Shown here: piece by piece, positions 1 to 52,870 of the stretch
Layout: every line of letters begins with the position of its first letter
Numbering within the stretch: position 1 is the stretch's first letter
Origin: Nitrospirota bacterium
Lineage (GTDB): Bacteria > Nitrospirota > Thermodesulfovibrionia > Thermodesulfovibrionales > JdFR-85
Reading direction: 5' to 3'
Assembly: GCA_015484595.1 (NCBI GenBank)
Contig: WFMM01000163.1
Span: forward strand, 1 to 52,870
DNA: 52,870 bases
Position numbers and translations under genes: made by a program
Notes under the pieces: model-generated
What the model saw: only the letters and a program-made list of their open reading frames with translations
Told to the model about the DNA's origin: nothing
The model's database searches: none

Positions 1-5
1 TCCCT

Positions 6-656
6 TTAGTCCTGAATGGGTGGATTTATTATTAATTGTAGTTCATCCCTTGGTGCATCAACCACCACCTTTCTTCCTTCCACCCTTAGCCTTCCCTCAG
101 AAAAGAGTTTTATGGCATAGGGGAATATTCGGTGCTCCTGCTTAAGAATCCTCTCTGAAAGGCTCTCCTCTGTGTCGTCATGATAGGCAGGCACCACTGC
201 CTGAATGATAATTGGTCCTGTATCAACACCCTCATCAACAAAGTGGACCGTGCAGCCCGATACCTTCACTCCGTAGTCAACGGCCTGCTTCTGTCCGTGA
301 AGTCCAGGAAATGAGGGTAGTATGGCTGGATGGATGTTCATTATCCTCATTGGATAGGCATCTATAAGGGGCTTTCCAACCACTCTCATAAAACCGGCAA
401 GTACCACGAGCTCCACATCCCGTCTTTTAAACTCCTCTGCAACCCTGCTGTAATACTCATCCTTTGATGCGTAATCAGAGGGCTTCATCAGGAGGTGCTC
501 TATCCCGTTTTCCTGTGCCCTCTTTATTGCAAAGGCATCAGGGTTGTCTGTGATAAGCAGTTTTACCTCTGCCTTAAGGTAACCTGTTTTTATGGAGTCT
601 ATTATCGACTGAAAATTAGAGCCCCTTCCAGAAGCCATAACACCAAGTTTAAGCAT
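6..656 (-). CDS. purN: phosphoribosylglycinamide formyltransferase
   Basis: Protein MLKLGVMASGRGSNFQSIIDSI...NIHPAILPSFPGLHGQ...GCTVHFVDEGVDTGPIIIQ is characteristic of PurN. Start set at the ATG preceded by GGGGGT. Confidence 0.95.
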   Translation of the reverse strand: MLKLGVMASGRGSNFQSIIDSIKTGYLKAEVKLLITDNPDAFAIKRAQENGIEHLLMKPSDYASKDEYYSRVAEEFKRRDVELVVLAGFMRVVGKPLIDAYPMRIMNIHPAILPSFPGLHGQKQAVDYGVKVSGCTVHFVDEGVDTGPIIIQAVVPAYHDDTEESLSERILKQEHRIFPYAIKLFSEGRLRVEGRKVVVDAPRDELQLIINPPIQD

Positions 657-783
657 CTTTACCCCCAATATTAAGAGAAATTCTTAATTCTAATAATTTA
701 CTATGCTGGTTAACCTCACTTCTTAATTGCCGTCTTACTTCATCTACTGAAAAATGTGGTAGTATTTTCGGTCAGGTTAGAAC

Positions 784-1002
784 CTAAGTCTTTATATATT
801 CTTTCTCTATTTTCTCTTTTGCACCAGAGGGGACCTCTATTGTTACAAAATATTCTTCAGGATATAAATAGTCTTCACCACTTTCGTCTATAATCCTGAT
901 GTGTCCTTTTATTTCACCTTCTTTAATCACAGGATATATCTTCCACTTCTCTAACGAAGCCTGATAATATTTATTTTCTATACATAAAACAAATTTATTC
1001 AT
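784..1002 (-). CDS. small conserved-looking protein of unknown function
   Basis: 72 aa intact ORF, adjacent and codirectional with a second small ORF; no named domain recognised. Confidence 0.6.
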   Translation of the reverse strand: MNKFVLCIENKYYQASLEKWKIYPVIKEGEIKGHIRIIDESGEDYLYPEEYFVTIEVPSGAKEKIEKEYIKT

Positions 1003-1007
1003 TGCCC

Positions 1008-1247
1008 TTATAACTCATCTAAAATTCTCTTGATTTTGAATTCCTTTTTTCCAATTCCATGTGCCTCGTACCAATGTATTTCCGCTATGTATATCTGACC
1101 ATCCCTTAATTTTATTTTAGCAGTTCCTTTAAGTTTTCTCCATCTACCTTTGCCATAGGTTCTTTCAAGCCTTTTGAGTTGTCTTATGGATTTTCCAATT
1201 GCAATTGTTTCTATATTTTCAATTTTTCCAAGGATGTCAAAATACAA
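1008..1247 (-). CDS. small conserved-looking protein of unknown function
   Basis: 79 aa intact ORF (…LERTYGKGRWRKLKGTAKIKL…AEIHWYEAHGIGKKEFKIKRIL), paired with 784..1002. Confidence 0.6.
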   Translation of the reverse strand: MYFDILGKIENIETIAIGKSIRQLKRLERTYGKGRWRKLKGTAKIKLRDGQIYIAEIHWYEAHGIGKKEFKIKRILDEL

Positions 1248-1281
1248 CTATAGCGATTCTCCTTCATTGCTCAGGGAGTTT

Positions 1282-1533
1282 TTATTCTTTTGTTACTTTA
1301 TTATAGATAATCGCTATTATTGATGCACTTACGAAACCGTCGGCAAAGCCGTAAACAAGCCCTATGAAACTGCCAACAGGAGAGATACTGTAGCCAGGGT
1401 AAATGGACTCTGCGAGTGTCCTTAAAAAGAGCTCTCCATATCCTGTGTAATAGCTAATCCAGGTTGTTATAAATAGTGAAACTCCCCAGACAGTGCCAAG
1501 GGCTATTCCAAGGGCAACAGGTCTTAGTTTCAT
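1282..1533 (-). CDS. small membrane protein, holin-like family (tentative)
   Basis: Hydrophobic 83 aa protein with two predicted TM segments. Confidence 0.5.
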   Translation of the reverse strand: MKLRPVALGIALGTVWGVSLFITTWISYYTGYGELFLRTLAESIYPGYSISPVGSFIGLVYGFADGFVSASIIAIIYNKVTKE

Positions 1534-1538
1534 GTCAC

Positions 1539-2366
1539 CTACCCTTCCTTTGAAAGACTGAGGTCGTAAAGTTGTTTTTTGCTTATATTGTACTGCTCAG
1601 ACACCCTCTTTACAGCATCCTTTCTCCTCATACCCTTTTTCATAAGCTCAAACACCTCTGACAGTGCCTCCTCAGGCCCAAGGGGCATCTGCACAGCACC
1701 ACTTAAGACTACTACATACTCACCTGCCACTACCTTGCTCTCAAGGCTTTCAAGCACCTCACTGACTCTGCCCCTTAAGACCTCTTCATTTAACTTGGTA
1801 AGCTCATGACAGAGGGCAATCTCACGGTCTCCCAGTATCTCAAGGATATCCTCAAGGGTATCCACAATCCTGTGGGGTGATTCGTAAAACACCATGGTCC
1901 TTGTTTCAAATTCGAGTTCCTTCAGTTTCTTTCTTCTTGCATTTTTATTGGCTGAGAGAAAACCAAGAAAAACAAACTCCCTGGTAGAAAGGCCAGAAAC
2001 AGAAAGGGCCGTTACAAGGGCCGACGGCCCTGGCACTGGCACCAGTGGTATCCCTTCCTCTAAGGCCTTTTTTATTACCACCTCACCAGGGTCTGAAATA
2101 CCCGGTGTCCCTGCATCTGTAACCAGTGCAACCGATTTGCCCGATTGAAGATGTCTTAACACCTCCTGAGCCTTCGTCTTCTCCTTTGCTCCCCAGTAAC
2201 TTATAAGTGGTTTTGAGATGCCAAAGTGAGTAAGTAACTTTCTGGTATGTCTTGTGTCTTCAGCAGCTATTAAGTCAACCTCCTTCAACACCCTTAACGC
2301 CCTTAAAGTAATGTCTTCAAGGTTTCCAATTGGGGTTGAGACAATGTATAAGAGCCCCTTTTTCAT
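1539..2366 (-). CDS. rsmI: 16S rRNA (cytidine(1402)-2'-O)-methyltransferase
   Basis: LYIVSTPIGNLEDITLRALRVLKEVDLIAAEDTRHTRKLL and VTDAGTPGISDPG motifs. Confidence 0.95.
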   Translation of the reverse strand: MKKGLLYIVSTPIGNLEDITLRALRVLKEVDLIAAEDTRHTRKLLTHFGISKPLISYWGAKEKTKAQEVLRHLQSGKSVALVTDAGTPGISDPGEVVIKKALEEGIPLVPVPGPSALVTALSVSGLSTREFVFLGFLSANKNARRKKLKELEFETRTMVFYESPHRIVDTLEDILEILGDREIALCHELTKLNEEVLRGRVSEVLESLESKVVAGEYVVVLSGAVQMPLGPEEALSEVFELMKKGMRRKDAVKRVSEQYNISKKQLYDLSLSKEG

Positions 2367-2437
2367 GATGATTAAATATTAATTCTGCCCATTACAATGT
2401 GCAGATCTTTAGTGTTTAATACAACAAACCAAAATTT

Positions 2438-2914
2438 TTAGTTACTCCCCGTCTTTCTTAAGAAACTGTTTATCCACATTATGTGACTTTGCTCTTCGTT
2501 TATAATCTCATCGAGTATCTCTTTTTCTTTTACCGCTTTTCTCAGACCAATGTAATAAAGCAGGGTCTCCTTCTCAAACTGAAGGGCAAACTCTGCTGCC
2601 TCCTGAACGGATTTTATGTTTTTTATGCGATCCATGGCCTTTCCAGAGGCAAGAAAAAACTCACTCTCAACAAAGGCCCTCATATACTCTGATACATCAT
2701 CCCAGCCCTCGGGCTCCTCATCACCGATTATATCAAATAGCTCTTTAAACCTCTGCTCATGAACGAGTTCTTTGTCTGCAAGGGTCTTAAAAAGTTTTGC
2801 AAGCTGCTCATCATCCTTGAACTTCTCAGCCATCTCAGAGTAATAGTCGTAACCAAGCCTTTCTGTTCTTACAGCCTGCTCTACAACCTCTCTTACGGAA
2901 AACCTCTCTGCCAT
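2438..2914 (-). CDS. ferritin-like/rubrerythrin-type di-iron protein
   Basis: Helical protein with spaced E/ExxH motifs (LADKELVHEQRF, NEEQSHIMWI). Confidence 0.75.
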   Translation of the reverse strand: MAERFSVREVVEQAVRTERLGYDYYSEMAEKFKDDEQLAKLFKTLADKELVHEQRFKELFDIIGDEEPEGWDDVSEYMRAFVESEFFLASGKAMDRIKNIKSVQEAAEFALQFEKETLLYYIGLRKAVKEKEILDEIINEEQSHIMWINSFLRKTGSN

Positions 2915-2983
2915 AAAGACCTCCTGAATATGTTAGTGTATTAGTATATTGGTCAACTGAATTAATTTGGTATATATAATACT

Positions 2984-3250
2984 CTATTTGTTCAGTTCTT
3001 TTACATAGGCCCTGAGTTTTCTGTCCGCTGAAATTATCTTGTCAGCCTTCTCACCCCTTATGCTCCAGCTGTAGGCACCCTTTGAGTTTCTCCTGAGCTC
3101 AATACGAACAGGTTTTTCAGGGATTACCTGTAATATCCTGTTATCCCTGCCTTCCTTAAAGGTTCCGTCTTCAGCACCGCCTTTATATCCACAGCTCATC
3201 ACAAAAAACAAAAGGACAATCACCAATAAACATATCCTCTTATTCATCAC
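2984..3250 (-). CDS. small putative lipoprotein
   Basis: Signal-like N-terminus MNKRICLLVIVLLFFVMSCGYKG with a lipobox-like Cys. Confidence 0.5.
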   Translation of the reverse strand: MMNKRICLLVIVLLFFVMSCGYKGGAEDGTFKEGRDNRILQVIPEKPVRIELRRNSKGAYSWSIRGEKADKIISADRKLRAYVKELNK

Positions 3251-3428
3251 CTGCTCCCGTCTTTTTCCAATATATTCTAAGTCCTGAATAAACACCAAAA
3301 CTTAGAGGGTGTAGGTGTTTAGTTTTTAGTGCATAGTTTTTAGTGTTTAGTGAAGAAACTAACTCAACACTCAACACTATCTACCCCTCCAACACCAATC
3401 AATGCTACCAACGTAATAACCAATAACT

Positions 3429-3501
3429 AATACACCAATACACCAATATACCAATTTCTAATTTCAAATTTCTAATTTCTAATTTCTAAATCCTAAACCT
3501 T
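3429..3501. repeat. degenerate 8-mer to 7-mer tandem repeat array
   Basis: (AATACACC)2-AATATACC followed in register by AATTTCT-AATTTCA-(AATTTCT)3-AAATCCT-AAACCTT. Confidence 0.9.
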
Positions 3502-3604
3502 ACAGGGTGTAGGGTGTAGCGTGCAGGGGGTATAAAGACAGGGTGCAGGGAGTAGGGGGTAGGGATAAAAAACACACCCCGTCCAAACCCCGGTCACGGC
3601 TACC

Positions 3605-3676
3605 AACGCTATTAACCCTATAAACGCAATTAACGCAATAAACTCAAAGAACGCAAAGAACGCAATCAACGCTAAT
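3605..3676 (-). repeat. degenerate 9-mer tandem repeat overlapping the nadE stop codon
   Basis: Eight units in exact 9-nt register: AACGCTATT AACCCTATA AACGCAATT AACGCAATA AACTCAAAG AACGCAAAG AACGCAATC AACGCTAAT. The nadE stop is 3672-3674. Confidence 0.95.
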
Positions 3677-5405
3677 AACTCCTGTACCTGTTAGTGATAG
3701 GAAATCGTCTGTCTCTTCCAAAGGCTCGGGGAGTAATCTTTATCCCCGGTGGTGCCTGTCGTCTTTTGTATTCACTACGGTCAATCATCCTGATAACCCT
3801 TTTTGAGCATTCAATCTCGCATCCAAGGTTTATAATCTCATCAAAGCTTCTGTCCTCCTCCACATAGGCCTTAAGAATGGGATCAAGAACCTCGTAGGGA
3901 GGCAGTGTATCGGTGTCTTTCTGGTCTGGTTTAAGCTCAGCCGAGGGCTCCTTCCAGAGCACCCTTTCAGGTATAAGAGAAAAGCCTGCCTTTTTGTTCC
4001 TCCACTCAGCAAGTCTGTAAACCATGGTTTTTGGGACATCCTTTATCACAGCAAATCCACCAGCCATGTCACCATACAGGGTGGCATAACCTACTGACAT
4101 CTCCGATTTATTCCCGGTGGTCAGCACGAGCCAGCCGAATTTATTAGAGATTGCCATGAGCAGATTGCCTCTTATACGAGCCTGGATGTTTTCCTCAGCA
4201 ACGCCTGGCTCTGTGTCTTTGAATATCTCTTTCAGTGCTTCAAGGTACTGGTGAAAGACCTCTGTAATTGGTATCTCAAACACCTTTATACCCAGATTTT
4301 TGACAAGCTGATAGGCATCCTCCCTACTTTCATCAGATGTAAACTCAGAGGGCATAAAAACACCCTGAACCATCTCCTGTCCAAGGGCATCAACCGCTAT
4401 GGTTGCAACCAGTGAAGAGTCGATACCACCGCTTAAGCCAATCAACACATGGTTAAATCCATTCTTTCTAACATAATCCCGGGTTCCAAGCACCAGGGCA
4501 TTGTATATCTCTTCCTCCTCTGATAGCGGCCTTTCAGGTTTGGAAGGCTTGATAAGTTCCTTTTTCCCTGATTTTCCTCTTTCATGCACTATTATCCTCT
4601 GGCAGTCTTCCTCGCCTATGTAAAAGACCTCCTGTCTTCTTCTTGGGTCATGAAGCCTGCTCATAAAAACAGCATCAAGGTCAAGGTCAAGGATGATTAG
4701 CTCCTCCTCAAACTGTTTTCCCCTGTAAATTACATTTCCTTTCTGATCGAGCACAAGGCTGTGCCCGTCAAAAACCAGCTCATCCTGCCCTCCAACTGCG
4801 TTCAGGTAGGCAACTATCACAAGGTTATCCGATGCCCTTGTGGCAAGCATTCTTTCTCTGAAGGCTGGTTTTCCCAGATGATAGGGCGAGGCGTTTATGT
4901 TAATTATCAGCTCAGCACCGCAAAGCGCCTGTGTCCTCGCTGGACCGTCAGGATACCATATATCCTCACAGATGTTTACACCAAACACCGTGTCTGAGGC
5001 TTTGTATATCTTCGGGGCATTGCCCTTCTGAAAGTACCTCATCTCATCAAAAACACTGTAGTTTGGCAAAAACATCTTATGGTACACATCAACCACCCTT
5101 GAGTTATTCATCACAAAGGCTGCATTGTATATGTCGCTGTCTTTGTCCACTGCCCCTACCACAACCACTATGTCCTTGACCGTGTTTTTTATCTCCCTTA
5201 TAGCATGCAGGTTGTCTTCTATGAACTGGGGTTTTAAAAGTAGGTCTTCAGGTGGATAACCTGTAACAGCAAGCTCTGGAAAGGCAACTATCTCTGCCCC
5301 TCTATCTGTGGCCTCATTGATTAGCTGGATTATCCTTTTAGTGTTACCCTCAATATCACCAACGGTTGTGTTAATCTGTGCAAGGGCAAGCCTCAGCGTC
5401 TTCAT
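3672..5405 (-). CDS. nadE: glutamine-dependent NAD+ synthetase
   Basis: N-terminal nitrilase-type amidotransferase ([25 protein letters not shown]) plus synthetase P-loop [14 protein letters not shown] and TTGNKSE. Confidence 0.95.
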
Positions 5406-5486
5406 CCTTTCTCCTGATTGATATGATTCTGTTTTATATCATAACACTATCTGTATCGGCTCTTAGCTGTAAGCAAAAAAGAGTAG

Positions 5487-5792
5487 TTATGAAATGATTT
5501 TTAAATATCTATCTAAATCCATAGCACCATGAAAAATTCCTAAAACATCTATTACATCACCTTCTCTTACAAGATAGGCTATCCGATAATGTCCATAAAG
5601 CAATATCCTAATCTCTCCCTCCTTCTCTTCTTTGTATTTATAACCAATTTTTGGAAAATCCTTTAAGAGTTGAACCTTATTAAAAATTCCATCAACAACC
5701 TTTTTAGCAGCATCTCTATTATCTTTAGCAATATACTCATAAATTTCTCTCAGTCACTTCTCTGCCTCAAGAGTCCATCTTATTTTTGCCAT
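5487..5792 (-). pseudogene. RelE/ParE-family toxin with an in-frame TGA at codon 13
   Basis: Translation MAKIRWTLEAEK*LREIYEYIAKDNRDAAKKVVDGIFNKVQLLKDFPKIGYKYKEEKEGEIRILLYGHYRIAYLVREGDVIDVLGIFHGAMDLDRYLKIIS; TGA lies at 5754-5756. Confidence 0.8.
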
Positions 5793-5965
5793 GAATTAAT
5801 TCTCTTCTTCATCTCCTCATTGCTGATTAACATTCCCTTGCGTGAATCTTCTATTCCTTTTTCAACCATTCTTTCAAAAACCAGTTCTCGTAAAATTTCT
5901 TCATAAGAAGCATCATCAGGCTGATCCTGAATAATTTTTGCCATTATCTCTTTTGCAGTAGCCAT
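5780..5965 (-). CDS. antitoxin-like small protein upstream of the interrupted ParE-like toxin
   Basis: 61 aa ORF directly upstream of, and overlapping, the toxin frame, as in relBE/parDE-type modules. Confidence 0.6.
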   Translation of the reverse strand: MATAKEIMAKIIQDQPDDASYEEILRELVFERMVEKGIEDSRKGMLISNEEMKKRINSWQK

Positions 5966-6052
5966 GTTAGTCTCCTATTGGATTTTATTTATTTTATCAT
6001 AACAGATTATATGAAAATATAACTTTCTGCGGCAACCATCCCTCAGTTACAC

Positions 6053-6742
6053 CTACGAGGTGGAAACAAGGGCCTTAAGGAGAAAATAGACTCCAAGGGC
6101 TATGATGATAAAGGAGGAAATCCTGTATAAAGACTCTCTAAAACGCTGCCTGAGAAATCCCACCGCACGGCCAAACAGCAGAAGTGAAGGCATAGTCCCC
6201 GCGCCAAAAAGCCCCATCAGTACTGCGCCTTCAAGCATTGCCTCAGTGTGTGAGCCTGCATCCATTGATGCCCTTAGGACGACCATCAAGGTGGTATAAA
6301 CAAGCCCGCAGGGGATGAAACCCATCACAATCCCTAAGGGGAAAAGGGTTCCCTCAGTTAAAGAACTGTTTAAAAGGCCTGAAATCCTGGTGACCACGCC
6401 TGTAAGGGCATTGTTTTCAATACGGTTTATCAGCACTTTGAACACACCTAACATTGAAAGCCCCATAATTATTATCAAAAGACCTGCAGCAACCATGACG
6501 GCCTTCTGCAGAGGTTCAATCCCTGAGGCAACCTTTAAAAAGGAGCCGCTGAAACCAACAAGTGCACCAAGAAAGGTATATGTAAAGACCCTGCCTGTGT
6601 TATAGATTAAATGGGGAAGAAGTGCCGGTCTGCTCATCTTCATTGAGTATGTGGCAACAAGAGGACCACACATCCCTATACAGTGACCAAACCCACCTCC
6701 AAGCCCGGTAAGAAACACCACGGCATAGATGCTTTTTTCCAT
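6053..6742 (-). CDS. sulfite exporter TauE/SafE-like (DsbD-type) membrane protein linked to cbb3 oxidase genes
   Basis: Multi-TM protein with GLGGGFGHCIGMCGPLVATYS, adjacent to ccoG/fixH. Confidence 0.75.
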   Translation of the reverse strand: MEKSIYAVVFLTGLGGGFGHCIGMCGPLVATYSMKMSRPALLPHLIYNTGRVFTYTFLGALVGFSGSFLKVASGIEPLQKAVMVAAGLLIIIMGLSMLGVFKVLINRIENNALTGVVTRISGLLNSSLTEGTLFPLGIVMGFIPCGLVYTTLMVVLRASMDAGSHTEAMLEGAVLMGLFGAGTMPSLLLFGRAVGFLRQRFRESLYRISSFIIIALGVYFLLKALVSTS

Positions 6743-6743
6743 A

Positions 6744-7172
6744 TCAGCCCCTGTTGCCAAGGTCAAATGTAAAGCTCACCTTACCGATTTTATCGAGAAC
6801 CACATTGGCTCTCCAGATGGTTTTTCCACTTGGACACCTAACGATAACTCCGGTTCCCTCGTAGACTCCCTTACTAATCCTTTTAAGATTGACGAAGTTT
6901 TCCCCCATCTCCATACCAGGCATCTCAAGAAACAGTTTTATTCTATCCTGGTCATACTGGATATCCCTTAACCTCACCCTGAACAGTAACCTCCTCATTG
7001 TCCGTACCGGGCGAGGGGTAATCTCAAAGGATATACTTCCATTTCCTATGGCCCTGGTGCAGGCACCTTTGTTGATATCACAGTCAACGGAAGGCCCTTT
7101 CTTAGAGCAAGAAAAAAGAAAAACAGCCACCACAAGGGTTAACAGGAGGGCTATTTTATGTCGAGCTTCCAT
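6744..7172 (-). CDS. lipoprotein-like, FixH/YtkA-like protein
   Basis: Signal with VVAVFLFSCSKKG; ends FTFDLGNRG; located in the cbb3 accessory cluster. Confidence 0.5.
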   Translation of the reverse strand: MEARHKIALLLTLVVAVFLFSCSKKGPSVDCDINKGACTRAIGNGSISFEITPRPVRTMRRLLFRVRLRDIQYDQDRIKLFLEMPGMEMGENFVNLKRISKGVYEGTGVIVRCPSGKTIWRANVVLDKIGKVSFTFDLGNRG

Positions 7173-7588
7173 ATCTTCTCTGTTTCAATGCTTTTGTGCT
7201 TTATCATCAATCTCATATACCACTGACCCTTGTGAGGAAAATCAATGTTTGCAGTGTATGTGCCAGGCGAGTCCTCCTTTAACAAAAACGCTCTGTCCTC
7301 CTTCGTGTTTGAAATCCATTCCCTTATAAGCATGACCTTTGCTCCTGTTAAAAGACCTTCTTTAGTTTTTAAACGAACCACTATTGGTTTACCCTTTCCA
7401 TCAGGCTCCTTGAGTATCTGCACTTTTAAACCAAGGGTATCCTCCTTTTTTTTCAGGTCAAAAAATCTCTTTGACTTTTCGTAGTAATGCTCCTCTATCA
7501 ATCCATCGTGCGTCTTGAAGGCCATGTAAAATGTAAAGGCCATAAGAAGCAGAAAGACACCGTAAATTATGTAGATAAACCTCTTCAT
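7151..7588 (-). CDS. FixH family protein
   Basis: N-terminal TM, GLIEEHYYEKSKRF motif and C-terminal GQWYMRLMI. Confidence 0.75.
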   Translation of the reverse strand: MKRFIYIIYGVFLLLMAFTFYMAFKTHDGLIEEHYYEKSKRFFDLKKKEDTLGLKVQILKEPDGKGKPIVVRLKTKEGLLTGAKVMLIREWISNTKEDRAFLLKEDSPGTYTANIDFPHKGQWYMRLMIKHKSIETEKIWKLDIK

Positions 7589-8694
7589 AGAAAGCCCACC
7601 TTTCTCTTCAGTCTTATTCCATCACCCTCAAGGATAAATGTTACAGTATCCGAACTCCCAACCCGTCTGACCATCACCCTGCCTCTTTTTGAACCAAAGG
7701 GTGGAAGTATCACCTCAGAGTTACCCACCAGTTTGAATGGCCCCTTAAGAGACAGCCTGAAGGTAAACTCTCTATGGGTGTTATTGTAAAGGGAATAGGT
7801 ATAGCTGTTAAGGTTCTTTACAGGAGGATTGGGATTTCTTGCAATTACAAACTCTACCTTTGGTCGTGTAATAAAAAGCACTATCAGAACTGCTGAAACC
7901 ACAAGGGTCAGCATTGCAAAAATAAGGTTTTTAAGCCTCCAGGGCCTTCCTCTGTAAGAAATAAAGGGTCTTATGCCTCTTTTTTCTGTCATGCTCACAC
8001 AGGCATCAATACACTCGGCACAGGCAACGCATTCCCTTCTAAGACCCTTCTTGATATCTATCCCCACAGGGCATACCCGTGCACACTTGTCACAACCCAT
8101 ACAGCTTTCACCCTGCCTGTCCTCAAAGGCAATCACCAGGGTATCACTGTCAAAAAGTCCGCTCTGAAGCATCGAGTAAGGGCATATGGTCTTACAAAAG
8201 GTGCGGCCAAGAAATGCAAGCTCTCCGTATATCACTGCCCAGAGCGCAAAGAAGAACACAGTGATAGTCTTTGAAACAAAAAGAGAGCCTATCATCTCTG
8301 CAGGTGGAACGAAATACCAAATAAGGGTCATTGATACAAGTGCAGAAAGGGGTAGAAGAACTAATTTCTGAAATAGTTCCCTTCTGTAAGGATTAAGCCG
8401 GAAAAAACCTGCTATGTCTGATGAAAAGTCAAGAAGTACTGTCTGAGGACACAACCATCCACACCAGACCCTGCCAAAGATGGTGGTTATGTACACTATG
8501 AGCAGAAGCAGCAGTATTATAAGTACGAGGACGAGATAGAACTCCTTTATCCATACCACCGTGCCGAAGAAATGGAGCTTGAGCTCGCCAATGTCAAACC
8601 TCAGTGCACTCTGGCCATTTATCCTTACAAAGGGAAGCCCAACCACAAACAGGGCCTGAAGCAGTTCAACAACCCTTCTATATCTTTTCCACAA
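7585..8694 (-). CDS. ccoG: cytochrome c oxidase accessory protein, polyferredoxin
   Basis: VWCGWLCPQTV, CMGCDKCARVCPVGIDIKKGLRRECVACAECIDAC and multiple TMs. Confidence 0.92.
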   Translation of the reverse strand: MWKRYRRVVELLQALFVVGLPFVRINGQSALRFDIGELKLHFFGTVVWIKEFYLVLVLIILLLLLIVYITTIFGRVWCGWLCPQTVLLDFSSDIAGFFRLNPYRRELFQKLVLLPLSALVSMTLIWYFVPPAEMIGSLFVSKTITVFFFALWAVIYGELAFLGRTFCKTICPYSMLQSGLFDSDTLVIAFEDRQGESCMGCDKCARVCPVGIDIKKGLRRECVACAECIDACVSMTEKRGIRPFISYRGRPWRLKNLIFAMLTLVVSAVLIVLFITRPKVEFVIARNPNPPVKNLNSYTYSLYNNTHREFTFRLSLKGPFKLVGNSEVILPPFGSKRGRVMVRRVGSSDTVTFILEGDGIRLKRKVGFL

Positions 8695-8696
8695 TC

Positions 8697-9995
8697 CTAT
8701 TTCACCTCTTCCTCAAAACTACCTCGATCCTCCCTTGTTTTACTTGCTTCAAAGACATCAAAGATTTTTAGATCCTTGGTATAGTATTTTACTTTATATT
8801 TTGTTATGTTTGTAAGTCTTTTCAGAATATCATCAATCCTGTAACAGCTACTTAAAGCAGTTTCAAGATACATCTCCACATCTGTATTATGCTCTTGCAG
8901 TTCATCTCTTAGTAGAGCTATTGCACCAATTAGTACTTGAAGGGGTTGCCTGATTTCATGAGCCGCAGCTCCTGAAAGTTTCACTACCGCATCAAGCTTC
9001 TCTGCTGTTACATCCTTTAAAAGCACAATCTCCCATATCTCTTCAGGCTCCCGCTTTTCAATGAATGAAGAACTTACAGAAACTACTCGTTCACCTATTA
9101 CATATTCCTTAGGCTTTTGAAGAAATTCCTTTGCATTTTTGTAAGAAATACAGTCAATACAGTTTTTGCACTTTTTATCAGCCGTGCCATACTTTGAAAG
9201 TAACCAGCATCTGCAACAGTAAGAACCATATTCAGGACAATCGATTCCCTCCTGACAGCCAAAATTCTCCCAGCAGAAAGGGCCTTTGAATTCTCTATCA
9301 CTTCTGAAAATGGCCTTTCTCAGTTCGTTTTCATTTCTAAGAGAAAAGATCTCTTTGCCTAAAATAGTATCGTCAATCGAAAGTAAACTTTTCAGTGCGC
9401 TGTTTATATGAATTATTCTTCCGTCGTTGTCAAGGAAGAGCACCCCGTCAGAAATATTTTCAAGCACTGTCTCAAGCTCTCTCTTTTTTCTGTCAAGCTG
9501 TCTCTGTCGCTTTATCCTTTCGGTAACATCCCGAAACACCTCTATTCCGCCAGTTATCTCGCCTTTTTGTCCTTTTAAAGGAGAGGTCATCACCTCAACC
9601 ATGATCCTTTTACCGTCCTTTCTTTTAAGAGAAATAACCTCAGGACCATAGGTTCTTCCAAGTTGCATTGACTTCACTAATGGACACCTTTCCAGACACA
9701 GTAATTCACCTGTCTCATCGGTATGCTGTAAAATGTTATCATAGCAACTTTTACCTATAACCTCTTCAGCTTTGTAGCCGGTGATCTTTTCTGATGCTCT
9801 GTTCCAGAATAGAAACCTTCTGTCTCTGTCAGTAACATAAATACCTTCATTTGCTGAATTTAGGACAGCCTTTAAATAGGAGAGTTCGGCTTTTAAGTGA
9901 TTGACAAGCCTGTTTTTTTTGCGCATTAAAATAAAAAAATAATAGAAGGCACCAGTAGTAGCAGCCAAAAGGATAGAAAAAATTAACAGTTTCAT
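8697..9995 (-). CDS. PAS-domain histidine-kinase-like protein with HisKA dimerisation domain but no recognisable HATPase domain
   Basis: N-terminal TM, two PAS regions, Cys-rich insert and H-box AAHEIRQPLQVL. The ORF ends about 85 aa later without N/G boxes and abuts ccoG. Confidence 0.8.
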   Translation of the reverse strand: MKLLIFSILLAATTGAFYYFFILMRKKNRLVNHLKAELSYLKAVLNSANEGIYVTDRDRRFLFWNRASEKITGYKAEEVIGKSCYDNILQHTDETGELLCLERCPLVKSMQLGRTYGPEVISLKRKDGKRIMVEVMTSPLKGQKGEITGGIEVFRDVTERIKRQRQLDRKKRELETVLENISDGVLFLDNDGRIIHINSALKSLLSIDDTILGKEIFSLRNENELRKAIFRSDREFKGPFCWENFGCQEGIDCPEYGSYCCRCWLLSKYGTADKKCKNCIDCISYKNAKEFLQKPKEYVIGERVVSVSSSFIEKREPEEIWEIVLLKDVTAEKLDAVVKLSGAAAHEIRQPLQVLIGAIALLRDELQEHNTDVEMYLETALSSCYRIDDILKRLTNITKYKVKYYTKDLKIFDVFEASKTREDRGSFEEEVK

Positions 9996-10051
9996 TTTAA
10001 ATTATTAGATCGCAAGGAGGCAGGTAAAACCTGCCTCCGGCACTTTAAAAG

Positions 10052-10525
10052 TCAAGGTGTCTTTCCGTATTCCCGCACAGAATCAATATATGCAAGGACC
10101 TTCCATATCCTGTCTCTACCAAGCTGTTGCTCAAAGGGTGGCATACCTCCTCCTCTTCCCTTGGCCACGGTTAAGTATTTCTTATCGTCCGTCTCACCAT
10201 ATTTAAGATGGCCTGTAAGGTCAGGACCTACCCCGCCTTTTAGGTTTTCACCATGACAGACGGCACAGTTTGCCATAAATATGCCTTTGCCCTCAGCTAT
10301 TGCCTTATCGTTGTGTTCATAGGGGTTTTCAGTGGGTACCTCCACTTTTGTTGCTTTGTGTTTTTTTACATCCTCTTCATAAACCTTGTAGTAGGACCAA
10401 CCACTAATCTGGGGAGTGTAACTGGCTATATACCAGACAAGCCAAATGATCACGCCTATATAAAATATAAGCCATCCCCTTGGTATCTTTTTATTTGATT
10501 CCTTGATGCCATCACATTCAGCCAT
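10052..10525 (-). CDS. ccoP: membrane-anchored monoheme cytochrome c, CcoP-like
   Basis: One N-terminal TM, one CAVCH, and GGMPPFEQQLGRDRIWKVLAYIDS. Confidence 0.8.
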   Translation of the reverse strand: MAECDGIKESNKKIPRGWLIFYIGVIIWLVWYIASYTPQISGWSYYKVYEEDVKKHKATKVEVPTENPYEHNDKAIAEGKGIFMANCAVCHGENLKGGVGPDLTGHLKYGETDDKKYLTVAKGRGGGMPPFEQQLGRDRIWKVLAYIDSVREYGKTP

Positions 10526-10560
10526 CCTTTCACCTCCATCTTTAAAAAAATTCTAACCTC

Positions 10561-10616
10561 TAAATCTAAAATCTTAAATCTTAAATCTGAAATTTTAAAT
10601 CCCTTCATCCTTCATC
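10561..10616 (-). repeat. heptamer tandem repeat overlapping the ccoQ-like stop codon
   Basis: TAAATCT AAAATCT TAAATCT TAAATCT GAAATTT TAAATCC CTTCATC CTTCATC in exact 7-nt register. The stop is 10605-10607. Confidence 0.9.
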
Positions 10617-10796
10617 GTCGTCCTTTAGCATCCTGTATTTAGGCTCTTCAACCTTTTTCTTCCGCTTTGGCCTGTAATAATGAAACATTATCCATATAAA
10701 TGTAAGAACAAGGGTAGCCCCAAATATCAGATAAGCCCATCCATTCCAGCCCATCACTTCTCCTGTAAAGACCTTATATAGGTGATTACCTTCCAT
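10605..10796 (-). CDS. ccoQ: CcoQ-like small membrane subunit
   Basis: 63 aa, one TM, charged C-terminus, located between ccoO and ccoP. Confidence 0.65.
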
Positions 10797-11725
10797 ATCT
10801 TATCAGTGCCAAGGGCATTCTGCCATGGAGGCATCCCACCAGGGCGTCCCTTGGATATGGTTGTAAAGAGGTCCTGGTCAGAGCTTCCATATTTCCATTC
10901 CCTGTCTCTCAGATTTGGACCAATACCACCTGTTGCGTCCTTTCCGTGGCAAGGGGCACAGTTGCCCTGAAAGATACTTTCACCCTCCTTTGCAGCCTCT
11001 GCATTTCCATCATAGGGGTTTTTCAATGTAGTTGCAGCCTCTGCGACCTGCGTAAGACCCCTTTGCTTAAGCCTTTTTACATCCCTTCCAAGCTTCTGTA
11101 GATAAGCCACAAGGGCATCCATCTCAGTAAGCTCACCCCTTAACTCAGGTGGCGTTACGGCATCTCTTGCCTGCTTTGCAGGATAATCAGGTGAGGTAAC
11201 CTTTGCCTTATAAGCCTCAATCTGTTTCTGAACCTCCTGCTTTGTATAACCATAGCCAAGCACAGAAACCTTTTTAAAGCTGTATGTGGTATCAAGCTTT
11301 CTCTTAGCAAGCCATGCATAGGACGGCATTATGGATTTTGGAAACATCTCCTGAGGGTTCTTAAAGTGCACATAATGCCAGGAATCAGGGTACTTGCCAC
11401 CAACCCTGTTCAGGTCAGGCCCTATGCGCCTTGAGCCCCAGAGAAAAGGTCTGTCGTAGGCAAACTCCTCTGGCTTTGAGTACTCTCCATAACGTGCCAC
11501 TTCAGTTCTCAATGGCCTGACAGTCTGTGTATGGCAGTTGTTACATCCCTCTCTGATATAAATATCCCTTCCTTCAAGCTCCACTGCAGTGTATGGCTTA
11601 ATGTAATCACTTACAGGCTGAGTTGAGGGAAGCATAAGGGGTAAAAACATGGTAACAAAAGTTCCTATGAGGATCACCACCACTGAAAGTATTGCAAATG
11701 TTATGGGTTTGTTCTCTATTGACAT
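10754..11725 (-). CDS. ccoO: cbb3 oxidase CcoO subunit with fused C-terminal cytochrome c domain
   Basis: CcoO signature [15 protein letters not shown]...[21 protein letters not shown] plus a second heme motif CAPCH in a CcoP-like domain. Confidence 0.92.
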
Positions 11726-11739
11726 GGCACCCTCCTTTC

Positions 11740-13158
11740 TCAGACAGTCTGTGGCTCGGGTTCGGTAAGGGTTTCAGGCTCTTTACGCGCTGTCATCACA
11801 AGGTTGTAAGCAAAGACCAGAATACCCACAAAGTAAATCAGTCCGCCCACTAACCTGATTATCCAGTAAGGGTGCATTGCAGCCACTACCTCAACAAAGC
11901 TATAGGTCAGCGAACCATCTGGATTTGTGGCCTTCCACATTGCACCCTGCTGTATACCAGCAATCCAGAGTGTTACAGTATAAAGGAGCTGACCTATCAA
12001 TATAAGATAAAAATGCAGATTTGCAAGTTTTATGCTGTATATCTCCTTTTTGTTGTAAATCCTTGGAAACATGTAATAGATAGAGGCAGATATTATCATG
12101 GTCACCCATCCCATGGTGCCCATGTGCACATGACCTATTACCCAGTCTGTATAATGGAAAAAGGCGGTAAGGGTTCTCAGGCCCTGAGTTGGGCCCTGAA
12201 CGGTCTGCAGCCCATAAAAGGTTATGCCAAAGATAAAGAACTTGGTCAGATAGTTTGACCTCATCAGATCCCATCTTCCTCTTAATGTGTAATAACCATT
12301 GACCACAGAGCCCCAGGATGGTGCAATCAGAAAGATACTAAAGGCAATACCAACGGTCTGAATCCACTCAGGAAGTGGCGTGAGCATCAGGTGGTGTGCA
12401 CCTGTCCAGAGGTAACCAAAAACAAGTGACCAGAAAGAGATGATCGATAGCCTGTGGCTGTATATTGGAAGATTGGTGGATTTAGGCAGAAAGTAATAAA
12501 ACATGGCAAGTATTGGCACGGTAAACACAAAGCCCACTGCATTATGACCATACCACCACTCAACATTAGCATCGTTTGCCCCTGCATACAGTGAATAGGA
12601 TTTAAAAAGATTAACAGGAACCTCAAGGTTGTTCACTATGTACAGGACCGCTACGGTAACAGTCATTGCAATTATGTACCAGAGCGAGATATACATCTGT
12701 TTTTCCTTCCTTTTGATCAGGGTGGCAAAGACATTGATTGCAAATATAACCCACATGATGACTACCACCACATCAAGGGGCCATTCAAGCTCTGCGTATT
12801 CTTTGGATGTGTTCATTCCTGCAAAGAGACTCAATGCTGCAAGGGCAATCGCAATGTTAAACAGGTAAAGGTGGAACTTAGCAAGCCCGGGAAAGGCAAT
12901 CCTCGTCCTTGTAAGCCTCTGAAGCATATAGTAGGTACAGGCAAAGATACCCGCAAGCCCAAAACCAAAGGCAAGTCCATTGGTGTGAACCACCCTTAAC
13001 CTGCCAAAGGTCAACCAGGGGGTAATATTCAGCTTAGGCATCACCATCTCAGCTGCAAGCCAGAGCCCGACCAGAAGGCCAACGATCAACCAGAACATGG
13101 CTGAGTAGGCGAACCCCCTGACCACCGAGTAATCATAACCGTTTTCCCTCATGCCCAT
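11740..13158 (-). CDS. ccoN: cbb3-type cytochrome c oxidase subunit I
   Basis: Multi-TM protein with [28 protein letters not shown] and [20 protein letters not shown]. Confidence 0.95.
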
Positions 13159-13182
13159 CCTCCTTTAAAGATTCTTTTCCCC

Positions 13183-13590
13183 CTATGGGGTATTAAGGTT
13201 AATTAGGTCTTTAAGTGTATATCTTTTCAAGCTCTCTGCAAATATGTCCCTTAGTTCAACCCATATAGGATGAACACTGCACTGTGAAACCCTGTCGCAA
13301 CTGTTCTTGTCCACAACACAAATGTTCAAAGAAAGGGGACCTTCAATTGCCTCGATTATGTCAAGAAGGGAAATCTCGGAAGGCTCTCTTGTAAGGAAAT
13401 AACCACCCTTAACCCCCCTTTTCGATTTCACCAGCCCTGCCCTCTGGAGTTTCTGCATTATCTTTGCTGCAAAGGTCCTTGGAACGGATTGAGCCTCAGA
13501 AATGTCACCAACCACTGCAGATCCACTCTCACTTGCAGCAATATACAACATACACCTTATGGCGTAATCGGTCTCTCTGGTGATTTGCAC
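13183..13590 (-). CDS. Rrf2-family transcriptional regulator with three clustered Cys
   Basis: MQITRETDYAIRCMLYIA, RTFAAKIMQKLQRAGLVKSKRGVKGGYFL, and CVVDKNSCDRVSQC. Confidence 0.92.
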   Translation of the reverse strand: MQITRETDYAIRCMLYIAASESGSAVVGDISEAQSVPRTFAAKIMQKLQRAGLVKSKRGVKGGYFLTREPSEISLLDIIEAIEGPLSLNICVVDKNSCDRVSQCSVHPIWVELRDIFAESLKRYTLKDLINLNTP

Positions 13591-13606
13591 TTCAAGCCCC
13601 CACTTT

Positions 13607-13643
13607 CAGGACTAATTTTATCCTGTTTTTAATTTACTGTCAA
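13607..13643 (-). promoter_or_regulatory. sigma-70-type promoter with dyad over the -10 box, upstream of rrf2-cco
   Basis: Minus strand TTGACA (13643-13638), 17-nt spacer, TAAAAT (13620-13615). Imperfect dyad CAGGACTAATTTTATCCTG at 13607-13625 overlaps the -10. Confidence 0.7.
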
Positions 13644-13724
13644 ACCCTCTCTTTAGCAAATATTCTTTTTTAGGATTATTTTTCTCCTATTTTCTTCTTT
13701 TTGTGCATCTTTTTTAAGTTTCAT

Positions 13725-14576
13725 TCAGTAGAATTCCATTAAAAGCGATTCTACTGTCTCAACTTTCCCCTCTTTTCTGACGAGTGGTTCTTCCCTGATG
13801 ACAGGCACCCTGTCCTCAAAGGTGGGTCTTTGGTTTCTGTAAATAATTCCAGTTGGTATTCTGTCACCCCACTGAAGGGCTGTTTTAAAGGCCATCTCAC
13901 GGTCTTCTGGGTCGTAATCATCGGGCAGTCTGTAAACCCTTTCAGAGTACCACTGATAGGTATTTATCCTGTTAAAAGTAACGCAGGGCTGAAGGATGTC
14001 AAGAAGGGCAAAGCCCCTGTGTTTTATAGCCTCAATCATTAAATGCTTTAGATATTCCCTGTCGCCCGCATATCCTCTTGCCACAAAGCTACAATCAAGC
14101 GCCACAGCAAGTGCAATGGGGTTTAGTGGTTCTGACAGACTTCCAAAGGGCTGTGTCTTTGAGGGCATTCCTTCAAGTGATGTGGGTGATGCCTGCCCCT
14201 TCGTAAGTCCGTAAATCTGGTTGTTGTGCACAAAGAGCTTTACACCTATGTTTCTTCTTATTGCATGAATCAGGTGGTTTCCTCCCTCACCGTAGCAGTC
14301 ACCATCGCCTGCCACTGCAATCACATGCATCTCATGATTGGCAAGCCTTATACCTGTTGCTACGGGAAGTGTTCTTCCGTGAAGACCGTTGAAGGTATTG
14401 CATCTCATGTAATGTGGCAGTTTTCCTGCCTGCCCTATACCTGAGACAAGGGTAATCTCATGGGGTCTTATCTCTAATTCAGAAAGTGCATCCTTTACTG
14501 TCTCAAGTATTGAGAAGTTTCCACATCCAGGGCACCAGGCAGGCACCTGTCCTTTATAAAGCTCTCGGTCAATCAT
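13725..14576 (-). CDS. 2-oxoacid:ferredoxin oxidoreductase, beta (TPP-binding) subunit
   Basis: VPAWCPGCGNFSILE and AGDGDCYGEGGNHLIHAIRRN TPP motif. Start set at the internal ATG; the ORF call extends to a TTG. Confidence 0.9.
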   Translation of the reverse strand: MIDRELYKGQVPAWCPGCGNFSILETVKDALSELEIRPHEITLVSGIGQAGKLPHYMRCNTFNGLHGRTLPVATGIRLANHEMHVIAVAGDGDCYGEGGNHLIHAIRRNIGVKLFVHNNQIYGLTKGQASPTSLEGMPSKTQPFGSLSEPLNPIALAVALDCSFVARGYAGDREYLKHLMIEAIKHRGFALLDILQPCVTFNRINTYQWYSERVYRLPDDYDPEDREMAFKTALQWGDRIPTGIIYRNQRPTFEDRVPVIREEPLVRKEGKVETVESLLMEFY

Positions 14577-14592
14577 ACACGCATCATTCCTC

Positions 14593-14641
14593 AAATCTGA
14601 AATCTAAAATCTGAAATCTTAAATCAGAAATCCTAAATCCT
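14593..14641 (-). repeat. heptamer tandem repeat overlapping the stop of the alpha subunit gene and filling the intercistronic gap
   Basis: AAATCTG AAATCTA AAATCTG AAATCTT AAATCAG AAATCCT AAATCCT, exact 7-nt register. The stop is 14633-14635. Confidence 0.92.
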
Positions 14642-16342
14642 TTTTGTAACCTCCTCTGTAAGTTCCTCTATCATAAAAGGACGGCCATCGTACTTCAGTA
14701 TGTGTTCATCAAAGCTTATACCTGTCTCAGCCCTGAAGTATCTTGAAAACTGGGCAGTAGCGTTTTGTTCAACCAAGATGGTCTTTTTGGCATTAACGAT
14801 TACTTTAAGAAATTCCCTGTCATCAGGAAAGGGATAGAGCTGGCTAAAGTGTAACATCCCAATAGAGTAAGTCCTGGAGAGCCTGTCCACCGCATCCCTT
14901 AAAAGGCCATAGGTCGAGCCCCACCCGATCAGCAGATACTCTGGTGACCCTGCACCGTAAAGCTCTGGTGGTGAAACCTCCTTTTTTAATGCATCCAGTT
15001 TTTTAAGCCTCTTTCTAACCATCCTTGTTCTTGTTTCAGAATCCTCTATAATGTGGCCATCTTCATCGTGCTCATCACTGTCGGTTACTACCACATGCTC
15101 AGCATCCCCTGGCACTGCAAGTGGCGATACTCCGTTTTCGGTGATCTGATGCCTTCTGTATTCCTTCAATCCTCTGAAATCCTCACCACGAATCCTGTAG
15201 TCCTTGTAATTAAGCCTCTTAAGATCAAGCCCTTCGTAACTCCACTGTGAGTCTGCAAGATACTGATCAGAAAGTATGAGGACCGGTATCTGGTACTTCT
15301 CTGCCAGTTCAAAGGCCCTGCTCGTAAGGTAAAATGCCTGCTCAGGGTTTCCAGGGGCAAAGACCACACGGGGAAACTCTCCATGTCCTGCATGAAGCAA
15401 AAACAAAAGGTCTGCCTGCTCTGTCCTTGTTGGAAGTCCAGTGGCAGGACCAGGCCTCTGAACCTCTGCAATCACTATGGGGGTCTCGGTCATTCCAGCA
15501 AGAGATAGCCCCTCAACCATGAGGGCAAAGCCACCACCAGAGGTTCCAGTCATTGCCCTCACGCCTGCAAAGGAGGCGCCAAGTGCCATGTTTATAGCTG
15601 ATATCTCATCCTCTGCCTGCTCAACCACTATCCCGAAATCCTTAGCCTTTGAGGCTATATAGATCATTATCCCGGTTGAAGGTGTCATGGGATAGGCAGA
15701 GTAAAATCTGCATCCACTTGCCACTGCAGAAAGCCCTATTGCCTGATTGCCATTTATAAGCATTCTTCCGCTTTCAGCTTTAAGGGGAACCGAGAAATTG
15801 CATTTCAGACATTTTGTTACGGCATAATCATAGCCTGCCCTTGAGGCCTCTATGTTCTTACTTATCACATCCTCGCCCTTTTTCTTAAAGGTCTCCTTGA
15901 TTATCTCCTCAAAGAGGTCAGGCTCCATCCCGAGCATACCAAGCACTGAAGCAGTTGCCACAGTGTTTGCCATTACTGTGGTTCCGGTCTTGTCCTTTGA
16001 TATACCTTCAAAGGGGACATGTAAAAAAGAGTCTCCATCAAAGGTCTTTTTTACAAAATCCTTGTCATAAACCACCATTCCGTGCTCACTCAGCCTTTCT
16101 GAGTGAATCTCAATACTTTCAAGATTGAGCGCAACCAGGAGGTCAATGGTCTTTTTCGATGAATGAATCGGCGTGTCAGAAAACCTTATCTGATAAAAGT
16201 TGTGCCCCCCTCTTATTCTTGACATGTAGTCCTGATGGCTAAACACATGAAAGCCTGCACGGGCAAAAACCTTTGAAAGCATCCCTCCGATGGTCTGTAT
16301 TCCCTGACCAGCCTCACCACCAATCAAAACCGTATAATCCAT
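14633..16342 (-). CDS. 2-oxoacid:ferredoxin oxidoreductase, fused gamma-alpha subunit
   Basis: IGGEAGQGIQTIGGML and NGNQAIGLSAVASGCRFYSAYPMTPSTGIM. Confidence 0.92.
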   Translation of the reverse strand: MDYTVLIGGEAGQGIQTIGGMLSKVFARAGFHVFSHQDYMSRIRGGHNFYQIRFSDTPIHSSKKTIDLLVALNLESIEIHSERLSEHGMVVYDKDFVKKTFDGDSFLHVPFEGISKDKTGTTVMANTVATASVLGMLGMEPDLFEEIIKETFKKKGEDVISKNIEASRAGYDYAVTKCLKCNFSVPLKAESGRMLINGNQAIGLSAVASGCRFYSAYPMTPSTGIMIYIASKAKDFGIVVEQAEDEISAINMALGASFAGVRAMTGTSGGGFALMVEGLSLAGMTETPIVIAEVQRPGPATGLPTRTEQADLLFLLHAGHGEFPRVVFAPGNPEQAFYLTSRAFELAEKYQIPVLILSDQYLADSQWSYEGLDLKRLNYKDYRIRGEDFRGLKEYRRHQITENGVSPLAVPGDAEHVVVTDSDEHDEDGHIIEDSETRTRMVRKRLKKLDALKKEVSPPELYGAGSPEYLLIGWGSTYGLLRDAVDRLSRTYSIGMLHFSQLYPFPDDREFLKVIVNAKKTILVEQNATAQFSRYFRAETGISFDEHILKYDGRPFMIEELTEEVTKRI

Positions 16343-16349
16343 ATATTGA

Positions 16350-16979
16350 CTATATCACATTTTCCATCAGTTTTCTACCCCTGAAAATCAATGTGAGGAA
16401 GGCTCCCTCAACATACTGGTGTATAAGCATCACATTGGAGGAAAGCTCTTTAATAACAAAGTCAAGGAATTCTCCTGGCTTTACGAGGTTAAGCTGAACA
16501 TCCCTTGTTTTTTGATGCCCAGTAAGGAGGTCAACTATCAGTACCCTGTCAGTAAGGCTATAGAGTTTTTTAAGAGAGCCCTTTAAAGTTTCGTCAATAC
16601 CTGCCACCCTTAAGTTAAAAACCCCGCAGGCAACCACTGCATCAAACCGCTCAGAGATTTCCTCTTCTTCAATATCAGTACAGATAAACCCTGCATCAGG
16701 GAACCGCTCCTTTGCCCTTTTTATTACAGCCTCGTTTATATCAATACCTGTGTAGTTAATTTTAAGCCCTTGCCTTTTCAGGTGTTCGTAAAGGTCTCCA
16801 AAGCCACAGCCAAAGTCAAGTAGGGTCCTAGGATTAATCTTTTTAAGGAGCTTTGTTATAGTCTGATAACGGGAGGTCTGTCCCTCTTTAGTCCATCTTA
16901 ATGCCTCAGGGGAGTGGCCAAACCTTTTGATGTGCAGGTTGTAGAACTCTATAAGTTCCCTTTTTCCAAGGCTATCCAT
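16350..16979 (-). CDS. class I SAM-dependent methyltransferase
   Basis: LLDFGCGFGDLYEHL SAM motif. The ORF call extends into a tRNA gene, so start trimmed to MDSLGKREL preceded by GGGAGG. Confidence 0.8.
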   Translation of the reverse strand: MDSLGKRELIEFYNLHIKRFGHSPEALRWTKEGQTSRYQTITKLLKKINPRTLLDFGCGFGDLYEHLKRQGLKINYTGIDINEAVIKRAKERFPDAGFICTDIEEEEISERFDAVVACGVFNLRVAGIDETLKGSLKKLYSLTDRVLIVDLLTGHQKTRDVQLNLVKPGEFLDFVIKELSSNVMLIHQYVEGAFLTLIFRGRKLMENVI

Positions 16980-16986
16980 CAGAATG

Positions 16987-17028
16987 AACCTCCCTGCGAC
17001 AAGCCGCAGGGCATCAGAAATCAAAAAT
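16987..17028. repeat. dispersed stem-loop repeat, copy A
   Basis: AACCTCCCTGCGACAAGCCGCAGGGCATCAGAAATCAAAAA; CCCTGCG/CGCAGGG stem. Similar to 19171-19210. Confidence 0.75.
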
Positions 17029-17033
17029 TGAAG

Positions 17034-17121
17034 TGGTGCCGGAGGCCGGACTCGAACCGGCACGGAGCTATGCCCCGAGGGATTTTAAGTCCCTTGCGTC
17101 TACCAATTCCGCCACTCCGGC
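17034..17121 (-). tRNA. tRNA-Leu (anticodon UAA), CCA encoded
   Basis: Minus strand GCCGGAGTGGCGGAATTGGTAGACGCAAGGGACTTAAAATCCCTCGGGGCATAGCTCCGTGCCGGTTCGAGTCCGGCCTCCGGCACCA; acceptor stem GCCGGAG/CTCCGGC and long variable arm. Confidence 0.95.
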
Positions 17122-17190
17122 AGTGCTGAAAAGCTATTGATATTAAAATATTTTTTTCTGGTGTGTCAAGAGAGATAGGGTAATAAACCA

Positions 17191-18984
17191 CTAAGATATC
17201 AAAGATACCCTGTGGTCATTAAGCTTCTGGAGGTTTAACTGTGCTGAAGGGACATTTACTCTGTCAGATTTCTCTACCATCCTCTCAGAGGATAAACCAT
17301 CATCAACTCTGAACCACTCAATGTTCTCCTTTAACCTGCCCGACAGGGACGCCAGTTCAAGAGATACATCCTTTAACTGATGCATTGCATTGACTGTTTC
17401 GTTTATCCCTGTGGAGATCTCATTCATATTCTGCACTATCTGCTCTGCTGCAGAGGATTGCTCGTCAGTGGCTGCTGCTATATGCTGAACCATCTCACTG
17501 GCCTTAATAGAAACCGCTTTAATAGATTTGAGGGACTGGCTGATCATATCCATAACCCTTACTCCCTTTTCAACTTCGTCCTTGCTATTCTTAACAACCA
17601 CTACAGACTGCTCTGCCTCATTCTGAATTATGCGAATCTTTTGAGCGATCTCATCAGATGACTTGGCAGTCTTTTCTGCAAGCTTCCTCACTTCATCAGC
17701 CACTACGGCAAACCCCCTTCCATGCTCACCCGCCCTCGCTGCCTCGATGGCAGCATTAAGTGCCAGGAGGTTAGTCTGCTCTGCAATATCTGTGATAACG
17801 GAGATGATCTCTCCAATTTCTTCAGAACTCTTTCCAAGAGTCTCTATGGTCTCAGCAGCATTATTCACTACCCCTGCGATCTTTCTTATCTCTTCTGCTG
17901 CATCTTCTGCCAGCTCCATGCTTGTTGTGGCAACATCCACTGCATCCTTCGAAGCCTTTGCTGCCTCTGCAGCGCTTCTTGCTACATCCATTACCGTTTG
18001 TGACATCTCAGTGGCAGCAGCTACCACCTGTTCTACCTGGCCTGATTGTGCACTTGTCGTAGCCGACAGGGTATCAGCTGTAGAGGAAAGCTCTTCAGCT
18101 GAGGAGGCAAGATTTAATATGCCCTCCTTTATCTGTCTGATTGAGCTCCTTATTCTCTGCCCCATCGTCCTGAAGGCATCTGCCATCTGACCAAGTTCAT
18201 CCCTGCCTCTTGATGTTATCTTGATATCACTAAACAATCCTTCTGACATCTGAAGTGATGCGCGGGATACATCATTAACAGGCCTTACGATTGCACCGGT
18301 TAGCAAAAACGAAATACCAATAAGCAACAGAATTACAACAGAGCCGCCTATTAAATAACCCTTTCTTATAAGGTCAGACTCATTTTTCATATCCCTTACC
18401 AGTTTTGGGTATACAGTACGCAGGATCTGTAGTGGGGTGCCCGTCTGATCCATGATATTATAATAGAGTTCTTCAAGGTCTCCATTTATAATTTCCTCTA
18501 CTTTATCCGTATTCCCCTGGGCAACATAGGGCAAAACCCTGTCCATCAGTAGTTTTTTGTACTGGTTCCAGGATTTGTTTGAATCCTTTATAGATGAAAA
18601 GATGGGAACCGCCCTGTCAAGTGAATGGCATGAGCCACAGTAAAGGTCACCCCTCTTATCTGGTTTAAAGGCTCCCTTTTGTACCTCCTTATACAGTGCA
18701 TCCGTTCTGTTTATAATAGACTCGATATTCTTTGTAACATCCCTGTCATAGCTATAGATCTGTGAGTAAAACAAACCTCTGACGAGGTTAACATTCATGC
18801 GTATCCTTGCCAGATTGTCTATCGTGTTTCTCTTCAGATCAATCCCTCTGTAGATTCTGCCTCCCACCTGAACCCTTAAAAAACTCCACTGACCAATGAT
18901 TATTCCAGCCACACAAGCGACGACGATACCGCCAAAGATAACAAAAAACTTCTTCCTTATAGAGAGATTTAAAAACCATTTCAT
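17191..18984 (-). CDS. methyl-accepting chemotaxis protein with c-type heme motif in the periplasmic sensor region
   Basis: Two TMs, HAMP, MCP signalling core [53 protein letters not shown] between the TMs. Confidence 0.92.
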
Positions 18985-19053
18985 AGCCTTACCTCGCTTT
19001 TATGGTATAGTCCTTATAAAAAGATTATGCAATTACTAACCTGACATGGTTAT

Positions 19054-19081
19054 AAATCGGACATTTTTAAAGAAAACTTTA
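19054..19081 (-). promoter_or_regulatory. putative sigma-28 (FliA) promoter for the MCP at 17191..18984
   Basis: Minus strand TAAAGTTT-N12-TCCGATTT, versus the sigma-28 consensus TAAAGTTT-N11-GCCGATAA. Confidence 0.5.
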
Positions 19082-19170
19082 GTCTGTACCCTTATTCACT
19101 GACAGTGGATACTGCCATGGAACAGACCTTCAATGGGGCAGTAAATATTGTATAATAAATGTGTAAATGG

Positions 19171-19210
19171 ACCTCCCTGCCGTAAGCTGCAGGGCTTCAA
19201 AAATCAAAAA
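19171..19210. repeat. dispersed stem-loop repeat, copy B
   Basis: ACCTCCCTGCCGTAAGCTGCAGGGCTTCAAAAATCAAAAA; aligns over its length with 16987-17028. Confidence 0.75.
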
Positions 19211-19240
19211 AGAGGTATTGTGAGAATTCTGAGTTAAATT

Positions 19241-19900
19241 ATGCAAATAGAGGTGCTAAGAGAGGCAATCCTTAAAGGACAAAAGGATGCAGCCTGTGAA
19301 GCGGCACGGGCTTTGCTAAATGAGGGTTACAAAGTTGAGGATATCATTCATACAGGTCTGACCGAATCACTGAGATTGCTTGATGTTAAGTGCACCACTG
19401 AGGAGTTTAATCTTCTTGAGATAATGCTTTCTGGCAGGGCAATGATGGCTGTAATGGATGATGTTATAGCAGAGTGGCTTCCCTCAGCTACAGTTGCAAA
19501 AGACAATAGTGCATCCATTGTCTTGGGCACAATAAAAGGAGACATACATGAACTCGGTAAGCATGTGGTTAAGGTCATTCTAATCGCTGATGGATACAGG
19601 GTGGTTGATCTTGGAAAGGATGTGCCACCTTTGGCATTTGTTGAGTCAGCGGCAATGGAAGGTGCATCTTTCATTGGGGTAAGCTCTCTGATTACCCTTA
19701 CCATACCATATATAAGGGAGATCAAGAATCTTTTGCTCAGAGAGGGGCTTACCGATGTTCATGTTATCGCTGGTGGTGCTGCAATTCAGCAATCAGACAA
19801 AGAAGACCTTAATGTTGATTATGTAGCAAAAAACGCCTTTGATGGGCTTCATTATATTCAGAATGTTCTTTCTGGAATGCCTCCGGACAGCATAGAATGA
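19241..19900 (+). CDS. corrinoid (B12-binding) protein, MtaC/MtbC/MtvC-like
   Basis: Helical cap domain plus GTIKGDIHELGKHVV (DxHxxG-like cobalamin ligand motif), VSSLITLT and VIAGGAAI. Confidence 0.92.
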   Translation: MQIEVLREAILKGQKDAACEAARALLNEGYKVEDIIHTGLTESLRLLDVKCTTEEFNLLEIMLSGRAMMAVMDDVIAEWLPSATVAKDNSASIVLGTIKGDIHELGKHVVKVILIADGYRVVDLGKDVPPLAFVESAAMEGASFIGVSSLITLTIPYIREIKNLLLREGLTDVHVIAGGAAIQQSDKEDLNVDYVAKNAFDGLHYIQNVLSGMPPDSIE

Positions 19901-20916
19901 GTATCTTTGGTGATAAAATTAAAATGCTTCTTAGTGGAAAGCCCCTTTCAGAGGTTATCGTTATACCCGAGGTCTTTGGTTTCAGTGCAAGATTAATGGG
20001 GTATAAAATCAGGGACTATGTTACCGATGGAAGAATTATTGCTTCCTGTCAAATACAATGTCAGAAACAGATGGGTTATGACGCGGTTTTTGCCTTTGCT
20101 GACCTTTCAGTTGAGGCAGAGGCCCTGGGCTGCAAACTTAGCTATGAAGAAGATTCCTATCCAGCCGTATCAAGGCCGGCTGTAGAGGGTTACAATGAAT
20201 TAAAAAGACTCCGTTTTCCAGATCCTTACCGCGATGGAAGGATGCCTGTAATCATCGAGGCAGTCCGCTATCTGAGGGATGCAAAGAATGAAAACTGCTT
20301 GATTGCAGCCTGTATTATGGGGCCTATAAGTCTTGCATCTCAGTTAATGGGCCTTGAACAGTTGATTTATGCCATTGTGGACTCACCTGAATATGTAGAG
20401 AAGTTGCTTGATTTCACAACTGAGGTAGCAATTAGCTACGGTAGAGCCTTGATAGAAGAAGGGGCAGACCTTCCAATTGTCTTTGATCCTTCTGCATCAC
20501 CTCTGGTAGTGCCACCTCATGTCTTTCATAAATTTGAACTTCCCAGACTTAAACGCATTTATAGTTCCTTTAAAAAGGCCGGTGCCTCTGCCGCATGGAT
20601 AAGTATAGCAGGCAATACTATAAAAATACTCCCCTATTACAGCGATGCTGGAATAGAAATTGCAACAATTGATTATGTGGTGGACCTAAAGAAGGCATGC
20701 CAGTTATCAAAGGGGATAGTGATAAATGGCAATCTCAAGCCTTATTTGTTTGTTCATGCATCAGAAGAAGAGGTCCGTAATGAAGTGAGGAGATGTCTGG
20801 AAGATACAAGGGGATTTAATAGATACATTCTTGGCTCAGGATGTGAGATTCCCATTGAGGCAAAACCAGATAATATAGCAGCTATGGTAAGTGAGGCCAG
20901 GTGTTTTAAACCATGA
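19897..20916 (+). CDS. uroporphyrinogen decarboxylase-family corrinoid methyltransferase (MtaA/MtbA/MtvB-like)
   Basis: UroD-family fold motifs (DPSASPLVVPPHVFHKFELPRLKRIY, INGNLKPYLF, ILGSGCEIPIEAKPDNI); overlaps the corrinoid protein gene. Confidence 0.88.
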   Translation: MSIFGDKIKMLLSGKPLSEVIVIPEVFGFSARLMGYKIRDYVTDGRIIASCQIQCQKQMGYDAVFAFADLSVEAEALGCKLSYEEDSYPAVSRPAVEGYNELKRLRFPDPYRDGRMPVIIEAVRYLRDAKNENCLIAACIMGPISLASQLMGLEQLIYAIVDSPEYVEKLLDFTTEVAISYGRALIEEGADLPIVFDPSASPLVVPPHVFHKFELPRLKRIYSSFKKAGASAAWISIAGNTIKILPYYSDAGIEIATIDYVVDLKKACQLSKGIVINGNLKPYLFVHASEEEVRNEVRRCLEDTRGFNRYILGSGCEIPIEAKPDNIAAMVSEARCFKP

Positions 20917-21467
20917 ATATCGTGATATCCTGTAGTGTTTTAAAAAAAGAGGTTATGAGCATTATAAGGGGAAAAGATGATACCATGGCAGTATTTCTCC
21001 CTGCATCTTTGCACAAGACACCATTATTCCTGTCCCGTGAGATTAAAAGGATTATCGATAACAATGAAGTTGGGAAAAAGATACTCCTTTACGGCAGTTG
21101 TTGCTTCCTTAGAAGTTATAAGAAGGTTACTCCGGTTCCTGGCGTATCAGACTGTTTTGACCTCCTCTTGGGTATTACTAAAAGAAGGGAGATTCAAGAA
21201 AAAGAACCAGGCACATATCTTCTTTCCGCTGGTTGGATACAACAGGACGGCACCCCCTTTGAGAAGTTTCTTAGCCAAGGTGGCGGGTTTTCAATAAAGG
21301 ATTATAAATCTCTTGTTTATAGTAATTATAAGAGACTCTTATATGTCAAGAGTCTGGAGGATGATAATGAGTTTCGGGAAAGGGCAATGGCTTCAGCAGA
21401 GGCCTTTGGCTGGATTTATGAGGAGGTGAATGCCCAGATGGACATACTCAGAGGATTATTATGCTGA
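20913..21467 (+). CDS. DUF1638-like protein
   Basis: 184 aa Cys-containing protein, overlapping corrinoid methyltransferase genes; tentative family recognition. Confidence 0.6.
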   Translation: MNIVISCSVLKKEVMSIIRGKDDTMAVFLPASLHKTPLFLSREIKRIIDNNEVGKKILLYGSCCFLRSYKKVTPVPGVSDCFDLLLGITKRREIQEKEPGTYLLSAGWIQQDGTPFEKFLSQGGGFSIKDYKSLVYSNYKRLLYVKSLEDDNEFRERAMASAEAFGWIYEEVNAQMDILRGLLC

Positions 21468-23089
21468 TTAAGGTATTGCCTGAGGGCAAAGACATTACAG
21501 TCAAAAAGGGTGCTGTCTTGCTTGATGCCCTTACAGATGCGGGCATAGAGGTTCCTGTGCTCTGTAATCGCAATGGTGTATGTGGCAAATGTAAGGTAAT
21601 AGTCAGGGCAAAGGCTAACCATCCGCTTGATATAGAGCGTGTGATACTTGGACAGGAGGCCATCCAGAGAGGTTTCAGGCTTGCCTGCAAATGTATCCTT
21701 TATGGCGAAGGCACCGTTTCCATACCTGTTCCAGAAAGGCTTGAATTGATGGAGACTGCCGAGAGTAAGGAGATCACAAAGATAAAGAAGGGGCTATATC
21801 CATATAGTGTAGTTGGGCAAATAAAACAGGGTCTGTATATAGCTATTGATATGGGAACCACCACCTTGAGTGGATATCTTATTGATGGTGATAGCACTGT
21901 GATTTCTCACCTGAACCTCCTAAATCCAACAACCCTTTATGGTGCTGATGTTATAACACTGCTTGGGTATATTCAACAGCGGAGAGATGGCTTTAAAAAG
22001 ATAAGAAGTGCACTTCTTTCAGGAATTATAAGGGTGATAAGTGCCCTTCTTGAGAAGTCAGGTAAGGATGCACAGGATGTAATAAGGATTGGGGTATGTG
22101 GAAATACCGTAATCCAGAATATATTTCTTGGACTAAACCCTGTTGAGATAGGTCTGTATCCTTACAGGGCGCCCCGTCTGGAAGCCTTTGTTGGCAGTTT
22201 AAGCGAAATAGGTGGGTTTAAATTATCAGGGCTTTCGCCTGATGTTGAGGTAATGGTCCCACCTGCAGTTAGTGGTTTCATTGGTGGCGATGTGATTTGC
22301 GGACTTCTCTACACAGGACTTTTAAATATCCAACCTGCATTATATATTGATCTGGGCACTAATGGTGAAATAGTTTTGAATGCAGGAGAGAGGGTCTTTG
22401 CTGGTTCCTCCAGCGCAGGGCCTGCCTTTGAAGCCTTTAAGATTGGCTGTGGAATGAGGGCGGCCGTAGGTGCGATAGAATCTGTTCGGATAAAGAATAA
22501 AGATGTATTTTACACAGTTATCGGGGGAGTGCAGCCCTCAGGCTTGTGTGGAACAGGTATCGTCTCTGCTATCTCTTCCCTCATCAGGATAGGTTCACTG
22601 GAAGAAAAGGGGCACATAAAAGAGGTGGCACCTATTAGAAAGATCCACAATGGGATTTTCGTCGTTGCCACAGGATCAGAGACAGCCACATCAGAGCCTA
22701 TAAGCATTACCGACAGGGATGTGGAAGTGGTTCAGCAGGCAAAGGCAGCCTTTGCCACTGGCGTAAAGATCATGCTCAGCAAGGCAGGGCTGAAGGATGG
22801 TGCCCTAAAAGGCATATATATTGCAGGAGCATTTGGTAGTCGTCTCAGTCCAGAGGACATTAAAGATATAGGGATACTGCCCTATGGCATTAAAGGTAAG
22901 ATAGAGACTGTGGGCAATGCAGCAGGGGCAGGTCTTGTAAACCTTATTCTGTCGGATGAAGCATTTTCTGACGCTGTAAGGATTGCTAAAAAGATAGACA
23001 CAATACAGTTCAGCAATGAGGAAGGGTATGAAGATTTATTCATTGATAACCTTTTTTTCAGGAGGACCCATATAGATGCATGCCACTAA
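21461..23089 (+). CDS. RACo-like corrinoid reactivating ATPase (2Fe-2S ferredoxin + ASKHA domain)
   Basis: N-terminal CNRNGVCGKCKVIV…C 2Fe-2S motif; YIAIDMGTTTLSGYLID and YIDLGTNGEIVL. Confidence 0.92.
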   Translation: MLIKVLPEGKDITVKKGAVLLDALTDAGIEVPVLCNRNGVCGKCKVIVRAKANHPLDIERVILGQEAIQRGFRLACKCILYGEGTVSIPVPERLELMETAESKEITKIKKGLYPYSVVGQIKQGLYIAIDMGTTTLSGYLIDGDSTVISHLNLLNPTTLYGADVITLLGYIQQRRDGFKKIRSALLSGIIRVISALLEKSGKDAQDVIRIGVCGNTVIQNIFLGLNPVEIGLYPYRAPRLEAFVGSLSEIGGFKLSGLSPDVEVMVPPAVSGFIGGDVICGLLYTGLLNIQPALYIDLGTNGEIVLNAGERVFAGSSSAGPAFEAFKIGCGMRAAVGAIESVRIKNKDVFYTVIGGVQPSGLCGTGIVSAISSLIRIGSLEEKGHIKEVAPIRKIHNGIFVVATGSETATSEPISITDRDVEVVQQAKAAFATGVKIMLSKAGLKDGALKGIYIAGAFGSRLSPEDIKDIGILPYGIKGKIETVGNAAGAGLVNLILSDEAFSDAVRIAKKIDTIQFSNEEGYEDLFIDNLFFRRTHIDACH

Positions 23090-24377
23090 AATGGATGTAA
23101 AGGACTGGTCTTACAATGCATTAAAAAGTATCGTAAAACTTAACAATATTATAGGGTATCTCCCGGTAAGCCTTGAAAACGTTCTTGAAGCCGTGATGGC
23201 AGAGGTTCAAAGGCTATACAATCCCTTAATGTGTTGTATTCACATGGTTGATGAAGATGGTAAGATGCAACTTGTGGCATATAAATCCAAGAAGTCATCC
23301 TCCCCTGACCTGCATTTGCATGATTCCGCAGAATACTGTCCATCGCTAAGGGATGGCCTTCCTTACATATCTGAAGAGGACAATCTTTGCCCAAATAGAA
23401 GGACAGAGGAAGGAGGACCCTTCTATCAGATCTGCATACCCCTTATTACAGGTAAGGAACAGTATGGCACAATATCCTGTCAGCGCAAAACCCCTCTTGA
23501 TTACGAGGAGATGGATGTCCTTTTAGCAATTGCTAATCAGGTATCTATGGCTATTCAACGGAGTCAGCTCTTTGAGAAACTAAAAAAAGAAAAGGATGAG
23601 ATATACATGGCTTATAAAAAGATACACTCCCTTAACATGCAGTTGCAGGAAAAGATAAAACAACTACAGGAAGCCAACAAAAGACTCATCCAGGCTGAAA
23701 GGATTGCCGCAGTGGGCAGAATGGCGGCCTCTCTTTCACATGAACTAAATAACCCTATGAGTATAATACTAAACAGAATTGAGTGTATGAGGATTGAAGG
23801 ATATGACAGGTGCATGACAGACTCTATTAAAAAGGACATCGATGTCATATATGCTTATGCCTCCAAGGTCTCATCGATTGTGCAGGATATGTTGATGTTT
23901 TCAAGGTCGTCACCGGAAAGATTCAGCCCTATTGACATAACAGAGATAATCAGAGCTGCGATTACATTCTACATGGAAGAGATATCAAAGGCTGGATGTG
24001 AAGTGATATTTGATCCAACTAAGAGGGTTCCTCTGATCAATGGGGACCCTGAAAGGCTTGAAATGCTTTTTCAGAACCTAATCCGGAACGCCATTGATGC
24101 AATGCCTGATGGTGGAAGGGTCTTCATCAACTACTCGGAAAATAAGAATTCAATCGAGATAACCATTCGTGATGAAGGGGTGGGTATAGAACCATCTTTG
24201 ATGGAAAGGATCTTTGAACCCTTTTTCACCACAAAGAAACCTGGCAAAGGGACAGGACTTGGGCTTACCATATGCTACTCAATAGTCAAAGAACATGGTG
24301 GAGAGATAGCCGTTGAAAGCACACCAGGGCAAGGGACCATCTTTAAATTAACATTTCCAGTATACGAAAATGAGTAG
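23076..24377 (+). CDS. soluble GAF-domain sensor histidine kinase
   Basis: GAF region, H-box SLSHELNNPMSII, N box NLIRNAIDAMPDGG, G boxes; no TM. Overlaps RACo and the next gene. Confidence 0.9.
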   Translation: MHATKMDVKDWSYNALKSIVKLNNIIGYLPVSLENVLEAVMAEVQRLYNPLMCCIHMVDEDGKMQLVAYKSKKSSSPDLHLHDSAEYCPSLRDGLPYISEEDNLCPNRRTEEGGPFYQICIPLITGKEQYGTISCQRKTPLDYEEMDVLLAIANQVSMAIQRSQLFEKLKKEKDEIYMAYKKIHSLNMQLQEKIKQLQEANKRLIQAERIAAVGRMAASLSHELNNPMSIILNRIECMRIEGYDRCMTDSIKKDIDVIYAYASKVSSIVQDMLMFSRSSPERFSPIDITEIIRAAITFYMEEISKAGCEVIFDPTKRVPLINGDPERLEMLFQNLIRNAIDAMPDGGRVFINYSENKNSIEITIRDEGVGIEPSLMERIFEPFFTTKKPGKGTGLGLTICYSIVKEHGGEIAVESTPGQGTIFKLTFPVYENE

Positions 24378-25779
24378 CGTAAGGGTGATGGTTATAGAAG
24401 ACGAGATTCCCATGCTTGAGAACTACACCAGGATGGTAAAAGGCATGGGCTATGAATGCGTGCCCTATAGTGACAGTGTTAAGGCCATCAAGGATATTAA
24501 AAAGCAAAGGCCTGATGTAATAATAGCAGATCTAAAGATGCCTGGCATGGATGGCTTTGAACTGCTTGAGTTCATAAAATCAAACATGCCTGATGTTCCT
24601 GTTTTGCTTATCACAGCCTATGCCAGTATCTCTACAGCGGTTGAGGCAGTTAAAAAAGGGGCATTTGATTTTATACCGAAGCCCTTTACACTCACACAAC
24701 TTCGGGTATCAATCCAGAAGGCCATAAGGCACAGGAATATGCTGGAGGAAAACAGAAGGCTCAAGGAACTCCTCAGATTATTCGGGCCTGAGAAGATCGT
24801 TTTCCGTAGTTACAGGATGATAGAAGTAGTGGATCTGGCAAAGACAGTAGCACCAACAGATGCTAATATTCTAATAACTGGTGAAAGTGGCACTGGTAAA
24901 GAACTCCTTGCCCGAACGATTCACAGGATGAGTGCCAGAAGGGATGGGCCGTTTATAGTGGTGGACTGCACCGCAATCCCTGAAGGGCTGCTGGAAAGTG
25001 AATTATTTGGATACGAAAAGGGGGCATTTACAGGAGCAGTCAGTGCCAAGGCTGGCCTTCTGGAAGAGGCAGAAGGTGGAACCCTGTTCCTTGATGAAGT
25101 TGGAGAGCTTCCCCTTACACTACAGGTAAAACTCCTCAGGGTGATACAGGAGAGAACCCTTCGCAGGCTCGGTGGTCAGAAGACAAGGCATATTGACATA
25201 AGATGGATTGCTGCAACAAACAGAAACCTCCGTGAAGCAGTAAAGAATGGTAAATTCAGAGAAGACCTCTTTTATCGTCTTAATGTTGTCAACATCAACA
25301 TCCCTCCTCTGAGGGAGAGGGTAGAGGACATCCCACTGCTTGCCAATACCTTTCTTAATCTCTTTTCGAGCGCCTACAACAAGGAGATTGAGACCATAGC
25401 ACCCGATGCAATGGCATACCTGGAGAGTTACAAATGGCCAGGCAATGTCAGGGAACTTAAAAACGTCATAGAGAGGGCAGTGATCCTCTCAAGGCGGAAT
25501 ACCCTCACCGTAGACCTCCTTCCACCAGAAATAAGGTCCAATTTACATGGCCGGCCTGTAATAACAGAGGGACTGCTGCCATATAGAGAGGCAAAAGAAC
25601 GAATTATCACATCCTTCGAAAAGGAGTACTTTGAAAAGCTCCTAAGCAAAACCGGTGGTAATATATCCAGGGCTGCAGAGCTGGCAGGCATTAACCGAAG
25701 AACCATCCACAGGCTCCTGAAAAAGCTCTCCATTGATAGGACATCTATGTCCCAGCGTGACATAAATAGCACATATTGA
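24370..25779 (+). CDS. NtrC-family sigma-54-dependent response regulator
   Basis: Receiver domain, ILITGESGTGKELLARTIH, ELFGYEKGAFTGAVS (GAFTGA) and C-terminal Fis-type HTH. Confidence 0.95.
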   Translation: MSSVRVMVIEDEIPMLENYTRMVKGMGYECVPYSDSVKAIKDIKKQRPDVIIADLKMPGMDGFELLEFIKSNMPDVPVLLITAYASISTAVEAVKKGAFDFIPKPFTLTQLRVSIQKAIRHRNMLEENRRLKELLRLFGPEKIVFRSYRMIEVVDLAKTVAPTDANILITGESGTGKELLARTIHRMSARRDGPFIVVDCTAIPEGLLESELFGYEKGAFTGAVSAKAGLLEEAEGGTLFLDEVGELPLTLQVKLLRVIQERTLRRLGGQKTRHIDIRWIAATNRNLREAVKNGKFREDLFYRLNVVNINIPPLRERVEDIPLLANTFLNLFSSAYNKEIETIAPDAMAYLESYKWPGNVRELKNVIERAVILSRRNTLTVDLLPPEIRSNLHGRPVITEGLLPYREAKERIITSFEKEYFEKLLSKTGGNISRAAELAGINRRTIHRLLKKLSIDRTSMSQRDINSTY

Positions 25780-25895
25780 AATTTTAATTTTAGATTAAAG
25801 ACAATATACAGATTTAGCCACTCAATAGGGACAAATAAGTCACACTAACGGTTTAATTCCTACCTAAATACAGCCATTTTATCACCAAAATGTAA

Positions 25896-25910
25896 GGCAC
25901 GCAAATTGCA
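25896..25910 (+). promoter_or_regulatory. sigma-54 (-24/-12) promoter upstream of nosZ
   Basis: GGCAC-GCAAA-TTGCA, i.e. GG-N10-GC; about 130 nt upstream of the nosZ ATG. Confidence 0.75.
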
Positions 25911-26038
25911 TTTATATCAAAATAGTAGTTAAATTGCTTGATATATATTATGTTCATAGCAGGGAAGGGAGGTGGGAAAATAGAAGGAGTGTCATGTTAT
26001 TGCTTTTTTAATAAGGACTTAAGAAAGGGGGAGAAGTT

Positions 26039-27970
26039 ATGAAGAAGACACGGGTAATATGGAAGTTATTATTAATGATGGTGGTTTTACTATTTGGTGT
26101 TAGCACTGTCTTTGCTCAGTCTGAGTTGAGAAAGGTCATGAAAGAAAGAGGACTAACCGAGAAGGACCTTCTGGCAGCAGCAAAGACATATACGCCCACG
26201 GGCAAGCATGACCCTTACATTGTGTTTTCCTCAGGTGGTCAGAGCGGTCAGATCCTTGTTTACGGTGTGCCATCAATGAGGATATACAAGGTGCTTGCGG
26301 TTTTTACGCCTGAGCCATGGCAGGGTTATGGTTATGATGATGAGAGTAAAAAGGTGCTTGAGGGAGGCAAGGTCCGTGGCAGGTACATCACCTGGGGCGA
26401 CTCCCATCATCCAGCCCTGTCGGAGACAAACGGCGATTACGATGGACAGTACCTTTTTATCAATGACAAGGCACATGCAAGGGTAGCGGTTATTGATCTG
26501 AAAGACTTTGTTACAAAACAGATAGTAAAAAATCCGATCATGAAGTCAGACCATGGAGGTTGTTTTGTAACGCCAAATACAAAGTATGTCCTTGAGACTA
26601 CCCAGTATGCAGCACCTTTTGACAACAAATACCATTCCATCAAGGAGTACAACAAGGTTTTCAGGGGGGCAATGACCTTCTGGAGGTTTGACCGTAAGAA
26701 GGGAAGGATCATCCCTGAGAAGTCCTTCTCGGTTGAGCTTCCACCTTATATGCAGGATCTGGCTGACGCAGGCAAGGGGATATCTGATGGATGGGCATTC
26801 ACCAACTCCTGGAACTCTGAGCGCTATACCGGTGGTATTGAAGAGGGCAATCCACCATTTGAGGCAGGATGTTCTGCCAATGATACGGACTATCTTCACG
26901 TGATTAACTGGAAGGGTGTAGAAAAGGAGGTAGAGGCAGGGCACTACAAGCTTATAAATGGCCATAAGGTAGTAACCCTTAAGACACTGGTTAAGAAAGG
27001 GCTTATTTATCTTATCCCAGAGCCAAAGAGCCCCCACGGTGTGGATGTCTCACCTTCAGGCAGGTACATAATCGTAAGTGGAAAACTTGACACCCATGCC
27101 TCAGTCTATGACTTCAAGAAGATATTAAACCTCATTAAGAAGAAGGATTTCATCGGAAAGGACCCCTATGGTATCCCGATCCTAAGCATGAGAAAATCAC
27201 TGCATGGTCAGGTGGAACTGGGACTTGGGCCTCTTCATACCCAGTTTGACAGCAAAGATGGTATAGTTTACACCTCTCTATATGTGGATTCAGCAGTGGT
27301 CAAATGGGACTACAAGAGACTGAAGGTCCTGGACAAGATACAGGTGCATTACAACATCGGTCACCTTGTCACCCCCCATGGCGATACAGTTCATCCCAGA
27401 GGCCACTATCTGATTGCACTGAACAAACTGGCAGTTGACAGGTTTAACAACATCGGTCCTCTTCACCCACAGAACCATCAGCTGATTGATATAAGTGGTA
27501 AAAAGATGCAGATGCTCTATGACTTACCCATACCCATCGGTGAACCTCACTATGCCGTGATGATAGATGCCAAACTACTGAAACCTGAAGTCAGATACAA
27601 GCTTGGATGGAACCCCTATGAAGATTCTCGTTCACCCTACAGGACGCTTCCCGGCAGGGAACGCATAGTAAGAAAGGGCAACCGGGTAGAGGTATTTGCA
27701 ACAGCAATCCGTAGTCATATTAACCCTGAAAGGATAGTGGTGAAAAAGGGTGACATTGTAACCATACATGTGACAAACCTTGAAAGGGCCGAGGATGAAA
27801 CGCACGGCTTTGGAATCTATGGTTACAATGTGCAGTTTAGCCTTGAGCCTGGTAAGACATCATCTGCAACATTTGTGGCTGACAAGGAAGGGGTCTTCCC
27901 ATATTACTGTACAGAGTTCTGTTCAGCCCTTCACCTTGAGATGTTTGGTTATCTGATAGTAAAACCATAG
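26039..27970 (+). CDS. nosZ: nitrous-oxide reductase, clade II, Sec-type signal peptide
   Basis: Sec-like signal MKKTRVIWKLLLMMVVLLFGVSTVFAQ, no twin-arginine motif; C-terminal CuA motif YYCTEFCSALHLEM; nos gene context. Confidence 0.96.
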   Translation: MKKTRVIWKLLLMMVVLLFGVSTVFAQSELRKVMKERGLTEKDLLAAAKTYTPTGKHDPYIVFSSGGQSGQILVYGVPSMRIYKVLAVFTPEPWQGYGYDDESKKVLEGGKVRGRYITWGDSHHPALSETNGDYDGQYLFINDKAHARVAVIDLKDFVTKQIVKNPIMKSDHGGCFVTPNTKYVLETTQYAAPFDNKYHSIKEYNKVFRGAMTFWRFDRKKGRIIPEKSFSVELPPYMQDLADAGKGISDGWAFTNSWNSERYTGGIEEGNPPFEAGCSANDTDYLHVINWKGVEKEVEAGHYKLINGHKVVTLKTLVKKGLIYLIPEPKSPHGVDVSPSGRYIIVSGKLDTHASVYDFKKILNLIKKKDFIGKDPYGIPILSMRKSLHGQVELGLGPLHTQFDSKDGIVYTSLYVDSAVVKWDYKRLKVLDKIQVHYNIGHLVTPHGDTVHPRGHYLIALNKLAVDRFNNIGPLHPQNHQLIDISGKKMQMLYDLPIPIGEPHYAVMIDAKLLKPEVRYKLGWNPYEDSRSPYRTLPGRERIVRKGNRVEVFATAIRSHINPERIVVKKGDIVTIHVTNLERAEDETHGFGIYGYNVQFSLEPGKTSSATFVADKEGVFPYYCTEFCSALHLEMFGYLIVKP

Positions 27971-27983
27971 AAAGGAGGGGATC

Positions 27984-28385
27984 ATGACGATAAAAAGAGG
28001 TATACTATTATCTATTGTGGCCCTGATAATAGGTCTGACCTTCTCAGCAGGTGTTGTGCTTGCACAGGAGGTCAACTACAAGGCCAAGTATAAAGAGGTG
28101 ATGAAGAAGTGTGCAGATACACAGGCGGTTATAGATCAGGTCGTTCAATGGTTGAAGGCCCATCATTACGAAAAGTACAAATACCCAAAGGCAGTGGTTG
28201 AGGACGCCCTTGATCAGGCAAAATACGCTGCTCAGACAAAGAAGAAGGCCGAATCCTTGGCAGCAAAGGGGAATTACAAGGCTGCCTATGGATGGGCAAA
28301 CATGTACTGGCAGTACCAGGTTAAGGTGGCAACAAAGGGGCTACAGGCAAAACAGATGATCCTTGATATCGAGGCCAAGAAGTAG
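27984..28385 (+). CDS. secreted Lys/Ala-rich protein of unknown function in the nos operon
   Basis: 133 aa with signal peptide (…FSAGVVLAQE), 13 nt after nosZ, preceded by GGAGGGG. Confidence 0.8.
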   Translation: MTIKRGILLSIVALIIGLTFSAGVVLAQEVNYKAKYKEVMKKCADTQAVIDQVVQWLKAHHYEKYKYPKAVVEDALDQAKYAAQTKKKAESLAAKGNYKAAYGWANMYWQYQVKVATKGLQAKQMILDIEAKK

Positions 28386-28425
28386 TCTTCAAAACCTTTT
28401 CCTCAAAGGCTGATAACCTGTTGCC

Positions 28426-28455
28426 GGGCAGCCTGTCTTATACAGCAGGCTGCCC
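28426..28455 (+). other. strong intercistronic RNA hairpin
   Basis: GGGCAGCCTG-TCTTATACAG-CAGGCTGCCC, perfect 10-bp stem; no following U-run. Confidence 0.85.
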
Positions 28456-28521
28456 ACCCTTACAAAGATTTGACTTTAATAAATCCTGCCAGAGCAAGGC
28501 AATATTTAAGGAGGTGCAATA

Positions 28522-28878
28522 ATGAAGAGACTTTACGCAATAGTGCTAATAGTGTTAACAATAGTCTGGATGTCTTTGACAGCTTGGGCAGGTCAAGAAG
28601 AGGCATCAAAACTCAGAGATGCTTTTGATGAGAACGGCTGTAGTGGATGCCACATAATCGGTAAGGATTACAATGGACCTGACCTTACAGGCATCACAGA
28701 GGTGAGATCCAAAGAGTGGATTATTGACTTCATCATGAATCCCAAGAAACATTACAGTGATCCAGAAGTAAAGGCCCTAATAAGGGCATTTAACCTCTAT
28801 ATGCCAAACCAGGGTGTTACAAAGGAGGATGCCGAATTGATTTACAAATATCTTAAGTCTATATCAAAATCAAAGTAG
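28522..28878 (+). CDS. nosC: periplasmic monoheme c-type cytochrome of the nos cluster
   Basis: Signal peptide and NGCSGCHIIGKDYNGPDLTGI. Confidence 0.8.
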   Translation: MKRLYAIVLIVLTIVWMSLTAWAGQEEASKLRDAFDENGCSGCHIIGKDYNGPDLTGITEVRSKEWIIDFIMNPKKHYSDPEVKALIRAFNLYMPNQGVTKEDAELIYKYLKSISKSK

Positions 28879-28886
28879 AGGGACCG

Positions 28887-29702
28887 ATGAAGCGTAGTGT
28901 TTGGCTGTTCAGGCTGTATGCAGTGTTGGCTCTGTTGATACTCACTGTAACCATGGTCTGGCCACACATCTTTACCGTTGAGGAATACGAGGAAAAGATA
29001 GCAGAGGGTATGATAACGAACATATATGGGATGAGAAAGGACATCGTCGGAAAGATGAGGAGATGGGCAAAATTGATACCTGATGCCACGATTACAATTG
29101 GAAACAGGGTCTTTTCCTTTGACGGACTTCCTATATGGAGGGTGGTGCTTGATGCACCCCAATATCCAAGGACATCCTTTCCCGAGGGCATTGCGGTGAA
29201 TGTGTATTTTACAGGGCCAAAAAATGCCTGTAAGAACACAGAGTGTCTCCATGAGATAGATACCCTGAACCATTGGGTAGGGATGGAACCAACCACATCT
29301 GTGGCTCCAATTGAAAAGAAGATAGCCCCATTCAGTTATATTATATTCGCCGTTATGCTTGTTGTGTTTATAATTACCTCAAAAAGGGTCCATGGATGGC
29401 TGTTGATTCTACCGATAATGCTACCCTTCCTCTATGCACTGGATTACTCCTTCTGGAATCACTGGCTTGGTTTTAACCTCCATGAATGGGCATCATTCAA
29501 GATCAGACCCTTTACCCCAATGGTTTTTGGTATAGGCAAGGTTGCACAGTTTACCGTTAGGATGCACCCAAATGTTGGCTTCTTTCTTTTGTTGGTCTCT
29601 TCTGCATTACTGTTTCTTGCCTATATGTCCAAGAAAAAGGCCGTTCAAGGAAGTGATCTGGAAATCCTGCTTGAAATCAAACGGTCGGGAAAGCAAGGAT
29701 GA
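28887..29702 (+). CDS. nosB: NosB-like membrane protein
   Basis: Multi-TM protein between nosZ/cytochrome and nosD, the position of nosB in clade II clusters. Confidence 0.65.
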   Translation: MKRSVWLFRLYAVLALLILTVTMVWPHIFTVEEYEEKIAEGMITNIYGMRKDIVGKMRRWAKLIPDATITIGNRVFSFDGLPIWRVVLDAPQYPRTSFPEGIAVNVYFTGPKNACKNTECLHEIDTLNHWVGMEPTTSVAPIEKKIAPFSYIIFAVMLVVFIITSKRVHGWLLILPIMLPFLYALDYSFWNHWLGFNLHEWASFKIRPFTPMVFGIGKVAQFTVRMHPNVGFFLLLVSSALLFLAYMSKKKAVQGSDLEILLEIKRSGKQG

Positions 29703-30970
29703 GACTCCTGATAACACTGATCATCGCCTGTTTATACCTCGTTGCTCCTGGATATGCAGCAGAAGACCTGCAGGTGATAGTAGATGCTGCCCATGAAGGC
29801 TCTATTGTCACGCTCTCACCAGGGGTTTATCAGGGTCCGGTGGTTATAAAGAAGAGGATCACTTTAGAGGGTAAATCCCGTGCAGTAATTGATGGTGGTG
29901 GCAAGGGAACGGTCATAACTGTAGAGGCCGACGGCGTTGTTATAGAGGGTCTCATAATCCAGAACTCAGGTTCAAGATACGACACCATAGACGCGGGTAT
30001 CAGGTTGAAGAGTTCAAACAACAGGGTTGTAAACAATGTTATAAGGAATTGCCTCTTTGGCATAGACCTTCACAGCGCAAACAACAACATTATTGAGGGT
30101 AACGAGGTCTCCTCAAAGCCATATAGTCTTGGCCTTAGAGGAGATGCAATCAGACTTTGGTGGAGCAATAAAAACATACTGAAGGACAACTTTGTCCATG
30201 ATGCAAGGGACTTTGTTGTATGGTACTCAAGCGACAATATCATAGAAAACAATGTGGGGATAAACTCCCGATACAGCATACACTTCATGTACTCCCATAA
30301 GAACATAGTGAGAGATAATTATTTCCGTTCAAACAGTGTTGGTATATATGTTATGTATGCCCATGGAATAACCCTACAGGGCAATACCATTGAGCACTCA
30401 GCAGGTAGCACAGGCATGGGTATAGGCATAAAGGAGGCCTCTGGTGTGATTGTAAGATACAACCGGATGATCAACTGTGCAAGAGGGGTTTTCATTGATG
30501 AATCGCCCTTTGAACCTGGTTCCAGGGACATATTTGAGGGAAATGATTTTTTGTACAATGCGGTTGCGGTTTACTTCAATACAGACAGCACAAGGGTCAA
30601 CAATATCTTTGTCAACAATGTGTTTTCAGGAAATATTGAGGATGTAGCAGTAACAGGCACTCGTGGAGTGCCAAAGGGCAGGTGGGAGAGAAATTACTGG
30701 GACAAATACAGGGGATTCGATACAAATGGTGATGGTTACGGTGATATGCCATATGAATTGTACTATTATTCTGATAAACTCTGGAACAATCATCCTGAAC
30801 TGAGGTTTTTTATTGCATCACCTGTTATGTCTTTTCTTGATTTTATACAGAGACTTGCCCCGTTTTCTGAACCTGATCTTATACTGGTTGATAAGTCCCC
30901 GATGATAAAGGTTCCCAGAAGGCATTATAGGTATTTTGTCAAGAAACTAAGGGGCACTAATTCAGGGTAG
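29699..30970 (+). CDS. nosD: NosD, periplasmic copper-site maturation protein (beta-helix)
   Basis: Parallel beta-helix repeats (NNRVVNNVIRNCLFGIDLHSANNNIIEGNEV…), overlapping upstream gene. Confidence 0.92.
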   Translation: MRLLITLIIACLYLVAPGYAAEDLQVIVDAAHEGSIVTLSPGVYQGPVVIKKRITLEGKSRAVIDGGGKGTVITVEADGVVIEGLIIQNSGSRYDTIDAGIRLKSSNNRVVNNVIRNCLFGIDLHSANNNIIEGNEVSSKPYSLGLRGDAIRLWWSNKNILKDNFVHDARDFVVWYSSDNIIENNVGINSRYSIHFMYSHKNIVRDNYFRSNSVGIYVMYAHGITLQGNTIEHSAGSTGMGIGIKEASGVIVRYNRMINCARGVFIDESPFEPGSRDIFEGNDFLYNAVAVYFNTDSTRVNNIFVNNVFSGNIEDVAVTGTRGVPKGRWERNYWDKYRGFDTNGDGYGDMPYELYYYSDKLWNNHPELRFFIASPVMSFLDFIQRLAPFSEPDLILVDKSPMIKVPRRHYRYFVKKLRGTNSG

Positions 30971-31014
30971 TGTTAAAATGATTTTGAATTGTCTTTAAGT
31001 TGACGGAGGTTATT

Positions 31015-31743
31015 ATGGGTATCAACGACGGCAGTGAAATCCCCTATACTGGAATGACGAGAAGGGATTTTATCAAGATGGCATCTATCGTAGTGGTGGG
31101 TTCGGTCACGGGAATAGTCACGGTCCCTTTACTTGCAAAGGGAAGTCTTCTTCTCAGACCGCCAGGCTCAATTGAGGAAAAACCTTTCCTTGCTTCCTGT
31201 ATAAAGTGTGGTCAGTGTGTCCAGATATGTCCCGTGCATGCCATACGACTGTCTGATTTTAACAATGGTCTTATTAATATAGGCACACCATATATCAATG
31301 CCCGAGCAGGTGCTTGTGACTTTTCATGCACAGGGGTTCAATGTGTGCTTGCCTGCCCTACAGGGGCACTGGACCACAGGATAGCAAAAAAGCCTGACGA
31401 GGTGAGGATTGGCCTTGCAAGGCTTTATCCAGAGCGATGTCTCTCTGTGAAAGGGCAACTATATACAGGCCCAGAGCCTAAAAACTACAACCCTGACCTT
31501 TACAGATGGAAGGTTAAACCAGAAGAGTACAGAGAACACATATGCCGCCTGTGCGTGGATAAGTGTCCTATTGGGGCAAAGGCGATAACCATGGAGGAGA
31601 TTAAGGCCCCTGATGGAAGGGTGTACTTAAGGCCGACTGTTCAGGAGGGATGCACTGGCTGTGGTGTGTGTGAGATGGTCTGTCCTGTGCAGGAAGCTGC
31701 CATTAAGGTAATTCCCAGGATGAAATGGAGGAAAAGGGCATGA
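31015..31743 (+). CDS. nosG: NosG, ferredoxin-type protein
   Basis: TRRDFIK, CIKCGQCVQICPVHAI, CRLCVDKCPIGAK, CTGCGVCEMVCPV. Start set at the ATG after GGAGG. Confidence 0.88.
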   Translation: MGINDGSEIPYTGMTRRDFIKMASIVVVGSVTGIVTVPLLAKGSLLLRPPGSIEEKPFLASCIKCGQCVQICPVHAIRLSDFNNGLINIGTPYINARAGACDFSCTGVQCVLACPTGALDHRIAKKPDEVRIGLARLYPERCLSVKGQLYTGPEPKNYNPDLYRWKVKPEEYREHICRLCVDKCPIGAKAITMEEIKAPDGRVYLRPTVQEGCTGCGVCEMVCPVQEAAIKVIPRMKWRKRA

Positions 31744-32564
31744 GACCAGCATACAGGAGTTATAGATTAATGAGATGGATTGTAATGGCTTCTGTGTTGC
31801 TGCTGTTTCACTTTTCTTTTAAATGGAAACTTGACCTGCTGACAGGAACACTCAATGGCTCCCGTTTTTCAGGATTTCACCTTGAGGATATCTTTACGAC
31901 CCTTCAGTTGTTGTTTTCCTTTGGCAGGCTCGAGACAAATGTCCTGATCGGGTTTATTACCATCGTTGTAGTGTATTTCCTCGTTGGTGGAAGGACATTC
32001 TGTGCCTGGATATGTCCCTTTAATCTCCTTGCCGAATGGTCCGAGATCCTGCATTTGTGGCTTGTCCGGAAAGGGCTTGTAAAGGAAAGGCACTTCAGAC
32101 ATACCATAAGATATGCATTTTTTATTCTTTTCCTTATCCTTGCATATCTTACAGGTTATCTGTATTTTGAGACATTTAATCCCATAGGGATGATCGTCAG
32201 GTCAGCCACTTACGGGATGGAGATAGCCCTTGTTTTTGTGGGCTTGATACTGCTTGTGGAGGTTCTTTTTATCAGACGGGCATGGTGCAGGTATGTATGC
32301 CCTGTAGGGACGGCCTATGGGCTCCTTGGTAAGATAGCCATGCTCAGGGTGAAGTTTATCCCTGTTGATTGTCCGCACTGCAATGTGTGTTACGATGTCT
32401 GCATAGCTCCTGAGGCACTTAAAAAGGTTCACGAGAAGGCTGAGAACTCTGGAAAGGCAGAATTTGTAACCCATATGGAGTGCACAAATTGTGGAAGGTG
32501 TATAGATGTCTGCCGCAAGGGGCTGTTAAAATATGGTGTAAGATATATTGACAGGATAACATAG
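31725..32564 (+). CDS. nosH: NosH, NapH-type membrane ferredoxin
   Basis: FCAWICPFNLL, WCRYVCPVGTAYGLLG, CTNCGRCIDVC, multiple TMs. Confidence 0.88.
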   Translation: MEEKGMRPAYRSYRLMRWIVMASVLLLFHFSFKWKLDLLTGTLNGSRFSGFHLEDIFTTLQLLFSFGRLETNVLIGFITIVVVYFLVGGRTFCAWICPFNLLAEWSEILHLWLVRKGLVKERHFRHTIRYAFFILFLILAYLTGYLYFETFNPIGMIVRSATYGMEIALVFVGLILLVEVLFIRRAWCRYVCPVGTAYGLLGKIAMLRVKFIPVDCPHCNVCYDVCIAPEALKKVHEKAENSGKAEFVTHMECTNCGRCIDVCRKGLLKYGVRYIDRIT

Positions 32565-32565
32565 G

Positions 32566-33201
32566 ATGATTATAGCACAAGGACTGAGCAAGAGGTATGG
32601 TCAGATACTGGCCCTTGATAATGTATCACTGAGGATCAGACAGGGTGAAAGGATAACCATTATCGGTAGAAACGGCTCAGGAAAGACGACCTTTTTCAGG
32701 TGCCTGCTTGGTCTGTGTAGGTATGATGGAAGGTTGACGGTAGCCGGAATGGAGCCATGTTTAAAAAGAGGAGATGTCCTTAAGATGGTAGCCTATGTTC
32801 CTCAGATCCCTCCACCGTTAAAACTTTCGGTAAAGGATATAATTCAATTGACCTCCTCACTATGTGATTTAAAAGAAAGTGATGTTATAGGTTATGCCTC
32901 AGCTTTAGGGCTCGATATCAAAGAAAATCAGAAAAAACAGTTCTCCAAGCTCTCAGGTGGCATGAAGCAGAAACTTCTTATATCCATTGCACTGAGCCGA
33001 CGACCCCTGATACTGATAATGGACGAACCCTCTGCAAATCTTGACCCTGAGGGAAGGAGTGCACTATACAGTATATTTAATGAACTGCCCGATGATACGA
33101 CCCTGCTTTTAAGCAGTCACAGGGCCGATGAACTTAAAGGCTTAACCACCAGGGTAATAGAGTTAGATATGGGAAGAATTATAAAGGACGAAGAACTTTA
33201 A
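32566..33201 (+). CDS. nosF: NosF, ABC transporter ATPase
   Basis: IIGRNGSGKTTFFR, KLSGGMKQKLLISIAL, LILIMDEPSANLDPEG. Confidence 0.9.
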   Translation: MIIAQGLSKRYGQILALDNVSLRIRQGERITIIGRNGSGKTTFFRCLLGLCRYDGRLTVAGMEPCLKRGDVLKMVAYVPQIPPPLKLSVKDIIQLTSSLCDLKESDVIGYASALGLDIKENQKKQFSKLSGGMKQKLLISIALSRRPLILIMDEPSANLDPEGRSALYSIFNELPDDTTLLLSSHRADELKGLTTRVIELDMGRIIKDEEL

Positions 33202-33214
33202 AAAGAGGTGTGCT

Positions 33215-33703
33215 ATGAAGAGACCTTTAATGGCCATATTCTTGTTATCAATCATGTTGTTGCCATGTGGCTGTAAGAGGGGGCCAAAGAAGATACAACC
33301 ATCACCAATAGTGTGGGATAGGGATGTCTGCACAAGATGTCTTATGGCAATAAGTGATAGGAGATACGCAGCCGAGATTGTAAATCCAGACACCGGTCGA
33401 GTGTATAAGTTTGATGACATAGGCTGTGCCATCCTCTGGCTTAAATCAAAAAGCCCACCCTGGCAGAAACGGGCTGTGTTCTTTGTTACTGACAGAAAGA
33501 CAGGCCAGTGGCTTGATGCCAGGAAGGCCTATTTTACAACTGACGACATTACGCCCATGGGATTTGGTTTTGGAGCTACAAAAAGCCAATTACCTGGAAC
33601 CGTCGGTTTTGATGAAATGAAGAGGCGTGTTCTCACAGGTGAGACTGGACAAAAGAGATACCTTCAACAACTCAAGGGGCATAAAGGAGAGGATAGAAAG
33701 TAG
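33215..33703 (+). CDS. nosL: NosL, copper-binding lipoprotein
   Basis: Lipobox MLLPCGC; CTRCLMAISDRRYAAEI; YKFDDIGCAILW. Confidence 0.88.
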   Translation: MKRPLMAIFLLSIMLLPCGCKRGPKKIQPSPIVWDRDVCTRCLMAISDRRYAAEIVNPDTGRVYKFDDIGCAILWLKSKSPPWQKRAVFFVTDRKTGQWLDARKAYFTTDDITPMGFGFGATKSQLPGTVGFDEMKRRVLTGETGQKRYLQQLKGHKGEDRK

Positions 33704-34531
33704 ATGAAATCCCTAATGTTAATAATGAAGATGGATATCAAGGAGTCCATAAGGGCAAAGTGGTTTCACTTGTACCTGATTGTTTTTGGTGGGCTCGTTC
33801 TGTTGCTTTACAAACTTGGCGTAACAGAGTCAGAGGTTATGGGTTTTACTGGTGTTAGCAGATTACTGGTTACCTATATAGAACTATCCATTGCTGTCCT
33901 GCCCCTGTTTATAATGGTAGCCACTGTGAGGACGATTGTGGGTGATAAGGAGTCAAATGTGCTGGAGTACTATCTCTCTCTGCCAGTGCAGTTGAAGAGT
34001 TTCTTCTGGGGCCGATTTGCGGGCAGATTTTTTTCAGTAGTTATACCTGTTATAGCTGGTATTACATCTGCTGTGCTGTGGGGAATATACTCTGGCCTAA
34101 ATGTCAGGTGGGATATATATGTCCTGTATTGTGCGATTGTTATATCCCTCTCAATATGTTTCCTTGGTATCGCATTTCTGATATCAACGGTTGTGAGGAG
34201 GCAAGAAACAGCCCTTGTGGTTGTATTTATCCTATGGTTAACCATGCTTGTCTTTATTGATATAGTGCTTATCGGGGTCTTTATCCAGTATGGACTGCCC
34301 CTTAAGATTATAATAGGTATCGCCCTTGCCAACCCTATACAGGTATTCAGGATAGCAGCTCTCGTCCTATTTGACCCAAGGCTTTCTGTAATGGGTCCTT
34401 CAGCCTATGTAATACTTGATATCTTCGGAAGATGGGGATACATCTTATATGCCATCCTTTATCCGGTTGTAATCGGAGTAATTACAGCAGTCACGGGATT
34501 TTATATATTCAGAAAAAAAGACATTGTATAA
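33704..34531 (+). CDS. nosY: NosY, ABC transporter permease
   Basis: Six-TM ABC-2-type permease following nosF/nosL. Confidence 0.88.
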   Translation: MKSLMLIMKMDIKESIRAKWFHLYLIVFGGLVLLLYKLGVTESEVMGFTGVSRLLVTYIELSIAVLPLFIMVATVRTIVGDKESNVLEYYLSLPVQLKSFFWGRFAGRFFSVVIPVIAGITSAVLWGIYSGLNVRWDIYVLYCAIVISLSICFLGIAFLISTVVRRQETALVVVFILWLTMLVFIDIVLIGVFIQYGLPLKIIIGIALANPIQVFRIAALVLFDPRLSVMGPSAYVILDIFGRWGYILYAILYPVVIGVITAVTGFYIFRKKDIV

Positions 34532-34579
34532 ATAAGCAGTCTAAGCTGTAAATCTAACAGATTTGTGAAAAGCTAACGT

Positions 34580-35677
34580 TTACTCGTCTCTGAGACTTTC
34601 ATAAATCTCACGGAATCTTTCAGCTGACCTCTTGAATGCCTCGAGCACTTCGGGATCAAAATGCTCAGGAAGTGTTCTGCCATCCCCTTTAGTGATAATT
34701 TCAACGACCCTTTCATGCTCAAGTTCAGGTTTGTAAGGTCTTTTGCTTCTGAGGGCATCGTACTGATCAACAATATTCATTATCCTTCCACTTAGCGGGA
34801 TTTCCTCTCCTTTAAGTCCCCTTGGATATCCACTACCATCCCATCTCTCGTGATGATTAAGTGCTATCTCCTCGGCCATCTTCAGATATGGAGACTGTGA
34901 ACCACTGAGAATCTTTGCACCTATCGTTGTGTGTGTCTTCATGACCTCCCACTCCTGTGGGGTTAGTTTTCCAGGTTTAAGCAGTATACTGTCAGGGATA
35001 CCAACTTTACCTATATCGTGCATGGGGGAGGAATAGAAGATAGCCTCTTTAAATTCCCTGTTTGTTCCTAATGCATCGGCAAGCTCCCTTGTGTAGAAAC
35101 TCGTCCTCTTTATATGTTCACCTGTCTCTTCGTCTTTATACTCTGAGGCAAGGGTAAGTCGATAAACGGTCTCAATATACCCGAACTTTATCTTTTTGTG
35201 AGCCCTTTCAAGTTTCTCAAGCGTTTCTCTTAGCTCCTCTGTCCTCTTTTGGACCTCTTTCTCAAGGATCTCATTATGATTTTTAAGAAAATCATGATAC
35301 TCTTTTAGTTTCAGATTGTTTCTCACCCGCAGGGACAGTTCTTCAAGGTCTATTGGTTTGGTAAGAAAATCATCTGCACCAATGGATATGCCCTTAATTT
35401 TGTCTTCCCTGGTATCAAGGGCCGTGACGATAATCACTGGAATGTGCCCCGTGTCTTCATCTGACTTAATCCTCTCTGTGGCCTCAAAACCATTCATCAC
35501 TGGCATCATAACATCCATTAAGATAAGGTCAGGACCCTGTTGTTTTGTTATCTCCACTGCCTCATATCCGTTCCTTGCTGTGATGGTCTCATAGCCAAGG
35601 CTTTCACAGAAGCCCGTCAAAAGTCTTAAGTTACGCTCCTCGTCATCAACTACAAGTATCTTTTTTCTGTTTTTCAT
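34580..35677 (-). CDS. response regulator with HD-GYP c-di-GMP phosphodiesterase domain
   Basis: Receiver [10 protein letters not shown]…[32 protein letters not shown] and [13 protein letters not shown]. Confidence 0.93.
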
Positions 35678-35678
35678 A

Positions 35679-36065
35679 TTAACCTCCTTTATTGGATGCC
35701 TCCCTACATTGACAGGTATCATTTATTACATCAATTAATTGTGAATACTTAAAGGGCTTGGCTAAATATCCGTCAAACCCTTCCCGAAGAAACCTTTCCC
35801 TGTCACCCTTCATTGCAAAGGCAGTAAGAGCAATAATCTTTATAGATGAGGTATTACTGTTATTCTTTAGTTTTCTCATTGCTTGTATGCCGTTCATGTC
35901 TGGCAGCTGTATATCCATAAGAATGATATCAGGGAGTTCCTTTCGTGCAATCTCTATCCCCTTTGAGGCATCCTTAGCCTCAAGATACTCAAATCCCTCT
36001 GTCTTTAATATCTCTGTTATGAGTTTCATGTTCAAAGGATTGTCTTCTATAATCAGGACCTTCAT
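35679..36065 (-). CDS. single-domain CheY-like response regulator
   Basis: [16 protein letters not shown]…[13 protein letters not shown]…[14 protein letters not shown]; preceded by GGAGG. Confidence 0.9.
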
Positions 36066-36080
36066 AACCACCTCCATAAT

Positions 36081-36109
36081 AGTTAGAGCCTGTTCAACAG
36101 GCTCTAACT
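36081..36109. other. perfect 29-nt palindrome/hairpin
   Basis: AGTTAGAGCCTGTT-C-AACAGGCTCTAACT, 14-bp arms. Confidence 0.9.
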
Positions 36110-36328
36110 TACTGAGTTTTAATTAAAATTTCCTTATTCCAAAAATCTTTTACCTCCAGTATCTAAACACCAAAAATCTACTATTTTCGGGGCTCTGGTG
36201 GCGAAGCCCCCAGTGTATATCCTCAGTTTTCTTGAACAGCCTCAGTTAATATGCCCATCGAGCAAATAGGATGAATTAGTAATCCCTTACATCTTGAAGA
36301 TATCCTGAGGTCTTGCCGCAGGGCATCT

Positions 36329-39300
36329 TCATTTTTTTTCAAGGGAAGACTCTTTTCTGTTCATCACTGCCCCAGCACTGCCTGCTTTAACAGGTATTTG
36401 AAAGACGAATCTGCTGCCCTTTCCGAACTCACTTTCGGCAAATATCCTTCCGTGATGCCTTTCCACAATTCTCTTACATATAGCAAGACCAAGCCCTGTG
36501 CCCTCATGTCTTTTCTCATATATTGAGCCAATCTGCTGGAAGGGTTTGAAGAGTTTGCCCATGTCCTCGGCTCTTATGCCAGGGCCTGTATCCTCAACAG
36601 ATATCTCTACATAATCAATCCCTCTGAATTCAGGCCCAAGACTATCGCCTGATACTCTTCTTGCCCTTATCGTAATCTTCCCACCGTCAGGTGTAAACTT
36701 GGCTGCATTGCTTAAGAGGTTCACCAGAACCTGTTTCAGCCTCTTGTGGTCAGCTTCTATCAAAGGGACACCTTCGTCCACATCTATTGCTATCTCTATC
36801 CTGTGTTTTATAGCCTTCTCCTTTATAAAGAGAATACTTTCGTTAATTAGTTTTTTTGTATCCACGACTGAATATTCAAGCTCCAATGCCCCTGATTCAA
36901 CCTTGCTAAGGTCAAGAATATCGTTAATCAATGAAAGAAGGTGTGTGCCACTTTCCAGTATATCCTTAACATACCCTCGCTGTTTTTCTGTAAGCCTACC
37001 GCCGATGTCCCTTAAAAGCATCTCTGAGAAGCCAATGATAGAATTCAGAGGAGTTCTTAGTTCATGTGACATATTGGCAAGAAAGTCGCTCTTCGCCCGA
37101 TTTGCAGCTTCAGCCAGCAACCTTGCCGTCTCTGCCTCTATTCGCTTCATCTCAAGCTCTCTGTTCAGATGTTTGAGTTCCTTGTTCGCCCTTTCAAGCT
37201 CTTTAGTGCGTTCTCTTACACGCCTGTCGAGCTCATCCACAAGTCTGATGTTTTCAATTGTAGTAGCAGCCTGATTAGCAAAGGCTTCTATAACCTTTAC
37301 CCTTTCTTTATTAAAGTAACCCCGTTGGCTACTGTAAAGATTAAGCACTCCTACCACCCTGTCCCTTGCACAGATAAGTGGTAGTGCCATGGATGAATGA
37401 TAACCCCTCTGGAGAGCCTTTTTTCTCCATGGCTCAAAACTGGGCTCTTTTTCTATATCGTTGCAAATAACCGGCCTCCTTTCACGCACAGCCTTTCCGG
37501 TTGGTCCCTGCCCTTCAGGTGTATCATCCCATCTTATGGAAACGCCCTTTAAATAACCCTCCTCTTGACCATATACCGAGACAGGAATCACACGAGGGTC
37601 ACCTTCTTTAACAGCGCCAATCCATACCATCTTGAGATCAAAGACCTGATAGGCCAGTTCGCATATCCTTTTGTATATATCCTCTTTTATGTCAAGATTT
37701 ATCAGGTTCTGAGAGGCAATATTAATGGCCATCAATTCATTGGTTAATTCCTGCACCTTCTGTTCGTATTCCATCCGGTTCATGACCTCGTAGCCATACG
37801 ATAATATCTCTGCAACTGATATGGCGAACCTCTCATCCTCAACTGTCCACTGTCTTTGTCCGCCCGTATGCTCATGACACAAAACACCAATGACCCTGCC
37901 ACCGTATCTTATAGGTGCATCAAGCAGGGCAGCAATGTTAAAAGGCTTTAAGTATGTTTCTGAAAACTCAGATGTCCTTGGATCATTAACAGCATCATCA
38001 GCTCTTATAACAGGGCTGTTTTCCAGAGACTTAAAATAGACAGGAAAGTCGTCAATCTTAAATGTTTGTCCAGAGGTGTATCTGTTCTTGGACCTTTCGT
38101 AAAGACTATGGCAGACGAGACTCTCTTGTTTTTCATCAAAAAGCCAGACGCTAACCCTTTCAACATTAAGTATGTTGGCTGATGCTAAAATGGTTTCCCT
38201 GATAAGTTCATTGAGGTCACCTTCTTTTAGAACTCTGGACCTTGAGAGTTCAAAAAGGGTCTGCATCTGTTTCCTGTTACTCTGTTCCTTTTCAAGAAGA
38301 AGCAGTTCTTTTTGCTTCTTTTCGGTGATATCATAGAAGTAAATCCTAAATTTTCTTTCATAGGGATGGACAAATATACCGTAAAAGTTATCCCTCACCT
38401 TTCTTTCAAGATAGATAATACTATCTGAGGCAATTGTTTTTTTGTCACGAAGAAGCGTCTCCGGTATTAATTCATTAATAGTCATGTTTCTTTGTTTGAG
38501 GACTTTGAATGCAGAGTGGTTTTTGTATGTAACATTTCCTTCTGAGTCAAGCTCAATAATAGGTGACGGTGAGTTTTCGATAAAAGATGAAAGATACTCT
38601 ACCTCCTCTTTTCTTTGCTTTAATTCTCTAAACTGTCTTGCGTTATTTATTACAAGTGCAACAGTTGAGGCATAGGTCATGGCATGGTTTTCATCGTTCT
38701 CTGTAAAGGGTGATCCATCGAGCCTGTCGGTGAAGTATAGCCTCCCTATAACCTTGTCGTGAAGGATGATGGGAACACCAAGGAGTGTCTTCATTGGGGG
38801 ATGCCCCTCAGGAAACCCTGTAAAAACAGGATGCGACCTTATATCATTCACACGAATTGGCCTGCCCTCCTGTGACAGATAGCCAAGGAGACCCTTGCCT
38901 TCGGGCAGGCCATGTTTTTTCAGTAGCTTTTTGTATGTATCCTCCTGAATACCTGATTGAATAAAAGCCTCATATCCACCGTCTTTATTCAATATCCCAA
39001 GAGCCGCGTATCTGGCCTTAAGAAGCTTTCTGCCCTCCTGTACAATCTCTTTCAGTATTGTTGTGTAATCAATTTCTGATATAAGTGCCCTTGTTGCATT
39101 ATAGATTCCTTCAAGGTTTTTGATCAGGTGTTCCCTTTCCGTGATAGCCTCTTTTATCCTCAAGGCCATGTTATTGAACGCCTTACCAAGCAACTCGAGC
39201 TCATCGCCGGTGTTTATTTCTACCCTGGCGTTGTAGTCACCTTCAGAAAGGGTTTTTGTTGCACTGTAAAGCCTCAGAACAGGAACAAGCAGGGTCTTGT

Positions 39301-39943
39301 TTGTTACATAGAGAATAAGCAACCCAGACAAAAACACAAACAACAGCATGTAGACATGTGCCCTTGATGCCCTCTGCATTTCCACTTCGTGGTCATTGCT
39401 TATAAAACCAACTAATCTGTCTATTGTATATACAAAGCTATGAAGAGAGTCGTTATAAACCTGTAGGGTAGCCTGCCTTTCTGCTTCCGTGCTATCTTCG
39501 GTCATTTTTATAACCTTTAAAACCGCAGGCTTTAAAACATCATGCCATTTTCTGTCAATATCATTAAGGATTTTCAGTGCTTCATGGTAGTGTAAAGGTT
39601 TTATTTCAATCGACTCAGAACCTTTATATAAGTACCCTAATGTGGTGTCAAACATTTTGACCTCGTGTCTTACCTCGTTGATGATATCTAACCTCTCTTT
39701 TTCTGATAATTTAATAACATCCCTTTGTGCAAGCCTGTTAAGCAGCCATCCTATCTCAAAAGCCCTGAATCTGAGCTGGCCTGAAAGATTTATCCTTGTT
39801 GCTTCACCCCTCATGTGACTGGTCGCAAAGTATTCATATAAGATATAGACAGAGAGTATGATAAAAAGCACTATGACAACAGAGAACACCTTACCTGACA
39901 GGGTTTTAAACAGAAAACGGGATATCTTCTTCATAGACTTCAT
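36329..39943 (-). CDS. large multi-domain sensor histidine kinase (PilJ/NarX-like periplasmic region, HAMP, several GAF/PAS, HisKA, HATPase)
   Basis: [21 protein letters not shown]-terminal motif, several GAF-like segments, [23 protein letters not shown] and [16 protein letters not shown]. Confidence 0.9.
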
Positions 39944-39978
39944 GTTTATTACCCCCCCATCAGACACTGAATTATTGC

Positions 39979-41955
39979 TCAGAAGGTATGCACGACATTT
40001 GGCTCTGACCCTGTGATATTTTGAGCAAATACTTCTTTTTCCCCGCTCTTAATGGCTTGTTGAAGCTGATCAAGACAAACAATAATCGTTGAGCTAACAT
40101 TGTCTACCTGCTCTATCAATTCCAATGCCCGCTCCTTCCTGTTTTCTTTGAAGGCAATTACTGCTTCTTTTGCAAGTTGATGAATCTGCTTATGTGGATG
40201 TTCTAATCTCTGGAATGCCTCGTAACTGCCATAATTTCTGACCCCTTTTCCGTAATACCATCTTCCCAATAAACAGTTTGTATGCTCTTTAAGATCATCC
40301 ACTTCGATCTTCTCTCCTGAATAGAACATTTTGTACAACCTTATCACCCAGTTTTTGTGTGCACCTTTAGCACGCTCGATCTCGACTAAGGGATCCTGGG
40401 GAAGGTTAAATATCATTGATATATCTGTTATGGTCTTAATTATAGAACTCAACTCATCTATCAGATTCATGGTGTTGTAAAAACTCTTATTAAGCATCTT
40501 TGAAAGGTTTGATGTATCCTTTAATGCTCTGTTTATCTCCATCGTTGTTTGTGACTGCTCCTCTACTGCTGAGGCAACCTTGGTTATTTCGTCTTCAGAA
40601 AGCCTGGCGTGATTAAGAATCTTTTCAAGTGCATCCTTATTGTGATTAACTAAGTCTACTGACTCTTCCAGCTTTTCTTTAGCAATCTTCATCTGAACGG
40701 TCGTTTGTTTTGAATCAGCATTTATCTCGTTAATTAGTTCAGTAATTTCATCAATCGAACTCATTGTTTTGTCCGCAAGTTTTCGCACTTCATCTGCTAC
40801 AACTGCAAACCCCTTTCCTTTCTCACCAGCACGAGCAGCTTCTATTGCAGCATTAAGAGCAAGGAGGTTTGTCTGCTCTGCTATGTCAGAGATTATGTCG
40901 GTTATTTCTCCAATCTTGCCTATCTTTGAGTCAAGCCTGTTAATCATGGTTGACAATTTATTGCTGGCTTCACCGAGATCAATGATCCTCATAACAGCGT
41001 TGTCCATCTCTGTCATTGCTTCTTCAGCAATGGTAGTTACTGCTTTTGATAACTCTGAAGTTCTTGATGCATTCTTTGCAATATCTGTTATGGTGGTGCT
41101 TAGTTCATCAACTGACGAAACAATGTAATTGGTCTTTTCATTCTGTTCATTCAACTTCCTGATATTATGATTCAGGTTAGTCCATATTTTTGCTGAAACC
41201 ACTGAAAGTGACGATGTAATATTTATCAACCTTTCTACTATAGACCTCCAGGACGAAACAAGATTTCTAAGTGAATCACCAAGCCTTCTTATCTCGTCTT
41301 TGCCTTTCACCATAATGGATGAGTCAAGATTATACCGTGCTATGTTTTCGGTGTTATGCGTAATTGATAGAATCCTGTCAATGATAGATGACTTCATGTA
41401 AAAAAACGACAGTCCCATGATTATTAAAGAAAAAACAAATATCAGATAAGCTGTTTTGCTTAACCTGTCAATTGACCTAATTGATCGCTTTTCCAGCATT
41501 TTTACAACCTGGTCTGCTTTTTTGAAAATACTTACAGACTGTCTATCAAGGGCCGTCCAGTCAATGTCGGTTAGCCCAGTCTTAACAATTGCATTATTTA
41601 TCATCCTTTTATAATCCTTCCACATTAGGAGCACTTCTTTACAGGCCTGTTTTATATTCTGCTGAGAAATTGGCTTTACTGAAATGGTCTTATTCCCATA
41701 AAGAAGGGCCTTTATTAGCTTTTCAAACTCAGCCATCGAATCAAGTAATTGTTCTTTATGATTAACACCGTTCTTGACTAAAAGAAGTTCTTTGAGTATT
41801 CTCTGTGAAAGCATGCGTTCCTTGCCTGCAATGTTTATTTCCCTCCCAAAAAGATCGGCCCTGTTTATCCAAAGTTGTATGTTTATAATGCTTAAAAGAA
41901 AGGAAATAAAAAATCCTACAAGCAGAAGGACTGTCTTTTTTCTTATGCTACTCAT
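39979..41955 (-). CDS. methyl-accepting chemotaxis protein with PilJ-like sensor and C-terminal CZB (zinc-binding) domain
   Basis: [65 protein letters not shown]-terminal AHKNW…[14 protein letters not shown]…LEHPHKQIH. Confidence 0.9.
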
Positions 41956-42012
41956 AGAATAATACCTCCCCTGAGTTAAACAAATAGAAGAGCAAAATGC
42001 TCTTGATATCTA

Positions 42013-42039
42013 TTATCGTTCATAATAATGAAAACTTTA
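42013..42039 (-). promoter_or_regulatory. sigma-28 (FliA) promoter for the MCP-kinase-CheY-HD-GYP gene string
   Basis: Minus strand TAAAGTTT-N11-AACGATAA: exact -35, exact 11-nt spacing, 6/8 of the -10 consensus GCCGATAA. Confidence 0.7.
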
Positions 42040-42129
42040 ATGTGCACAGCGGGCGAATATAACTTCCTTAAATACGAAGCTTTCAGCAGGGTATCTTCGT
42101 AGAGTTTATGAAAGCACAAAAGAGGGCGA

Positions 42130-43695
42130 TTAAACAGGTAATTTTATAAGAAAGGTAGTTCCTTTGCCTGGCTTGCTTTTAACATCTATTTGGCCACCAA
42201 GAGCCTGTATAAAAGATTGACAGATGCTAAGCCCAAGGCCTGTGCCTTTTCCTGCTGTCTTTGTTGTAAAAAAGGGCTCGAACACTTTATCCCTTATTTC
42301 GTCAGGTATCCCGGGGCCGTTATCGGAGATAGCTATAACTATGGTATCATCCTCATAGGCAGTCTTGATCTTTATCGTATCCCCTTTATTTGAATCTTTA
42401 ATCGCATCTACTGCATTATTTACTATGTTTTGTATAACATGTTCAAGAAGCTGGGGGTCCAGTTCTATCTCAGGCGTTGACGAGAAGTCTTTTAACAGCC
42501 TTATGCCCTCCTTGCTTGTCTTGAACTGTAATTCTCTGCACTGTTCATCAAGAAAGGTTTCTAAGTTAACCCTTTTAAGCTCTGGATTCGGCTGGCGTGA
42601 ATACAGAAGGAGATCGTTTACAATCTTTTCCATCCTTATTGAGGCATTGTGTATCTTCATTATCTTACTCTTATCTCTATCACTCAATGATGATTCAAGA
42701 AGTAATTCTGAAAAACCCATTATACCGGTAAGAGGATTTCTTATTTCATGGGCAATAGATGCTGCCATTGTTCCAAGGAGAGCCATCTTTTCCTGCTGTA
42801 TCATCTTTTTTTCCAACTCTTTTTCTCTTGTTATGTCTCTTATTACAACTATACAGCCCTTATCAACTTTCCTCTGATAACGGGTCATGTAATAAAACCT
42901 CCCCTTTATCTCAAATTCAACCGGTTTAGAACTTTGAGGGCAGTTATCCATTTGTTTTCCTTCCGATAATAAACTGCATATCGTATTTTTATTTGCGATT
43001 TCGTTCAGAAAATGTTCCATGGCTTCGTTAAGTATGAGGGGTTTGCAATCTTTATCAAAAACTCCGATCATGTCTTTTACACTGTCAAAGGTGTCCTGCC
43101 ATTGAATAGCCCATTGGGAAAGCGCATTTTCCCTTTCCTTTACCCCCTTTTCTAACCGTTCAATTCTTATATAGGAAAATACACTGAAGGCAATGAAACT
43201 CAGAATACCAAGGATGGTCGTTATAATTATGCTGTATTTGGCATTTCTAAGCGCAGCATTGGCGCTTGAAGTATATGAAATAAAAACATCTACCCCCTTC
43301 TGATAAGCGTAATTAACGAAATTAGAAATGTCGTTTAAATCTACAGAGCTTGAGCTCATAACATACCTGTTCAGACCAGATAATCTCTTCTCTATTTTTT
43401 TGAGTTTCTTGGATACAAAGTCATTTTGATGACACTCTGCACATCGTTGCAAATCCTGATTAATCTGCTCGGAAACATCGGAAAGGACCTGGGGATTTTC
43501 TCTAAATTGAGTAAGCCTTGTCTTTAAGTTGATGAATTGACTGAAAAGCCTGCTTCTCTCAAGAAAACTCTGGTTTATGATTATCAGTTTTGATAAATCC
43601 CTCTCTACGGTAATCAGACTGGAACCGGATATGATACCACCAATTATTACGATAGTAATCATACCCAATATAATTGTAAAAAACAGCCTCTTCAT
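42130..43695 (-). CDS. membrane sensor histidine kinase with c-type heme motif
   Basis: CAECH between two TMs, PAS-like region, SIAHEIRNPLTGIMGFSELL and GKGTGLGLSICQSFI. Confidence 0.92.
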   Translation of the reverse strand: MKRLFFTIILGMITIVIIGGIISGSSLITVERDLSKLIIINQSFLERSRLFSQFINLKTRLTQFRENPQVLSDVSEQINQDLQRCAECHQNDFVSKKLKKIEKRLSGLNRYVMSSSSVDLNDISNFVNYAYQKGVDVFISYTSSANAALRNAKYSIIITTILGILSFIAFSVFSYIRIERLEKGVKERENALSQWAIQWQDTFDSVKDMIGVFDKDCKPLILNEAMEHFLNEIANKNTICSLLSEGKQMDNCPQSSKPVEFEIKGRFYYMTRYQRKVDKGCIVVIRDITREKELEKKMIQQEKMALLGTMAASIAHEIRNPLTGIMGFSELLLESSLSDRDKSKIMKIHNASIRMEKIVNDLLLYSRQPNPELKRVNLETFLDEQCRELQFKTSKEGIRLLKDFSSTPEIELDPQLLEHVIQNIVNNAVDAIKDSNKGDTIKIKTAYEDDTIVIAISDNGPGIPDEIRDKVFEPFFTTKTAGKGTGLGLSICQSFIQALGGQIDVKSKPGKGTTFLIKLPV

Positions 43696-43871
43696 AATGG
43701 AAACCCGATTATGGTAATTATAAATATTAAGCTCTCTATCATTATTGATATCCTCTATTTTATAATTGCAGGTTTAATTTAATTATTAGTTATTAATAAA
43801 TAAAAAAATTTTTAATTTATGTTATTATATATAAGGATAAAAAGACCTTTTATTATTGTGAATATCTTTTC

Positions 43872-43901
43872 ATTATATTGAACAAAAATAATAGTTGTCA
43901 A
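43872..43901 (-). promoter_or_regulatory. sigma-70-type promoter facing the heme histidine kinase gene
   Basis: Minus strand TTGACA (43901-43896), 18-nt spacer, TATAAT (43877-43872). Confidence 0.65.
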
Positions 43902-43941
43902 TGTTAATTTTTTGTAAATTTTTTCAGAAAGAGAGGGCTCC

Positions 43942-44322
43942 TTGATGAGAGGATTTACCAAGAGAGCCATATCGGAGAGACTAAAAATACTTAAGGGCAA
44001 CAGGTCCTTGAATGAATTTGCAAAAGAGCTTAATATTCCTGCTTCTACCCTTCATTATTACTTCAATGGAAGAAGTCCAACAATAGGTTTTCTTCTAAAG
44101 GTTTGTTCAAAACTAAATGTCAGAGAAGAATGGCTCTTGCTTGGTGAAGGGCCGATCTTTAAAGAAGAAGACTCCCCAACAAATGACGAAGACCGCCTTA
44201 ATGCTATTCTTAAATTTGTCAAAGAGAAATGGCAGCTTCTCTCTGATAAAGAACGAAACTGGTTTGAAGTCCAGTTAAAAAGGATGTTTCCTGACTTTCC
44301 CGATGGACTTAAAGAAACTTAG
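43942..44322 (+). CDS. HTH (XRE/Cro-CI-like) transcriptional regulator
   Basis: AISERLKILKGNRSLNEFAKELNIPASTLHYYFNGRSPTIGFLLKVCSKLNVREEWLLLGEG. Confidence 0.85.
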   Translation: MMRGFTKRAISERLKILKGNRSLNEFAKELNIPASTLHYYFNGRSPTIGFLLKVCSKLNVREEWLLLGEGPIFKEEDSPTNDEDRLNAILKFVKEKWQLLSDKERNWFEVQLKRMFPDFPDGLKET

Positions 44323-44346
44323 CGTTCATCTCTTAAATTTATCTTA

Positions 44347-45069
44347 ATGGACTTACTTGAGTTAAGGGACATAACCTTCAGAGCTAATGGGAAATACATC
44401 CTTAATGGACTCTCGTTAACGGTCAGGTATAACGAGGTCCATGCACTCCTTGGAACAAATGGCACTGGAAAGAGCACCCTTGCTTATCTGATCATGGGTT
44501 GTTCTGGTTATAAACCCTCATCAGGAGAAATCCTTTTTGAAGGGAAAAAAATAAATGAACTCACCCTTTACGAAAGGGCAAAGCTCGGCATCTGTCTTGC
44601 CTGGCAGGAGCCAGTAAGGTTTGAGGGGATATCTGTTAGAGACTACATCTCTGTTCACAACAAAGACATTGACCCTGCCCCTTTTCTTGAACTGGTCGGA
44701 CTGCATCCCGAGCTTTATCTTGACAGAGAGGTTGACAAAACCCTTAGTGGTGGGGAAAGAAAGAGAATAGAGCTTGCCTCAGTGCTTGCTCTTAACCCTA
44801 AACTTGCTATACTTGATGAACCTGACTCTGGCATTGATATGCTTTCCACTGATGACATAATAAGAGTAATAGAGATGTTTAAAAAATCGGGCTCCTCTGT
44901 CCTCCTGATAACCCACAGAGAGGAGATAGCCCTTATCTCGGACAGGGCAAGTCAACTCTGTGGGGGAAGGATATTTTACAGTGGTGAGCCTGAAAGGGTG
45001 GCAGAGATGTTTAAATCAAGAAGATGTCTCATCTGTGATGGTGAGGTCTGTAAGGATGAAAGAGATTGA
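44347..45069 (+). CDS. sufC: SufC-like Fe-S assembly ATPase with Cys-rich C-terminal tail
   Basis: LLGTNGTGKSTLAYLIMG, TLSGGERKRIELASVLALNPKLAILDEPDSGID; tail RRCLICDGEVCKDERD. Confidence 0.9.
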   Translation: MDLLELRDITFRANGKYILNGLSLTVRYNEVHALLGTNGTGKSTLAYLIMGCSGYKPSSGEILFEGKKINELTLYERAKLGICLAWQEPVRFEGISVRDYISVHNKDIDPAPFLELVGLHPELYLDREVDKTLSGGERKRIELASVLALNPKLAILDEPDSGIDMLSTDDIIRVIEMFKKSGSSVLLITHREEIALISDRASQLCGGRIFYSGEPERVAEMFKSRRCLICDGEVCKDERD

Positions 45070-45991
45070 TGAGCTCATAAGCTATACAGGCAAAACAGGG
45101 TTTGAGCCTTCGGTGCTTTCCGACAGTGAGACCGCCCATCTCGTCATAAAAGCTCACAGGGTGTTAAGCTATAGAGAGACAGAAGGTGTAAAGATGGAGG
45201 CAAGAGAGAGCCCTGATGGTGTTGAGCTCTTGTTAAGCATTAAGGAGGGCTGGAAGATAAAAAAGCCCATCCACCTATGTTTTGGTCTTTTACACAGAAG
45301 GGGCACCCAGAGGATAAAGCTGAAGGCCTTGCTTGAAAAGGGCTCTTCTGCCAAGTTTATTGCCCACTGTATCTTTCCTAACGCCGAAGAGGTTACCCAC
45401 ATCATGGATGCAGACATTAGGGTTGGCCAGGATGCTATGATGATGTATTCAGAGACTCACTATCATGGAGTATCCTCTGGTGCAGTTGTAAAGCCAAAGG
45501 CAGTCGTTAAAGCAGAAAGAAACAGCCGATACTATACGGAGTTTAACCTAAGAGACGGATTGGTGGGTGACTTAGAGCTTGACTATCAGGTATTAGCAGA
45601 AGAGGAAAGCATTGTTGAGCTCACAGCAAAGGTGTTTGGACATAAAAGGGATCAGATTAAGATTAAAGAAGGTATAACACTTAAGGGCATGAATGCACGG
45701 GGTCTAATAAAGACCAGGGTTGCCCTTGAGGGTAATGCACAGGCAGAGGTCATCGGTATTACCGAAGGTATGGCAGAAGGTGCAAGGGGACATGTGGATT
45801 GTATGGAGGTCGTTAAAGACAATGCCACAGCCAGGGCAATACCTGTGGTAAGGGTTACTCATCCAAAGGCAAAGGTTACACATGAGGCAGCCATTGGAAG
45901 TATTGACAGAAAGCAACTGGAAACACTTATGGCCCACGGACTTAGTCCTGAGGAAGCCGTTGACACCATCGTAAAAGGCATTCTGCGGTAA
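45054..45991 (+). CDS. sufB: short SufB/SufD-type Fe-S assembly protein
   Basis: SufBD core motifs (HGVSSGAVVKPKAVVKAERNSRYYTEFNL, VTHEAAIGSIDRKQLETLMAHGLSPEEA); overlaps sufC. Start trimmed to the ATG at 45054. Confidence 0.85.
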
Positions 45992-46068
45992 AAAGCCTAC
46001 CGTTAAATTGATTTCGTCTTTTTATAAATGTTAGAATAGCTTTTAATACAGACTACATTAATCATTAA

Positions 46069-47559
<1,491 letters not shown>

Positions 47560-47602
47560 TTGCGTTCGTTGCGTTTGTTGAGTTAATTGCGTTTATAGAG
47601 TG
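47560..47602 (+). repeat. degenerate 9-mer tandem repeat directly after the guaB stop
   Basis: GCGTTCGTT GCGTTTGTT GAGTTAATT GCGTTTATA GAGTG; unit starts at 47562/71/80/89/98. Stop TGA 47557-47559. Confidence 0.88.
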
Positions 47603-47659
47603 AGTGAAGGAGTGTGTTCTCTGAGGTTTTTATTCAATATTTAATACCATGAGGTGGTC

Positions 47660-49198
47660 ATGGAATTAGAAAAGATACTGGTTCTTGATTTTGGCTCTCA
47701 ATACACCCAGCTTATTGCAAGGCGGGTGAGGGAATGCAAGGTCTACTCTGAGATACTTCCCTTTAATGTATCCATTGAAAAAATAAAGGAGTTCAATCCA
47801 AAGGGCATAATCCTCTCAGGTGGACCCTCCAGTGTTTATGATGAAGGAGCACCTATTCCTGACAGGGCTATCTTTGAGCTTGGAGTGCCAGTGCTTGGTA
47901 TCTGTTATGGAATGCAGCTTATGGCATACATGCTGGGTGGTGAGGTTGCAAGGGCTGACAGGCACGAATACGGAAGGGCAGAGATAATAATTGACGACGA
48001 CCAGGACCTTCTCTTTGGCATAACTGACCGCTCAGTGGTCTGGATGAGCCATGCCGACAGGATAGAAAAATGCCCCCCTGATTTCAAGCCCATTGCTCAT
48101 ACATCAAACTCACCGATAGCTGCAATGGCTGACCACAGAAGAAGATTCTATGCCCTGCAGTTTCATCCTGAGGTGGCTCACACTGAAGAGGGTAAAAGGA
48201 TTCTTCAGAACTTTGTTCATAATATCTGCGGGTGTAAATCCCAGTGGCAGATGAGCTCCTTTATACAGTGGTCTGTGGAAAACATCAAAAAACAGGTCGG
48301 AAACAGCAGGGTTGTCTGTGCATTAAGCGGTGGTGTGGACTCATCGGTTACAGCGCTTCTGATACATAAGGCCATTGGTGATAACCTGACCTGCATATTC
48401 GTTGACAATGGGCTTTTAAGAAAGGGAGAGGCAGAAAAGGTAAGGGATACCTTTGAGCGACACTTTCACATTAAGCTTATATTCGTTGATGCACGCTCAA
48501 GGTTTCTCTCCATCCTTAAGGGCGTAACAGACCCTGAGGAAAAGAGGAAACGCATCGGCAGGGAGTTTATAAAGATATTTGAAGAAGAGGCAAAGAAGAT
48601 TGAAGGAGCAGAATTCCTTGCACAGGGAACCCTGTATCCTGATGTAATTGAAAGCGTGTCCTTTAAAGGCCCATCTGCTACCATCAAATCTCATCACAAT
48701 GTGGGTGGACTCCCTGAGGTGATGAAACTGAAGCTGGTAGAGCCCCTAAGGGAGCTGTTTAAAGACGAGGTTAGAGAGATAGGTGAAGAGCTTGGCCTTC
48801 CTGAGGAGATATGCTGGCGGCATCCCTTTCCAGGGCCAGGGCTTGCAATCCGCTGTCTCGGAGAGGTGACAGAGGAAAAACTCTCCATACTAAGAGAGGC
48901 TGACGCCATCGTGCTTGAGGAGATAAAGAGGGCCGGTCTTTACAGACAGATATGGCAGGCCTTTGCAGTGTTATTGCCAGTAAGAAGTGTTGGCGTGATG
49001 GGTGATGAAAGAACCTACGATTACGCCCTTGCCATAAGGGCAGTAACAAGCCTTGATGGCATGACTGCAGACTGGGCAAAGATACCACCTGAGGTGCTTG
49101 GCAGGATATCAAACAGGATAATAAACGAGGTAAAGGGCATTAACAGGGTTGCCTATGACATAACCTCTAAGCCACCGGGCACCATAGAATGGGAATGA
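47660..49198 (+). CDS. guaA: GMP synthase (glutamine-hydrolysing)
   Basis: [42 protein letters not shown]-terminal [11 protein letters not shown]. Confidence 0.97.
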
Positions 49199-49210
49199 GT
49201 CTCTTAAATT

Positions 49211-50098
49211 GTGACTGACTTTAACTTAAAAGAATACATAGAGGAAAGAAGAGCCCTCGTTGACGCTTATCTGAGGGGGTATTTCTCCAAACCCTTCAGG
49301 CCATTGCCTCTTTACGAATCACTGACCTACTCGCTTTTTGCAGGTGGAAAGAGGCTTCGTCCCCTGCTTGCAATTTCAGCCTTTGAAGCCTGTGGGGGAA
49401 GTGCTGAGGAGATACTTCCCCAGGCATCGGCAATTGAGTTAATCCATACATACTCGCTCATCCACGACGACCTGCCTGCAATGGACGACGACGACCTTAG
49501 AAGAGGAAAACCTACAAACCATAAGGTCTTTGGTGAGGCTATTGCCATACTGGCAGGCGATGCACTACTTACAGAGGCCTTTTATATGTTTACCGAGGGA
49601 GATGTCTTTTCACCTGCAAATTTAAAGAGGGCGCTCCGAATACTTGCATCTGCTTCGGGTGCACTGGGAATGGTGGGAGGACAGGCTGAGGACATACTTT
49701 CTGAAAACAAAGAGCCTGACGAAGAGACACTTGAGTTTATCCATCTTCACAAAACCTCTGCATTAATCAGGGCATCGGTTACTGTCAGTCCTGTATTGAA
49801 AGGCGAATCAGAGGAAAAGATAACCGCCATGGAGCAATACGGCAAAAATATCGGTCTTGCATTCCAGATCGTTGATGACATTCTTGATATAATAGGTGAT
49901 GAAAAGAGACTTGGTAAAAAAACAGGTGCTGATCAGCAGAAGGGTAAGATGACCTACCCTGCCCTTTACGGTATCGAGAACTCAAAGGCAAAGGCAAAAA
50001 AACTGGTTGATGAAGCAATAGAGCAGCTCTCTGTTTTTGGACAGAAGGCTATTGCACTAAAGGAGATAGCAAGGTATATTATAAACAGGATGGAATAA
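49211..50098 (+). CDS. ispA: polyprenyl (farnesyl) diphosphate synthase
   Basis: AGGKRLRPLL, IHDDLPAMDDDDLRRGKPTNHK, FQIVDDILD; GTG start. Confidence 0.93.
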   Translation: MTDFNLKEYIEERRALVDAYLRGYFSKPFRPLPLYESLTYSLFAGGKRLRPLLAISAFEACGGSAEEILPQASAIELIHTYSLIHDDLPAMDDDDLRRGKPTNHKVFGEAIAILAGDALLTEAFYMFTEGDVFSPANLKRALRILASASGALGMVGGQAEDILSENKEPDEETLEFIHLHKTSALIRASVTVSPVLKGESEEKITAMEQYGKNIGLAFQIVDDILDIIGDEKRLGKKTGADQQKGKMTYPALYGIENSKAKAKKLVDEAIEQLSVFGQKAIALKEIARYIINRME

Positions 50099-50103
50099 TA
50101 TTC

Positions 50104-50226
50104 GCGTTTATTGCGTTGATTGCGTTTGTCGCGTTCATTGCGTTCATTGAGTTTGTTGCGTTAATCGAGTTGATAGAGTTGGTTGAGTTTAGAGTTTAGA
50201 GTTTAGAGTTTAGAATTTAGAATTTA
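50104..50226 (+). repeat. 9-mer array switching in register to a 7-mer array, between ispA and dxs
   Basis: Ten G(C/A)GTTNNNN units starting at 50104, 113, 122, 131, 140, 149, 158, 167, 176, 185; then GAGTTTA x4 and GAATTTA x2 from 50185 to 50226. Confidence 0.95.
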
Positions 50227-50245
50227 AAAATCGAGGGGTGTTTAG

Positions 50246-52132
50246 ATGTCGCTTCTTGAAAACATAGACAGTCCTGATGACCTTAAGTTACTTGGTGTTG
50301 AGGAATTAGAGACACTTTCAAGGGAGATCAGAAAGGAGATTATCCATACTGTTTCCTGCACAGGGGGGCATCTTGCCTCAAACCTTGGTGTGGTTGAGCT
50401 AACACTGGCGCTACATTATGTCTTTGAATCTCCCCGGGACCGGCTGATATGGGATGTAGGACACCAGTGTTACACCCACAAGCTCATAACAGGAAGGAGA
50501 AAGAGGTTTCAAACACTGAGGCAGTACAAGGGGATATCGGGCTTTCCAAAGACATCCGAAAGCCCTCACGACCAGTTTGGCACAGGGCACAGTTCCACCT
50601 CCATTTCTGCTGCCCTTGGAATGGCTATTGCCCGTGACCTCAGGGGTGAAGACTACCATGTTATAGCTGTAATAGGTGACGGTGCAATGACCGCAGGTCT
50701 TTCCTTTGAGGCACTTAACAATGCCGGTCAGCTTAAGGTTCCGATGATAGTGGTGCTTAATGACAATGAGATGTCCATCTCAAAAAATGTTGGTGCCATC
50801 TCAAAGTACTTAAACAAGATCCTCACCACCGACTTTTACAAGAGGATTAAAAAGGACACAAAAAACATCCTCGAAGGCATCCCGAGACTCGGCACAAGCA
50901 TGTCCCGCTTTGCCCATAAACTTGAGGAGACGCTTAAGGGCTTCTTTTTGCCCGGGCAGCTCTTTGAGGAGTTTGGCTTTAACTACATTGGCCCTGTGGA
51001 TGGACACAACCTGAGGGAGCTTATCGAGACCTTTCAGGCAATAAGGGACATAAGAGAGCCAATCCTTGTTCATGTAATCACCAGAAAGGGACGAGGCTAT
51101 GACCCTTCTGAACAGGACCCATCCTGTTTTCACGGAATTGGCCCCTTTGACAAGATAAGTGGAAAGGCGGTTTCAAGCTCTGACAGACCATCCTACAGCA
51201 AGGTATTTGGCACAGCCCTTACCGAGATTGCTGAAAAAAGAAAGGACATCTTAGCCATAACTGCTGCAATGAAAGAGGGCACAGGGCTTGGTGAGTTTGC
51301 AGAGCGCTTCCCTGAGAGGTTCTTTGATGTTGGTATTGCCGAACCCCATGCAGTAACCTTTGCTGCAGGGCTTGCAAAGGATGGGTTTAGACCTGTGGTT
51401 GCCATATATTCAACCTTTCTTCAGAGGGCATACGATGAAATAGTTCACGATGTTGCACTTCAGAACCTGCCTGTGGTCTTTGCCATTGACAGGGCAGGTC
51501 TTGTTGGAGAAGACGGCCCAACCCATCATGGGGTTTTTGACATCAGTTACCTGAGACACATCCCGAACATGGTGGTGATGGCACCAAAGGACGAAACAGA
51601 ACTGAGGATGATGCTCCGGTTTGCATTCACCCTGAAGGGTCCGTCTGCTATCAGGTATCCAAGGGGAAGTGTAGCGGAGAGCTTCCCGGAGCCACCCAAA
51701 CCACTTGGGCTTGGTGAGGCAGAGGTGCTTCTTCAGGGCAGTGACATAGCCATAATCGCTGTTGGTAATATGGTCTATCCAGCCTACAGGGCAGCTCTTG
51801 AGCTGACAAAGGAGGGATACTCACCCACGGTTGTCAACTCAAGGTTTATAAAGCCCTTGGACAGTCACCTCCTGGGGCAGATTGCCCAGAGCCACGGTGC
51901 AATACTTACTGTTGAGGAAAATGCCATAGCAGGTGGCTTTGGCTCATCAGTGCTTGAAGCACTCACTGGCATGGGCTTTAAGGGGCTTAACATAAGGCTC
52001 CTTGGCATTCCTGATACCTTTGTTGAGCACGGCGACCTCAAGACACTCCGCCGCCTGCTGGAGCTTGATGTAGAAGGGATAAAAAAGCACAGCCTTAGCC
52101 TCATCGAACAGCATCTTAAATCAAGACACTGA
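50246..52132 (+). CDS. dxs: 1-deoxy-D-xylulose-5-phosphate synthase
   Basis: GGHLASNLGVVELTLALHYVF, VIGDGAMTAGLSFEALNNAG, DRAGLVGEDGPTHHGVFDISYLRHIPN. Confidence 0.97.
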   Translation: MSLLENIDSPDDLKLLGVEELETLSREIRKEIIHTVSCTGGHLASNLGVVELTLALHYVFESPRDRLIWDVGHQCYTHKLITGRRKRFQTLRQYKGISGFPKTSESPHDQFGTGHSSTSISAALGMAIARDLRGEDYHVIAVIGDGAMTAGLSFEALNNAGQLKVPMIVVLNDNEMSISKNVGAISKYLNKILTTDFYKRIKKDTKNILEGIPRLGTSMSRFAHKLEETLKGFFLPGQLFEEFGFNYIGPVDGHNLRELIETFQAIRDIREPILVHVITRKGRGYDPSEQDPSCFHGIGPFDKISGKAVSSSDRPSYSKVFGTALTEIAEKRKDILAITAAMKEGTGLGEFAERFPERFFDVGIAEPHAVTFAAGLAKDGFRPVVAIYSTFLQRAYDEIVHDVALQNLPVVFAIDRAGLVGEDGPTHHGVFDISYLRHIPNMVVMAPKDETELRMMLRFAFTLKGPSAIRYPRGSVAESFPEPPKPLGLGEAEVLLQGSDIAIIAVGNMVYPAYRAALELTKEGYSPTVVNSRFIKPLDSHLLGQIAQSHGAILTVEENAIAGGFGSSVLEALTGMGFKGLNIRLLGIPDTFVEHGDLKTLRRLLELDVEGIKKHSLSLIEQHLKSRH

Positions 52133-52146
52133 GCATTCACGCCTTA

Positions 52147-52870
52147 ATGAAAACACGCCTTGATATACTGTTAGTTAAAAGGGGATTAGCTAAAAGCCGT
52201 GAAAGGGCAAGGGCAATGATTATGGAGGGAAAGGTGCTTGTAAACGGCACTACTGCAACTAAACCCGGAATGCAGGTAAAAGTGGACGCATCTCTTGAAT
52301 TAAAGGGTGAGGACATACCCTATGTAAGCCGTGGAGGGTTAAAGCTCGAGGGTGCACTTAAGGCATTTGGGGTTGACCCTACAGGAAAAATCGCAATGGA
52401 CATAGGAGCTTCCACAGGGGGCTTTACAGACTGTCTTCTTCAGCACGGAGCAAGCAGGGTTTATGCTGTGGATGTGGGCTATGGTCAGATAGACTGGAGA
52501 CTTAGAACAGACCCAAGGGTGGTGGTAATCGAAAGGACCAACATCCGTTACATTCAGAGACAGAAGGTGCCCGAAGATGTAGAGCTCATAACGATTGATG
52601 TATCCTTTATATCCCTTAAAAAGGTCATCCCCAGGGCCCTTGAGTTCCTCATTCCAGGTGGGGAGATAATTGCACTTGTAAAGCCCCAGTTTGAGCTTAA
52701 GAGAGAGGATGTGGAAAAGGGGGGTGTTATACGGTCAGAGGAAAAAAGAAAAAGGGCACTTTATTCGGTAATAGAGTTTGCAAGGGAACTCGGGCTTGAG
52801 GTTCTTGGAAGCACGGAGTCACCAATCAAAGGGGCAAAGGGCAATGTGGAGTACTTCGTTCATCTTAAGA
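52147..52870 (+). CDS. tlyA: TlyA-family rRNA methyltransferase / hemolysin A (partial, runs off the window)
   Basis: MKTRLDILLVKRGLAKSRERARAMIMEGKVLVNG (S4 domain), YVSRGGLKLEGAL, AMDIGASTGGFTDCLLQHGASRVYAVDVGYGQIDW. Confidence 0.93.
   Translation, partial: MKTRLDILLVKRGLAKSRERARAMIMEGKVLVNGTTATKPGMQVKVDASLELKGEDIPYVSRGGLKLEGALKAFGVDPTGKIAMDIGASTGGFTDCLLQHGASRVYAVDVGYGQIDWRLRTDPRVVVIERTNIRYIQRQKVPEDVELITIDVSFISLKKVIPRALEFLIPGGEIIALVKPQFELKREDVEKGGVIRSEEKRKRALYSVIEFARELGLEVLGSTESPIKGAKGNVEYFVHLK

Follow-up and report, generated by a model that had tools for sequence, protein, structure and literature searches.

A corrinoid protein and two-component gene cassette upstream of nosZ, predicted to regulate nitrous oxide reductase in Nitrospirota

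Known nos regulation involves Crp/Fnr proteins (NNR/DNR, Wolinella NssA-C) and NosR, with nosZ switched by nitrogen oxides or anoxia. The locus described here would share that kind of switching, but by means of a sigma-54 promoter and a two-component system. With NtrC/AtoC-type systems it shares, by sequence alone, receiver D54, GAFTGA, a Fis-type HTH, a -24/-12 promoter and tandem palindromes ~50 nt or more upstream; it adds a conserved corrinoid protein and a methyltransferase homologue, and its predicted target is nos. CarH, a B12-dependent light-sensing repressor, likewise uses a B12-binding domain in regulation; CarH has its own DNA-binding domain, whereas the corrinoid protein here is separate and matched CarH weakly (19.8 bits). 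Methanosarcina has MsmS-type sensor kinases linked to methyltransferases; MsmS uses haem and has methyltransferase genes as its targets. A kinase beside corrinoid methyltransferase genes is common to both systems, but the kinase at this locus is of the GAF type and the predicted sites lie at nos. In gene content, a URO-D-fold homologue, a corrinoid protein and RamA/RACo are shared with the soluble CoM methyltransferase clusters (MtaA/MtbA/CmuA) and with type 1 mlp clusters (PMC10418091); compared with these, the present cassette has one homologue rather than two or three, lacks the HxC ligands, holds a histidine kinase and an NtrC-type gene in the operon, and adjoins nos. A type 1 mlp cluster must, by definition, contain Mlp2 together with Mlp3 as a minimum (PMC10418091), which excludes the cassette with its single URO-D gene, and a search of that paper's text for histidine kinase or two-component gave no match.

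The window, that is, the whole stretch of DNA analyzed, comprised 52,870 nucleotides of a Nitrospirota contig (WFMM01000163.1, assembly GCA_015484595.1). Its cassette genes run in the order corrinoid protein, MtaA-like methyltransferase, DUF1638, RACo, GAF kinase and NtrC-type activator, and the features are as follows.

19151..19156, + strand: sigma-70-like -10 box (TATAAT) before the cassette, from sequence, read by eye
19241..19900, + strand: corrinoid (B12-binding) protein CorP, domains B12-binding_2 and B12-binding
19897..20916, + strand: MtaA/CmuA-like URO-D-fold methyltransferase homologue without HxC zinc ligands, from domain and sequence
20913..21467, + strand: DUF1638 protein, optional cassette member, from domain
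21461..23089, + strand: RACo-type reductive activator of corrinoid proteins (2Fe-2S and ASKHA domains), optional member
23076..24377, + strand: cytosolic GAF histidine kinase, GAF, HisKA and HATPase domains
24370..25779, + strand: NtrC-type sigma-54 activator, receiver, Sigma54_activat and HTH_8 domains, GAFTGA
25738..25753, + strand: predicted upstream activator site AGGACATCTATGTCCC, palindrome match within the 3' end of the ntrC-type gene
25828..25843, + strand: predicted upstream activator site GGGACAAATAAGTCAC, palindrome match
25895..25910, + strand: predicted -24/-12 (sigma-54) promoter AGGCACGCAAATTGCA, 11/12 consensus positions
26039..27970, + strand: nosZ, Sec-dependent clade II nitrous oxide reductase, from family score and copper ligands
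27984..34531, + strand: rest of the clade II nos cluster, predicted target operon, from gene order, sequence and NosD family score

The original prediction held that six genes overlap end to end, that the last encodes an NtrC-type activator with GAFTGA, and that clade II nosZ follows behind a sigma-54 promoter. All coordinates and every overlap were reproduced; the domain content of all six genes agreed, as did the family score of nosZ and its -24/-12 match. Neither the -10 box before the first cassette gene nor the two palindromes at 25738-25753 and 25828-25843 had been noticed there. At the position matching the -10 box, several relatives carry TGATATAAT (read by eye).

The nosZ gene starts 259 nt beyond the NtrC-type gene. 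Its product scored 878.6 bits against TIGR04246 (Sec-dependent, clade II; cut-off 625), and kept the seven CuZ histidines (H123, H124, H172, H333, H400, H442 and H504) and the CuA ligands (H589, C624, C628, H632 and M635). The genes that follow encode a 133-aa protein, a c-type cytochrome, NosB-like, NosD, NosG-like, NosH-like, NosF, NosL-like and NosY proteins; NosD was above its NCBIfam cut-off, and NosB, NosG, NosH and NosL were named by gene order and sequence, without a family match. Matches as good as the -24/-12 element occurred twice in the window (0.26 expected), the other one being intragenic. The element also matched at 11/12 positions in G074, G328 and G839 (G839 read by eye), and its -12 part deviates from GC in G002, G003, G005, G010 and G013.

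Clusters of a palindrome, GNGRCA-N4-TGYCNC, were present upstream of the target at all ten cassette loci. The palindrome was derived from seven loci and recurred in three unseen ones, with 10 sites compared to no more than 3 in 5000 dinucleotide shuffles. Site density was 0.64/kb, clustered, with the cassette, versus 0.10/kb, scattered, upstream of nosZ in 15 genomes without it. The two predicted sites of the window have one mismatch each and lie upstream of the nosZ promoter; nine exact palindromes occur in its genome, none of them within the window. In G011, palindromes also precede a nos cluster that lies apart from the cassette, on a different contig. The regulator contains receiver D54, GAFTGA and a Fis-type HTH (HTH_8), and the ten cassette regulators fall into one clade (support 100/100) that excludes 15 paralogues from the same genome. 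On this sequence evidence, control of nos by the regulator is very probable. Control of its own operon only, which would have undone the original prediction, was disfavored by the predicted sites at the nos promoter, and autoregulation alone was rejected, as no palindromes were found at the cassette's own promoter at nine of ten loci, G074 being the sole exception.

The survey covered 230 genomes of the window's class, of which 27 carry nosZ. CorP orthologues were found in 11, nine of them with nosZ (Fisher p = 5e-8, shared ancestry uncorrected). Within the window's family, CorP was present in 7/8 genomes with nosZ and 0/9 without. The core unit (CorP, MtaA-like homologue, histidine kinase and NtrC-type regulator) adjoins nos clusters in six genomes (G000, G074, G003, G005, G328 and G002; in G002 the linkage spans a contig break inside the kinase gene), so that the linkage of nosZ to a corrinoid and kinase/NtrC module, for which a search of related genomes had been proposed, does recur. 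Five of the six have a clade I nosZ, whose product shares only ~35% identity with the clade II enzyme of the window (G074 NosZ scored 824 bits against TIGR04244). Several relatives also have a Crp-type gene in the cluster.

Accidental adjacency, which the original prediction had allowed for, could not have been excluded from one window alone, and 18 nosZ genomes of the class are without the cassette; the repeated finding of the linkage, in six genomes and with both nosZ clades, the Fisher association (shared ancestry uncorrected) and the sites in trans make it extremely improbable. It was also considered that nos shields corrinoid metabolism from N2O and that the genes merely co-travel, with no sensing link. 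Cobalamin-dependent methionine synthase is inactivated by N2O, and a search for cobalamin-independent MetE (TIGR01371) gave no match in all 11 genomes with a cassette, which fits such protection; a MetH profile search returned no full-length match above cut-off. Protection would leave unexplained why a kinase and an activator are core members and why sites at the nos promoter are conserved, and the sites persist in G011, where the genes lie apart, hence this account was judged very unlikely.

CorP carries B12-binding cap and Rossmann domains with a DxHxxG motif (D101-H103-G106), which is invariant across 8 orthologues, and scored 113.6 bits against TIGR02370, below the 215.3-bit cut-off. The MtaA homologue scored 180.4 bits against TIGR01463 (cut-off 235.4 bits, likewise not reached); its model (pLDDT 91) has the URO-D/MtaA fold, with 4ay7 (MtaA) as best PDB match (TM 0.89-0.90). 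At the zinc site, WISIAG replaces the expected LHICG, changing HIC to SIA, and only the distal cysteine is kept (GSGCE). The ligands are missing from all kinase-linked homologues, while two ordinary MtaA genes from this order (G007 and G061) retain HTC, and the absence of HxC argues against an ordinary thiol methyltransferase. This loss was overlooked in the original prediction.

RACo has all of its 2Fe-2S ferredoxin, RACo middle and ASKHA C-terminal domains, by which it is a RACo-type reductive activase with predicted ATP-dependent Co(II) to Co(I) activity. The DUF1638 family is tied to B12 reactivation (PMC5764234), as are RamA-like proteins (PMC5764234, PMC12478193). Both RACo and DUF1638 are missing from the cassettes of G003, G005, G002, G011, G328, G839, G010 and G013. 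The original prediction had suggested that the load on the reactivator might report to the kinase; since RACo is missing from most linked cassettes, this load cannot be the conserved signal, and it was rejected as a conserved signaling mechanism. The same absence weighs on the reading of the cassette as a methyl-transfer pathway, in which a methyl donor would feed electrons to N2O respiration, the kinase would sense the donor, and the regulator would coordinate donor and acceptor use. CorP, the MtaA homologue and RACo do resemble catabolic methyltransferase clusters, many of which are sigma-54 or kinase regulated, but the sole methyltransferase homologue is without zinc ligands, no second methyltransferase or tetrahydrofolate methyltransferase was found in any cassette, and, except in G074, predicted sites accompany nos rather than the corrinoid genes. 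A methyl-transfer role is therefore unlikely.

We favor the reading that a corrinoid-linked two-component system controls nos, the ligand being left open, and give it a probability of roughly 0.7; within it, the corrinoid protein is probably the sensory input. As to the ligand, the kinase GAF cysteines C88, C105 and C120 are invariant among cassette kinases and could hold a metal or redox center of their own, and GAF domains bind other ligands too. When named genomes were searched with the kinase, the only matches were generic kinases at ~30-37%; the kinase structure model (pTM 0.43) was left out of the analysis. The same circuit might answer to another signal: NO, nitrite/nitrate, O2 or general oxidation of the low-potential pool would be sensed by the corrinoid, or else by the GAF domain with its cysteines, and the circuit would switch on any nitrogen-oxide respiration encoded in the genome. 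Co(II) corrinoids bind NO. A seventh unit is found in G839, a genome that lacks nosZ; there the cassette and the same palindromes stand before GltD-like, Rieske and cytochrome b genes and the gene for a nitrite-oxidoreductase (NXR)-type enzyme, which scored 923 bits against Kuenenia NxrA. This makes a different nitrogen oxide, or an oxidant of a less specific kind, a possible ligand. G026 carries the stretch from CorP to the kinase and neither NtrC nor nosZ, and with G839 implies that the signal need not be N2O. CorP searches of 395 Desulfobacterota, 201 Chloroflexota and 35 mixed genomes found corrinoid-kinase modules, none adjoining nos, and such pairing in other phyla counts against the favored reading. 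Conversely, 9/11 cassettes are in nosZ genomes, sensing by GAF alone would leave the conserved corrinoid genes unexplained, and N2O, which attacks MetH-bound cobalamin, is the nitrogen oxide known for selective attack on cobalamin-bound enzymes (PMC13059711). Another signal is a serious but minority possibility. N2O as the natural signal is a tentative assignment, somewhat short of even odds. More tentative still is the full proposal of a dedicated N2O sensor, in which a Co(I) corrinoid and the zinc-less homologue act through the kinase on N2O respiration; together with counterparts in Desulfobacterota and Chloroflexota, it would belong to a broader and so far undescribed family of corrinoid-input two-component systems.

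In the favored corrinoid-linked circuit, the cassette would be expressed at a basal level from the sigma-70-like promoter, and CorP, bound to the zinc-less MtaA homologue and with RACo and DUF1638 keeping it in the Co(I) state, would form the chemical sensor. Oxidation of the Co(I) corrinoid, most likely by N2O, may then produce an altered state that shifts GAF kinase activity through protein contact. The kinase, judging from its family, would phosphorylate the NtrC-type regulator, which is predicted from the conserved sites to bind the GNGRCA-N4-TGYCNC palindromes and to drive nosZ from the -24/-12 promoter at 25895.

The literature search, to which most subscription journals were out of reach, turned up neither a corrinoid two-component system nor a link between nos and corrinoids, and hence no described precedent for a corrinoid two-component switch for nos. 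Whether bacteria possess a mechanism for sensing N2O has yet to be identified, according to PMC11539149. Crp/Fnr proteins, with no sensing chemistry attached, are what present studies implicate. Co(I) corrinoid is the cellular cofactor known to react with N2O, so a conserved unit of corrinoid protein, kinase and activator with predicted sites at nos promoters brings the question of N2O sensing within reach of a test on a single purified system. If the proposed circuit is true, corrinoid proteins would gain a signaling role beyond light sensing and methyl transfer, and there would be a handle on when N2O-consuming bacteria turn on their sink.

Gene calls and domain searches bore out the original prediction of six overlapping genes upstream of nosZ, with the domains claimed for them: a corrinoid protein, an MtaA-like methyltransferase homologue, DUF1638, RACo, a GAF histidine kinase and an NtrC-type activator. 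The nosZ gene, predicted to be of clade II, encodes a Sec-dependent enzyme that scored above the family cut-off and carries the full set of copper ligands, and the sigma-54 promoter proposed between cassette and nosZ was recovered (11/12 consensus positions).

Features of the window
6053-13158, minus strand: cbb3-type oxidase genes (CcoN, CcoO, CcoP by sequence) together with CcoG, a PAS kinase and FixH-like genes; adjoined by an Rrf2-type regulator
17191-18984: chemoreceptor adjoining the cassette, CxxCH (CGSCH) in its sensory part
19241-25779, plus strand: six-gene cassette
25895-25910: -24/-12 promoter elements
26039-27970, plus strand: nosZ
42130-43695: separate sensor kinase, CxxCH (CAECH) in its sensory part

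Given the CxxCH motifs, the chemoreceptor and the separate kinase may bind c-type haem.

Among 120 related genomes, the best RACo relative was found in G074 (another family), on a contig that also carries nosZ. This contig holds the entire cassette, in the same order as in the window; downstream of it, on the same strand, lie a GltD-like flavoprotein, a Rieske protein, cytochrome b, cytochromes c, nosZ, nosR, nosD and nos transporter genes. The G074 nosZ belongs to clade I (TAT-dependent, 824 bits) and shares approximately 35% identity with that of the window. Further cassette copies were located with a profile of the corrinoid protein. In three genomes (G003, G005, G328) the corrinoid protein, MtaA homologue, kinase and NtrC genes are followed by the nos region, and in G002 the same order is interrupted where a contig ends within the kinase gene, the two halves being presumed to join. 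In G010 and G013 these four genes precede a Crp-type gene and a redox module, which was found in G011 directly upstream of nosZ, with the four genes on a different contig from the nos region. As only the window, G074 and G026 have RACo and DUF1638 in their cassettes, the conserved core comprises four genes.

Several relatives, unlike the window, have a Crp/Fnr-type gene separating nos from the cassette (or from its sites), with TGTAAC-type palindromes (e.g. TGTAACTTAAGTTACTG) further down.

Crp/Fnr-type genes of relatives, by locus
L157 4812-5516
L159 12460-13173
L162 2095-2865
L147 3247-4008

In a tree that also included 15 NtrC-type paralogues from the window's genome, the ten cassette regulators formed a single group (100/100 support), with that of the window as the deepest branch, which makes the regulator an inherited unit. 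The nos cluster next to the regulator gene belongs to clade II in the window, and otherwise to clade I. The window's cluster (26039-34531) is the sole clade II cluster in its family, the other nosZ-bearing members having clade I, and its nearest relative seen was in G386 (same class; L199 3583-11881), which has nosR and a clade II nosZ (75% identity to the window NosZ) and lacks the cassette.

Comparison of intergenic regions identified a palindrome, GNGRCA-N4-TGYCNC, upstream of nos units. Seven of the ten loci served to find the motif; G839, G010 and G013 were read only after it was fixed, and together gave 10 sites, each exact or one mismatch away, whereas none of 5000 dinucleotide shuffles gave more than 3. 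Three sites precede the unlinked nos region of G011. The window has two predicted sites, at 25738 and 25828 (P = 0.0003 over this region), both imperfect, the nearer being 51 nt from the -24 element; the paired sites are spaced 90 nt apart, and 89 nt in G002. Upstream of nosZ, cassette genomes had 34 sites in 53 kb, mostly in clusters, and 15 cassette-less genomes had 10 scattered sites in 96 kb. The motif was absent from the cassette's own promoters, with the sole exception of G074, and the -12 element was weaker in five relatives. Genome-wide, the exact motif exceeded its backwards control modestly at best, so isolated sites elsewhere mean little. Genes, recurrence, regulator lineage, sites and promoter are documented at the level of sequence, and from these the cassette regulator very probably controls nos (probability roughly 0.9).

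With corrinoid-protein orthologues counted above 340 bits, the window's class (230 genomes) contained 11, with nosZ in 27 genomes and both in 9 (Fisher p = 5e-8, shared ancestry ignored). Within the family, the corrinoid protein was present in 7/8 nosZ-positive vs. 0/9 nosZ-negative genomes (p = 4e-4, shared ancestry ignored). The exceptions were G026, with a cassette without NtrC in a genome without nosZ, and G839 (L189 1792-18388), with cassette and sites in a genome without nosZ. The latter cassette lies upstream of a GltD-like/Rieske/cytochrome b set, as in G074, and an NXR-type molybdenum enzyme, a full-length match to the Kuenenia nitrite oxidoreductase NxrA (923 bits). Since G026 lacks NtrC and G839 has the NXR-type enzyme, all ten NtrC-bearing cassettes adjoin nitrogen-oxide genes or share a genome with nosZ.

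The cobalt-binding DxHxxG motif is retained in the corrinoid protein. The methyltransferase homologue has the MtaA fold (model pLDDT 91; TM 0.89-0.90 to 4ay7), and the HxC zinc site was lost in 19/19 readable kinase-linked homologues (Cys to Ala in 17, Thr in 2), the first position still being His in four distant ones. Ordinary MtaA genes of G007 and G061 keep HTC. Judging by these residues, a thiol-activating methyltransferase is unlikely. Co-inheritance suggests contact between corrinoid protein and kinase, and on these arguments the corrinoid protein is probably the sensory input. RACo and DUF1638 are B12-reactivation proteins (PMC5764234, PMC12478193) and would maintain the Co(I) form of the corrinoid, the one attacked by N2O; N2O damages cobalamin-dependent methionine synthase (PMC13059711). 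Neither cobalamin-independent MetE (TIGR01371) nor full-length MetH above cut-off was found in the 11 cassette genomes (the window's own G000, plus G002, G003, G005, G010, G011, G013, G026, G074, G328, G839). Hydropathy indicated no membrane segment in the cassette kinase, which suits a freely diffusing gas as signal; N2O is a tentative candidate, argued for on these grounds. N2O sensing is treated as an open question (PMC11539149), and a literature search, with most subscription journals outside it, found no description of such a system.

Distant corrinoid proteins (Desulfobacterota, Chloroflexota, other genomes of the class) point to a wider corrinoid-kinase family: their neighbours are an MtaA homologue, in most cases RACo too, and either a histidine kinase or a receiver. 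Homologue and RACo can be fused (G660; L175, one 961-aa protein).

Loci with corrinoid protein, zinc-less MtaA homologue (usually with RACo) and histidine kinase, with or without receiver or NtrC
L172 7537-14740
L175 8330-14471
L174 49-3481
L193 7764-12016
L194 2563-8646
L197 5599-10710
L198 7102-11993

As none of the distant modules in these groups lies beside nos, the corrinoid-kinase pairing looks older than its nitrogen-oxide link, which leaves room for other signals.
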